Shown here piece by piece: positions 1 to 64,000 of a stretch of 64,000 nucleotides of DNA. Each line of letters begins with the position of its first letter. Within the stretch, counting starts at the first letter, position 1. This stretch comes from Warburgia ugandensis (Eukaryota; Streptophyta; Magnoliopsida; Canellales; Canellaceae), in NCBI GenBank assembly GCA_035236585.1, contig CP141132.1:57571880-57635879 (forward strand), in the 5' to 3' direction. The notes beneath the pieces are model-generated. The model did no database searches. It saw only the letters and a program-made list of their open reading frames with translations, and was not told the origin of the DNA. The position numbers and the translations under genes were made by a program.

Positions 1-2470
1 TCTTGGGATAAACAGTGGGAGATTTTAAGGTAAAAGTTTTATGAGGCTTAGAAAACTTATAGTAAGACACACATTTAGTAAGAGGATGTTCTGTAAAGGT
101 TTGAACTCCCTTTCTCAGTGCTATAGGCACATCAAAATAAAAAACAATAGGAGTGGAATTTGATAAAGAAGGATTAGAGTAACTTGGGGTTGTAGATGAA
201 TCATTGCTTGGAGAGTGATTGGTTTTGTGCTAGAGTTGTGGGCATGTCTTCATTTTTTTGATGAGTACCCCTTCGAGTGTAAATACGGAGTTCTGAAGTA
301 GGATTATGGTGATCTTGTCTTAGTATTTCTCCTCCTGTTTGTGAGTCATCTAAGTTTGGTAGCAGTAGACTAGTATTTCCTCTTTCTTCATTATTGTGAC
401 TACTAGAGGTGGAAGGATCAAGAACGGGTACGGGAGAGAAGGTAGTAGGCAGAGGAACAGCTGTTTCCCAAAATTGAGCTTTCTTATTTTCTCTCTTCCC
501 CTGAAGATAGTTTTGACCAAAGTAAGGCTAACTTCCCAGAAATGATACATCCATACTCACAAAGGTTTTTTTTGTTTTAGGAATATAACACTTATATCCC
601 CTTTTATTGGGGACATGGCCTATGAACACACATTTTTCCGCCTTAGGATCAAGTTTGGAACGAAGCCTACTAGGGATGTGTACAAACATAGTGCACCCAA
701 AAATTTTCAAGGGTAACTCAAAGAAAAGTCGACATTTAGGGAAGAAAGTTTTGAAACATTCTAAGGGTGTAATATATTTTAAAATAAGAGTAGGCATTCT
801 ATTTACCAAATCGGATGCTATCAAATTGCATCTCCCCATAAATATTTTGGAACATGCGTTGAAAACATAATAGCACATGCAACTTCAAGTAAGTGTCGAT
901 TTTTTCTCTCGGCAATACCATTTTGTTGAGGAGTATCACTACAAGTAGACTGATGTTGAATTCCTTTTTCTTTGAAAAAATTTCCCAAAACTTGATTGAA
1001 ATACTCAGTTCCATTGTTGGAATGAAGTATTTTTATTTTTGTTTGAAACTAGTTTTCAACAATATTGAAAAAAATTTGGAAAAAATTTTCAACTTTAGAT
1101 TTATCATTCATCAAGTATACCCAATATAGCCGAGTGTGATCATTTATGAAAGTTACAAACCATTTTTTTCCAGAAGATTTGGCAATTTTTGAAGGACCCC
1201 AAACATCACTACGAATCAAGTAAAAAGGTTTTGAGGCACAATATGGTTTTGAACTATAAGTAGTGCAATGGCTCTTTGATAAATGACAACTTCCACATTG
1301 AAAAGATGAACAATCCACATTTTTTAATAGAACAGGAAACATATATCTCAAATAAGAAAAACTAGGATGTCTTAGCCTAAGATGCCATATCATTATTTGT
1401 TCTCGGACAGAGAGAGAGCTAACATTAGTACTAAATCCCTGAGCTTGTTTATTACATAAGAGGTTGTGATCAAAATAGTAGAGACCATTTACCATTCTAG
1501 CACTGCCAATCATCATCCCCGTGCTCAGATCCTGAAAAACACAGTGTGAATCAGAAAAAATAGCACGACAATTGGAATCTTTAGAGAGTTGAATCATAGA
1601 TCAGAGATTCCAAGCAAGCTTATGGACATGAAGGACAGATTTTATGGTGATTTTATCAGAAATTTTGATAGAACCTTTTCCTGCGATAGATGAAAAATTT
1701 CCATATGCAATTCTGACTTTTTTATCACTAGAACATGGCAAATGAGAATGAAATATATGGGACAGATATGTCATGTGATCAGAAGCACCTGAATCAATGA
1801 TTCAAGGTGTATGACTAGAATGACAAGAGAAAGCACTAAAGTTGCTACCTGTTTGAGCCAAAGAAACACTAGGAATACCAAATTCTGGATTGGATTTTAG
1901 CAGCTTTAGAAGACGATCCATCTACTCTTTATTGAAGGGACCAGCATAAGCCTCACTTGCACGAGCATATCGGTCTCCAGGTTAGCTACTCTTCCAATTG
2001 GCAGGTTTGCCATGAATCTTCCAGCATGCCTCACGTGTATGACAGGGTTTGTTGCAAACATCACACCAAATCTGAGGTTTGTCCTTTGCTCTATGCTGGC
2101 TATTAGAAGTTCTACTTGTATTTGCATCAGCAGTGACTAGGGTAGAATTTTCAATTGGTGCCCCAGCCCCCTTTTTCCGAGCATAACACTGCAGCGACTT
2201 TCCTTCCTTCGAACTTCAGCAAATACCTCTCCAAGTGAAGGAAGAGGACCACGACCAATGACCCTTCTCCTTGCTTCATCAAATTCTACATTTAGGCTGG
2301 CAGGAAATTTGTCGATGCGGTCATTTTCCACTATCTTCTTGAGGTGCATGAGATCAGCTGAATATTCTCCTTTCCAACAAATAGAACTCATTTTAGGAGA
2401 GAAGATCATAAATGTTATAAGTGCATACGCCCCATAGGTAGGGTTAGGAGATAGAATCAAGAGACAGTTT
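1..2470 (-). mobile_element. Ty1/copia retrotransposon fossil, internal part (runs off left edge)
   Basis: The minus strand carries decayed copia polyprotein: part of gag at about 2140-2460, a gag-pre-integrase and integrase core at about 1050-1600 (zinc-binding HLRLRHPS, FQCGSCHLSKSH, then SDVWGPS) and the integrase C-terminal region at about 530-880 (PSRLRSKLDPKAEKCVFIG). Order along the strand is normal for copia. The reverse transcriptase and one LTR lie outside the window; the 5' LTR and start of gag are missing where the LINE begins. It is broken, with several interruptions, and looks old. Confidence 0.85.
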
Positions 2471-3183
2471 TAGGAATATATGATGGGTGTAATGCAAGAA
2501 ACACCCAACAAAGAGAAGAAATTTATAGGAGCAAAATTAAATGGTAATGTAAGAAAGAAAAAAAAGGAAGGATGTGATATAACCTAGCTCTAGCAAACAT
2601 GTCCACTTACTAACCTTTTAAAGTGGATCCTGTATAAGCCAAATAGACGTTTTTCTACTTAGGAATACTGAAACATTGATGTGTAAGGATTGTAAGGTGA
2701 TAATTGGTGAGAGTTTAACCACAACATAGGTTAATGTTATGGATCTTTAGATTAAGAGATGAAAGAAAGGAAATGAACTTAATAGGTGTCTAAAAACTAA
2801 GAGGTGGAATTTAAAACAAGAGAAGAAAAAATCATGTAAAAACAAGTTGATGCTAGAAGGAAAGTAAAAAAATGAAATAGAAGTAAACACCATGTGGACT
2901 AATATGACAAAGTTCATTAGGAAAGCGGCAAAAGAGGTTCTAGGATTGTTCAAAGGTAAAAGGAAACCAATAAAGAAAACTTGGTAGTTGTGTTTTAAAG
3001 CATGACAAAGGACTAGAAATGACAAGAACAATAAGTAATATAAGAATGCTAAAATGGTTGCTAAGAGAGTAGTAAGTGATGCTAGACTCAAGGCATATGA
3101 TGATCACTATGACGTACTTGAGTCAAGAGAAGGCAAGAAAGATGTGTTCAAACTTGCAAAAATAAGAAATAGAAGAGTAAGGA

Positions 3184-6100
3184 TGTATCGATCCTCAATT
3201 TTGGGTCATTTTCTATATATATTAAATCATAAATTTGATAGAGAGAAAAATCAGAATTAAATTTCATGAAAATTGGGTTTTATGAAAATAACATCTTTGT
3301 AAACTCAAAATTTGGACTTGGGAGTATCAAATTTGGAATGTACGTGTCGATACGATTTCAACGACACTAATTTTGTGCGAAACAAAGATTTGGAGTGAAA
3401 ATTTCAAAAGTTTTACAAATTGACAAGGGGCTACAATTGATAAAGACACCCCCCCCTGTTTTGTCTATTATGACATGCGGGTTGAGAAGGAGATAAGATA
3501 GGGGGGAACGCAAGGGGAGAAACCCTAGCCATTCGCCCTCCACTCGATCTCCCACCGGAAGTCCACCTTCCCTGATCAACAGCACACGAAGCATCTTCCT
3601 AAGGCGGACTCCTCTTCCACGTCACATACAGACTGGAAAACCCAATTCCGGTGATGCAAGGTGGGAACTCTTCCCCGTCGTTTTTCTCCCCTTCGTTTGA
3701 ACCCTATCGCCAAAACCCTTGTTGGGTTTTCCACCGGCTACGTTGGGAGGCTCGATCAGTGTAGATTCCCCTGTTCCAATCGATGTAGTTGCATGACAGG
3801 CAACCCTTGCTGGGTTTTTACCGGCGACACGAGGAGACACCAATTCTCTACCCTCCTACGTTGGGCTCTTTCTCCTCCTCTCCCCACTTCATTTTGCCCT
3901 CTGTGATTTCCTCTGGCACCAGCAGCGTACCCCGATCCCTCTACTCCTTCCCTCTCCTTCCATTCCTCCGATCGAGTTTCCCCTGCATAGGCTGCCACCC
4001 GATGTTCTTTTTTTCCCCTTATCTTTCCAGTCACCGACTCAGCCAAGCCATGGAAGGGCCAGCGAGCCAAGACCCATTTCCCCTTGTTTTTCCGCCTTGA
4101 GATCAAGCTCAGGTGGTGATCTCATCACAGCCATTGCCGGCCACCCTTTTCCCCTGTTTCTCCTTCACCTAGAGAGTCAAGGTGAGTTGACTCGTCGGGT
4201 CAACTCGTTCTTGACTCGTTTTTTATTGGGGGGGGTGCGATTGAGTTGACCCAGTACGCCCCATTTAACCCATGAACTTCAACCCTTGATTTTGACCAAT
4301 CCAGGAAGAGTCTTGGAGATTCGAGAGTATCCTCGCGATCCTAACAACGTGGGAAAGGATACTCATCTTCCCATTCTTCAATCAGGGAGGATCGAACTTT
4401 CGATTTGACCAGACCATTGATCAGACTCTAGATCATCTGATCCGAGACGATTTGATGTTACTTTCAGATCTAAATAGCCTACTACGATCCTCACGAAGTA
4501 TAGATTAAGATCTACACATGATATTTTAGATTTGAAATATCTAAGGAGAAGATTTAGCCGATCTTGATCAACGGCTGAGATCAACTGAAGATCCAAGTAT
4601 GAAATTGGATCCAATTTGATGATCCGAACCGTTTAGAATTCTTAATTGGATTAATTGATTAGAATTACTAAGTTGTTATGTGATCTAGGGTGATCAGGTG
4701 AGGATCTTTGATGAGATCGGTATGGATGTTTGATGATCGGGCACGATTGAGGCGATTAGTGGACGATCCGATCAAGTAGACGGCTAGAGGTTATTCAGAT
4801 TAACTTGTTTAAGGTATTATTACTGTCTTAATCACTTGATGGATTGGTTTGACTGTGATTGGATATGATTGAGCATGAAATTCATATAATAATGCTGATT
4901 AATTTATTTAAATGATAAATTACTTGCAATTGATATGATTTGAACCTAATAGCTCTAAAATATACATGGATATAATTAAGGACCAAATGATTATGAGTGG
5001 AACCCGCCTTGAGATTCCAGGGATGGGAATCTTTGGACTGTCTTGAATGTAATGTAATGAATATTGAAAGTGTAATGTCATGTAATTAAGAATCCAAGTT
5101 AAATAGAGTGGATTCTGAGTATGACTGGATATGATATGTATCTAGGTGATGGAATTGTAGTGGACTGCGTTAGAGATGGGTCCAACTTAATTGGGAGGTA
5201 TAGGTGAGTAGTACATCGTCTGAGGTAGGTGATTACATTTGGAATTTTTCTATGATTTCTTAAATCACGACGTATTGTTTGAAACTTTGAGGTGTGGGTT
5301 TTATGCTTTGCCATGTTTGCATGAGATTATTTTTCAGCATGTATTGCCGATATGCTTGCTACACATTTTGTGCATGATTTATGCACTGTTTCTAATATAT
5401 TTCAATTTGCATCGATTTGATTATTAAGGATGTTATACACTGATTTTTGATTCATGATGTTGATATATTGAATTACTCTCTCGATTTGGTTTTATCGAGA
5501 ATGATTATGTATGAATTTTTAATACTTGCTTCATGGCTGTTGATTTATGATGGGTGCTTCTGCTTGGCTGGTACTATGCTACGAGGGTTGTGGGGTTGGC
5601 CACCCACCCTCTGACTTTGTGATGATAATGATTAGACACCACCCTGAGAGGGCCAGGTACGTAGGTGGTCGTATCATGGGTAGTCCCCACTACGGGTCCG
5701 TATCTCCCATATGGGACGGAGGAAGTCTCCCGTTATGGTGTTGACAGGGAGTGGCAGTGGTTGAGATCTTGGTGTGGTTGCTACTGTAGCATAGTAGCCC
5801 ATACTCTTATGCTGTATGCTCATGTGACATGGTTATATGGTGTGAAGTGGGGTACGCTGGGCCTAAAGGCTGAAGTAGGTTGTATGCAAGAGATCATGGG
5901 CTAATCCGGGCCATAGGGCCAATGCGGGCTTCACGTGAGGGACCCACGTTTGGAATGAGTACTCATTACCATTACCGTGTGTAGTTAAGACACTCATCAG
6001 CTTGATTGTGTACAGTGTTCTGTTCATCATGACGTACATTTATATTATGATATGGACACAAATTCTTATTGCTTTTGATAGATGCATATCCATGTGTTGC

Positions 6101-6988
6101 AGACACAGATTCTTATTGCTCTTGATGGATGCTTATCCATGTATTGCTCATGCCTTGCATGTCATAATGGTTAGATTTGATATCGATTTGTTTAGACTTA
6201 TGATTTTCATGTGCTATTCATTATGGACGTATGATGATTGATGTGCCTTGCATATGTTTTATCTTATGAGATTCACCATGACATTGATATTTCGTGCCAC
6301 ATGATTTCATTGTATTTACTTATTGAATGTGATCACCTACACAAGCATAGCTTGCTGAGGCATTGCTTTGTTTGCAATGCCTCAGATACAGAGAGTTGCA
6401 ATAGGTTGACGCGCTGATAGAGTAGACAAAAGTGATGACAATTTCTAGTGGAGTATTGAGGACATTTCAGAGATGACAAGGTTCGTTCAGGACCTCACTT
6501 GGGTTATGGTTTATGGACTGTACGTTAACATAATTGCAATGTGACCTGGATGTGAGGATATGAAATTATGTTGGATGTGATCGCTATATGGACAAACCTT
6601 GGTATTTTGTCATGACTTGATTTTCTTATTCAGTGTTGGAGTATACATTTTCATTGAAAATAGTATTTGAGTAGGATGGATGGGCGTGGAGACTGAGTCT
6701 CCCAATTGTTGTGTCATGCATGGTGTTTATTAGGTGATTTTGTATCGCACATGTGATGTGTAATGGTCAAAATACAGAGGAGACTGTCGGATTTTCGGTA
6801 GAAACGAGATTTCATCTCACTGTTAAATCCACAGTTTTGTGGTTGTGTGACTCATGGGATTTTGAAATAAATGCTTTTTATTCGAGTTTTTATTTTTGGT
6901 CAATCTAAAAATTGAAGTTTTAATGAAGGGATCCCAACACATTTTATAAATTGTTATTTTATTGTTGAGAAAAACCCGGGGTGTCATA
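3184..6988 (+). mobile_element. Giant solo LTR of a Ty3/gypsy-like element (copy 1)
   Basis: This 3.8-kb unit has no recognisable coding sequence. It starts TGTATCG and ends GTGTCATA, is homologous at both ends and through most of its length to the units at 34686 and 39648, and is flanked by a perfect 5-bp duplication AAGGA (3179-3183 and 6989-6993). The interrupted LINE reads on across it. That makes it a solo LTR left by recombination. Del/Tekay-type gypsy elements have LTRs of this size and a similar beginning, so that clade is my best guess. It contains a GC-rich block (3440-4190) and a hairpin (6356-6384). Confidence 0.82.
6356..6384 (+). repeat. Perfect inverted repeat (hairpin) in LTR copy 1
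   Basis: The arms TGAGGCATTGC and GCAATGCCTCA surround the loop TTTGTTT, giving a perfect 11-bp stem. A smaller stem, CAAGC-ATA-GCTTG, lies just upstream. The structure recurs in the LTR at 34686-38393 and, in altered sequence, in the one at 39648-42731. Confidence 0.75.
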
Positions 6989-7169
6989 AAGGACTTAATC
7001 CACATTAAATACATTAAAAGTGATGACTAGAGGGTACTAGTAAAAAATGATGAGATCAACTGAAGATGAAAAATTTACTTTTAAAAAATTGTCAAATAAC
7101 AATTGTCCCGAGAATATAGAGACTGAAAGAGACATAAGCCCAAAAAACGTTGGAATACATAGATATGAC

Positions 7170-8348
7170 TGTGGTGGTCGTAATCAAGGATAGCGTCCTT
7201 AGTGCACATATTGTAATAAGATTGGACACACTCGGGATCTGTGTTACCAACACACATTCACCCATTCTAAGGGTTTCTCTCTATCTCTCTCTCTTGGCTC
7301 AACTTTAACATGGTATCAGAGCCATAAGAGAAACCCTAATTATCTACCTTCTCCTTTTCTTTTCCTTTTTTTGGTTTGGCTGTGTATCCATTCCGACAAT
7401 TCCTTTGGCTATGGTGCTTCTTTATCGGTCACCCCTCTGTCATCTCTAGCGTTCCAAGATCACCGCTACTGCCACCAAATTGTTGTTGCTGCCGATCTTC
7501 GCCGTAGACCGCCCAAATAAGTAATCATGGCTTCTAAAAATGGTATTTTCACTTCTGTAATTTCTGGATCTCTTGTTATTACGTCAAAGAAATTAGTAGG
7601 TAGTGAATATTATCTGTCTTGGTCTGCCTCTGTAGAATTATGGTTTATGGGTCAAGGTTATGAAGACCATTTTGTCAAGAAAGAGGAAGATATTTCTGTT
7701 GCAGAGAAAGTGCAATGGAAAAAAATTGATGCACAATTATGCAGCCTATTATGGCAATCCATGGATCCCAAAGTTTTACATCATCTTCGCGCCTATAAAA
7801 CATGTTTCAAATTTTGGACCTAGGCCAAGGGCTTATACATGAATGATATTCAATATTTTTACAAAGTTGTTTATGACATTGTTCATGTTAGACAACAGGA
7901 CATGGATCTTTCGACTTACATAGGAAAGATTGCGTCCCTTAAGGAGGAGTTCTTGTCTCTAATGCCTCCTACTAATGGTGTAGAAGCCCAACAAACACAG
8001 ACTGATAAGTTTTCCATGGTGTTGACTCTCATTGGGCTCTGCCCTGACCTTGAATCCGTCAGAGAACAAATTCTGGCTAGCCCTTTGGTGCCCTCATTGG
8101 ATGAAGTATTTTCCCGCTTGTTGCGTATCTCTACTTAGGCAGTTACTTTTGGTGGCCCTTCAGATTCCTCAGTTTTGGCTTCTCAGGCAAACGCTAGAGG
8201 TGGCCATGGTGGTGGTCGTAACCGAGGACAGCGTCCTCAGTGCACATATTGTAATAAGATTGGACACACTCGGGATCGGTGTTACCAACACATATTCACC
8301 CATTCTAAGGGTTTCTCTCTATCTCTCTCTCTTGGCTCTACTTTAACA
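7170..8348 (+). mobile_element. Compact gag-only LTR retrotransposon (TR-GAG-like, copia-derived)
   Basis: Direct terminal repeats of 141 and 142 bp (7170-7310 and 8207-8348) start TG and end TTTAACA. They are flanked by a perfect 5-bp duplication ATGAC (7165-7169, 8349-8353). A primer-binding site TGGTATCAGAGCC (initiator Met tRNA) follows the left LTR at 7311-7323. The interior, about 900 bp, holds only a copia-type gag (about 7527-8300), and its zinc knuckle CTYCNKIGHTRDRC lies inside the right LTR. There is no protease, integrase or reverse transcriptase, so it must rely on partners. The LTRs differ at roughly 5% of sites, suggesting an insertion a few to perhaps 15 million years old depending on rate. 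The gag frame is broken in about two or three places; the element ends look whole. Confidence 0.85.
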
Positions 8349-9835
8349 ATGACCATAGGGTCAGGATACCCAAAGTGAAAGAGGCCTTAAAAATGATGAA
8401 ATCGAGGAAGGTCTTGGTGCACAATGGTTTACTAATATAGGTTTGGAAGTATATGGGAGATACTGGAGTAGTCTAATTGATAAAGTTGTTTAACAAGATG
8501 TAAAATCCAAGAAAATTTTAGATGAATAGAGGAAAAGCTCTATTATACCAATCTATAAGAATAAAAGAGACATGTAGAATTGCACTAATTATTGTGAGAT
8601 TAAGCTTATGAGCCATACCATGAAACTTTGGAAAAGTGGTTGAGAAGAGGTTACGACATAAGACAAGAGTATTGAAAAACCAGTTTGGTTTCATGCTTGG
8701 AGATCTACCATGGAAGCTATTTTTGTACTTAGACAGTTGATAGAGAAATATAGGGAGAGGAGGAAAGACTTCCACATGGTCTTTATTGACTTAGAAAAAG
8801 CTTATGATAGTGCCCCTAGAGAGTTAATATGGTGTGCATCGGGCAAGAAAAGGGGTTTCATAGGTTATGTAGGCATAATTAAGGATAAGTATGAGGGAGT
8901 GGTAATCAATGTTAGGACCACTAGCAAAGAGGCTGATGATTTCCCTATCACTATAGGATTGCATCAAGGATTGGCATTAACCTCGTACCTTTTCACGTTG
9001 GTTATGGAAGAGTTAATAAAACAGCTATACGAGGAGATTCCTTGGTGAATATTATTTGTAGATGACATAGTATTGATTGACAATACAAGAGAGGGTGTAA
9101 ACACAAAGCTAGAGTTGTGGAGAGATGCTATAGAGTCTAAGGTATTTAAAATTAGTTGAACTAAGACAGAGTGTATGGAATTCAATTTTATCAAGAAGAG
9201 GAGTGAGAGTGAAGCACTAGTAAAATATGATAGCCAAGAAATCCTCAAAAAGACTGGTTTCAGTATTTAGGATTGATAATTCATGAGAGCAGAGAGATTG
9301 AGAGGGACGTTACCCATAGAATCCAAGTGAGTTGGAACAAATGGAGATGGGCCTTTGGAATTTCGTGTGATGGTGCCACTCAAACTAAAAGGAAAATTCT
9401 ATATGATATTTGCAAGGTCAGCCATGCTTTATGAATTAGAGGGTCGAGCAGTTAAGGAACACACGTACATAGGATGAGCAAAGCCAAAATGAAGATGTTG
9501 AGATGGATGTGTTGCAAGACAAGAAAGAATAGAAACATAAATGAAAATATTAGAGGAAACTTGAGTAGCCGATAGGTAACAAGATGAGGGAGGGTAGGCT
9601 TAGATGGTTTGGACATGTCCAAAGGATACCAAAAACAGCTCCGGTTAGGAGTGAGTCGATTCAAGTCGAATGTTCTAATAGGGCAAGGGAAGGCTCACGT
9701 GGATAGAAGTAGTGAGAAAATATTTAAAAGCTTTTGGACTAAATGAAGCCATGACACTTGATAGAGGGGAATGGCGAAACAAGATTCATGTAGTCGACCC
9801 CTAACCAGGATAAGGCTTTGATGATGATGACAACT

Positions 9836-11565
9836 ATAATGAAGTCTTTGAATCTTATCCTAGAGCGCTTAGAAAAGCATCTTGCTGTCAGATTTTGAAG
9901 CCTCCCAATGAAGGGATACCTAGCAGTTCTATCTCTGGTAATCATCCAAGCCAAACTCAATCTTACGCATTCACTGATTTGCACTCTCAAATAAGACCAA
10001 TACTATAATCTCCTTGTTATAAATGCCTTAGAAAACAGAAAAATAACCAAACTCGAAAATCAGTTCTCTCTTTCCGTCTATTTAAATCTCAATGACTGCA
10101 ACAAATCTCCCAGAGAAACAATCATCTTCAGATCTCAAGTTTCAATAAATATGATATCTGAAAAACACAAGTTCTGAGTTTCCAGGAGCACAGAAACTTA
10201 TCTTCAGATTTCAAGTCCTAAAGGGTATAATCACATAGAAAACACAGGTCTCAAAGAGCCTAGGAGCTTGAAAACAATCTAGGTCTTCAACAACCTAGTC
10301 AAAACAAATAGAAGCAGAGACATCTCTAAGGGTCTCTAAACTTTAGAAATTCCAGAGAGAACTTCCTAGCATAGCTCAAAAGCAACACAAACTCTCGCAG
10401 AACACTTCGCAAATATTCTACAAACAAATATTGTATCATGAATTCTAGAAAAAGAACTAGAGAAGAAACATACCTTTCTCCACAATGGCAACAAACATGG
10501 AGAGATCACCACTCCTAGTCAAACAGCGCATCTGTCCTCATGCACCAGCTCTCCCAAACATGAAGCACAGGTGTAAAGCACATATCCATGTTTCACATGT
10601 TCAATTTGGTGCAGAAGCACAAAGTATGCTTAGATCTAGAAGATAAGAGTCTCCTTAAGTCTCAATAACCAATGAGAGTTGCCACTTAGGCATTGAGGCT
10701 CCACGACCTTTAAACATGAATACTAATCACATTAGGATCCATGTTTGGTTATGAAGTTAGAAGGGTAAGGCACCAATTTCACCCAGTATGGAGTTGGTCT
10801 TACTAGATGAATGGACGATAATGGCTTTCACAAGACAATTCTTTTATGCCCTTCTGGAATTAAACATATACTTGTGAACATGAGAAACATATGCTTGTGA
10901 ACATCTGAAACTCATGTTTGTGAACACATATTTTCGCCGATTCTATGGCATGTAATCATATGACCATAAACATTTATGTAATAGAAACCTTGTGTGTGCC
11001 AAAACATACATTTCTACCAAGAGTGAGATTTTATTGCCTATTTTCTATGTTATTACAGCCTTTCAGAAAAAAAGAAAGAAGAAAATGTTACTACATTTTG
11101 ACATATTTTTTCATTTAAACACCAGTGTTTGGTGGTTTCCCAATGATCATACAATGACTACCAACCATGAATAACAGAAAATTAACATAAGCTAACATGA
11201 ATTACAAGAAGCAAAACAAAGGCTAGAAGTACAGACTTTCCTAATCTAACATAGAAACTAACATGCCGAGTAAAAGTAAACCAAAGATGAAAGTTTTCCT
11301 ACTTGAACATAACGTTATCTAAAATGGAAAATATGTATGGATTTTTCCAATTTGATCATGAAAAAATAAGATACTGTCTCTCTCTACTATTTGAGTTTCA
11401 TGAAGAAAAATATAGATACCGAGTATAATGGAGATGTAAGGAAAAGAATTGAGTATAATGATGCTCTTATAAGTAAAAATAGGCTACGATGACAAGTTAT
11501 GGTGCATGAAGACCTTAACAAAAGAATAGTACAGGAGACAAATTGATATACAATCTTTTCTTTAC
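9836..11565. other. Unassigned AFG1 intron 6 sequence
   Basis: No gene or confident repeat recognised. 10020-10560 is rich in short CA/TC-containing stretches and could be a decayed LTR leader, but no ends or primer site were found. No AFG1 exon after Walker B is visible here. Confidence 0.4.
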
Positions 11566-11823
11566 CTGTATCTCGTCAAAGCAAAGAATGCTAGCTGCTC
11601 CTTGACCAGCTTGTCTGTCAACAAGAAATCTATCTGCTACAGCAGGAAGAATATGTTTCATTCGTGCTTCTTGCCTATACTTCTCTTCTTCAGCCAACCA
11701 TTCTTTCACTTTTGTATCAAATGGAAGCTTCCCTATCCAAGTAGAAACAACAGATTGAGCAGATTTTTCCTCCATTTGATTCTTCCATAATTTATGCATG
11801 TGCTCATTAATTTCGAGCATGGC
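11566..11823 (-). CDS. AFG1: AFG1 exon 6 (to Walker B)
   Basis: The acceptor is CTTGCAG|GCCATG and the donor GATACAG|GTAAAG. It has 86 codons: [16 protein letters not shown], then [27 protein letters not shown] and SILCFDEIQ at the donor. DE of Walker B is the catalytic pair. The next expected sequence (TVDVF-like, sensor region) is not found in 1-11565, so the following intron exceeds 11.5 kb. Confidence 0.93.
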
Positions 11824-12293
11824 CTGCAAGGGAACATGATGAAGATAGTGTGCATTGAATATAAAATAAAATATGGATAAAATTAATTTTGGACACGTTA
11901 ACAACCATGCTAAGGTCATACATAGTATCTAGTCTCAACTTGGATCAAAGTGATAAATTAATAATTTTATCAAACTTATATTATAATATATTTTCAGGAC
12001 CTCTTTCTATAAGAAATGAACTGAAGGTGTCTGCTTCTAACAATTTTGATGTTTAACAAAATATCTTGTAATCTGTTTAGCAGGTTTATATATCCAAGGA
12101 AGGTTTTTCTAAAAAGTTAGAGAGAAAATGAAGTCACATACAGTCAACTGCACATTCGAGAGAGAGAGAAGGGGCTCTCCTGTTCTTGGTCATTGGTTCA
12201 AGTCGCTTATGGCTTTAGGGTCATCCACAAAAACCCTGCTTGCCTACCAAGAGAGACAGAGGTTGCTTAGTTATTAAAGAGAAGGGCGAGTGC

Positions 12294-12373
<80 letters not shown>

Positions 12374-15300
12374 TTTGACTACTGGAAAGAAAATCAGAGG
12401 TTGGAGGAATCAATACTGTCTCGAACTTTCTAGTGAATGGTTTTTAATTCCTGAAATTCTTTCCTCAGCCTTTGAACTCCTTTCGCCATCATAAGGAAGT
12501 TTAATGAGGTCTAGGGGCACATTTGGATTTCAATCAAACACCACTTCAAAAGAAGAAAAACCTGTAGTTAGGTGATTTTTTTGCATAATTAAACTCAAAC
12601 TCGATCTTAAGAAAGACAGTCCCAATATTCCCAAACTTTGACTTGAGCATGGAACATATTCCCAAATGTTTGAATAATTATCTTCATTTGGCCATCGATT
12701 TGCAGATGTGTCGTGCCACTAAATTTCAATGTAGCACAGATCTTGTTCCATAGGCAAGTCTAAAAAGTGCTTAAGAATTTTGTGTCTTGATCAGTAGTAA
12801 TGATTTTGGGCAAACCATGGTATCAAACGACCTCCTTGAAGAATAAATCACCCATCTTAGTTGCATCATGAGTGGTTCTATAAGCAACAAATGTGCCATC
12901 TTTGAGAAACAATCAATCGCCACAAAGATACTACCACCCCCCTCGTTGTTCAAGGCAATCCAACAATAAAATCCATTGAATTTCAGGCCATGGATAGAGA
13001 GGAATGAGCGGAGGCATAGAACTTGTCATCTAGCAAAACGCCAACTGCAAAACACTAGTTTGTATACTCCTGTTTCTATTCCAAATTCTCCCTGGGAAGA
13101 AGCAAGTGTGGACCTTGTCATTGGACTACCGAGACCTCAGTGAAACAAAGATTCTGCTATGGTAGTTGTTGACCATTTTCAAAGATGGCGCACTTCATAG
13201 CCTGAACTAAGACAATTGAGGCATCACATGTGGCGGATCTATGTTTCAAGGAAGTCATTAGACTTCATGGTGCCCAAGACTATTGCATCAGATTGAGATC
13301 CTAAGTTTATGAGTTATTTTTGGCAAAATGTTATGGAGGAAACTTGGAACTCGATTACAATTTAGTTCTTCATGCTATCCTCAGACCGATGGGCAGCCGA
13401 AGCTATTAATAGAAGTCTAGGAAATCTGCTATAGAGTTCTGTGGGAAAGAATATCCGTCAATGGGACTAGCTGCTAGCACAAGCCGAATTTGCTTCCAAT
13501 AGTTCCTACAGTTAATCAACCGGTTGTAGTCCTTTTTAAGTGGTATATGGTAAGAATTTTTTAAGGCCTATGGATTTAGTACCCCTACTGGTAACCAATA
13601 ATTTCAGTAGAGATGCCAAAGAAAGAGCTAAGCAAATCAATGCATGAGCAAATTTGAGCAAAGATTGCACAGCAGAATGAAAAGTACAAAGAGCAAGCTG
13701 ACAAGCATAGAAAGCATACCTTTCAGACAAGAGATTTGTGTGGATACATCTTAGGAAGGATTGTTTTCCTCAAGGAAAATACTCAAAGCTCAAGCCATGA
13801 GCCGCAGGTGCTTTCAAGGTTTTGAAGAGAGTTGGTCACAACACTTATAAGATTGAACTACCAACAAAATATGAGGTTTCAGACACCTTAAATCTAGCGG
13901 ACCTTTCACCACACAAAGGAGAGGATGATGCATACAACTCGGGGACAAGTTCTTTTCAACTTGGGGAGAATGACATAGGAGTGTCCAAAAATCCCAAGAT
14001 CAATGGCAAATCAAAGGAGATCAAGGATGATTAGTATTGGACGACCAAGATCACATCAAGACTATGAACAAGATTGGCCAAGGATGGAAGGACGTCATCA
14101 ACATAAAGTATTTAAACAGTTTTCATCTTCCAAAGAAGGCATCTCTGTGCTAAGATGAAAGATGCCTAGGATTAAACAATGTTGGATATTCTATATCAAA
14201 TCTTGAAGATCGTATGGGGGATACTGAGATGGACGTTTCAGATTGGCCTTTTAGAAACCGTCTATTGACCAGCCAAAGTTCCCTACCTTGAAGAGGTCAA
14301 AAAATGCCTCCGACAAGTCTTCCTTGGTCAAGGGCTCAAGGTGTTGACGAGTCAAAGATTCTAACTACCAAAGTTAAGGAAAGTGCTTGTTAGGAATCAA
14401 AGAGTTTAGGAACTTGCTATTTGGTATTACAGTAATTAGTAATTAATTAATTGTAATTAGCAGCTACCCAATGTTTAGTGAGAACTAATTGGGCAACATC
14501 CAAATTAGGAAAGTCTTGTTGGGTATGTGCTTTACATTTAAAATATATGGTTTAGCCTAAGAAACTTATGTACTTAGATAGTTGCTTAATGCTTTGTACA
14601 TCACTTATTTGGGAGGGCTGTGCCCATTTATAAATATCTTAGATTTGAATCAAATACACATAGTTTGAGAACTACTCATAACTGGACGTTTTTTCCATGG
14701 TGCTTAAGAGTGTGAGTTGCATCTCAAGTTTCTATGCTTTCTGCATCATTTGGAGGGGTCCAAGTGTGGTGAGGCGCCTAAGTTTGTATATTAAGATGAT
14801 GAGTGTTTGTATCCTTGTGGCAGTGAGTTAGTTTTTTACATATAGTTTTTATTGCTTGGTGGTGTCTTTGTATTCAGATGTGGTGAGTGATTATTCCATT
14901 TTTGTTCTTTTATCTCTTGGCAGTGTTTCTGTATCCAAGAATGGTGAGCTAATCTTTTACTTAAATTCTACAGTGGTGATCATTTTGTATTCATAGAAAA
15001 ACTAATATAATACTTGGCTTATGTGGTGGTGAATGTTCTATACCCACAGAAGACTTGGAAGCCTATTCTCTTTTATTATATTGTTTATAATTTCACCCGA
15101 TTATCCAGTTAGGAGGAAGAATAATTGAGAAGAGGCTATGACATGAGATGAGTGTATCAAAAAAACAGTTTGGTTTCATGCCTGGTAGGTCTATATGGAA
15201 GCTATTTCTTGCTTAGAGACTTGATACAGAAATAGAAGAAGAGGGGCAAAGACTCCTCATGGTCTTTCTTGACTTAGAAAAAGCTTATGATGTGATCCCT

Positions 15301-17966
15301 AGAGAGTTAATATGATAGGTGTTGGGCGACAAAGGGGTTTCACGGGAGTATACAGACATAAATAATGATATGTATGAGGGAGTGCTAACAAATGTTTGGA
15401 CCACTAGAGGAAAGACCGATAATTTCCTTATCACTATATGATTGTGTCAAGGCTTGGCATTAAGCCCATACCTATTCATGTTGGTTATGGATGAGTTAAC
15501 AAAACATCTACACGAGGAGATTCCACAGTGCATGTTATTTGCAAATGAAATAGTTTTGATTGACAAGACAAGGAAAAACGTAAACACAAAGCTAGAGTTG
15601 TGGAGAGATGCTATAGAGTCTAAAGAATTTAAAATTAGCTGAACTAAGAAAGAGTATATGGATTGCAATTTTAGCAAGGAAAGGAATGGAAGTGAAACAC
15701 CAGTTAAGATGGATAACCAAGAAGTCCCCCAAAAAGACCACTTTCAATATGTGGGATCAATAATTCATGAGAGTAAGAGATTGAGAGGGATGTTACCCAT
15801 AGAATCCAAGTGGATAGGAACAAATAGACATGTGCCTCTGGAGTTTTGTGCGATCCACAAGTGCTACTCAAACTGAAAGGAAAATTCTATAGAGTGTTTG
15901 TAAAGCTAGCCATGCTCCATGGACAGTGAGAGTAGTCAAAATCAGGATGTTGAGATAAATAAGTAGCAAGACAAGAAAGGATAGAATTAGAAATGAAAAC
16001 ATTAGAGGAAAATTAGGTGTAGTGACAATAGGTAACAAGATGAGGGAGGGTAGACTTAGATGGTTTAGACATGTCTAACAAAAATCGAAGAAGGAATCAT
16101 TTAAGAGTAAGTCGATTCAAGTCGAAGCCTCTAAAGGGGCAAGGGGAAGGTTCAAAACAATGTGGATAGAAGTGGTGAGAAAAGATTTAAATTTTTTTTG
16201 ACTAAATGAAGCCATGACACTTGGTAGAGGGGAATGGAGGAACAAGATCCCTATAACTGACGCCAAATTAGGATAAGGCTTTGATGATGACGACCTGGTT
16301 ATCTAGTGTCAGTCACAAATGTGCTTAGGGCATTAGATAGCTCGAAAGGCATCACCGACCATTCATAAAATCCACAAGTTTTGAATGTCATCTTCCATTC
16401 ATCACAGAGCTGGATTTGGATTTAATGATATAGACTTTTAAGGTCTTATCTTAGAAAATATGGTCGCGCTACTTAGTGGATCAAGCAAGTCATTCAATCA
16501 CGGATTTGGAAAACAATACTTAATAGTGATTTTGCAGGTGGCATGGCTATCAATGAACATCCTCCATGACCCATCTTTTTTTCAAACAAGTGGAATGGCA
16601 CATGGGTTAGCAATCTCACAAACATACCCCTTTTCAAGCTCTTCAACTTGTCACCTCAATTTTTCACGCTCGATTGGGAGACATATGATAGTGCGAACAA
16701 TTTCAAAGTGTAGCATTGTGGATTAAATCAATATGGTGCTGGGTTTTCAGCATTTGAGGTAATCTAGGTGGAAAATCATTCAAAAAACATCTAGAAACTC
16801 TTCCAAAAATGGTTTAGTAGTTGAGTGATCCCTAATCTAGGGTTGAGTGGATCACCTTAGGCATTAGTGATTCTGCCACTTGCTAGTTGAATGATTGAGC
16901 CTTGTTTCCTTCTCATTCGCAGCCCCCACCAGAAGAGTCAATTCTGCAACCGTTGCAAATGCAACAACCACAATGTTGCTAAATGCAATTGTAGACCCCA
17001 TCCATTACAAAGAGCCCTAAAGCACCTCCCAAAGCATACCATACTGCTGCTGATACACAACCTAGAAGCACATCTACTACGCAAACTTCTAGGACTCCTG
17101 AGGCTTCAAGAAAGTGTCACTAAATCCAAGATTGATCATCTCTAGCCCTTTACTTATCATGCAACAGATGTTACATCTAATCCATAGAGCTGAACTATAT
17201 CCTAATATAATTAGTTATATGAGTAACTTCATGATGTTATTCTTAAGGCAATAGGTAATGATTCATAGAACATTTTGCCAGCTCACATGAGGATATCTGT
17301 GTCTCAACTCAAGGCAATCTTAGTATCATTTATCACTACCATGTTTTCTGTTTGTAATTATTTTCTTTATGTCGACTTTGAATAGAAATACATATGACTT
17401 ATCATTTTCAACTTGATCACATGATACAAGGATATAGAGTCATCACCGTATTTGACATTCTCTATGAATTTTATCACCTTTTTGTTCCATAATTTATATG
17501 ACGATGCTCTTGAGCATCTAAAGAAGTCAATGCCCCTATTTGACATTCATGGTGAATTTTTTGGAAGATCTAAGCCACTCATCATGTTGGGAATGTCTTA
17601 GATAGGCTAAATGCAAAAATTTTATGTACATTTGATTCTTTTAGCCTGTGCTTCTTTGATATGGAAATTTCCATTTAGGCCATCCAATTCTATAAATTTT
17701 TGCAGGACACAAGTGGTTAGGATCATCTGAATGGATTGATTTCTGATGAGTGACCAATTTTTTATGTGCTCTCGGTGAACGGCTTAGATCTTTCCAAAAA
17801 TTTGACCATGCATGTGAAAAAGGGGCGTCAACTTCTTTGGACGCTCCTAGAACTCATATGGTACTGACTATCTCTTGACAACAACAAAACTGCATAATCA
17901 AAATGAAATGTTAGACATTTTCTAGTTATAAGAATGTTATAGGAAAGTCAGGCATCCTTTTTAGCA

Positions 17967-18016
<50 letters not shown>

Positions 18017-21000
18017 GATACGGAGATAAAAGATCAATCTATTGAGTAGCACCAAAGGCTAACCTCATGAAAGTGAAATCGCCGACGATGTTTAACTACA
18101 CCTTCAGTAGCCCTATAAAACATGTCCATAAGCATTGTCTTTCCTGCATTGTGCATCCAAAAATATCAATATCATAAAGAGGGATACAAGCCAGTTAGAA
18201 CAAACTTGTTGGTATCATAGGTAATTGCTACCGAAGAGTGGTATCAGACATAAGTAAATAAGCTTTTGACAGAACATATGCATAAGAGAATTGGCTTCTT
18301 TCATAATGTATGGACAACATACCACTTCCCACATTTCCATATAAATATACTCCTTTTGGAGCCAGAGGAGCAACTGGACGAGGACCAACTAGCAAATCCA
18401 ACTTCTTCTCGCGATTAAGGAATGAGACCATTTTCCCTACTCCTGGCTCTATATCCTTATTTCTTCTCCTAATTTGGTAGAACATAATCAGTAAATGTTC
18501 AACATTAAAAGGAATTTTAAATGAGATGTAAACCCATATACACAAATTCATGCAGAACAAGCAAGTTGCATAAATGTTAGAGTCTTAATGTGCAAAAGAT
18601 CATTTTAAATTAGATAGCAACCATTAGAAGAAACTTTGGAATTATTAGCTCCCATTGACCTTGTCACATCTTTAACTTCTTAACTAAAAATGAATAGTTC
18701 CCATAAAAGATCCAAGGTGCTACTAATAGGATATGAAAATGAGTTTGGAATCGAGCATGAAAAACCCTTTTGCTGATGTTGCCAATAGTGAAGACAGTTA
18801 TATAGATCCGCTTAAGTATTGCTCACACAATTTTGATATGATTCTCACATGGAAGAGCATGCATTTTATGGGTGTTGTGGAACTATTTTCTCTGTTAGAC
18901 TATTCAAAAGGTTGGGATTATATCCTTATGTGGTCCAATATACACCTAGTTTCACAAACTGGACAGTTGGGTTTATTCAGCAAATTGCCTAGGTAAACAG
19001 ATCCATTCTTTGGGTCATGATAAAAGAAACCAAAGAGAATTCAATAGGAAAGAAACTCCAAAAGTAGCTACATATTTCCAATCACCAAAGAAATTCTAAT
19101 ATCCTATTGTGGTTCCATATAATCGAGTTTCACAATCTGAACAGTTAGGCTTATTCAGCAAATTACATGGGTAAACAGATCCATTCTTTGGGTAATGATG
19201 AAGGAAACCGAAGAGAATTCAAAAGGAAAGAAACTCCAAAAGCAGATATATATTTCAAATCATCAATGAGCTTCTAATGAATTTGAAATTCAGTAAAGAA
19301 GGAAGTTTGAGGACTTCCTGTTCAAGGCCTCCACAGAGGATATCACTAAATAGACCAATGAAGAAGACAAAGCATTGGATGGATAATCTTCCCTCAATAA
19401 TACTAATTGCAATTCTAATGGAAGCTTGACTGGAATATCAGGCCATGGGCTTGTGTTTAAAATGACATGGATGAGATTTGGAGGTCCTTTTGGAACCAAA
19501 GGTGCAATCATGGCTCACAAATTCCTCTTCAAAAGAGAGCTGGTGTAAGATGATTCTTCATCAAACATGACAAATCAGGCTTCTAAAGTAAGCTGTGCAC
19601 TCAAATCACTGAGAATATAGTGAATGAAGCGGTATAATAGTGCAAGAATCAATATCTTTGTTTCTACACTCTGAAAGTCAGAGAACTTTTGATGGAGGGT
19701 TCAGACAAGACAAAATAATTACTGGTACAGTGTAGCGGTATTTTTATGTTTCTACTAGTTTTTGTATTTGTATTAGAAGGGGAGCCTTGGCGCAATGGTA
19801 AAAGTTGTCGCCATGTGACCTTGAGGTCACGGGTTCAAGGCGTGGAATCAGCCTCTTGCAAAATGCAAGGTAAGGCTGCCTACTACAGGCCCTTGTGGTC
19901 CGCCCCTTCCACGAACCTCACATAGGCGGGAGCTTTGTGCACCAGGACTGCCCCTTTTTTTACTAGTTTTTGCATTCTGTTATGGGTCTAGTTGGTAATT
20001 GAGTGTTTAATATTTTGTAAAAGTTCTGTATGAAGGACATCTATTACTTTTGTAAGTTCTATAGTAATATTAAGGGAATAAACACTTCTAATTGATGTAA
20101 CTGGACTTAAGGAATAAGGTCAAACAAGACAAAATAAGTACCAATACAGTAATCTGCTACAGTACCACCAGTATTTTTGTGATTTAATTAGTTTTCTGTG
20201 TTCTATTGTTGGTCCTAGTGGGTTATTAAGTTGAGCATTTAGTGTTCTGTAGAAGTTTTGTTCGAAGAACATTTATTGCTTTTATAAATCATGTAGTTAT
20301 ATTAAGGGAATTCACTAAGGGATGGCAACATGTCAGGTTTTTTAGGGGACCCAACCCAAATTGACCTGTATGGACCTATGTCCGGGTCAGGAATTTCTTA
20401 CCCAAAGAGTATTAGGGTTAGAAATCTGTGTCCAAATGTCAGTTAGGGATGGGTCAAGTCTGGCCAAAAATCTGGCCCAACCCTCTATTCCCATTCCTAA
20501 GCAGTACTTTTGAATGTTCCTTATATGAATTGTTTATAAAAAATTCATAAAATCTGATGATATAGTAACATGAATTGTTTACAATGAGATATGAGTGTTC
20601 TATATCACTATTGTACATAGTTCTTATCATGCCAATGAAATCAATTTTGATGGGCATTCTATCTATCCAGTATACACAGTCGAAATTTTGCTCTCAAGGG
20701 ACCTGACACCATTTGACTTGTAATCCATGTAAGGGGCAGGATTTTTAGCCCAATAGTGCTAGGGTCAAAAATCTGCAATCCGAAGTCAATAAGGATCAAG
20801 TTAAGGACAGCATAAAAGCATCAAGGTTAGGGCCAGGGTTGGCCAAAAACCTACATTGACCTGCCCCATTGCCTTCTCTAAACACACACTTCTAATTAAT
20901 ACAAGAAAACTAATAAGGAGAAATGAACTTGCTTAAGGAAGAAGTACAAATCAATAAGTGCCACATGTCATTGTTCTCTTGGAACTTGTATTTTCATCCA

Positions 21001-24000
21001 AGAGTTCTTTTGGAACCGGTTTTAAACAACATGTCCCAAGAAAAAGTGCTATGGGACACTCATCAATCTGTACTACTCCCTTAAGTAAGCAAGGGCCTCA
21101 CTTGGTAGTTGTACTCTTGATATGACTATACTTACTAGAGGAATAACTGTTCTTCAAACTAACTTCTTCAGAACACTAAATACTCAACTTAATTACCAGC
21201 TAGGACCAATAATAAAACACATAAAACAAATAAAACATAAAATTACTGCTAGTACTTTTGCAGAAACACTGTAGCAGTAGTTATTTTGTCTTATCTGACC
21301 TTTCCATCAACTTTTGAGTATGAGTTTGCAACTCTTGAAGGGACCACCAACCACCTGAATCACTGTAGCAACCTCCCTCCTCTTTACTCAATGGATAGCA
21401 CTTATCCTATTTGAGTCAAGGAAAGGAGAAACGGGAAAAAGGAGAGAGAGAGGTTTTTATCAGGATAGCTAATTCAGGCCATATAACAAATGGGACTAGT
21501 AGCAGCAGGACAAATTAAAATATAGGAAACTGCTGCTTAATGATGCAAGAAGAACTGGGTTTAAGTTACAAGGAACAGGGAAAAGAAAAAACGAGTGGGA
21601 CTGGTTAGCACAGAGTTTAACGATAAACAAGCAAGGATATAAAGTTGAATGGTTGCAGCACATGGAGTTTTGGGTGCAGGAAAAAGAATTCTGGTTGCAG
21701 GAAATCAAACATGTAAACATAGGGTCTATGTTTTGGATTCCAGCAATGAACCTTTGTTTGTTGCCAGGGGAAGAAAAAGCAACCAGCAAGGGGGCTTGTG
21801 TCAGGAATCTCCCAACAGACTTCTTTCTTGAATTCCTAGCTTCCCCAGCTCGTTTCAAGAGCAAACCCAAAAGACGTGAAAACAGAGTATAAGAGAGAGA
21901 AACCAATCTCATTCGATATTACAGAAAGCTTCGCTCTCCTTTCAATTATACAAATATATAAAGAATACAAACTAAAGACTTCTAAGAATGACAACTTTTC
22001 TAAAATAGAAAGTTCTCTCCCCAAGGAACTTGTAAACAAGTGTCCGTCTCAAAATATAAACCACTAAAATAGCAATTATGAACTACCACTTCTAACAGAA
22101 GAAGACACCGAAAAATGTGTGATACCCGGTTGGAAATCATGTATAAGCAGTAGCGTAAAAAAAGGATGCAGTGACTCAGTGTTTGTTTCTCCTGTTTTCG
22201 ACGAAATAGTGGCCGACTTTTTTCCTTCTTTCATACATTGATTTCATGAAATTCTCCACTTATCTTCTTGAGGATTCTACAAACTATAGCACCATACTGC
22301 ATCAATACCCTACTTAATACACAGGTCAGTTCTGCCGCTGCCACAATCTGCCTAATTTGGTTTCTCTTAAAAGGAATGCTCAATGGAAGCACCTCTAATA
22401 GCATTTCTAGAGACAACCAGCATTTATTGGTGAGACTGCATGTTTCGATTGCACAAGCAGAATTCTAAACGGCTGTTCCAGTTTTTCCTTTCCCCTCCCA
22501 CCTCCTATGCATGCCAATACTTCTCATTAGCTTAGGCTGCAGACACAAGGCCTGGAGTCATCAATGTCTGTCCTTTTCCCATGCCAATTAATGGAAAGGG
22601 TCTCGATTTTCCAATAAAAGTTGAAACAAGAAAGCCATAGGAGAATTTAGAAGGCCAAACTACATGAAAACATAAAATCAAACCAACTACACTAATATTG
22701 TGACACAAAGCAAGAGATGCTTTCTAGCAAAATAGTCTGGTATCAGTGGAACACAAGCAGCATCATGATCCAAAACCCATGGAAAAAGGAAACCCTATAC
22801 ACCACCAGGAAAAACGGATATTCTAGCAAAAACCAAAATGGGGCTCAAAATGGCAAACAGGAGAACCTCAGCTAAATGCAGCAGAGTCTCCACTTTCTTT
22901 CTCTCGCTTCCATCAAAGAGACAAATGCCATGGCATTTCTTTCTTCTTAGATTGGTCACAGAAGCTAAATTCATGTTTCTTCCTCCACTAGTAGATATTG
23001 GATCAGGATGAATCATCATTTTGAAGTCTTAAAGGGTAAACCAGCAGTTCAGTAAGGAAGATAGCCAGTTTTTGGACAGAAATCCAGCTACAAAACTTCA
23101 ATCTAAATGTGGCGAGCCGGTTTCCTCTCTGAATGCTTTCACAATCAATAACTAGTCCCCATATGAGGTACATGCCCATAACCAATAACAAAAGAACTTC
23201 TACTGAAGTGTCTTTATAGGTGCATCCATTTAGCATTTCTCTTCTCTTTAATTAGTTCCTCTGACAGCCACAAGAAAAACAGGGTGCCCACAGTTCACCA
23301 CACAAAACCAACTAAGCAGAGCAACATGCAAAACAAAATCACTGCCACACTTTCAGCTGATTGCTCTGAGTCAAATCCTCACCCTGAGAACCACTTCTTA
23401 ACTAGTGCATTTCGTTGCTTATTTATTGGTTGCCATCCATTGCCATGTTTATGTTCAGCTTCCTCTATCAATAGCCTCCGCTGCTCAGTTTCCCTTTTCT
23501 CCTCCCACTTGGCCAAGTGTACCTGGAAAAAAAAGAAGCTCACAAGTGATAAATATTGGATACCATACCCCAACTTATTTTATTTTGACTTTCAACAGTA
23601 TTTTTCAATATACATGATATTCCTCCATATCCTTTTCATACTGTGCCAACCTCCCAAGTAAATTGTCCAATTCTATAGCCACCTTTTCCTGGTACACATC
23701 ATGTTGAAGTTTCCCTTGCTCTATTAAGATCCGGTAGAGAGCAAGTGGTCCTGCAGCAGGCAATTAAAAATGGAAAAGAACATAATTAGCCAAATGGAAA
23801 GCAAGAAAAAGAACTCAAGGCCAAAATATGAACATTCTTAAAGCAAGCACAACACCCTGTACCTGCAGATTATGGAAGTCTTGTATATGCATCAATCAGA
23901 TGAATGTTAAGACAATTGAAGTGGGTTACAAAGACCATGTGAATCTGAAGAAAACTTCTGCAGGGAACACTAAATCCATCTAGGCGTAGCACCAAAAGGA

Positions 24001-27000
24001 GAAACATCCATCGACTATTATTTGGTATCAGTAAGGAAGGAGGCCTTACAGAAGATGACTTGACGTAATAGACTTATTCCCACAGGGGTTACATAATAAA
24101 CAAAAATATCTACTAAAACAATACACTGAAAATGCTGATAACCAACAGGGAAAGCATCTTGTTGTCAATAACATACCATCCAGAATTACCTATGTTTCTT
24201 TTCCACAGGTGATAACTAGAGAGCAATGGAAGTTTCAAAGCAACATAGTAAGACCTGATTTAAAGCATAGCCTTTCACCACTAATTAGACCTTTTATCTT
24301 TCAACATTTCTGTTTGCGTGTTTCTTCAGATTGTAAACCCATCTGCAGCCGATCACATTCCTTCCCTAGGGTAGTTGAGCTAACTCCCAACTCTTATTTT
24401 TATGCAAGGCCTCCATCTCGTCCTCCATGGCTATTGACTAGCATCTACAGAGTCACATGCTTCCTTATAGGAATTGAGTTCATGCTCCTATATAATGCAA
24501 GCATAAGCTGCCACATAGTCCTTAAGCCAAATAAAAGGTGCCTAGGTCCTTTTTGGTTGGCCTTGATCGCCTTGTGTTTCAGCTACTGGTGCTGTTTCTT
24601 CGTGGTCTCCATCTACTTCATCAGGATCATCAGTAGTGAGTTTTTCATAGTCTCCATCTACTTCATCCGGATCATCTGCAAAGTCATATGCATGTGGATG
24701 TTCTGTATCCACCATTTGATCTTCAATCCTTCTTGGAAATTCAAGATCAAAACTCATTGTTGTCTGTAAGCTTGGCTGCACACTTTCTTTCTATGTAGAA
24801 TCTTCATTGAATACAACATTTCAGTTAATCATGATCTTGTGGGCAGTAGAGTCCTACAATCTGTACCCGTTTGTTTCCGTCGACCAAGAAAAATACATCT
24901 TTTGGACCTTGCCTCAAGCTTGCTCCTCCATTCTTTAGAAGTCCAGACACAAGCATTACAACCAAACATACGCAGGAACAAGAAACTGACAAGTTGTCTA
25001 CACCATACCTTCTCCAAAATTTTACAAGAAAGTGCCATTGTAGGAGACCATTTTCAACAGGGCAACAAGGCGTGGTAACTACCTCTTCCTGGAAATGTTA
25101 ATCCAGTCCAGCTGTGCTCAACCTATTTCTGGCTCGATCCATAAGCATTTGATTCATCTGTTCTACAACTCCATTTTGCAGCAGAGAACCAGGAACCATG
25201 TAATGCCACTCAACCCTGTCCTTGCTGCATAATTCCTCAAATTCTTGTGAGGCATACTCTGTCCTTGTTGATTCTCAAACACTTCATCTTTATCGCTCTT
25301 CAGTTTTCAGCTAAAGTTTTGAATTTTACAAAATAGGAGCATGTCTCACTCTTCTTTTTGAACATATAGACCCATGCTTTTCTTGAAAAGTCATTGCTAA
25401 AAGAAATGAAATATGATGCACCCCACTAGGATATTCTCAAGAGCCTCCCTGTGTCAAATGTATCAAGTAGTAGATGAGGGAAACTAGCTCTATGATATTA
25501 CCATGGATGCAGTCTTCACAAAAATATAAATCAATAGATTTTAAAGCATGAAGTAAATTACAATCAAGGAGTGCCTTTAGTACTTGTTTGCTCTAGTAAC
25601 CCAAACGCATGAGTCAAGTCTGAATTGAATTTGTCACTGCATTTTCAACAATAACATCGCCAACCACAATATCTCCAATCAAGTGGTATAGACTACCATG
25701 TAATTCTCCCTTAGCTACCACCATCGCCCCTTTCACGATTTTTAGGACCCTTTTCTCCAAAAAAATTGAATCCGTCTTTCCCAGGGATAGAAGACTCTTT
25801 TGCAGATCTGGTACATGTCAAACCCCTGGGACAATATAAGTGCAACCACCAAATATAGTGAAACCACCAATATGAGTGCAATCATCGCTGATTTAAACAG
25901 TTCTGCCATCACAAGATTGTTACATGTGAAATCAATCTGTATGAGGGGTCATGAGAAAAGAAGCAACAAAATCCATTAATCTTGCAAGTTTTCACATGAA
26001 ACCATAAACAAGACTAGGCCATCATTAGAAGAGTTACCATCCTCGACATGATTGCATCAAGAATTCTTTGAGCATGACAGTGATTAGGATGGGATTTTTC
26101 TTGATCCGATTTTGGAAGCTTGCAGTCCTTCCATAGATGACCTATCTTCCCTCAATTCCAACACCTTCCTTTCTTACACCATCTTGATTTGGATCTTGTC
26201 TGATTTCTCCAACCATTCTCTCTTTCATGAGATCTTACTCTTACTATCATTTGCGTCACCAAAGAAACTCTTGCTTGATTTTCTATGAGATTCTCCAGTA
26301 AGCAATGTAGAAATGATCATATCCCATTCGTTGACTTTTGTGCTATTGAGATACGTAATCAGACTATTTCAAGTGTTTGACATGGAATAGTGAAATTTTT
26401 TCATCTTCTTTAATTTTTACATCAATTGATGATAACTTAATGATCAGAGTATTAAACTCAATAAGATGTTGCTGCAAGAAAGAACAATCTTTCATTCTCA
26501 AGTTATGCCTCCTAAGAGGAATCTTGTTCAACATAGCCTTGCCTTCATACATTATTTGCAACTTGTCCCACAAACCTTTCCTAGTTGTTTGATGGTAAAC
26601 GTTGGACAAGACAACTCTAGAAGAATATGAGCCTTTTCCGATTCATTTTTCTTTACAAAGGTAGCATCAGTCATCTTTGTTCACTTCTTTTCTACTCTCT
26701 CAATTGCAACCATATATCTTCCTTTACCAATACAACATGCATTCTTAATTTTTAGAATGCATAGATAGAACCAGTAAATTTCAGCACCTCGAATTTTGTT
26801 GAACTCGTGTGTAGGAATCACCACTTTAGTTCTTATGTAGAATAGGCTCCTCAAACCATAGAGCTCTGGTACCAACTGTTGGAAGTGTAAGCAAGACCAA
26901 GGAATTTACTAGAGCAGTAAAAGTAATTAAATAAAAAAAAAAACGGTTAAACATAGAGATTTACGTGGTTCGACAATTTTACCAACACAGTATAGCAATT

Positions 27001-29921
27001 CCAAGCTTCTCCACTATAATCAAAACTAGTGTACAAGAACCACTTTAGGACCTATTCCAGAACTCACTCCAGGAGCCACTCTCAAAACCTAGGCCTAAAG
27101 CCACAAGAAGTGGCACTTAGGCTTACAACAAAGATATCGAATGTATTCAATGCAATTCAGTGAAATGATTTGCTAAACCATCCTTTTATAGGTGAAGGAG
27201 AGTTGTTTTTGTCTATCAATGGTGGGTGCCACATGCATGTTACGCCAATATATGGTCATCATCATCATCATCATCATCATCAAGGCCTTATATTGATTAG
27301 GGGTCTACCACATGATTCTTGTTTCTCCGTTTCCCTCTATTAAGTATCATGGCTTCATTTAGTCTCAAAATTTTTAAATCTTTTCTCACCACTTCTATCC
27401 ACATTCTTTTGGGCCTTCCCCTTGCCCTATTAAAAACTTCAACTTGGATTTCTCACTCCTTCTAACCAGTGCTGTTCTTGATCTTTATTGAACATGTCCA
27501 AACCATCTAAGTCTCATCTCCCCCATCTTGCTACCTATTGGTGCTGCTCCCAAGTTTCCTCTAATGTTTTCATTTCTAATTCTATCCTTTCTTGTCTTGC
27601 CACACATCCATCTCAACATCCGCACCTCAGTGATGCTCATCCAATGCACATGTTGTTCCTTAACTGCTCAACACTCTTAAAGCATGGCTGGCCTTAAAGC
27701 CATCTCATAGAATTTTCCTTTCAATTTGAATAGCACCCACCAATCACACAAAACTCCAGAGCCGCATCTTCATTTGTTCTGAGCCGCTTGGATTCTCTAG
27801 GTGACCTTCCTCTCAATCTCTCCGCTCTCATGAATTATTGATCCCAAGTATCGAAAGTGGTCTTTTAGTAGGACTTCTTAGCTATCAATCTTTGCTACTG
27901 CTCCAATCGTTCCTCTCCTTACTAAAATTGCATTCCATATATTCTGTCTTAGTTTGGCTAATTTTAAATCCTTTAGAATCTAATGCATCTCTCCATAACT
28001 ATAGCTTTGCGTTTATGCCCTCTCTTGTCTTATCAATCAAAACTGTATCATCTGCAAATAAAATGCACCATGGAATCTCCTCGTGTAGATGTTTTGTTAA
28101 CTCATCTATAACCAATGTAAAAAGGTACGGGCTTAATGACAATCCTTGGTGCAATCCTATAGTGATGGAAAAATAACCTGTCTCTCAACTAGTGGTCTCA
28201 ATGTTTGTTACCACTCCCTTATACATATCCTTAATTATGTCTACATACTCCTGTGAAACCCCTTTCTTGCCCAACCCCTACCATATCAACTCTCTAAAGA
28301 CCCTATTATAAGCTTTTTCCAAGTCAATAAAGACCATGTGGAGGTCCTTCCTCCTCTCCCTACATTTCTCTATCAATTGTCTAAGTAGGAAATAGCTTCC
28401 ATGATATACCTGCCACGCATAAAACCAAATTGGTTCTCCAATACACTCATCTCATGCCATAGCTTATTCTCAATCACTCTTTCAAAAAGTTTCATATTAT
28501 GGCTTATAAGTTTGATGCCTCAATAATTAGTACAACTGTGTACGTTTCCTGTATTCTTATAAATTAGTACAATAGAGCTCTTTCTCCATTCATCAGGTAA
28601 TTTCTTAGATTTTACATTCTTATTAAACAATTTTGTGAACCAAACTATTCTAGTATCTCCCATATACTTCCAAACCTCTATTGGTATACTATTGGGCTCT
28701 AGGGCCTTTCTTGATTTCATCCTTTTCATGGCCTCTTTTACTTTAGGTATTCTATTCTTACGGTCGTATCTATAATGTCCAATGTTATTTGGGTTTATGG
28801 TACTTTCAATCCCTATATTCTTAAGGTAATTGTCATTTAGTAATTTTTTAAAGTAACTTTCTCACCTCTCTGATCTCATTATCTATTACTTGTACCCTTT
28901 CATCATCACTTTTAATGCATTTAACGTGATCTAAGTCCTTACTCTTTTGTTCTCTTACTTGTGCAAGTTTAAACACATCTTTCTCACCTTCTCTTAACCT
29001 TAGTCAATTATAAAGATCATCATATGAGTTTAGCCTCACTACTCTCTTAGCAACATTTTTAGCAATCTTATATTATTCAAAGTTTTTGTTATTTTTTAGT
29101 CCTCTACCATGCTTTAAAACACACCCGCTTCTGATTCCAAAAACTCAGATTTTCAACTATATACATACTTCTGATGCTAAGAAAATCACATATAGCATCT
29201 GTATGTGTTTGTGACGGGGGTGTACGCCCTAGTTAAGCTAGCTAAGTCATTTTGTACAATTTCAGACTGATTCGAGTTTTTAAATTATCTCCCCAAAATG
29301 ACTTTGTTAGTTCAGGAACAAAGACTAGTCGAAATTGTATCCTTGATCAGACTGATGCCCATGCGTAATTCTAGAAACCTACATCCTCACCCTTGCAACT
29401 CATGTCCAATTTCACAAACAACCATGTGAAAATCAGTAGTACACCAGTATCTCATTCAAAACTGGATCTATAGATTGCCTATACCCCGGTACCAATCATC
29501 TAACCCAAATACATCCATTTTCAAACTCGAATGAAGAAAAAATTATCTGAAAAGCCTAATTTTAACGGAATTAGCTGATGGTTACTAGTTTGATCAGCTT
29601 AAAAATTAAATGAGGAAACTAGTTTCAAGCAAAGCAGACTCGAAACAACCTTACAAACAGAACTACAGAATTGTGAAAAATCTGACACCGAGCAATTCAA
29701 TAACAACAATATGGTTTAAACGATCGAGATGCAGTACCAAATGGCTAGAAAAGAGAGAGATATATGAAGCAACCTTGACGCTTTTCGGAATTGAGCTGAG
29801 AGGAATCGCAGTAGCAGCCAATTCCGTTTCTTTGGGAATTGGAAGATCTGAGGATTTGTTTTTGCCGGAAAATCGATGAACGGAGAAGAGAAGAAGAGAT
29901 GGAGGAAAACCTTCCCATCAT
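11566..29921 (-). CDS. AFG1: AFG1/LACE1-family mitochondrial AAA+ ATPase, N-terminal 303 residues (six exons, 3' part outside window)
   Basis: Seen: six minus-strand exons, 29921-29774, 23750-23614, 23522-23383, 18468-18323, 18143-18064 and 11823-11566, all with GT-AG borders. Their lengths (148, 137, 140, 146, 80, 258) total 909 bases, exactly 303 codons without a stop. Residues 1-49 form a Ser/Arg-rich presequence starting [16 protein letters not shown]; residues 50-141 are the family's N-terminal region (GPLALYR, EEYHVHLAKWE); Walker A GNVGSGKT is at 186-193, RRRFHFHE ends at 217 and Walker B LCFDEI is at 297-302. Known: AFG1/LACE1 proteins (yeast Afg1, human AFG1L, bacterial ZapE) are P-loop ATPases of the mitochondrial inner membrane that help remove respiratory-complex subunits. 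Family members are about 450-500 residues, so roughly a third is missing; no later exon was found before the left edge. The gene looks intact and functional as far as seen. Unusually large introns carry copia, gypsy, LINE, SINE and MITE insertions. Confidence 0.93.
12298..12371. repeat. (AG)n microsatellite, about 37 units
   Basis: Uninterrupted AG dinucleotide run within AFG1 intron 5. Shorter GAGAGA runs lie just upstream at about 12160-12180. Confidence 0.97.
12400..13035 (-). mobile_element. Ty3/gypsy fossil, integrase part (minus strand)
   Basis: Decayed integrase core reads on the minus strand: [14 protein letters not shown] at about 12880-12925, then [22 protein letters not shown] at lower coordinates and the C-terminal region around 12500-12560. 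The reverse transcriptase of what is probably the same element continues at 16298-16800, after a foreign block at about 13040-16297. Broken in several places. Confidence 0.7.
13040..15110 (+). mobile_element. Ty3/gypsy fossil, 3' half: integrase, C-terminal domain and LTR (plus strand)
   Basis: The plus strand shows an integrase remnant ([11 protein letters not shown] at about 13110-13140) and then a chromovirus-like C-terminal stretch [16 protein letters not shown]...LADLSPH near 13832-13910. A purine tract ending TATGGGGGATAC sits just before a TG start at about 14221. The following ~890 bp, with a TATA-like TTATAAATA near 14629, is taken as the 3' LTR, ending where the LINE begins. The 5' half is absent. 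Broken in many places. LTR limits are approximate. Confidence 0.65.
15113..16297 (+). mobile_element. RTE-type LINE, 5'-truncated copy in AFG1 intron 5
   Basis: It begins inside the reverse transcriptase (IEKRL-like, then [34 protein letters not shown] at about 15450-15530, and FANEIVLID where YxDD is expected). The C-terminal part is [12 protein letters not shown] and later [10 protein letters not shown]. The tail at about 16272-16290 is GATAAGGCTTTGATGATGACGA. It is closely related to the LINE ending at 9835 and shares its 3' end. Stops and small shifts show it is dead. Confidence 0.88.
16298..17150 (-). mobile_element. Ty3/gypsy fossil, reverse-transcriptase part
   Basis: The minus strand gives [23 protein letters not shown] and ATIFSKI around 16430-16560, preceded by EELEKGYV-like and NPCAIPL sequence: a gypsy RT of chromovirus type. 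Its orientation and order fit the integrase piece at 12400-13035. At 16935-16985 the plus strand also shows a CCHC-like knuckle ([14 protein letters not shown]), so a second gag relic may be nested here. Broken in several places. Confidence 0.65.
17151..18063. other. AFG1 intron 5, 3' portion, with (AT)n microsatellite
   Basis: An uninterrupted AT run of about 22 units occupies 17969-18012, close upstream of exon 5. The remainder, 17151-17968, shows no protein or repeat I recognise. Confidence 0.6.
18064..18143 (-). CDS. AFG1: AFG1 exon 5 (Walker A lysine)
   Basis: An 80-base exon with acceptor AATGCAG|GAAAG and donor CATGAG|GTTAG. It completes GKT and continues [14 protein letters not shown] and [10 protein letters not shown], the family signature directly after the P-loop. 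It is too short to stand out as an open frame and was found by joining phases with exon 4. Confidence 0.93.
18323..18468 (-). CDS. AFG1: AFG1 exon 4 (Walker A, first part)
   Basis: The acceptor is AATTAG|GAGAAG and the donor GGAAGTG|GTATG. It encodes [12 protein letters not shown], then [19 protein letters not shown] and [11 protein letters not shown]. The P-loop is split by the intron after GNVGS plus one base of the next Gly codon. IEPGVGK and KG(V/L)YLYG are strong family marks. Confidence 0.93.
18920..19275. repeat. Tandem duplication, period about 180 bp
   Basis: Two adjacent units at about 18920-19099 and 19100-19275 share TTTCACAA.CTG, TTATTCAGCAAATT, GTAAACAGATCCATTCTTTG and GGAAAGAAACTCCAAAAG in the same order and spacing. 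They are diverged, with no coding role seen. Located in AFG1 intron 3, flanked by unassigned sequence on both sides (18469-18919 and 19276-19640). Confidence 0.85.
19660..20110 (+). repeat. Repeated module A, interrupted by an Au SINE
   Basis: The module runs from CTTTTGATGGAGGGTTCAGA...AGACAAAATAATTACTG through CTAGTTGGTAATTGAGTGTTTAAT and GAAGGACATCTATTACTTTT to TTCTAATTGATG. The same order recurs directly at about 20118-20312 and inverted at about 21090-21330. The SINE at 19779-19960 splits this copy. The inverted copy suggests terminal inverted repeats of a decayed DNA transposon or MITE, but true ends were not resolved. Confidence 0.7.
19779..19960 (+). mobile_element. Au SINE, full length
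   Basis: The tRNA-derived head GGGGAGCCTTGGCGCAATGG holds the A box, GGTCACGGGTTCAAGG holds the B box, and the body has GCCTCTTGCAAAATGCAAGG and GGGAGCTTTGTGCACCAGG, ending CTGCCCC and a T run. All are hallmarks of the Au family. Diverged target duplications, TACTAGTTTTTGYATT, flank it at 19753 and 19961. Length 182 bp as expected. It lies within AFG1 intron 3, in the sense opposite to the gene. Confidence 0.95.
20118..20930 (+). repeat. Repeated module B, interrupted by a hAT-like MITE
   Basis: A second direct copy of module A: GGTCAAACAAGACAAAATAAG, TAGTTTTCTGTGTTCTATTGTTG, GAAGAACATTTATTGC and TATTAAGGGAA. It breaks at about 20312 and resumes at about 20880 with ACACACTTCTAATTAATACA, matching module A, so the 566 bp between is an insertion. 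Confidence 0.65.
20313..20879. mobile_element. hAT-like MITE (non-autonomous DNA transposon)
   Basis: The ends read AGGGATGGCAAC and, inverted, AGAGAAGGCAAT, resembling hAT-type termini. The insertion splits a repeated module, and the flanks (AATTCACT and AAACACAC) look like a decayed 8-bp target duplication. Inside are two similar halves, each with GGGACC..AC, a GGGTCAGGA-type stretch and TTAGGG or TAGGGTC followed by AAATCTG. No coding capacity. Confidence 0.55.
21090..21330 (-). repeat. Repeated module C, inverted copy
   Basis: Read on the minus strand it repeats module A: CTTTTGATGGAAAGGTCAGA-like start, GACAAAATAACTACTGCTACAG, then GGTCCTAGCTGGTAATTAAG and the AGTGTTCTGAAGAAGTT region. 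Together with modules A and B it makes an inverted-repeat cluster of about 1.7 kb. Confidence 0.7.
21799..22096. mobile_element. Possible solo LTR (copia-size)
   Basis: A block starting TGTCAGGAAT and ending TTCTAACA. Its reverse strand has a TATA-like TTTATATATTTGTATAATTG followed by GAGAGCGAAGC, as in many copia LTRs. A G-rich tract precedes it. No matching flanking duplication was found, so ends and identity are uncertain. Confidence 0.35.
22097..23382. other. AFG1 intron 3, 5' portion, unassigned
   Basis: No gene, RNA or repeat recognised between the LTR-like block and exon 3. Open frames here are short and lack known motifs. Confidence 0.4.
23383..23522 (-). CDS. AFG1: AFG1 exon 3
   Basis: The acceptor is TTCCAG|GTACAC and the donor CTCAGG|GTGAGG. 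It encodes [18 protein letters not shown] followed by a linker ending KKWFSG. The charged LAKWE...RRLL helix is typical of plant AFG1-like ATPases. It ends in phase 2 and joins exon 4 as WFSG-RRNKD. Confidence 0.9.
23614..23750 (-). CDS. AFG1: AFG1 exon 2
   Basis: The acceptor is CTGCAG|GACC and the donor TATCAT|GTATAT. It encodes residues 50-95, including [27 protein letters not shown] and ending EEYH. This is the N-terminal helical region of AFG1 proteins, ahead of the P-loop. It is separated from exon 3 by an intron of only 91 bases. Confidence 0.9.
24200..27258 (-). mobile_element. Ty1/copia fossil with one LTR, 5' part only (AFG1 intron 1)
   Basis: The LTR at 26877-27258 (382 bp, TG...CA) is followed on the minus strand by a primer-binding site like TTGGTACCAGAGCTC (initiator Met tRNA). 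Then come gag ([18 protein letters not shown] at about 26520-26575), the integrase C-terminal region ([20 protein letters not shown] near 24890-24970), a linker with duplicated DDPDEVDGD, and the beginning of reverse transcriptase near 24240-24450. Most of RT, RNase H and the other LTR are absent. Broken in several places. It lies in the same orientation as AFG1. Confidence 0.85.
27259..29130 (-). mobile_element. RTE-type LINE, 5'-truncated copy in AFG1 intron 1
   Basis: The 3' end at 27259 is a (TCA)n run followed by AAGGCCTTAT, the inverted RTE tail, directly abutting the copia LTR. Reading minus: reverse transcriptase starts [23 protein letters not shown] (28660-28735), continues [26 protein letters not shown] (28315-28340), the GLSLSPYLF region (about 28125-28165) and FADDTVLID (28030-28055, a YxDD-type site), then the C-terminal domain. 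It is the most complete RT of the three LINEs here but still carries stops. The 5' end fades near 29130. Confidence 0.88.
29131..29773. other. AFG1 intron 1, 5' end, unassigned
   Basis: Non-repetitive sequence between the LINE and exon 1; nothing further recognised. Confidence 0.4.
29774..29921 (-). CDS. AFG1: AFG1 exon 1 (mitochondrial presequence)
   Basis: The start is the first of two adjacent ATGs (29919-29921, then 29916-29918) and the exon ends CAAG|GTTGC. It has 49 codons plus one base. The peptide is rich in Ser and Arg with few acidic residues, as in plant mitochondrial targeting sequences. The phase-1 end supplies the G that joins exon 2 to give Gly-Pro-Leu, the usual beginning of the conserved family region. 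Another start further upstream cannot be excluded. Confidence 0.82.
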
Positions 29922-30240
29922 CTCGCGCCAAGGAAAAACAGCCAGAGGACCGGGAAAGTTCGTGTTTTCAGAAGTGAAACCTGCCTATTGGCCGGAAACG
30001 TGGCATGTGGGGATGTCAATCATTATTGGGCACGTGTCAATGTAGTGACGGTCCACAAGTGGGGTTGTCAGGGAGACTCTTGGCTTTACAACCTCCTCCC
30101 TCCACGGCCGGCATCGGCCCCTTGAAATCGAACAGAGCTATATGGGTTCCTCGTTTTTGTATGTTTACGTAGCTCCTAAAAAAAAAAAAAAAAAACCTAC
30201 GTTTATTGGTTATTTATTTATTATTTGGAGGGACCAGCGT
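29922..30240 (-). promoter_or_regulatory. Presumed AFG1 promoter and 5' leader
   Basis: This is the non-coding stretch directly upstream of the AFG1 start. A CCAAT motif reads on the minus strand at 29985-29989 and a G-box core CACGTG lies at 30031-30036. An A-run occupies about 30179-30196. No clear TATA box was picked. The motifs are short and could occur by chance; the assignment rests mainly on position. Confidence 0.4.
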
Positions 30241-31938
30241 CAAAACTCTGCTATGCTTCATGTCAGTGAACTATAGTCATCCTGTACTGTAAAGTTTTAC
30301 TCCGTAGAACACCTTCATGTTAGTAGAAAAATCTTTGAAAAATAACAGAAAACCAATGGGTTGTGTTGGGATATATGGACATGCAAATTCAGGCCCGTCT
30401 GAGAGAGAGAGAGACAGAGAGAAATCCATGTAAAATGTCTTTTTAGTGAGAGAACATAGTGTTCTGTTTCTTGTGACTTTGGCTGCTCTAAAGTCATTCA
30501 TTTTCTTCTCTCTCTCTTCTTTCTTACTGCAGCCTCTTCCTCCATATTCCTCGGAAAAGGAGGTCGTCCACATTCCGCTTGCAAGAGAAGGAAGTGTGGT
30601 TCTGATTTAGGTTGCTCTTAGCCGATCAACTAGTTGTTTGCAAGAGGTTAGTGGTCTCTTTTCTTTTTTTTTTACAAGTTGCATAAACGTGTTAGAAGGA
30701 GGGAGTTCTTGGGTTTTGTTTTTTGTTTGAAGGGAATTTTTATGGGGCTTCTTTGCAAAAAAAAATTATTTGGGTAAATATGAGGAATAAATGCCGGCAA
30801 AAGTTTGCTAGGAGTTAGTGTTTTGTCTGCTAAGAAATGAGGATCGAATTTCAAAACCGGTAACTTAAAGAGTTATGGTTTGGCTTTTTTTAGGTTTATG
30901 GCAGCAAACAATTTGGGGTTTTGTTTCAATCTTCGTTGGATGAATAAATTTAGTTTGCCCGTGTTTTATCTTCGTTTGAGAACTCCAAGGTGATCTTAAA
31001 TGGCTGCCATGTTGCTGATCATTGAAGTTCTAAAACGAACTACTACTTTCTCTAAACAATTTTTAACGATGTTCTAAGACAACAAATGCTTCTGGTTCCT
31101 TCGATGAACTGTCACAATCCTATTATTGTTACAGTCATCTAAGTGTACTGATTATTCTATTTGATTGTCAACTGATAAAGCCATTGATCTCCATTTAGAA
31201 TGACACGCAATGTTGTGACTCATTAGAATTGATCTATTTTATTAAGACCTTGTAGTTAGCTTTCTTTTTTCATTTTGACATATATGTTGCAATTCCTTTC
31301 CTCCATCTAGGCTGAATCACAAAATTGCTAATCTTTGGTACTGACAAAGTTGAACAAAAATTCGACTACATATGAGCATCTGACTCTCTGTCTCTTATTC
31401 ATTTTGGACATGTTTGTCTCTTGTTCATTTTGGAATCTATTCTAGTTTATTTACTCTTTGTCTTCATGACTAAATCATTCTAGTAGGGTCATTTGTTTCT
31501 TTGTAAAGCTTACCTAATTATGATATCTTCCCCTAAGATCACTTTTCCCTGTCATTACTCTAGAAATTTCAAGTTACTTGAACCTATCAAATTCATTTAT
31601 AAGGAAATGAAAGAACTTGTATAAGATACACCAATGACTTATTTCTTGACATATATTATAGCCTCTTTATTCTGTTTGGTCGCACTTATTTTACCATAAT
31701 CATTGTTTTCAAGTTAATTATTCAATAAATTAGAAGGTTCACTTGCCAACCAAAATATCTTGGAAATAAAACTGCAAACAACTTTAAAAGCTTAAAGTTT
31801 GATTCCATAGTCTGTTGCTTTTTTAAGTTTCTTATGGCATAACTTTGGAATTAAACAATTTTTTATCTACTACTTTTATTTCCATCTCCAACTGCTTATA
31901 AGTATTGATAAATGTTGATTTCTCTATAGTGTTTCTCT
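30241..31938. other. Non-coding stretch upstream of AFG1
   Basis: A GA-rich run at 30401-30422 and a CT-rich, leader-like stretch at about 30500-30655 followed by AGAG|GTTAGTGG suggest, weakly, the 5' exon of a divergent plus-strand gene. No coding exon was found downstream, and the rest is AT-rich sequence with no recognised feature. Confidence 0.25.
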
Positions 31939-31953
31939 ATGGTGTATGCACTA

Positions 31954-32121
31954 AAAGGGCAGCCCCGATGCACAAAATTCTCATGTAAATAGGGTCTGGG
32001 AAAGGGGCGAACCACAAAGGTCAATAGTACACAACCTTACCTTGCATTTTGCAAGAGGTTGTTTCTACACCTTGAACCCGTGACCTCAAAGTCACACGAC
32101 AACAACTCTACCATTGCATCA
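31954..32121 (-). mobile_element. Au SINE, nearly full length, inverted
   Basis: Reading minus: GATGCAATGGTAGAGTTG, the B-box region GGTCACGGGTTCAAGG, CCTCTTGCAAAATGCAAGG, and the end GGGCTGCCCTTTT. The first dozen bases of the family are missing. Target duplications ATGGTGTATGCACTA (31939-31953) and ATGGTGTGTGCACTA (32122-32136) differ at one base in 15, implying a comparatively young insertion. Confidence 0.95.
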
Positions 32122-32464
32122 ATGGTGTGTGCACTAGCAATTCCAAAATTTAAAAGCCCTAGTTTGCTTGGTATGTTGAGCATAGAGTAAGTTATATGAT
32201 GGTTACTAAGGTTCATGTATAAATAGATTAGCACATAGATTTATGCTTGTATATATGTATTACATGCTGGGGAAAAGCAAAGCTTCATGTTCATCATCAT
32301 CGGATCAGTGCACAAAAGCTATCGATGAGAAGCACATGGTGAGACTATTTATGGGATTGGCATTGTTGGTGGATCTTAAAATAGGAGTGATGTTGCAAAT
32401 AGGAGTGGTGGCAATAGGAGGGGTAGGAATGCCAATGTTGGCTGCCATTCATGGACAAACCAGC

Positions 32465-32775
32465 AAGAGTGATGTGTACTTGAATTATTATATGAAGAGA
32501 TAAAGGTTGGAATGTTAAACAATGATGGTAGATTGAAAAAATGTTGGTTTGTGAATGATGTACTAGCAAGGTTGAATAGGCAGTCCTATGTTGCTATTAA
32601 CTATGAACAACTTAGAACCAAGTGGTGAATGATGAGGACAAATTACTACACCATAAGTGACCTAAAGAATGCTTGAAGCTTCTAATGGGATAATATGCAC
32701 CAAAGTATTGCTAGAGACAATGAATACTTGTAGATAAATAAGAAATCTATTTGTAATGTTCTCTAAGTTTCTCAT
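32465..32775 (+). pseudogene. Decayed Myb/SANT-like domain frame (Harbinger ORF1 or LIMYB-like)
   Basis: Plus-strand pieces read EEIKVGMLNNDGRLKKCWF, ARLNRQSYVAINYEQLRTKW, then MRTNYYTISDLKNA, WDNMHQSIARDNEY. The pattern resembles plant Myb/SANT-like domains (Pfam Myb_DNA-bind_3 type), which occur in PIF/Harbinger transposon partners and in L10-interacting MYB proteins: L.TRW..M..NY..I..LKNASGFGWD......ADNEYW. Stops and shifts interrupt it. No nearby Harbinger transposase was recognised. Identified from memory of the family. Confidence 0.45.
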
Positions 32776-33879
32776 GTATATTTATTTGTGGTAGATAATG
32801 ATCATATTCTACTTGCATTTGTTAAATGGCACATCCATACAACGACAAGTATACGACATGGATGTTCAAAGAAGAGAATTACTTGCTTCAACTTCTGTTT
32901 GAAGAGGCAACAAATGGGAGGTTAATACTTGATGGGATTGAGTGGGACCACATTCATCACTGGATTAATTTTCCTCAAAAGTGATGCAAGTTTACGTATA
33001 GGTAGTACGTGAATTTCTAGTGCTGAATATTAATTTTCTCTATGTCTACTATGATAAGTAGTTCATCAAGAAGAATATATGGAATCTCGAGCATGTGAAG
33101 CAAGTGTGTGGAATGTAACAATTAGGACTATATCTATGAAATCTTATTGTGTGAACTAGTTAGATTAAATAATGTGACTTTTTGTCTAACTTGTGTAGTG
33201 CACAACTTATGTCAACTTTATGTCTAAAATTGGTACAAAGGGGTCCAATTTCGCAGAATATTTCAGAAGTAATTTAGAAGGAAGAACCTTAATTGGCATG
33301 TTGCATCTAAAAATCTATTTTTCTAAATGCGAAGGGCTTCTTTATAACCATAGTCAGTTTTTTGTTTCTTCAATGTCTTTAAAAGAAAATGTGGGATGAA
33401 AGAAAGCGTAGCTTGTGATACTAATTTGACATATAACAATCGGCCAACTTAGTTCTTGTGGGCTAAATAGTAATTTATTATCATACAAGCACCTTCCAAC
33501 TCCCTAAAAAACCATATAAAACCAACAATATGAGACCAAGACAAGAAGAACCACAAAAATAGGGAACCACTACACCTTGCATCTCTATTATAATAATATC
33601 ATTCTTCTTTTTTGGTGCCCACTTTTGAATGATCTGACTTATTCATCTCATTGTTTCAGCTTTATTTGTTATAGATAAAAACACATGTCATTTGGAGGGT
33701 GGCATTCTCAATAAGCTCCTAACCTTAGGGATGAAACGTTAAGTAGCCCCATCTTTTAATTTTTACCCAACCAAAACCCAACATTCATCCTATTACTTTA
33801 AGTAGCCCTATTTTGCTGGAAGCTGGCATTGCACCCATTATTAAGTGGGGTAAGATTTCAACTACCCCTTCCTTAGTCT
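32776..33879. other. Unassigned AT-rich stretch
   Basis: Possible continuation of the Myb/SANT-like relic to about 32990 (KEENYLLQLLFEEATNG). Beyond it nothing recognised. Confidence 0.3.
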
Positions 33880-34639
33880 GGTGAACTGTTATCTTTGGAT
33901 TATTGAGTTCTCCAGGATAGCAGTGACATGGATATTATTTATATTATGTATATGAGCCAGATTTCTTGTGAAGGTGAGAAGTGTGACGGTAAAGTATGTT
34001 TGAATGAAAGCATTTTTCTTATGTATAATCTGGTTCTGGATTATGGCGTGTACTTGTGAGTAGTCGATGAGGGTAACCTAAGAGGGCGACCGATGAGGGC
34101 GGGTGTGAGAGGCATTGACAAGCTTCTAGGTGGCAGGCTTCTAGGTGCTCACAGTTTGATCGCGTTGTGGATCTAATTCTAATTAGCATATGATTGCCTG
34201 TTACTGAGCTAGTATGCTCTGATTTTGATTGGCATGTATTGCTTGTTCAAGAGTTGATATGATATGATGTAATTGATATACATTGCCAATAGTGAGGTAA
34301 TGTGCTCTAGTATAGACTTGACATAGAATTTTGTATATATGAACTGAGATGCTCTGGTTGTACCATTATGGTGATTTACTTATATTAAATTGCACGCAAT
34401 GATTAGCTCTGGGATGAGAGTGGCTTATGTTAACTACATTACATGTGATTATGACGCATTCTAACCATAATATGAGTGAGTTGTTTTGGAAGGGTTGAAA
34501 TATGCAGTGGCTTATATCTACGAGTTGCTATATGAGGGGATGATATGGCAAGGCTTGTTATTGGCAATAGACTATAGAAATTTTAGTATGATCTGTAGAT
34601 CTTGTTATATGGGGATGTTTTAAAAGTGTGAGAAGAATA

Positions 34640-34685
34640 ACATGAAAAGAATTTTGGGGACGAAATTCCTATAAGGAGGGAAAAA
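34640..34685 (+). mobile_element. Gypsy polypurine tract and 3' internal end
   Basis: GAATTTTGGGGACGAAATT followed by AAGGAGGGAAAAA lies directly before the TG of LTR copy 2. This wording is typical just ahead of the 3' LTR in Del/Tekay-type gypsy elements. Non-coding sequence from about 33880 may be the 3' internal untranslated region; the coding part of the element is gone. Confidence 0.7.
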
Positions 34686-37220
34686 TGTAACTACTCTAAA
34701 ATTTAAGTCATTTTCCATGATTTTAAATTATGATTTTAATGGGGATAAGGAATTCCAACTAAATTTCATGAAAATTAAGTTTATAAAAAAGACCTCTTTA
34801 TGGGCTTAAAATTTGGACTCGAGAATATCAAATTTGGTATGTACGCATCGATATGATCACAATGACACTAATTTTGCATGAAACGGAGATCAGGGCGGAA
34901 AACCCAAAAGTTTTACTAATTTAGAGGGGTCAAAATTTGATATTGACAACCTCTAGTGGACTGACACACACAACGCGATAGCTGGGCCACGCATCGCATT
35001 ACCCTCCCCCGCGTCGCATTACTGAAACAGGAAAGAAGAGGGGATTGTCGAAAAACCAGCGACCCAAAACCTTCCTCTCCCCCATATGATCTTCCCTTCC
35101 CGCTCTGATTTCTCTGCTCGTTCCCCAGCTTTGGCATGTAGACCTCTAGATCAGGTTCCAATGCTTGATCTCTTTTCCGGGAACCCTAGTCGGGTTGTCA
35201 CCGGTAACGTAGGGAGCTCTCGATCAACCCCCCTGCTTAGGGGCCGGCGACCTCCTCCTTCCCCTCCTTTTTTCCAGCGTAAATGGAAACCCATATCAGG
35301 TTTCTCCTCAGGCAGCCAGCCACCCATATGCCACCCATCCCCCTGTTCACTAATGACGGACAAGGACCTGATCACCCCTAGCGTCCATCTCTCTCTCTCT
35401 CTCTCTCTGGCACTGATTAGGAAACCCATATTGGATTATTTTGGTGGTGAGCAAACCCCCATCTTCCCCTACTTCTCTTCCCCATTAGGTTTTGGCAGTG
35501 ACCGAACTGGCAGCCGATGGCCACACATCTGAAAACCCTCTCCCATCTCTTTTTCCGTCACTGGCTCAGCCAACCATGGGAGGGCCGGTGAGCCAGAATC
35601 CTCTCTCTTGTTCTTCCCCTTGCCATGGGCGCAGGCGTGAACAGCCTGCCAACCTTGCCAGCTATCTGTTTCCCCTTTCCCCTGACTCGTTTTAGGGAAT
35701 CGGGTGGACTCGGTACACCCTAATAAACCCTTGATCTTTGACTAGCGATTCTGACCAATCCAGGGGTAATCTCAGAGATATGAAAGTACCCTCATGATGT
35801 GTGGAATGATACCCATCTTCCCATTTTTCAATCAGGGAAGATCTAACTATAGATTTGACCAGACCTTTGATTGGAGGTCAGATCGTCTAATTTGTGATGA
35901 TCTGACTTCTTTTTTTTTTTTTTTTTTTTTTCTGATCCAAGTAGTTCGTAGTGATTCTCATGAAAGGTAGATCACAAATTTATACAAGAAAGTTGGGTCT
36001 AAAGTGTTTATGGAGATGATTTAGCTGATATGGATCAACAACTGAGATTAATCGAAGATCCAGGTATGAAATTGGATCCAAATTTATGATCTGAACCATT
36101 TAGAATTCTTAATTGGATTAATTAACTAGAATTACTAAATTATTATGTGATCTAGGGCGATCATGTGAGGATCGTTGATGAGATCAGCATGGAGATCTGA
36201 TGATTGAGCAAAGTTGAAGCGATCCATGGACGATCTGACCTAGCAGACAGCTTGATATTATTTAGATTGATTTATTCAAGGTAAGATTATTATCTTAATC
36301 ATTTGATGGAGTGATTTGATTTCAATTAGATATGATTGAGCATGATATCCATATAGTAATGCTCAATTAGTTGATTTAAATAATAAATTTCCTAAGATTG
36401 GTGTGATCTGGGCTTCATACCTTTGGAATATGAAATGATATAATTAAAAAGAGTGACTAAATGATTATGAGTGGGCCCAATTAAGTATGATTCAAATTAT
36501 TAGCCAATTAAGGCTGGTCCTGCCTTGGGATTCCATGGTTGGGAATCATTGGAATGTCTTATACGCGATGTATTGAAAGACAAAAGTGTAATGATGTGTA
36601 ATTGAGAATCCAAGTTAGATAAAGTGGATTATGAGTATGACTGGATGTGATATGTATCCAGGTGATGGAATTGTGGTTGATAGCGCTAGAAATGGGTTTG
36701 ACTAAATTGGGAGGTACAGATGAGTAGTACGTCATCTGAGGTAGGTGGTTTCATTGGAAATTTCTCTATGATTTCATTGATCACGACCTGTTGTCAAAAG
36801 TTCTTGAGGCATGTGTTTTGCATCTTACCATATTTACATAAAGGTGTTCCCTACTTCTTGTTGATGGCATGACATTCGATTTTACGAATAACCATGTTTT
36901 ACATGTGATGGACTGTACTTTATCATGGGCTTTGCTCGTACCTATTGAGGTTATTTTACATGAGAGTTTTCTATGATTTCATGGATCATAACATATTATT
37001 TTAGAACTTTGAAGCATGAGTTCTATTCATTATCATGTTTTCATTAAAATTCCTTTATTATACATGGTTGATATTACGATAACTTGATTTACATGATTTA
37101 ACCCTATATTTCACTATATGACTGATATTGCACTACCATTGTCTTAGATTATATCTTATGGAGGTGGTTACTCATTGGAGTTTCTATGCTTTATCGATTG
37201 GAATAATTGAGGTTGTGATA

Positions 37221-37401
37221 GGATGCATCCCCCCTCCGCCCCCTATGAGTGCCTGTGACAGTGAAAGGGTGAAAGCAGGATTAGAATGTGTCTTCCCGTG
37301 AGTGCGTAAGTGTCCCATGTGGGTGAAAGGGTGAAAGCGGGATTGGAATGCGTCCTTCTATGAGTGCTTGAGTGCCCCGTCATGGGTGAAAGGGTGATAG
37401 C
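37221..37401. repeat. Tandem repeat, period 62-63 bp, in LTR copy 2
   Basis: GTGAAAGGGTGAAAG recurs at 37261 and 37323, and as GTGAAAGGGTGATAG at 37386; ATGAGTGC-like and GTGCCC-like words recur between. A half unit precedes. The arrangement is absent from copies 1 and 3. Confidence 0.85.
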
Positions 37402-37768
37402 AAAAAGTATTGAGAGTCAAGCCCATGTCGCCATGAGTGTAGTTGAGACACTCATAGGCTTGATTATGCATGATATTCTATTGATTTTTGACATACATTA
37501 CATTATTCTATGGACACAGATTTTCATTATTTCGATTGATGTATATCCACATATTTATCTCATGCCTTGCATGTTGTGATGGTTTGACTTGATATCGATT
37601 TGTCCAGACTTATGATTTTAATGTGTTATTCAGCATGGACGTCTGATTATTTGGCGTGCCCTATACATGTTTTATCTTATGAGATTCACTATGATCTTGA
37701 TACCTCACACCATTTAATTTTATTGTATTTATTTTTGAATGTTAATCACCTACACAAGCATAGATTGT

Positions 37769-37797
37769 TGAGGCATTGCTTTGTTTGCAATGCCTCA
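37769..37797 (+). repeat. Perfect inverted repeat (hairpin) in LTR copy 2
   Basis: The same 11-bp stem TGAGGCATTGC / GCAATGCCTCA with loop TTTGTTT as at 6356-6384. Confidence 0.75.
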
Positions 37798-38785
37798 GAT
37801 ACAGAGAATTACAATAGGTAGATGCACTTATACAGTAGGCAAAAGTGATGGCAATTTCTAGTGGAGTATTAAGGATTTATCATAGATGATAAGGTTTGTT
37901 CATGACCTTGCTTTAGTCATTGTTTATGGACCGTACTTCAATAGAAATTGTAATGTGACCTGTGTGGGAGGATATGAATTCATGTTGGATGTGATGGCTG
38001 TATGGAGGGACCCTAGGTATTTCGTCATGGCTTGATTTTCTTATCAATTGTTGGAGTATACATTTTATTGATAATAGTATTTGATTGTGTGGATGGGTGT
38101 GGAGATTGAGTCTCTTATATGTCATATCTTATATTTTGTTTATCAGGTTATTTTGTATTGCACTTGTCATGTGCAATGGTCCAAAATATAGAGGAGACTC
38201 TACTAGATTTTTGGTAGAAATGGTATTTCATTTCACTATTAAATTCATAGTTTTGAGGTTGTATGACTCCCGGGACTTTTGAAATACAAGTTTTTTGTTT
38301 TTGGTCACTTTAAAAATTAAAGTTTTTAAAACATGGATCCTGACTATTTTTACAAATTGTTATTTTATTGTTGATAAAAGTGGGGGCATCACAAGGTTGG
38401 ACTTAAATTTTTTAAGAAGTTGGAGAAGGTCAAAGGAAACAAAAAAGACTAATAATTAGAGTAGTTACAAATATCTTGGAGATCAAATGTGGAAGTGATC
38501 AATTTAGATTTGATATAGAAGAAAGGAAATTAAACATATAATGCTTGGTATCTTAATTATATTCAACACAAACATACAACTGTAGCAATCAAGCATAATA
38601 GAAGAACGCTTGAAGATTTCTTAGGTTCATGGTATTCCAAGGATAAATATGAAATTGGATATGATATTTAATAATACCTATAAGGGGGCATAGACATTGT
38701 CCAAAAAAGTATCCACTAAAGAAAAAGGTATATTTTAAAAGAAGGTAGGATGCAAATGAGCTAGTTGCCAACCCTAGCAATTAGT

Positions 38786-39647
38786 ACAAATTAAAGAAGT
38801 AAGGCTTAATAGTTAAATGCAAGCTTTCTCTAGAGTTCAGCCACACCTTTAGAACATGTGGCCTTAGGCCACAATAGTTATATCCTCTTTCCTAATCTTC
38901 ACCAGTGGCTACCATTATCAAGGTTCAACTAGCAATTTCTAAGCCCTAAATCATTCTTTTTTTTTGTCTTCTAGGAAGAAGGAGAGGCAAAGGGATCTCA
39001 TTCCTACCAAGAAGGAGCTAATGAAGGTGTTATGGGACATAACATCGTAGAGGATGGGAATTTGATATAACTTACTCTTTCTTTAAGGATTCAAGGTTCA
39101 TGATCATTATCTAAATGTGTACCATATTACTTAAATCTGAGGCACTTGTTTGCTTGGGTTTAGGATTCTACTCAATAGAGCAACACTAGTAGAGGTAGAA
39201 GGAAAGATGTATATGAGCCCGTTGTCAACACCACTAACATGAACAAATTAAAGAAGCAAGGTTCAATTGATAGGTGCTAAGCTTTGTCTAGAGTTAGGCC
39301 AGAACTCTAGAAGATGTAGCCTTAAGCCAGAACAAGTATATGCTCTTTCGTAAACTTGGCCATTGGCTACCATTGTCCAGGTTCAACTAGTAATTCCTTA
39401 AACTTACTCATTTGTTAGTCTCTTCTTTGGAAGAAGGATATGCAAAGGCCTCACAATAGTAGAAAGAAATTACTTAAGTTTTTATGGGATACAATACCCC
39501 AATAGATGGAATCTAGTATAAGTTACCCTCTTTATAAGGATTATTAGAGGTTCATGATTGTTCCTAAGCTTGTAGGATTTGAATTAGATATGAATCACTT
39601 GCTTGCTTGCTTGGGTTTACAATTCTACACAATAGAGCCATACTGGT
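38786..39647. repeat. Tandem duplication, period about 457 bp, cut by LTR copy 3
   Basis: Unit 1 (38786-39242) and unit 2 (from 39243) both start ACAAATTAAAGAAG and share TCTAGAGTT, GTGGCTACCATT or TTGGCTACCATTG, GGTTCAACTAG, GAAGAAGGA, TTATGGGA, AAGGATT, GGTTCATGAT and GCTTGGGTTTA in order. Unit 2 ends at the LTR at 39648; a possible remainder follows at 42732. The sequence family is unknown to me. Confidence 0.85.
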
Positions 39648-41027
39648 TGTAATAACCCCAAAATTTAAATTCCATTTCATATAATTTTTTAGTTATTTTT
39701 TAACAAAATGCAATTTTGAATTTTTGTGTTTTGAGTTTGATGGAATTGACTTTTGAAGGACATAGTTGACCCTTGAAACCTCATTATTTGGAATGTACAT
39801 GTTGAGACAATTTTAACAATAATAATTTTGCATGAAATTATGATAGGAGCTGAAAAACCTCAAAATTTTACAAAATTGGAAGCGGATCAAAACCCCGTCA
39901 TTGTATTTCCACCTTACACATGTGTGAGCCAAGCTCAACACGTGGGGGTGAAGTCATCGCATGGAGCTCGACTCCCAACAGGCATTTCAAACCTTAAGTG
40001 GTTGAATGGTTTAGGAATGTTAGATGAATTTGAATGGAATTGTATCATTACAAGCTAGATCTATCACTTTAAAATTGTAGGATCAACAAATCTAAACCTT
40101 AAAAAATTGATCTAATGATTGAATTATAATCATAGTTTCTAATGACTATAAACCATTGAATTACTATTAGATATGGAGATGTTAGACCTATAAGCTATGA
40201 CTTTCAGGCTATAAAACATGATCCAATGATTTGATTGACTTGAAACTCGAAATTTAAATGTATATAACCAATGGTAATGTGTGAGCCCTAGATTCGACTA
40301 TCCAAAATTGAAATTGGTCATAGATCAAGAGTTTAAGGGCATTAATCCATGAAAAGTAACTTGTAATCTTGCTAATTAGTAACTCTAGATATTAAAAGAG
40401 GGATATGGAGTGCTGATTGATGATCGAAGGTGTGGATTTGATAATCTAGCAGCCATTGATCATTAGATTAGCTATCTATAACTAATGAAATGTGATCAAT
40501 GTCGTGAATGATTGTGATCACGTTATTTTGTTCCGATTAGTGCCAGTAACTAAACTAAAGCATACTCTAAAAATGTGGATAATTAGAGGAGAACCTAGAT
40601 CATAGATCTGAGTGTGTACATGTATCCTATAGATGTATGATTGAATGCTGGTGCGTGCATGAACTGGATAACTATTCATGTCAGTGAATCTAAAACACTT
40701 GATTAGAGGTAGGTCCAATTGAGATTAGTATGTTTTCCTGTATATTTGAATTATGATTGCATAATAAGTTTTGATAGAATATATGACAAATGAAGCTAAA
40801 CATGCATACTGTGTTTTGAATGATGATTTAAACTTTTCATGCAAGAATGCATGTTATTTACTATTTGTATAGTAGGAAATGTCTACAAGATAGTTAAGTA
40901 GTATTTGGGTATATGAGTACTCATATTCCAGTTTAATGTTTTTTGCGGATTTGTTTTAGATGATTTTGATTGAATTGTAAGGATTTGTTTTGGGCATTTT
41001 TGCCATGAGATATTAGTTTATGATACA

Positions 41028-41450
41028 GTTAAATTGAAGCGACTAATGAGAGTTGGTTTTGGCCTGTTTACAAACTTTGTTTTATTGATAAGGTTAAAAT
41101 TAGGCGACCTTGTTTACAAACTCTATTCTATTGATACGAATAAAATTAGGTGACTAATGAGAGTTGGTCCTGGTCCATTTACAGATTTTGTTCTATTGAT
41201 ATAATTAAAATTAAGTGACTTGCAAGAGTTGGTGGTGACTTGTTTATGGATTCTATTATATTAATACAATTAAAATCAAGTGACTTAGGAGAGTTGGTCT
41301 TGGCCCACTTATAGATTTTGTTCTATTGATATGGTTAAAATCAGGTAACTCGTGGGAGTTGGTCTTAACCTATTTACAAACATTGTGATATAGATACTAT
41401 TAAAATCAGGTAACTTATGAGAGTTGGTTCTGACCCGTCCACGGATTTAA
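41028..41450. repeat. Degenerate tandem repeat, period about 64-65 bp, about seven units, in LTR copy 3
   Basis: Each unit has the pattern TTAAAAT.AGGTGACTTA, GAGAGTTGGT.TTGGCC, ATTTACAGATTTTGTTCTATTGAT. Units start near 41028, 41092 (shortened), 41142, 41205, 41268, 41333 and 41397. Not present in copies 1 and 2. Confidence 0.85.
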
Positions 41451-42074
41451 ATAATTTCTCAATGGATTTTGGAGGATTTGCATTGGACATTTTGTCACTA
41501 AGATTTAACAATACTATATGTGTGATAGTTTGATGTTATGTACATATTTCCATATGTTTTGTGTTTCTCATTGAGTTAAGAATTTGATATTGACTATGAT
41601 TTAAATGAAAAGAATTGGTATTGACACATTGAGATTTGTACCTTCATTGTACATATTGAAATTTAATCCTAGATTGGATATTTTTATATAAATATGTTTC
41701 ATGAGTGAATGATTACTTAAGAATGATTTATGAGCAAATGAAAATCTGAAAAATATTATGTTTTAGACCTGTGATTTTATTTAAAATTTAGATATTTGAT
41801 TTACTTATGATTGAAAGACATATATTGTCAAAATTATGTTTTAGATTTGTATTATGACTATATTAGATAGAGTTCAATCATTATTGAAAGTATGATTTTA
41901 AAATTGAATAGTTTTGATATAAATGAATGATTTGTAAACTGATGAAATTGACATGAGTATCATGTTTTGAGATGTATTGATTTTGATCATATATGAATTA
42001 TTATAAAATGCATTGATTTTAGTAAGTAGTAGATTGTGTTTTATCATTTATGCATCTTATTCCACCTACACAAG

Positions 42075-42115
42075 CACAAGCTTGTAGAGATACTATATTT
42101 GTTTACAATATCTCA
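42075..42115 (+). repeat. Variant hairpin in LTR copy 3
   Basis: Aligned with the hairpins of copies 1 and 2: GAGATA and TATCTC arms about the same TTTGTTT loop, with an imperfect inner stem. The upstream mini-stem ACAAGC-ACAA-GCTTGT is also kept. Two pairs differ from the other copies on both arms. Confidence 0.55.
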
Positions 42116-42731
42116 AATATGATGAAATAGAATAGGAGGAAGAAAGTGAAAGAGAACGAGGAGATGCAAAAAAGATCAATGGCATTGTCATTAAAGTAAG
42201 TATAAAGGTATATAGATGTTCTTTCAATAATTAATGCATTAGACCATTACCTTATGACTTATATTCTCGTGGAAATATGGACATGTATAATAACTATATG
42301 AAATGATGGCTGTGACTGGATAGATTCTGGTTATAATGAAGATAGATTTCAAATTATCTCTTTGAGGAGAAAAAAGAAAATGTTTTGTTTTTCAAACTAA
42401 TGTTGTATTTGGGAATTGAATGGAGACAAAGTTCTCATTTATTGTTCCTTATTATGAATGTTATCTCTTGGGGATGCTGCATCGCATGCAAAAAATGAGT
42501 AACATTCAAGAAACAAAGGAAACTCTAATAAAATTTTAGTAAAAAAAGAAATGATCATTTAACCGTCAGATCCATGTTTGTAAAGTAGTAATGGGGTTTT
42601 GACTAGAGGCCTAGAAAATCTTGTCACAAAAAAATGTTTATGCTGTTTGTTTTCAAAAAGAATTATTAAATAGAGGCCTCACTTTTAAAAAAGATTTGAG
42701 AAAAAGTCATTTAAAAACCTAGGTCATCACA

Positions 42732-45700
42732 TTTGTAGAAGCATAGAAAGGCTAGTGTTGAGGGAAGGAAGAACATTATCTATGGGAGGTCTAAGAGAAA
42801 GAGGCAAAGGACCAATACAATTTTAAGGGCACATAAAGCTGTTGAATGTGGAGATACAAGGAATAATGTAATTCAAGCAGTATTTGGTGGAGGTAATGGG
42901 ATTGGAAGTCAAGTTGCTAAGACTGAAGATTCTCAAAGTGGGACTCAATCATTAGTGTCTTAAGTGACACATTTTGAGTTCCTTTGAGCCATCATGTAAA
43001 GACATATTTGGAGCAATTAGTTGTCTTGAGGGAGATGTAAAGATACATTTTGCAATATCAAAATTTGGTTTTTTTCATCTAACATATAAAGAGACATTTT
43101 GAGCAATTAGTTATGTCTTGAGGGAGATGTAAAGACACATTTTGTAAAGTCCTAGTTGGGTTCCTTCATATATTATGTAAATACAAATTTTGGGCAATAA
43201 ATTATGAGTATCAAAGTCTTGGAGTTTTGAAATATCAAATCTATCTACTGTGTTTGCTTTAGATTGTCAAAATATGTTTTTATGGAAGTGTATATGAAGA
43301 AGTTTTTCTTATACTACTTATTGATTAGTCTTAAGTGCATATCATTTTTAGTCTCTGATTTCTAAATCCAATTCTAAATTTTTGTAGCATTTCTAGGAGA
43401 AGTTCTTACTGTCATTGAGCAATTTATGGTCCATGTGGTGGGTAGTGTTTAGCTTTACTTAGTTCGTCAATTATTATTTATTAGTTTATTCCATGTTAGG
43501 AAATTAGAAACAAGAATTCCTGTTGCAAAAAACCATGTCAATTCTTATAAGTTAACACATCCAAAAAGCCCATGTCTGTAAATATATAAGTTACCATGGG
43601 GTTAAAGAAAGAACTATATTGATTTTAAGTTTCTATAGCATCCGCCTTGTTTGCCTAGGTTATTTATTTCAACAAAGGTGCAAAATCTCATTTTATTCGT
43701 CAAAAGTTTAGAACCAAATGCCTTCCCTTTTCTTTGTATCTATCCTCAATTGGGAAATCACACTCTTAATTTAAATATTATTCAAAATAATCTTTGTTTT
43801 CAAGTTATGATAGATGGTGAGGTGTTAGGGGATTTCATAATAATTTGGCTATTGATTCCTTCTATTGCTATAGATAAGTGAGAACAATAACATATCTCTC
43901 TAACAGAAACCATACAAAAATTAGAAAATATTAATAAACTGATCGATAAGCATATGCAATATGAAAGCACCAAAATTTTCCAACCTCTTATAGAATAATT
44001 TTCTAATCTTTTAACGTGTTTGGGATCGAGCACTACCAACACATTTGATTGATTACATTCAATCATCTTCATATCAATCTACTTTATTTATTACATTGAT
44101 ACTATCTCTCTTCAATATTAATTATGTATTTATCGTTGTTACTCCAATTATGGAATCACCATTAGTCCTAAATAATTGTTCTAAATGCTACTGACAAAAT
44201 TTTCTGAGATGCCAAGAGCTCCAAAATATCTAGAATCTTTAAAAAGTCATATTACAATACTAGTCATTGAACTTATCTTCACTTGATGAGTTTGTGGCAA
44301 CCAAAAAAATTTTAATCTTCTTTCTTTGGTTAAAAATGAGTCATTCATATACAAGTTCAATTCTATTTCTATGGGATACTTAAAACTAACTTGAATTTGA
44401 ATTCCTATATCTAGATTTCAATCCTCATCTCACCCATTATAACATATTATAATTAACTCTCACCCATTCAAGTTTAATTCCTTCTCATTTTCACTTAGGT
44501 ACAACCACTAGAATTAGATTGTATGACAAGAATTATTTTGAATTAGATTTTAGGAATTAATCCTTGACTTTTGAATTGGATTCTAGAAACTAAAGTCTCA
44601 TTGAGGGAATGTAATATCCATACTCACTTGTTCTCTTATAGCATCTCCATCTTTTTAATTGTTGCTCTGGTTAGTTGTTGATAGCATTTTGAAAATAGTG
44701 AGAACTTAAGAAGCTAATAATAGAAGTGGAAAGTGAAGAGAAGCATTTGAAAGAAGAGGATGACGTTGTTATGTCTTTCTTTTATTTCATTTCCTATGCT
44801 CTATACTTTACTGGCTAATATTAAAACCTCCAAAAATTTCATATAGAAATAGCTTCCTTTCTTATTTTAATGAGACTATCTTATACAGATGGCATTCAAC
44901 TGTTACATAAAATTGTTCAACTGTCCAATTTATAACAAAATTTGGCTTAAGGCTTTTGTTTGTTGTTTTTGGACTTGAAAAATTAATTTATAAAGATAAA
45001 AGAGCTGAAGTGACATTTATACAAGAAAAAAAAAAAGCACATTGGTTTAAGATCCAACCATTGCAAAGAATATGATGATCCTATCATTACATTTTAACTA
45101 AAACCAAAATTAAAAGAGATAGAAGAAAGAAAATAGTGACAAAAAGTTTAACATCAAAATTCTCCTTTGCAACAGGTACTTCCATTATCATCTCCATTGT
45201 CGAAGATGAGCTCTCACTAACATTAACTATTTATTCTATTCTCCTAATTGATCCAGCACCATTCTCTCCACACCCCCCCCCCCCCGGCCCAACTTCATCC
45301 ACTAAATGAATTGTTCAATAATCTCTCTCAATGTCAAGTTCAAGTAATCATTTGGTGATAAAAAAATTTAGCTATTAGGTCTAATACATATGCTTACCAT
45401 CTTCCATAATATTGAGAATGTGTGCTCTTGTAAGCCAATAATTAATTTATCATATGCATAATGAATAAGATTCAATTATATGCCAATTGTATCTCATGGG
45501 TATTACTTTGTAGTTGTCTTAAATAAATGTTGCAATTATGGGTTAGTCATGAGATGACAATTGGAACCTTAAGAAACATTGTAGAAATTCCATGTTAAGG
45601 TGATGGGGATCACAAGACAAGGAAAAATGGAATTCTAGATCCTTGTAAACATAAAATTGTCCTCAAGTGAGAATGAAATTGAAATTCACATTAAGGAACA

Positions 45701-46031
45701 CCTGCTCAATGTAATGCTACTGATAAGATTTGAGATAATCTTTCTTAATCATTTGACTCAAGCCATATATGAAGGTGTATGGAAGTGTATATGCACAAGA
45801 TGTGATCTCATTTGTTCGAACATTCAATGAAAATGACTATATAAATGTTTCAAATCAAGCATGACTATTTGTATCCTTAGACTTAAAAGGTCCATAGCTT
45901 AATGTGGGTATGATATTTATTCTACAGATATCAAGTGGTACAATCTAATTATGATTATAAATAGATGCTTTGGAATAAATATTGAAACCACCGAAAGCAT
46001 GGGATGCTTAATATGGGATCCACACCCTCAT
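42732..46031. other. AT-rich unassigned stretch
   Basis: No gene recognised. A motif of the type GTAAAGACA.ATTT...GAGCAATTAGTT followed by TTGAGGGAGATGTAAAGA recurs at about 42990-43140, a short local duplication. A poly-C tract lies at 45274-45286. Open frames near 43651-44072 have no recognisable domain. Confidence 0.4.
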
Positions 46032-46732
46032 AGTAGAGCTAGCAAAGCAAAGCAAATTTGAACCAATATGGATCAAAACATATTAAAGGCATTAAATCCT
46101 CATGAGTAATAGATCAAAAAGTTCAAATAAGCCTATGCAGGTAACATATGAAAAAATTTAAATCCATATTCAATTCATTGCAGATAATAATTTCCCAGAT
46201 AATCCATGGATAATAAGAAATGATTAGAAACCTTTCCAGAAAAAAAGGTTCCTAGTAAGAGTAGATGCTAATTAGTTTTAGATAGCATAGGCTCTATCCC
46301 TTGAGTTTTAATTTGAAAAATCTAAGTTGTTTATCATGTTCTACACACAACAAGTATGCAACTCACAAGAAAGCAAATAATTAAGATGATCTGAACCACT
46401 TGTTTTGGGTCTTTGAAAAACTAATGGTTCTAATTTTGAACTCAAAGAAATATAAACTAATATCATCCAATGGAAATGAAATTTAGTATATAGCAAATCT
46501 AAGGCATTCTAAGCATGATGAATAGCTTAGGTCTTTCAAGCCTACTCTAATTTTCTTCTCATTTTTAATTCTTAGTATGCCCTTTTAAATGAATATCCAC
46601 AGATAAATCTATACATATCATGGTTAATGGAATTGTTTGATTTATTTTCTAAACCAATCTAATTTCTTTGATCCAAATATGTAGATTCAAAATGGATAAC
46701 CATGATATTTTATTCCTTTTGCTAGCTCTACT
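46032..46732. mobile_element. MITE with 15-bp terminal inverted repeats, hAT-like
   Basis: AGTAGAGCTAGCAAA at 46032-46046 is exactly inverted at 46718-46732 (TTTGCTAGCTCTACT), 701 bp end to end. The core TAGAGCTAGCAAA resembles hAT-type termini. There is no coding capacity. Eight-base flanks do not match, so the insertion is old or the exact ends are slightly off. Confidence 0.65.
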
Positions 46733-49700
46733 TGCAGGAAAGATGTTCAGGTATGGACTATCATAGAATAGATTGATAAATTCATGCATGAAATTTGATA
46801 AAGGGGTTCATCAAATTAATTTAATAAAGTCACTAGAAAATTATGGGGCTCTCATAAACTTGTGCCTAAACATCTATTTTATTATAATGCACATGTCTAC
46901 AAAATATACATAAGTTAATATTAAAATGTGCGAGGACAATTTGGCAAAATAGCTCAAAAAGTAATAAATCCATAGCATAGAGATAAGATTGTAATTTTCA
47001 TAATTAGTGGGACCATGTAATATACTTGAGGATGAATAACTTGATTATACTATTTATCTATTTCAAATTATTCATTAGTGAGGCACACATGTATGAGGAG
47101 CCTCTAGTAAGCTAGGGGCTTTCATAACAAGTTAGTGAAAAATTAACTAAAAGTTAATAAATTTGATTAAGTAAGGTGGAACCACTTAGGCTTGTTTAGT
47201 ACAAAAGAGATTGCGCACCTTATCTTATTATAGTAGAAATTAGAAAGTCAAACTAATTAAATAGATAATCAAAACTAGCTCCCAAATTGGTGTGAGACAC
47301 TAATTAGAAGTATAATGGGACTCAAACAACATATACTTGTATCTACAAGGTTGCATGCCCATGTAGTAATGGATTTTTCAAAGAAAACCCTATACCATTT
47401 CAAGTGCAAAACCTGTTTGTTTGAGCGCTTTATCTACTTGGTGAAGAACTCTTCTAGTTGGGGTTGCTTTCTCTTCTAGTTGGAGCCACCTCTACTAGAA
47501 GGAGAAGACCATGCTTTTGAAAAAGTCTTGGGATCACAACAAGGTCGGATTGAAGAGGTCATTCATAGGATTAAAAGGTAACATCTTAATCAATCACCAC
47601 CAGCAAGGCCATAATTATCATGTGATATGAAGCAACAACTAAGATTAAATTTTGTAGATCTTAAATGTGGCCTAGATTTTTCTACTAGGGCCCAAAATGT
47701 GTAAAATGCCCTACCTAAAGAGGTAGGCTTGGTGGAATCACATACCACCATTTCTTTATGCACAAATGGGCAGAACTTCCTCGGTAGTCCACAACTAGTA
47801 CTTGTGGAGAATGGCATTTTAGGGCCTCTTAGCATAGACCTCAAACAGCCTTCGGTGAGGTGCAATGACCATTTCAATTTCTACATAGTTTTTATAAACA
47901 ATACACAATTTTTTAGAAGCTAGAATCATCTACATCATATACTTTTTTACCTATAAGAAACTTAAAGTTGATGCAATGACAAGGAGTCAGATCATGCTAA
48001 TGAAAGATCTAGAAAATGTGGTTGCTACATGCACACACACTCCATGCACAACTTTGAACCTTAATCACTCAGGAGAGGGACTCCATATGCCACTTCACTA
48101 GAAGCCTTTGATACCCAAAAAAAAAAACAAAAAATCTCTTGCAATTAACATCTTTTTTTGTACTAAAAGAGAACTTTATTTAAATGTAAAAAACCTATGT
48201 AAGTCTTGGCATAGGTGTGCTTACAAGATCTTGTCCCAAAATAGGCCTGAGCGATACAGGATATTGTTCATACCAACATTACAATATATATAAACCTTTT
48301 AACTTATATGTCATCTGCTTCGTTTCCTTTATGGTAAATATGCATAGCCCTGCACCCTTTGAATTGGGATAGTAAATACTAACAATCTTAGCAAGTCATC
48401 TACTAATCAATTGGAAGATACAAGTTAACATCTTGCAATACTTAAATAACAAGTTTAGAACTCCTTGTATCTCTTACATTTACATTGATCTATGGATCTA
48501 CTTCGTTAATGATAAGTACAAGAAAAAGAGGTTGAACAAAACTCACAAGATTAAGCACATAATTATGAGAGGCCAAATAATTTACTACTCCATTTGCTTC
48601 CTAGATAGACATGTTGGATTGAACTATCCACAAATTGTCATAGCAGCTTTCTACATTTTCTTTGTCAACTAGTAGGCTCCGCATCTCTTGATTGTAGAGC
48701 TATTTGTTGCCTCGATCACTATCTTGGAATCTATTAATGTTTGTAAATGCATAATGTTAAGATCATACATTAATTCAAACCACTATGCTTTTATTATCAA
48801 TGGTATTAAGAAGGGCCTTTACGATGGTAGGTCAAGGGTTTGAGGGGCTCCTAACTATGCTTGTTCAACATTTAAAAAAGTATGCCCTTAGTTGTTTGTA
48901 TCGTGACCCAAATATACACTAAAAGCTAATATAAATGCATGATTAGACAATCATAAGGAAATTGTAGGCTTGGATTGATTGATTGGAAATTTATTCAACC
49001 CAGAGCACTTCTAATGTATTGTATCAACTTGATGCATACCAATATACAAGGGCCAGTTATGATAGCATTATAATATTCAATTAAACTAGTATTAAAGCAT
49101 GTGCTTCACATGTGGTTAAAATTAAAATGCTTGAGAATGATGTATCACTTGCTTTTCTATTCACTAAGATAGTGGGATAATTAATGAAACCTTTCCCTTA
49201 CCTTAGTAGGTTGAGTTGAAATGAGAACCAAATTTCAATTGAAAAAGCATAACAAGAAAGTTTTATACTTATTCATTGCTTTAAAGGAAAATGTCTGTAC
49301 ACCCCATCCACTACTACTTTTCATCACTTTAACTCCATCTACATTTGATACAACTTGTGGTATTGTAACTTCCAAAAATCCATGTAGAAAACTCCTTCCA
49401 TCAAGTTTCAGTTTGAGCATAATCGATGCTTGGCCCAAAAGAACATATTTTCAGTCATTTCTATTTGCTACTAATTTGTTCATTACATTTTGAAATTAAG
49501 AAAATGACTTAGCTCAAAAAATAAAAAATAAACAAGTAAAAGGTGACTAGCTATTGAACCCCATTTTCTTCTTCCTTCTTCTTTCTTCACAGAAGCCTTA
49601 AGCAGAGAGACCTCTGCAAAAATCCCTGCTCCTTTCCAATTCCTTCTAAAATTGGTTGTAGAAATGAGTTAAACATCTCCCTCAAAGCCGTATCCCCTTG

Positions 49701-49740
49701 TCCTTCGATGCCATTTTGCCTTTTCGAAACCCTATTCTTG
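46733..49740. other. AT-rich unassigned stretch
   Basis: No gene, RNA or repeat recognised. Short frames (for example minus 47590-47877) carry no motif I know. 49560-49590 is CT-rich and ends TTCTTTCTTCACAG, which looks like a splice acceptor ahead of the small ORF at 49777. Confidence 0.35.
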
Positions 49741-49776
49741 AAAATTTTCATGTCCTCTTTTTAAAACTTGTTGGCC

Positions 49777-49989
49777 ATGGAAGTTGCTACTAGCTATGGG
49801 TTGCCACAGAGGCATTATGAGCACACCCATGGTAAGATGGTTGTTTACATCCCTAGATATGAAGATAACCCCAATAGGGTCTTCTACAGATTCTTGAAGT
49901 TGAAGAACACTGAATGTAAACAGTTCATATGGACATATGTGTATATTCCCGTTCAACAACAACCTAGAGTTGGTATGATTGAGAGCTAA
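49777..49989 (+). CDS. Small unidentified ORF (70 residues)
   Basis: It starts at an ATG in a strong plant context (TTGGCCATGGAAG) and reads MEVATSYGLPQRHYEHTHGK, then VVYIPRYEDNPNRVFYRFLK and a C-terminal part ending VGMIES before a stop. Composition is protein-like (Tyr, Arg, Pro spread evenly) and GC is a little above the surroundings. A pyrimidine tract plus CAG 180 bases upstream could be an acceptor of a leader intron. I do not recognise the family; it may be a host microprotein, the first exon of a gene, or a transposon relic. Confidence 0.3.
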   Translation: MEVATSYGLPQRHYEHTHGKMVVYIPRYEDNPNRVFYRFLKLKNTECKQFIWTYVYIPVQQQPRVGMIES

Positions 49990-52439
49990 ACGAGGGGGTG
50001 AAGGTCTAGTAAATATCATTTATGTATTAGTTTATACCTCCATATTTTATATTTCTAGTCTAGATTAGAAGTTAAATTAGTTTAGTTTCTTATATATTAA
50101 GATTAATTGATTTAAGAATGAGACAGTTGCGTTTTGACTTTAAAATGGCTAATTAATGTGTTTTTATTGTAGGATTAATTTTATCCCTTAGATTTGTTGG
50201 ATCGAGATCTAGCCATGAGATCAAGAGATTCATTGGATAATCATGAGAATGGTGAAGATCTAGCAAAGTGACTTTTCATATAAAATTACCTTCATTTTCT
50301 ATTTTTGAAAGGTTCCTGAATTGGGATATCTTCTAACTTGAAAAGTTTTCTTCTCTCAATACTGTTTTCCTAATTGGGAGTCTTTCTTAATAAGAAAGTA
50401 TTGTAAATGAACAAGTTTCTTATTATTTATTATTTACTTTTGAATGCTATTACATGGCTAGTTATTTGAGACATTTTTAGTAAAAAAAGGAAAAATTTTG
50501 AACAGAAATGCAAAGAAAAGGAGATAAAGGAATGCTTCCTAGGTAAGTAACTCAAAAGAGGAAACCCTTTTTTCTTTTTAACCAAGTTTCTTACCCATTA
50601 AGGTTGGTAGCATCTATATATAAGCCCAAAAATGCCTCAAGTGATTCTTGCTTTCACTCCTTAAACCAAAAAAAGAGAAAAAATTGCCCTAGAAGAAGAC
50701 CCATGAAGAGTTTTTCAAACATGCGTTGTAGATCATCCATTATGTGAGCTAAACATTGAAGCTTATGGATTAGATATATCAAAGAAGAGATTTTATATTC
50801 TCACATTCATATATGATAATTTCTTGGCAACAGATTCTTAATGAATAGTTTTAATATTTTCATCCCACTTCAATTCTAATACTTATAGTTTAGAATATAT
50901 GGTCATGAAATAGATTTAATGTGTGACTTAATGATTTTTTTATATGAATTATGCTAAGTTTAAACCAATCATGCCTATACATTGTAGATGATTCATGCTT
51001 GTTAAGATCCTACTAAAAGATTGTTTACTCCTTTAGAGATGTTCTAGCTTATAGCCAAGAACAATTCTAGATTATACACATGAGAGACATGAGAACAATT
51101 ATTATGGTGGATTCATAATTCCTAAGCTATTCACAAATCAAAACTCCTTTACTTGGTAGAAATCTATTCCATCTTGTGGTTTGACAGTCCTTCAAACTTG
51201 CCTTACGATAGATCTTACATACTTGCAAGGGTTTATTGTGAAAATAAACATCAAAGTGTTAGTGAGCAAGAAGAAAGGATTGGTAATTCACTAGTGTAGA
51301 TAGTGTTTGTTGTTGTTCTAAGTCTGTTTATTATGTGTTTAATGGCCATGTTGAATTTTAGTGTAAACTAAGGGGTGGTTAGTGGGCATTTGTAACAGTG
51401 TTGTTGTAATGAGATTTTTGGTAGTAATTGTTGTCATGGGGTTTCTACAATAGAAAATTGTTAGTTTTGTTGTTGTAATGGGTTCTAATGATTGTATGGT
51501 TTAATTTAACTTGTAATATTAGCAAATGATGAATGAAATTTCTTCCTAATGTAATGCTTTTTTTTTTTTTTTTTTTCTTCTAGTCTTACATTCTACTAAG
51601 TATAACTCAGCAGCACTGAAAGTAGAGAATCACATCACATGCACCATGAAATTATAATTCATTGTAACATTGACTTAAGAGGCATAAATAGTTCTTGAGC
51701 GTGCTATTTTTGAATTTTGAGTTGACATAATGCATAAAGAAGCATGATAAATTTGACAAATTGAAAAGCTTTTTGAAATATCTCATTTCATAAGATGGAA
51801 AATACTCCACTATCATTTGGATGTTAGGAAATATACCTTAAAAAGAATCAATGTATAAAATTAAAATTAAGACAAATCAACCAAACTGCCCAAAGGTGTC
51901 GACTCAAACTAGAGGCGTTAGCATATTACAAAAAACCTTCCACTACCAAGTGTCAACTTCTCCATGATGTGTTGATTCCAAATAGCTAAAGTTTAAGCGA
52001 TGTATTAAAAATGAAAGATACATTGATGCCACTAGCATACAACAACTTCAAATGCACATGAAAGAATGATTATGTTATAAAACTTGATTTTTGGTCCTTT
52101 TAAATTATCAAGTCATGTTTGAAAATCTTTCAATACACTAAATGACTTTGTAATAACTTGTTTGAACATTCAAAAGTTTTAGATAAATTCAATTTAAAAA
52201 TTTCTTGTTTTTGAATCATTTAAATGTAGCAGTTCATGTAAACACTCTTCAATTACACTCAAAAGAGAAACTAAAAAGACAATGTTGTGCTTCCAAACCC
52301 AAAAAAACAATGTTTAAACATTTTAGTACATAAGAAACAAAAATTTGTGTTTGCATCTCCAAAGCTACACCAATATTTATGATTATACACAAGATACAAC
52401 TTCTTGGAATTGCATTATACTGAAGATTTCCCTGCAAAC
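49990..52439. other. AT-rich stretch, possible LTR-like promoter
   Basis: CTATATATAAGCCC at about 50613-50626 followed by a leader of about 90 bases looks like a TATA-driven promoter, possibly of an LTR. No coding region follows. A T run occupies 51559-51576. Otherwise nothing recognised. Confidence 0.3.
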
Positions 52440-52880
52440 TTCCATGCAGCCTTCTTCACTCTCATCTTCTTAGGATGGAATAATTGTGAGGTAGTAGCTT
52501 AGGGTGTTAAGAGGCAATAGCTTGGGATGGCTAGGTCTAGCTTCCTTTTCACAATTGACTTGGATGAGGCTGGTTGCCTTGTTGTACCCAACTTGGTTCA
52601 ATTAGGTTGCCTTGCTACAATTAACTTAGCTGAGGTTGAAACATAGAAGGTGGTTGGGAGTTATCTTCCTTTGCTCTTGCTCTTTATTCCTAGTGTTGAT
52701 TGCTTTTCCTTTCATTCTTTTTGGCTCTTTAGCTCCATAGGTTGGTGTCTATTGTGGCCAACCTGACCATAAATACAACATCTCAACTAGATCCCCCCTT
52801 CTCATCTTACTTAGATCCATTGGCTCATCAATTTCTCAAATCCTCTTCTTCTTGGGCCTTCCTATTGGTCTTCTCACCTT
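52440..52880 (-). pseudogene. Mutator-like (MULE, mudrA type) transposase C-terminal remnant
   Basis: Reading minus: a basic GRPKKKRI motif (about 52837-52869), then DEPMDLSKMRRG, then a zinc-knuckle-like CCIYGQVGHNRHQ (52742-52780), as in the GRPKK...C.xCGQ.GHN tail of plant mudrA-type transposases. Stops follow, and the catalytic core is not found upstream at 52880-54000. Only the tail survives. Confidence 0.5.
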
Positions 52881-54519
52881 TGGTGGTAGACTTCGATCAC
52901 CTTTTTCACATATTGTAAATCCCTAATTTTGTAATCATTTAATTTGTAAATTTCTAACTTCATAATCCCTAATCCTGTATTAGGGAAAAACCATATGCCT
53001 GCACAAGAACCTTGCATGTAAACAAAATATCTTTGAAATGCTTTCTCTAGCTACCATAGTCTAAACCCTATCTTTTTCACGATCCACCATCTAAACCCCT
53101 ATTTTTTTTGCTAGAGAAGAACAAGGAAAGAGCTTTGGGGTAGCTTGTCGGTAATGATCATTTCCTTTTTACTCTCTTTTACCCATTTTTAAAATCTAGG
53201 AAGAAAAAAAATTTAGTAGTCAATGGATATGACTAGAAAAGCCTTCTTGTGGGCCCAAAATTTGATTCTTTAGTAATTTGGAGAAAAACCTGATGGAGAG
53301 AGTCGTCTTGATGGATTTTTGGTGGTTACAGTACCACAAAAATAATTTCAAATGTAGAGATGCATTTGCTATTTTTCCTTGCTTTAATGTGCAACTTTTT
53401 CACATATATTTGTATACTTTAATTTTAAACTATAAATCAAGAACTATTTTTCAAATGTTGAACAAGACATGAAGAGATGCCTATTTGTTAAATAATTAAA
53501 GGTTGTTTATTGTGTTACTTGTACGAAGGTATAAGGATTTACTTTTGCAACTTATAAGTGTACACACCATGCAAATGTTAAGCTTCAACTTAGATAAGTT
53601 TTTCCTTGAAAAATTTGATGCAATTGTTTGATTTTAGATCACTGAAAAATAGTCCAAACATGATCTATTTAGTAGACAAATGCTATCATAGAGTGTAAAA
53701 GATTGCATAGAGTAGGCCATTAGGTTTAGATAGTGGATAAAGACTTTCCTTGTTGTTACTTAAAGGGTATTTTTTGTAATACAAGATGGCCACTTTGAAA
53801 TTAGCCACATTTTTTTTTTTAATGTCCAAGAAACCATGCTTTATATTACCACTTTGCAACCAATTAATGGATAAAAGATGTCTAAATATTTTTTTTGCAA
53901 ATATAATAACCTACAATATTATATTACCAACATGTGTCTACTTATCCAAACACACCTACAACATCTTCAAATAATATGTTACACGAAAATAGGTGGTGGC
54001 ATAGCAAACCAACTATAACTTACACTAGAAGATGACACTCTAGTAGAACATTTATCTACAACATTGTTCACCTCTAATAAATATGATAACATGAACTATA
54101 TTGGAATGATCTACACAATCTCTTGCACTTCAAGCCGTTGAAGGAATTTCAACATTGGATCCTCCAACAATCAATATCTCCAAATTTCCTTGAACCTGAA
54201 GAGAAGATATGTTAATATTAGTCACCATGATAATAGGTAGAGTGTAAACTATTTTGATAATTGTTGGATTGACTATCAAGAGCTTTACTAAAGTCAACAA
54301 TGTACTAGCCAGATTTTGAAAAGTAGAGCCATCAAAGGTGCCTCCATTATGGTAGTTCAGGGGTTCTAGCTCCTGCATGTGTGCTTACCTTTAGATAATA
54401 CAATCAAATTCCTTCTAAATTATTTGATGACCTATTATAAGTTGGCATCAACTAGTACACTTTTGCCTCAATATTATATTATTTTCATAATTTCACTTAT
54501 CATGTACTTATTACATGAA
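52881..54519. other. AT-rich unassigned stretch
   Basis: Nothing recognised; frames are short and without motifs. Confidence 0.35.
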
Positions 54520-54649
54520 GGGGAGCATTGGTACAATGGTAAAGTTGTCGTCATGTGACATGGAGATAATAGGTTTGAGGCATGTAAATAGCCTCTTATA
54601 AAAATGTAAGGTAAGGGTTGTGTATTATAGACCCCCGTGGTCCCCCTAT
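54520..54649 (+). mobile_element. Au SINE, 5' two-thirds (split by gypsy element)
   Basis: GGGGAGCATTGGTACAATGG (A box), AAAGTTGTCGTCATGTGACAT, GCCTCTTATAAAAATGTAAGG and CCCGTGGTCCCCC match the Au family up to the point where gypsy LTR sequence begins. The missing tail is found at 61450-61504, about 6.8 kb away. Confidence 0.88.
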
Positions 54650-57600
54650 TGTGATTTTAAAGTTAAACTTGCATGCACACGAATAAGGCATAGTAGTTCA
54701 TGCGAGGAGGTCGATCCCACAAGGAATCGAATGGTTGCAATACTAGTGGTCCTTAGTAGCCTTATCTACCTCTATACCATTTTGTGATATTATGTGGCCT
54801 AGAACTATCCCACTTTGTACCATAAAATGGCAGTTGTCCTAGTTCAATACCAGATTCTTCTCCTGACATCAACTGTTAGCAAAGCTTAAAAGGCATATGT
54901 TGGTAAGAAAAGGTCCAAAAAGGGAAGGTGAAGGTGGTCTTCTCCTGATCCTTATGTGCTATAGGAATCTGGTTGTAATTGAAATAACCATCCAAAAAAT
55001 AATAATAACTATGTTTGGCTAACTGCTCCAGTATTTGGTTGATAAAAGGTAAAGGAAAGTGGTCTTTCCTTGTGACTGGGTTTAGTTTTTGGTAATCAAT
55101 ATAGACTCTCCACCCGCTGGTCATGCGGGTAGGTACAACTCATTCTCCTCATTTTTAACTACAGTGACCCCAAATTTCTTGGGTACAACTTGAATGAGGC
55201 TAACCCAAGCGTTATCAAAGATGGGGTATATGATGCCAACATCTAGAAGCTTAAGGAATTCACCTCTGACCACGTCCTTCATATGGGGATTCAGTCATCT
55301 TTGAGTTTTGTTAGAGGGTTTAGCATTTTCTCCCAAGTGTATCTTATGCATGTAAATGGTTAGACTAATCCCTTTTATGTTTGTTATGGTCTACCCTAGA
55401 GCAATTTTATGTTCCTTAAAACATCCAAGGCTTACCTCTTATTCGCTATCTAAATCTAACACTATTATAACATGTAAGGATTCTTCTGCTCATAAATAAG
55501 AACATTTGAGATTGTCAGGCAAGGCATTTAGGCCTAGAGAAGGTGGTTGCACTATAGAGGGTGTAGGAACAGACTCTAAAGGAGGGAGTGACTCTATATA
55601 ACGGCCCCACTTGGAGATATCCATGATTGGAAAAGCCTTTAGAAGGTTGCTTACCTCCTCAATAGACTTGTCTAAATCAAAACCTTCATTAAAATGCATG
55701 AGACAAGGCTCTAGTGGGTCAGAGATCGAACATGGTGGATGAATATCATGAATTGGTCGATCAAATTCACATCACAAGAATAATCAGGTCTAAATGTTGT
55801 TGGTTGGCATTAAAGATATTAAGCTTAACTTTCATGTTGCCAAACGACAATTTCATTACACTATTCCTACAATTAATAATGGTGTTAGATGTCACTAGGA
55901 ATAGATGTCTAAGTATAATTGGAATTTGACTGCCGGGATCAGATACAGGTTAGGTGTCCAATACAATAAAATCAATCGAATGATAAAATTGGTCTACCTA
56001 TAACAACACACTTTCAACCAAACCATGGGGTATTTTTATTGATTGATTTGCTACTTATAACGTGGTAGTAGTTGGTTTCAGCTCACTAAGGCTTAATTGC
56101 TCAATAACAAGTCAACACTCGTCCCTAGATCAAGGAGTGCCCTATTTATGACATGGTCTCTAATAATGTAAGAAATTGTAGGGCACCTTAGGTCTCTAAA
56201 CTTTGATGTAACAAAGATCTCACCTACTCAATGAGGAAAGCCTTTTTCTGTATATTTAGCTTTCTTTTTATAGTGTAGAGCTCTTTCAGAAACTTGGCAT
56301 AGACATCTTTTATTGCATTGAACAATGAAATGTTAATTTGGACATGTTTAAATACATCCATTAACTCATTGAAGGTTGCGCCCTTTCTAGCCTTCTTCAG
56401 TAATTGAGGAAATGAGGCTTTGGGCACATAGCGTGCCTCGTAAATATGTGTCATAAGAGATTTCTAGCTTCTTTTTTTTCTCGTTTGTTTTAGTTGCCTC
56501 CTTTTCCTTTACAGTTTTCATAGCCTGCCCAACTTTGTTCTCTACTTGATGGACACTCTTAAGGGTAGTTATGGATTTAGCATTCTCATGAGGGTTAAGG
56601 TTTTAAGAACTTGACCCTATCTCAAATTGGCCCTTAGGGTTAGGGATGGGCTGACTAGAGAACTGTCCCTTTCCTCTATCTTGTAAAGTAACTGACAATT
56701 GGCTAACATGCATCTCTAGTTGGCTATGGCTTAAGAATTGACATTTTGCATTTGGTTCAAAGCTTTTTGGTCTTTATTTTGTTTTGCTATCATATTCTTA
56801 ATCTTTTCCTCAAAAAATGGTTTCTTTGGATGTTGAGGTTGTTGGAAGCCTAGTGGCTGCTAAGGAACTATAGCTTTAAGAAAGTTTTAGATAAGGGGTT
56901 CATAGTTTGTCCCCCATGATAGTCACTAAGAGCTCTATTTGATGAACAAATAGTAGTGATGTGGGATGGGTTGGAAAAGAAAGCACAAACCTCTTGTGGA
57001 GGTTTAATAGATTTGGTCGACATGAGGGAATAAAACATAGTTTCAAGTTTGTTTGCTCTCCCATCATACTTATCCATTCTATCAAGTACATAATTGAGCT
57101 TATGAGATAGATTTATATGCTTTTCTCATATAAACCCCCTTTCTTTAGAGGCTGGTTGTTTCTGTTTCTTCCATTGGATCAATCCCATTGCTAAGAATTA
57201 TCTGCCAATGTTTAAAAGAACTCTGAGGCGTCTCTCTCATCTTTGAACATGATAGCCCCTCCACTTGTTGCATGTACCATTTGTCTATTTTGAGGCATCA
57301 ATGCCTCATAGAAGTATTGGACTAGCTACCATTTCTCAAATTCATGATGAGGGTATTTTTGCAGCAGTTCATTCCACCATTCCCAACATTTGTAATATTG
57401 TTCATCATCCCTTTGTTGGAAATTTATTATTTTGCTACAAAGGGCATTTGTTTTGTGAACAAGGAAGAATTTGTTCAAAAACTTCCTACACAATTGGTCC
57501 TATGTATTAATGGAACCTACCTCTAAGGACTTGATCCATGACTTGGCTTTATCCTTGAGTGAGAATGGGAATAACCTAAGTCTAATAGCATTGTCTGAAA

Positions 57601-60600
57601 ATTTTGAAACCTAAACTGGCACAAATATCAAGGAACTCCTTAATATGTAGGTATGAGTCTTTTTAGTCTTGACCATAAAAAGTGAGGAGTAATTGTATGA
57701 CTCCTGGCTTTAATTCAAAATGGTTTGCATTTGTTGGGGTTAGAGCTATGCAAGATGGGGTGTTGAGCTAGATTGGTGCATAAACATCTCTAATAGCTTT
57801 GAGCTCGACTTTTGCTGGTGGTTCGGTCATGAGGACAGGAACTTGGTTTCTTTTCCCTTGTCTAAGGTTGAATTGAATCTCTGGGTCGAAAGGTGATAAC
57901 TCTAGGTTCTGAGATCAACTCTCTTACATAAACTATCCTAATCTAAATGTCCTAACTATATGCTGACTATAACTCTAGTAATGTGCAATCAAATCCTAGT
58001 ATTCACTAATTGAGTTGCGTCTTGATTATCTTTTCTTAGTGCATAGGTGGTAACTTCTTAAACCTAGATCTAAACATCTCTTCCTTTTATCCAAATTTGA
58101 CTATTACTTACCAATTAGGTTCTACTCAAAAGTGGTTGATACAATCCTTGTGTCTAGAGGCCTTTAGACATCAATTGACGTCAATGGAAGGCATGGGAAA
58201 ATAACTTGGATTTTAAGGCACCTATTATAACCACAGTGCTCAAAAGTCACTAGAGTGACAATAATAGTGTCCTTCTAAAAAGGGTCATATGAGTTCGATA
58301 CCCTAAGTCTCTTTCTACTTGTTTTTAATTTAACATTTAAGGGTTGGGATTGTGACATACAAGGATGTTTATTGATTCCTAGGTGGGTAAGGAGCTAGCA
58401 ATGAAATCTAGTCCTTATTTTATAAGGGTTTCGGTGGGGCCCTTACTAGCATTAAGTTCCATTCCAACATAAAGCTGTAAATATGTAATGCAAAACAAAA
58501 ACCAAACTAATGCCTACCTATATGCTACTTAACAAAGGGTCAGGTATCTTAATAGATAGGACATTATAACCACACATCCTATGCTTTGGTTAGGATGATC
58601 AAGTGTGAGTCACCATATCCCACACTTGCCCTGTATTATTACAACCCATTTAAAAATTAAAATTAAAATTACAATGGGCCTCACTACAATTTCACTCAAA
58701 TCCTAATCTAAGAAAGCAATGAAAACCTAATCTATGTTGATAAAGGCTATGGCCCACAGGATCGTTGTTGCTCCTTTACTAATTTTCCTCACACAAAAAT
58801 CAAAGAAATTAGTCAATATGAGGAAAATAGTAAATAAATGCAAAAATAATACAAAACCATAAACTAATACACCCTAAACCTAGACTAGAGGTAAATAATC
58901 TAAGGTATGGTCTACTGTACAAAACTTTGCGACTCCTTGGTAACAGTGACAAAAACTTATGTAATTTTAAAGTTAAACTCGCAAGGGCATGAATCGATTG
59001 TAATAATTCACACGAGGAGGTTGATCCCACGAGAAATCGAATGCTTGTGATAATAGTCATCCCTACTTTAAATTATTTAACCTAGCCAAATTCAAGAGAT
59101 CTTTTTCCAAACTAAAAATATAAACTAGCACATGAAAATTGAAATTATGCTAAAACTTAAAGCATGCCAAATTCAACAATTTCCTAAAACACACACTTTT
59201 TAAAAATAAAACTTTTCTAAATGCGAACTTTCTAAATTTATGACTTTCCTTGATTACAACTTTCTCAAAATGCAATTTTAACAACTTCCCTAAATCAAAT
59301 TTTCTAAGCTCAAATTTTAGTAATTAACCTAAGAAAATATGTGCTAATCAACTACTTTCCTAACCATGCAAATCTTAAAGAATGCATTGGAAATTATGAG
59401 AATGAAACTTTAACAACAAACAACTAATCAACAACATGCTAACAACCTAATCAAGATCAACAATCAAACACTTATTAGCTACTTTTCCAAACATGAATTA
59501 ATGCGCTAACTTCAAAGGATCCTCTATGCTTGTTGGTATGAGTAATTAAACTATTGATCTTTTGTTGGATCAGACGCAACCCATGCATTCCACCATTGGA
59601 TCGGACACACAATTTTAATTCCTTATTGGTTTGGATTAGTTGGAGTGGCTGAAACAATAATTTTAAGTTAACTACTAAACCATGAGATAAACATGTAAAT
59701 CAATCATCACCATCCATCAACCAAGGAGATTCCACTAAAAATCAAATTGTATTGGCTTAAAAATAGTTACATGGATAAAGGAATATAAAGGAAACACTCT
59801 AAGAAAACTAAGAAAAATAAGGTAGAGATCAAGGGAACTAAAAGAGATCTAAACAACAATGAAAAATAGGGCAAAGATTAGATTCAAGGTGACTTCCCTT
59901 GGCTGTCACTTCAATGGAAAAACCAACCATGGATCTTAGTGAAGAGGCAAAGAAGAAAACAATGGAATTGAAAAGCATTAACTAGCACAATGGAAGTAAG
60001 ATCAAACAAGGAGAAGAAGCAAAGAGGACTAACCAACCTCTCAAGGAAGAATCAAGCACCTAAGGCCTAGGCATGGAACACTTGAGAAAGTACTTGGAAA
60101 GGATATCAACACCAAAAAGAGAACAAAGCTTAAGGCAAAAAGAGAGTGGAGAGAGTGGAGGAAGAGGACAAAGTGAAGGGGGCATGTTTTTCTTTCTAGG
60201 GAGAGAAGCCTCTAAAATTTGGTTTTTGATGTCTTTTATATTTTTTCTCCTATATTTTTTAGGTGACCTAAGTTAGAGGTATGGTGAGAATGAAAACAAG
60301 GGAAATTGGATGGCTAGGATGGGTGGGTAGCTAGGGTTTTACAAGAGATGGAAGGTGGGATAGGTGGCTGCCTTTGGAGTGCAAGTAGGTGGGGAGACAC
60401 CTTATTTTTAAGAGGAGATGTCTCCCCCCTTCAAAAATCATTAAGGCCTCCTCAGAATATGGAAAGTGGGTGGATAAGGTGAGGTAAGAGAGAGAAAAGG
60501 AGGTGGGAGGAAAGAGATGGGTAGGAAAAGATAGGAAAGAGAGGTGAGGTGGGGAAAAAGGATTGGGTAGGTGATTCTCTAGGAAGTGGGGATTGGTTAG

Positions 60601-61449
60601 GTAGATTGGATGGGAGTTTAGAAAGGTGGCGAAGTCTTAGAAATGTGCAACTCTTGAATGGAAAATGAAACTCGTGGTGCATCTTAGTGGTGAGGTGGAA
60701 ACGGAGAAGAAAGTGAAAGAAATGAAAATAGAAAGGTCTCTTCATATTGGTCTACATGCCACCTTATCCTACTGAATGTTCACTTAATTCTCTTCAAAAT
60801 ATCCCTATAAATCTCAAGGATAATTCTTCAAATTTAGCTTAGCTCATTTGGCTTTGATGGCTAACTTTGAGGGCTTTATTGGCTTGGCTTTATGGCTAGC
60901 TTAGATGGCTCTCTTGGCTTAGCTTGATGGGTCATATCCTTGGCTATGGTGGTTGGCTGGCTTCTTAGCTTATCTTCTTGTTCATGGCTTGAATAAGGCT
61001 AAGTGACTTTAGTGAAACCCATGCAAAGGTGGTGGGCTTTGCATGGATTGTGCATGGGCTCACTTTGGTCACCTTTAGCTCCTCTAATTACATCATTTGC
61101 TTGTCCAAAAAGTAATCTTGACCTTGATCTCATGTTGGATTGATGACATTTAGGCTTGGACTCGATTTTTTAATCATGATCTTCTAATTTCATCCTCATT
61201 TATCTCAACTGCCGGATCACCATCTCCCTTCTTACAAAAAGTTAAAAATTCTAATTAAATCCTAAAAATATGATTAATCACATACTTACCTTGGATTAGT
61301 CTCTGAACCTACAAAATATCAAAATTTTTAGTCTTAGGTCAAAAATTCATGTGTTACGAATTTTGGTTAAAAATCCTAATTTACTCCTATAAGTTATAAT
61401 ACATGGGTAACTAATTGCGTGGCTTTTAGGAAAAATTAGACACTTATCA
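54650..61449 (-). mobile_element. Ty3/gypsy fossil, Athila/Tat-like, inserted in an Au SINE
   Basis: The right LTR spans 58960-61449 (2490 bp, TGTAATTTTAAAG...CACTTATCA). Just inside it (about 58932-58957) is a degenerate match to the tRNA-Asp primer site used by Athila/Tat elements. On the minus strand follow gag (about 57100-57900: QYFYEA, HATSGGA), an Athila-like gag-protease link (56224-56454: FPQLLKKA, DVFKHVQINI) and reverse transcriptase (54876-55124: GWRVYIDYQKLNPV, DHFPLPFINQ). RNase H and integrase are absent, and the left LTR is only an approximately 105-bp fragment at 54650-54755. Many breaks and large deletions; old. Confidence 0.82.
58960..61449 (-). repeat. 5' LTR of the Athila/Tat-like element
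   Basis: Its first ~100 bases (GTAATTTTAAAGTTAAACTC, CACGAGGAGGTTGATCCCAC) are repeated at 54650-54755 in the same direction, proving the pair of LTRs. The interior has a pyrimidine-rich stretch (minus 60430-60780) that opens long frames without coding sense, and GGCTT-rich words at about 60840-60990. Confidence 0.8.
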
Positions 61450-61504
61450 CCCCAGTTTCCTAGAGCCTGCATAAGTGGGAGCTACAAGCACGAAGCTGCC
61501 CTTT
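61450..61504 (+). mobile_element. Au SINE 3' tail (continues the copy at 54520)
   Basis: GCATAAGTGGGAGCTACAAG and CACGAAGCTGCCCTTTT correspond to the last third of an Au SINE. Together with 54520-54649 it makes one SINE. CCCC at both junctions is an imperfect target duplication of the gypsy element. ATGTATGTATGACAT after the tail resembles ATGTACTTATTACAT before the head, a diverged SINE duplication. Confidence 0.8.
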
Positions 61505-63594
<2,090 letters not shown>

Positions 63595-63686
63595 GGTAAG
63601 GTTGTGTACTATAGACCATTTGTAGTCCACCAGTTCCCCACATCCCGCATAAGAAGGAGCTTCGTGCACCAAGTTGTTCTTTTTTT
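63595..63686 (+). mobile_element. Au SINE 3' fragment
   Basis: GGTAAGGTTGTGTACTATAGAC, TGTAGTCCACC, CCCGCATAAGAAGGAGCTTCG and GTGCACCAAGTTGTTC with a T run match the 3' half of the Au family. The head is missing (5' truncation or decay). Confidence 0.8.
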
Positions 63687-64000
63687 CCCTCCCATTTAGC
63701 AAATAAGTTATTTCATAATTTGGTTTTATTAGATGTAAGATTTATGCACTTCAAATTTATTAGATCTAAATTTCATGATGTGTTTCTAATAGATATGAAA
63801 CTATACGAATTGGATTTATCAAGTCTGAGATTTCGTTCTCTAGCAAAGTTTTGATCTCATACAAATATGTTATAATCTGTGGTTTTAAGTTCTTAGATCC
63901 TTAGATTTATTGTTTTGCTTTCTACCATATTCTAAATGAATGAGTTGATTTTCAAAGTTATGTTTAGTTCTCATCATGTTATTGAATATCGAAATTTTGC

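Follow-up and report, generated by a model that had tools for sequence, protein, structure and literature searches.

To our knowledge, the birth of TRIM and TR-GAG elements is poorly understood. In the working definitions given in the available excerpt of PMC6022998, a TR-GAG has GAG as the sole domain of an interior bounded by two LTRs, whereas a TRIM has no domain and fewer than 2000 bases. One Arabidopsis TR-GAG, AT5TE33540, has been seen to transpose and carries a 562-aa GAG ORF, with high similarity of the element to an autonomous relative (PMC8704663, available excerpt), and gag-only elements are mentioned in oil palm (PMC4608283, likewise an excerpt). Abnormal template switching, in turn, makes complex plant elements (Sabot and Schulman 2007, PMC1950507), with Veju and BARE-2 named as switch products in the accessible portion of a 2026 review (PMC13317346).

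The mini-element described here is located in a 64-kb window, that is, the whole stretch of DNA that was analysed, and it is a TR-GAG-like one-off (table 1). It fits the two-LTR/GAG-only definition, with a weak gag domain match (E 0.0031), and the resemblance to TR-GAGs proposed by a previous sequence-only reading is upheld by the two LTRs around a gag-only interior, the target site duplication (TSD) and the primer binding site (PBS). A copia family that may have served as its autonomous partner is present in the same genome. That reading had also described the element as containing only a gag; gag is indeed the sole interior content, but it is not intact, since two stops interrupt the frame and no terminal stop lies inside the element. 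TR-GAGs are repeated families with several paired copies; here a single paired locus and a single fragment were found. In contrast to AT5TE33540, the mini-element has an LTR that is itself gag, its gag frame is interrupted, and a single paired copy was recovered. Similarly to TRIMs, the element is very short (1.2 kb, with 141-bp LTRs), but a gag remnant is present and the no-domain definition does not apply. With the template-switching complexes it would share an abnormal jump of reverse transcription followed by one integration with a TSD. In those complexes the jump leads from one RNA to another, R to R, and gives large three-LTR elements, whereas here it would go from R to gag and give a miniature with a new U3. 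In BARE-2 and long Veju, as named in PMC1950507 and in the available parts of PMC13317346, foreign sequence was brought in, unlike in the mini-element.

Gap-free alignment of the LTR pair (7171-7310 against 8209-8348) showed 133 identical positions out of 140, with five transitions and two transversions, and the difference in length is due to one 1-nt difference among the outermost bases. The PBS, which we take to be of the initiator Met tRNA type, as previously proposed, directly follows the left LTR and is the sole exact match of its sequence in the window; when up to two mismatches were allowed, there were two matches against 1.27 expected by chance. The duplication at the two ends is perfect, and it is real because a LINE paralogue on the minus strand (27271-28940) lacks the insert and carries ACGAC only once. 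When the two host flanks were joined in a script, their alignment to this LINE copy spanned the insertion point. The ATGAC at both ends together with the empty LINE site therefore mark the insertion as a genuine integrase-type event.

Table 1. Features of the mini-element, its empty insertion site and one native copy (positions are those of the window unless a contig is named)
Feature	Position	Strand	Length	Remarks
Mini-element	7170-8348		1.18 kb	LTR-gag-LTR, interior of gag only
Left TSD ATGAC	7165..7169	+		inside LINE sequence
Left LTR	7170..7310	+	141 bp	TG...CA
New "U3" of left LTR	7170..7245	+	76 nt	from gag (nucleocapsid/knuckle)
Knuckle counterpart in left LTR, CTYCNKIGHTRDLC	7203-7244			four CCHC residues same as in right LTR
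Fusion in left LTR	7244-7251			as in right LTR
R-U5 of left LTR	7246..7310	+		from native copia LTR; fusion at ACCAAC 7246-7251
PBS, TGGTATCAGAGCC	7311..7323	+		directly 3' of left LTR
Untranslated leader	7324..7526	+		common to mini-element and native copia family
gag reading frame	7527..8348	+		in-frame TAG stops 7821-7823 and 8136-8138, then open to element end
Candidate cryptic PPT	8195..8206	+	12 nt	purine-rich, in gag before TG at 8207; putative plus-strand priming site
Right LTR	8207..8348	+	142 bp	TG...CA
CCHC zinc knuckle, CTYCNKIGHTRDRC	8241..8282	+		coded inside right LTR
Fusion in right LTR, TTACCAAC	8282..8289	+		last six letters ACCAAC common to gag and native R
Right TSD ATGAC	8349..8353	+		perfect match to left TSD
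Empty insertion site	28660..28830	-		second LINE copy, single ACGAC, no insert
Further native copy (L029)	C7:55893200-55899500

A search of the host assembly (1.12 Gb, 14 contigs) with the left LTR as query gave 1035 candidates, of which 40 were scored. Only three of the 40 matched over the full length, namely the two LTRs of the mini-element and one site on contig C9. The remaining 37 matches end at LTR position 81-87, and the five of these loci that were fetched (L004-L008) are copia gag. In the four whose retrieved stretch reaches the 5' LTR (L004-L007), there is no LTR homology downstream of the knuckle, and gag is preceded by a native LTR composed of a U3 of approximately 142 nt, TATATA, then ACCAACACACATTCACCC...TTTAACA and then the PBS. 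The native LTR measures approximately 205-209 bp, and the same LTR was recovered in loci drawn by the R pattern. At 10 R sites in 3' LTRs, a polypurine tract (PPT) of the type TTGAGGGGGAG precedes each. The family is multicopy, with 370 exact R starts in the assembly (three fused ones counted) and 498 sites when the 31-base R pattern was allowed up to three mismatches. For instance, the copy L034 (C4:11381700-11386700) has its LTRs 4.5 kb apart and contains the Pfam pieces Pol_BBD, gag_pre-integrs, SH3_retrovirus and RVT_2, although it is itself broken by stops.

The resident family, represented by L034 and L029, shares R-U5, PBS, leader and gag with the mini-element, which lacks the native TATA-bearing U3, the PPT and pol. 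The gag region of the mini-element is 87-94% identical to native gag across the 14 loci with a match, and at most 94.5% identical to any native row of the gag tree. This tree is unrooted and was built from the loci already retrieved, i.e., those 14, with L008 dropped for short cover; L005 (the same copy as L029) and the loci of the mini-element and of C9 themselves were left out beforehand, and its 13 native rows represent 12 loci, as L017 and L034 are one copy. The mini-element groups with L004, L007, L022, L027, L029 and L034, a set separated from the remaining native rows at a support of 0.97, and L027 is its nearest relative (support 0.70). The homology of gag, leader, PBS and R-U5 and this grouping among native copies show that the mini-element descends from the resident copia family. 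Its LTR divergence (K2P 0.052) exceeds that of L034 (0.020) and L029 (0.025). At a substitution rate of 1.3e-8 per site per year it corresponds to an age of about 2 Myr, with a wide error given that there are only seven changes.

The two mini-element LTRs have the same composition, base for base at the fusion: gag sequence runs to ...GTGTT, followed by ACCAAC, which is found in both parents, and then by native R-U5. Where native R-U5 is preceded by a U3 of approximately 142 nt, the mini-element LTR switches from gag to LTR at ACCAAC. Native U3 and native PPT are absent from the element, U3 being replaced by gag at both ends. The sequence-only reading had asked which autonomous copia the ends came from; R-U5 came from the native family, and the U3 part came from gag. 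A larger copia that kept its own LTRs and simply lost pol, which the same reading had offered as a counter-case, is ruled out, since the native U3 is absent at both ends.

The position of the joint is informative as well. At 22 of the 26 R sites examined, the native TATATA begins 33 nt ahead of the junction point, and at the other four the distance is 31-32 nt; most of these sites had been drawn by a pattern that favours the TT allele. Because of this spacing, the fusion is placed at the predicted transcription start, that is, at the start of R and the end of strong-stop DNA, with the R start itself predicted from the TATA box. The microhomology between gag and R is 6 nt (ACCAAC) with the alleles that prevail among native copies and reaches 8 nt (TTACCAAC) with TT-bearing copies, with TT preceding ACCAAC at 30 of the 367 native exact R starts (the three fused sites subtracted). 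In the internal region of L034, ACCAAC occurs twice against 0.73 expected by composition. Both occurrences lie within TTACCAAC, for which 0.08 would be expected; one coincides with the knuckle, and the other lies in pol, at position 3360.

These results are best accounted for if the mini-element is a dead, single-event derivative of copia, whose terminal repeats were made anew during reverse transcription, and we give this reading a probability of roughly 0.57. In detail, a family RNA starting at R would have been packaged, and tRNA-Met would have primed minus strong-stop DNA, i.e., R-U5. The 3' end of the strong stop, a copy of ACCAAC... (of TTACCAAC in a minority of copies), would then have missed the 3' R, annealed to the same letters just past the knuckle codons of gag and been extended through gag to the PBS. 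Plus-strand priming in a G-rich stretch before the knuckle would have given a plus strong stop of knuckle plus R-U5, and an ordinary second transfer at the PBS would have produced two LTRs of knuckle-R-U5. The integrase of the family would have inserted the product into the LINE with a 5-bp duplication, after which the element would have decayed. That the fusion arose at the first-strand transfer, where the plus strand was primed, and that the enzymes were supplied by the copia family, we infer.

Ectopic transfer is supported by the absence of native U3 and PPT and by the TG of the new end, which follows a purine-rich stretch. This stretch may be a cryptic PPT, fitting yet weak: when 72 TG sites were scored, it reached 9 (rank 7, tied with four others), as compared with 13 for the native PPT and 10 for the TG at 8210. 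On the other side stand the weakness of this PPT, the shortness of the microhomology, whose 8-nt form requires a donor with the TT allele, and the outermost bases, which differ between the two LTRs.

The same joint could have arisen by deletion first, i.e., a native copy would have lost, through microhomology, everything between the gag knuckle and the beginning of R in the 3' LTR, and its RNA would then have been reverse-transcribed with first-strand transfer proceeding as usual and with a cryptic PPT. The family does undergo such losses. At L040 1365-2216 (C4:15035375-15036226), a native 5' LTR, a degenerate PBS and the start of gag are followed by a fusion of gag into the U3 of the 3' LTR, immediately ahead of the TATA box, and GAAAG flanks both sides. 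This is a 0.85-kb pseudo-mini-element left by deletion after insertion, because the 5' LTR keeps its full U3. It shows that gag-to-3'-LTR deletions also occur, and one reaching exactly R and followed by normal copying would produce the window element, with an end product indistinguishable from it; a microhomology of 6 nt is, moreover, equally usual for a deletion and for a strand jump. On the contrary, a deletion could break anywhere in the approximately 142 nt of U3, yet the observed break falls at the predicted R start with no U3 left, and no deletion parent with the same junction was found in the assembly. Deletion alone does not yield the C9 locus either, where the fusion runs into PBS and leader. 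Ectopic transfer is preferred for these three reasons, and deletion first is considered possible, if rather unlikely.

Another way to obtain equal ends would be gene conversion or recombination at the DNA level once the element had inserted, with copies of gag and of the LTR as participants, for which the numerous family copies would offer partners. The identity of the fusion to the base at both ends, the perfect TSD and the clean empty site fit instead a single integration of one pre-fused molecule, and conversion is considered very improbable.

The fused gag/R junction, searched with up to three mismatches in the whole assembly, was found at three sites, which represent two loci: two sites are the LTRs of the mini-element and the third is C9:58625152-58625183. 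At the same tolerance, paired fused ends exist at one locus only, that of the window. Set against the 370 exact R starts, a screen for non-A bases at positions -4 and -5 before R returned three places, each of which belongs to one of the two loci already described. Two masks placed further upstream of R, the first a stricter form of the second, returned one and three places, respectively, with a place on C3 in both. The C3 match is due to chance, as it lacks homology with the native L034, the C11 match is a native LTR altered by point changes, and the C4 match is L040, with its native 5' LTR and its gag-to-U3 deletion. The masks are exact and the two-base mask is estimated to overlook approximately 44% of random upstream sequences; therefore, rarer ectopic junctions may be hidden.

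The C9 locus (L003 and L033) contains a 214-bp stretch (L033 4888-5101) of gag tail, knuckle, R-U5, PBS and a few leader bases, and its 9.9 kb of surroundings showed no further match to L034. Its R-U5 comes from a 5' end, because PBS and leader follow it, and the same fusion running into PBS and leader is in accordance with ectopic transfer. The C9 fragment may stem from another jump into this position of gag, or it may be a remnant of a tandem or circular form of the window element, which counts against taking it as an independent event. Apart from the fusion, no derived change was common to C9 and the window element in comparisons with 11 native gag rows and 24 native R-U5 rows. Accepting C9 as a second, independent event would make strong-stop transfer to gag microhomology a recurrent birth route of miniature LTR elements, used twice in this genome, and we find this generalisation doubtful. 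If it were true, a single step would yield LTRs that are complete, integrase-competent and equipped with an entirely new U3.

Two side observations concern this locus. The fragment adjoins the apparent 3' part of a SINE, as read from repeats within L003, and by eye it is in opposite orientation to copia-like pol sequence at L003 400-1000.

The sequence-only reading had suggested a distinct family, and had named the existence of this one copy alone as grounds for rejecting it. In the genome search for paired copies only the window element was recovered, and the fused junction occupies two loci in 1.12 Gb; the suggestion is thus not sustained. An established TR-GAG family with a knuckle-coding LTR, spread with the help of autonomous copia, would account for the complete ends, the PBS and the TSD, for a TAATAA at -32 of the junction, which could serve as a weak TATA, and for the second fused locus. 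The single paired copy at up to three mismatches, the lack of derived changes in common with C9 and a gag that would give a non-stop mRNA all argue against it. Such a family in this assembly is largely refuted and is considered improbable, and the mini-element looks like a one-off copying accident.

The gag frame bears on the proposed "economy" of a knuckle written inside the LTR. The placement of the knuckle in the right LTR, with a counterpart in the left, was confirmed. The first stop in the gag frame after 8138 is at 8376-8378, already in host DNA, and therefore a transcript ending in the LTR would be non-stop. The non-stop frame and the single paired copy thus speak against a selected economy, and the overlap of knuckle and LTR looks like a by-product, not a design. 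Pfam support for gag is weak but consistent: the first gag piece matched Retrotran_gag_2 (E 0.0031, below the curated cut-off), the second matched no family, and the knuckle piece matched zf-C2H2_10 (E 1e-5) at 25.6 bits, below the cut-off of 26.2. Homology to native copia gag, in contrast, is clear.

A literature search found no description of a gag-derived LTR, an absence that is no proof, and no LTR with a gag U3 is described in PMC1950507 or in the available parts of PMC6022998, PMC8704663, PMC4608283 and PMC13317346. Since the native family is in the same genome, the joint can be read to the base, and the mini-element is a case in which the birth of an LTR can be read and which illustrates how mini-elements could arise. 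New LTR ends can arise from protein-coding sequence and still integrate normally, and the simplest route to such gag-derived ends is most likely one wrong jump during reverse transcription. This provides a signature searchable in any genome, namely a gag-R joint at the predicted start of transcription, with U3 missing. It is also a caution that coding sequence overlapping an LTR need not imply selection.

For the window as a whole, a plasmid BLAST, Rfam at the gathering threshold and ARAGORN gave nothing. A search of viral contigs with one gag piece returned 20 stretches fitting the pattern, none of which was confirmed. Window 2018-2328 (minus strand) gave weak tblastn matches to the knuckle and second gag pieces (E 0.001 and 0.06) and is perhaps a distant copia gag. 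The LINE that hosts the mini-element is present in three diverged copies (approximately 80%) within approximately 20 kb, at 8366-9830, 15117-16294 and 27271-28940. Similarly, the regions 4349-6973 and 35799-38379 share blocks of approximately 80% identity in conserved order, and they are probably two copies of another repeat.
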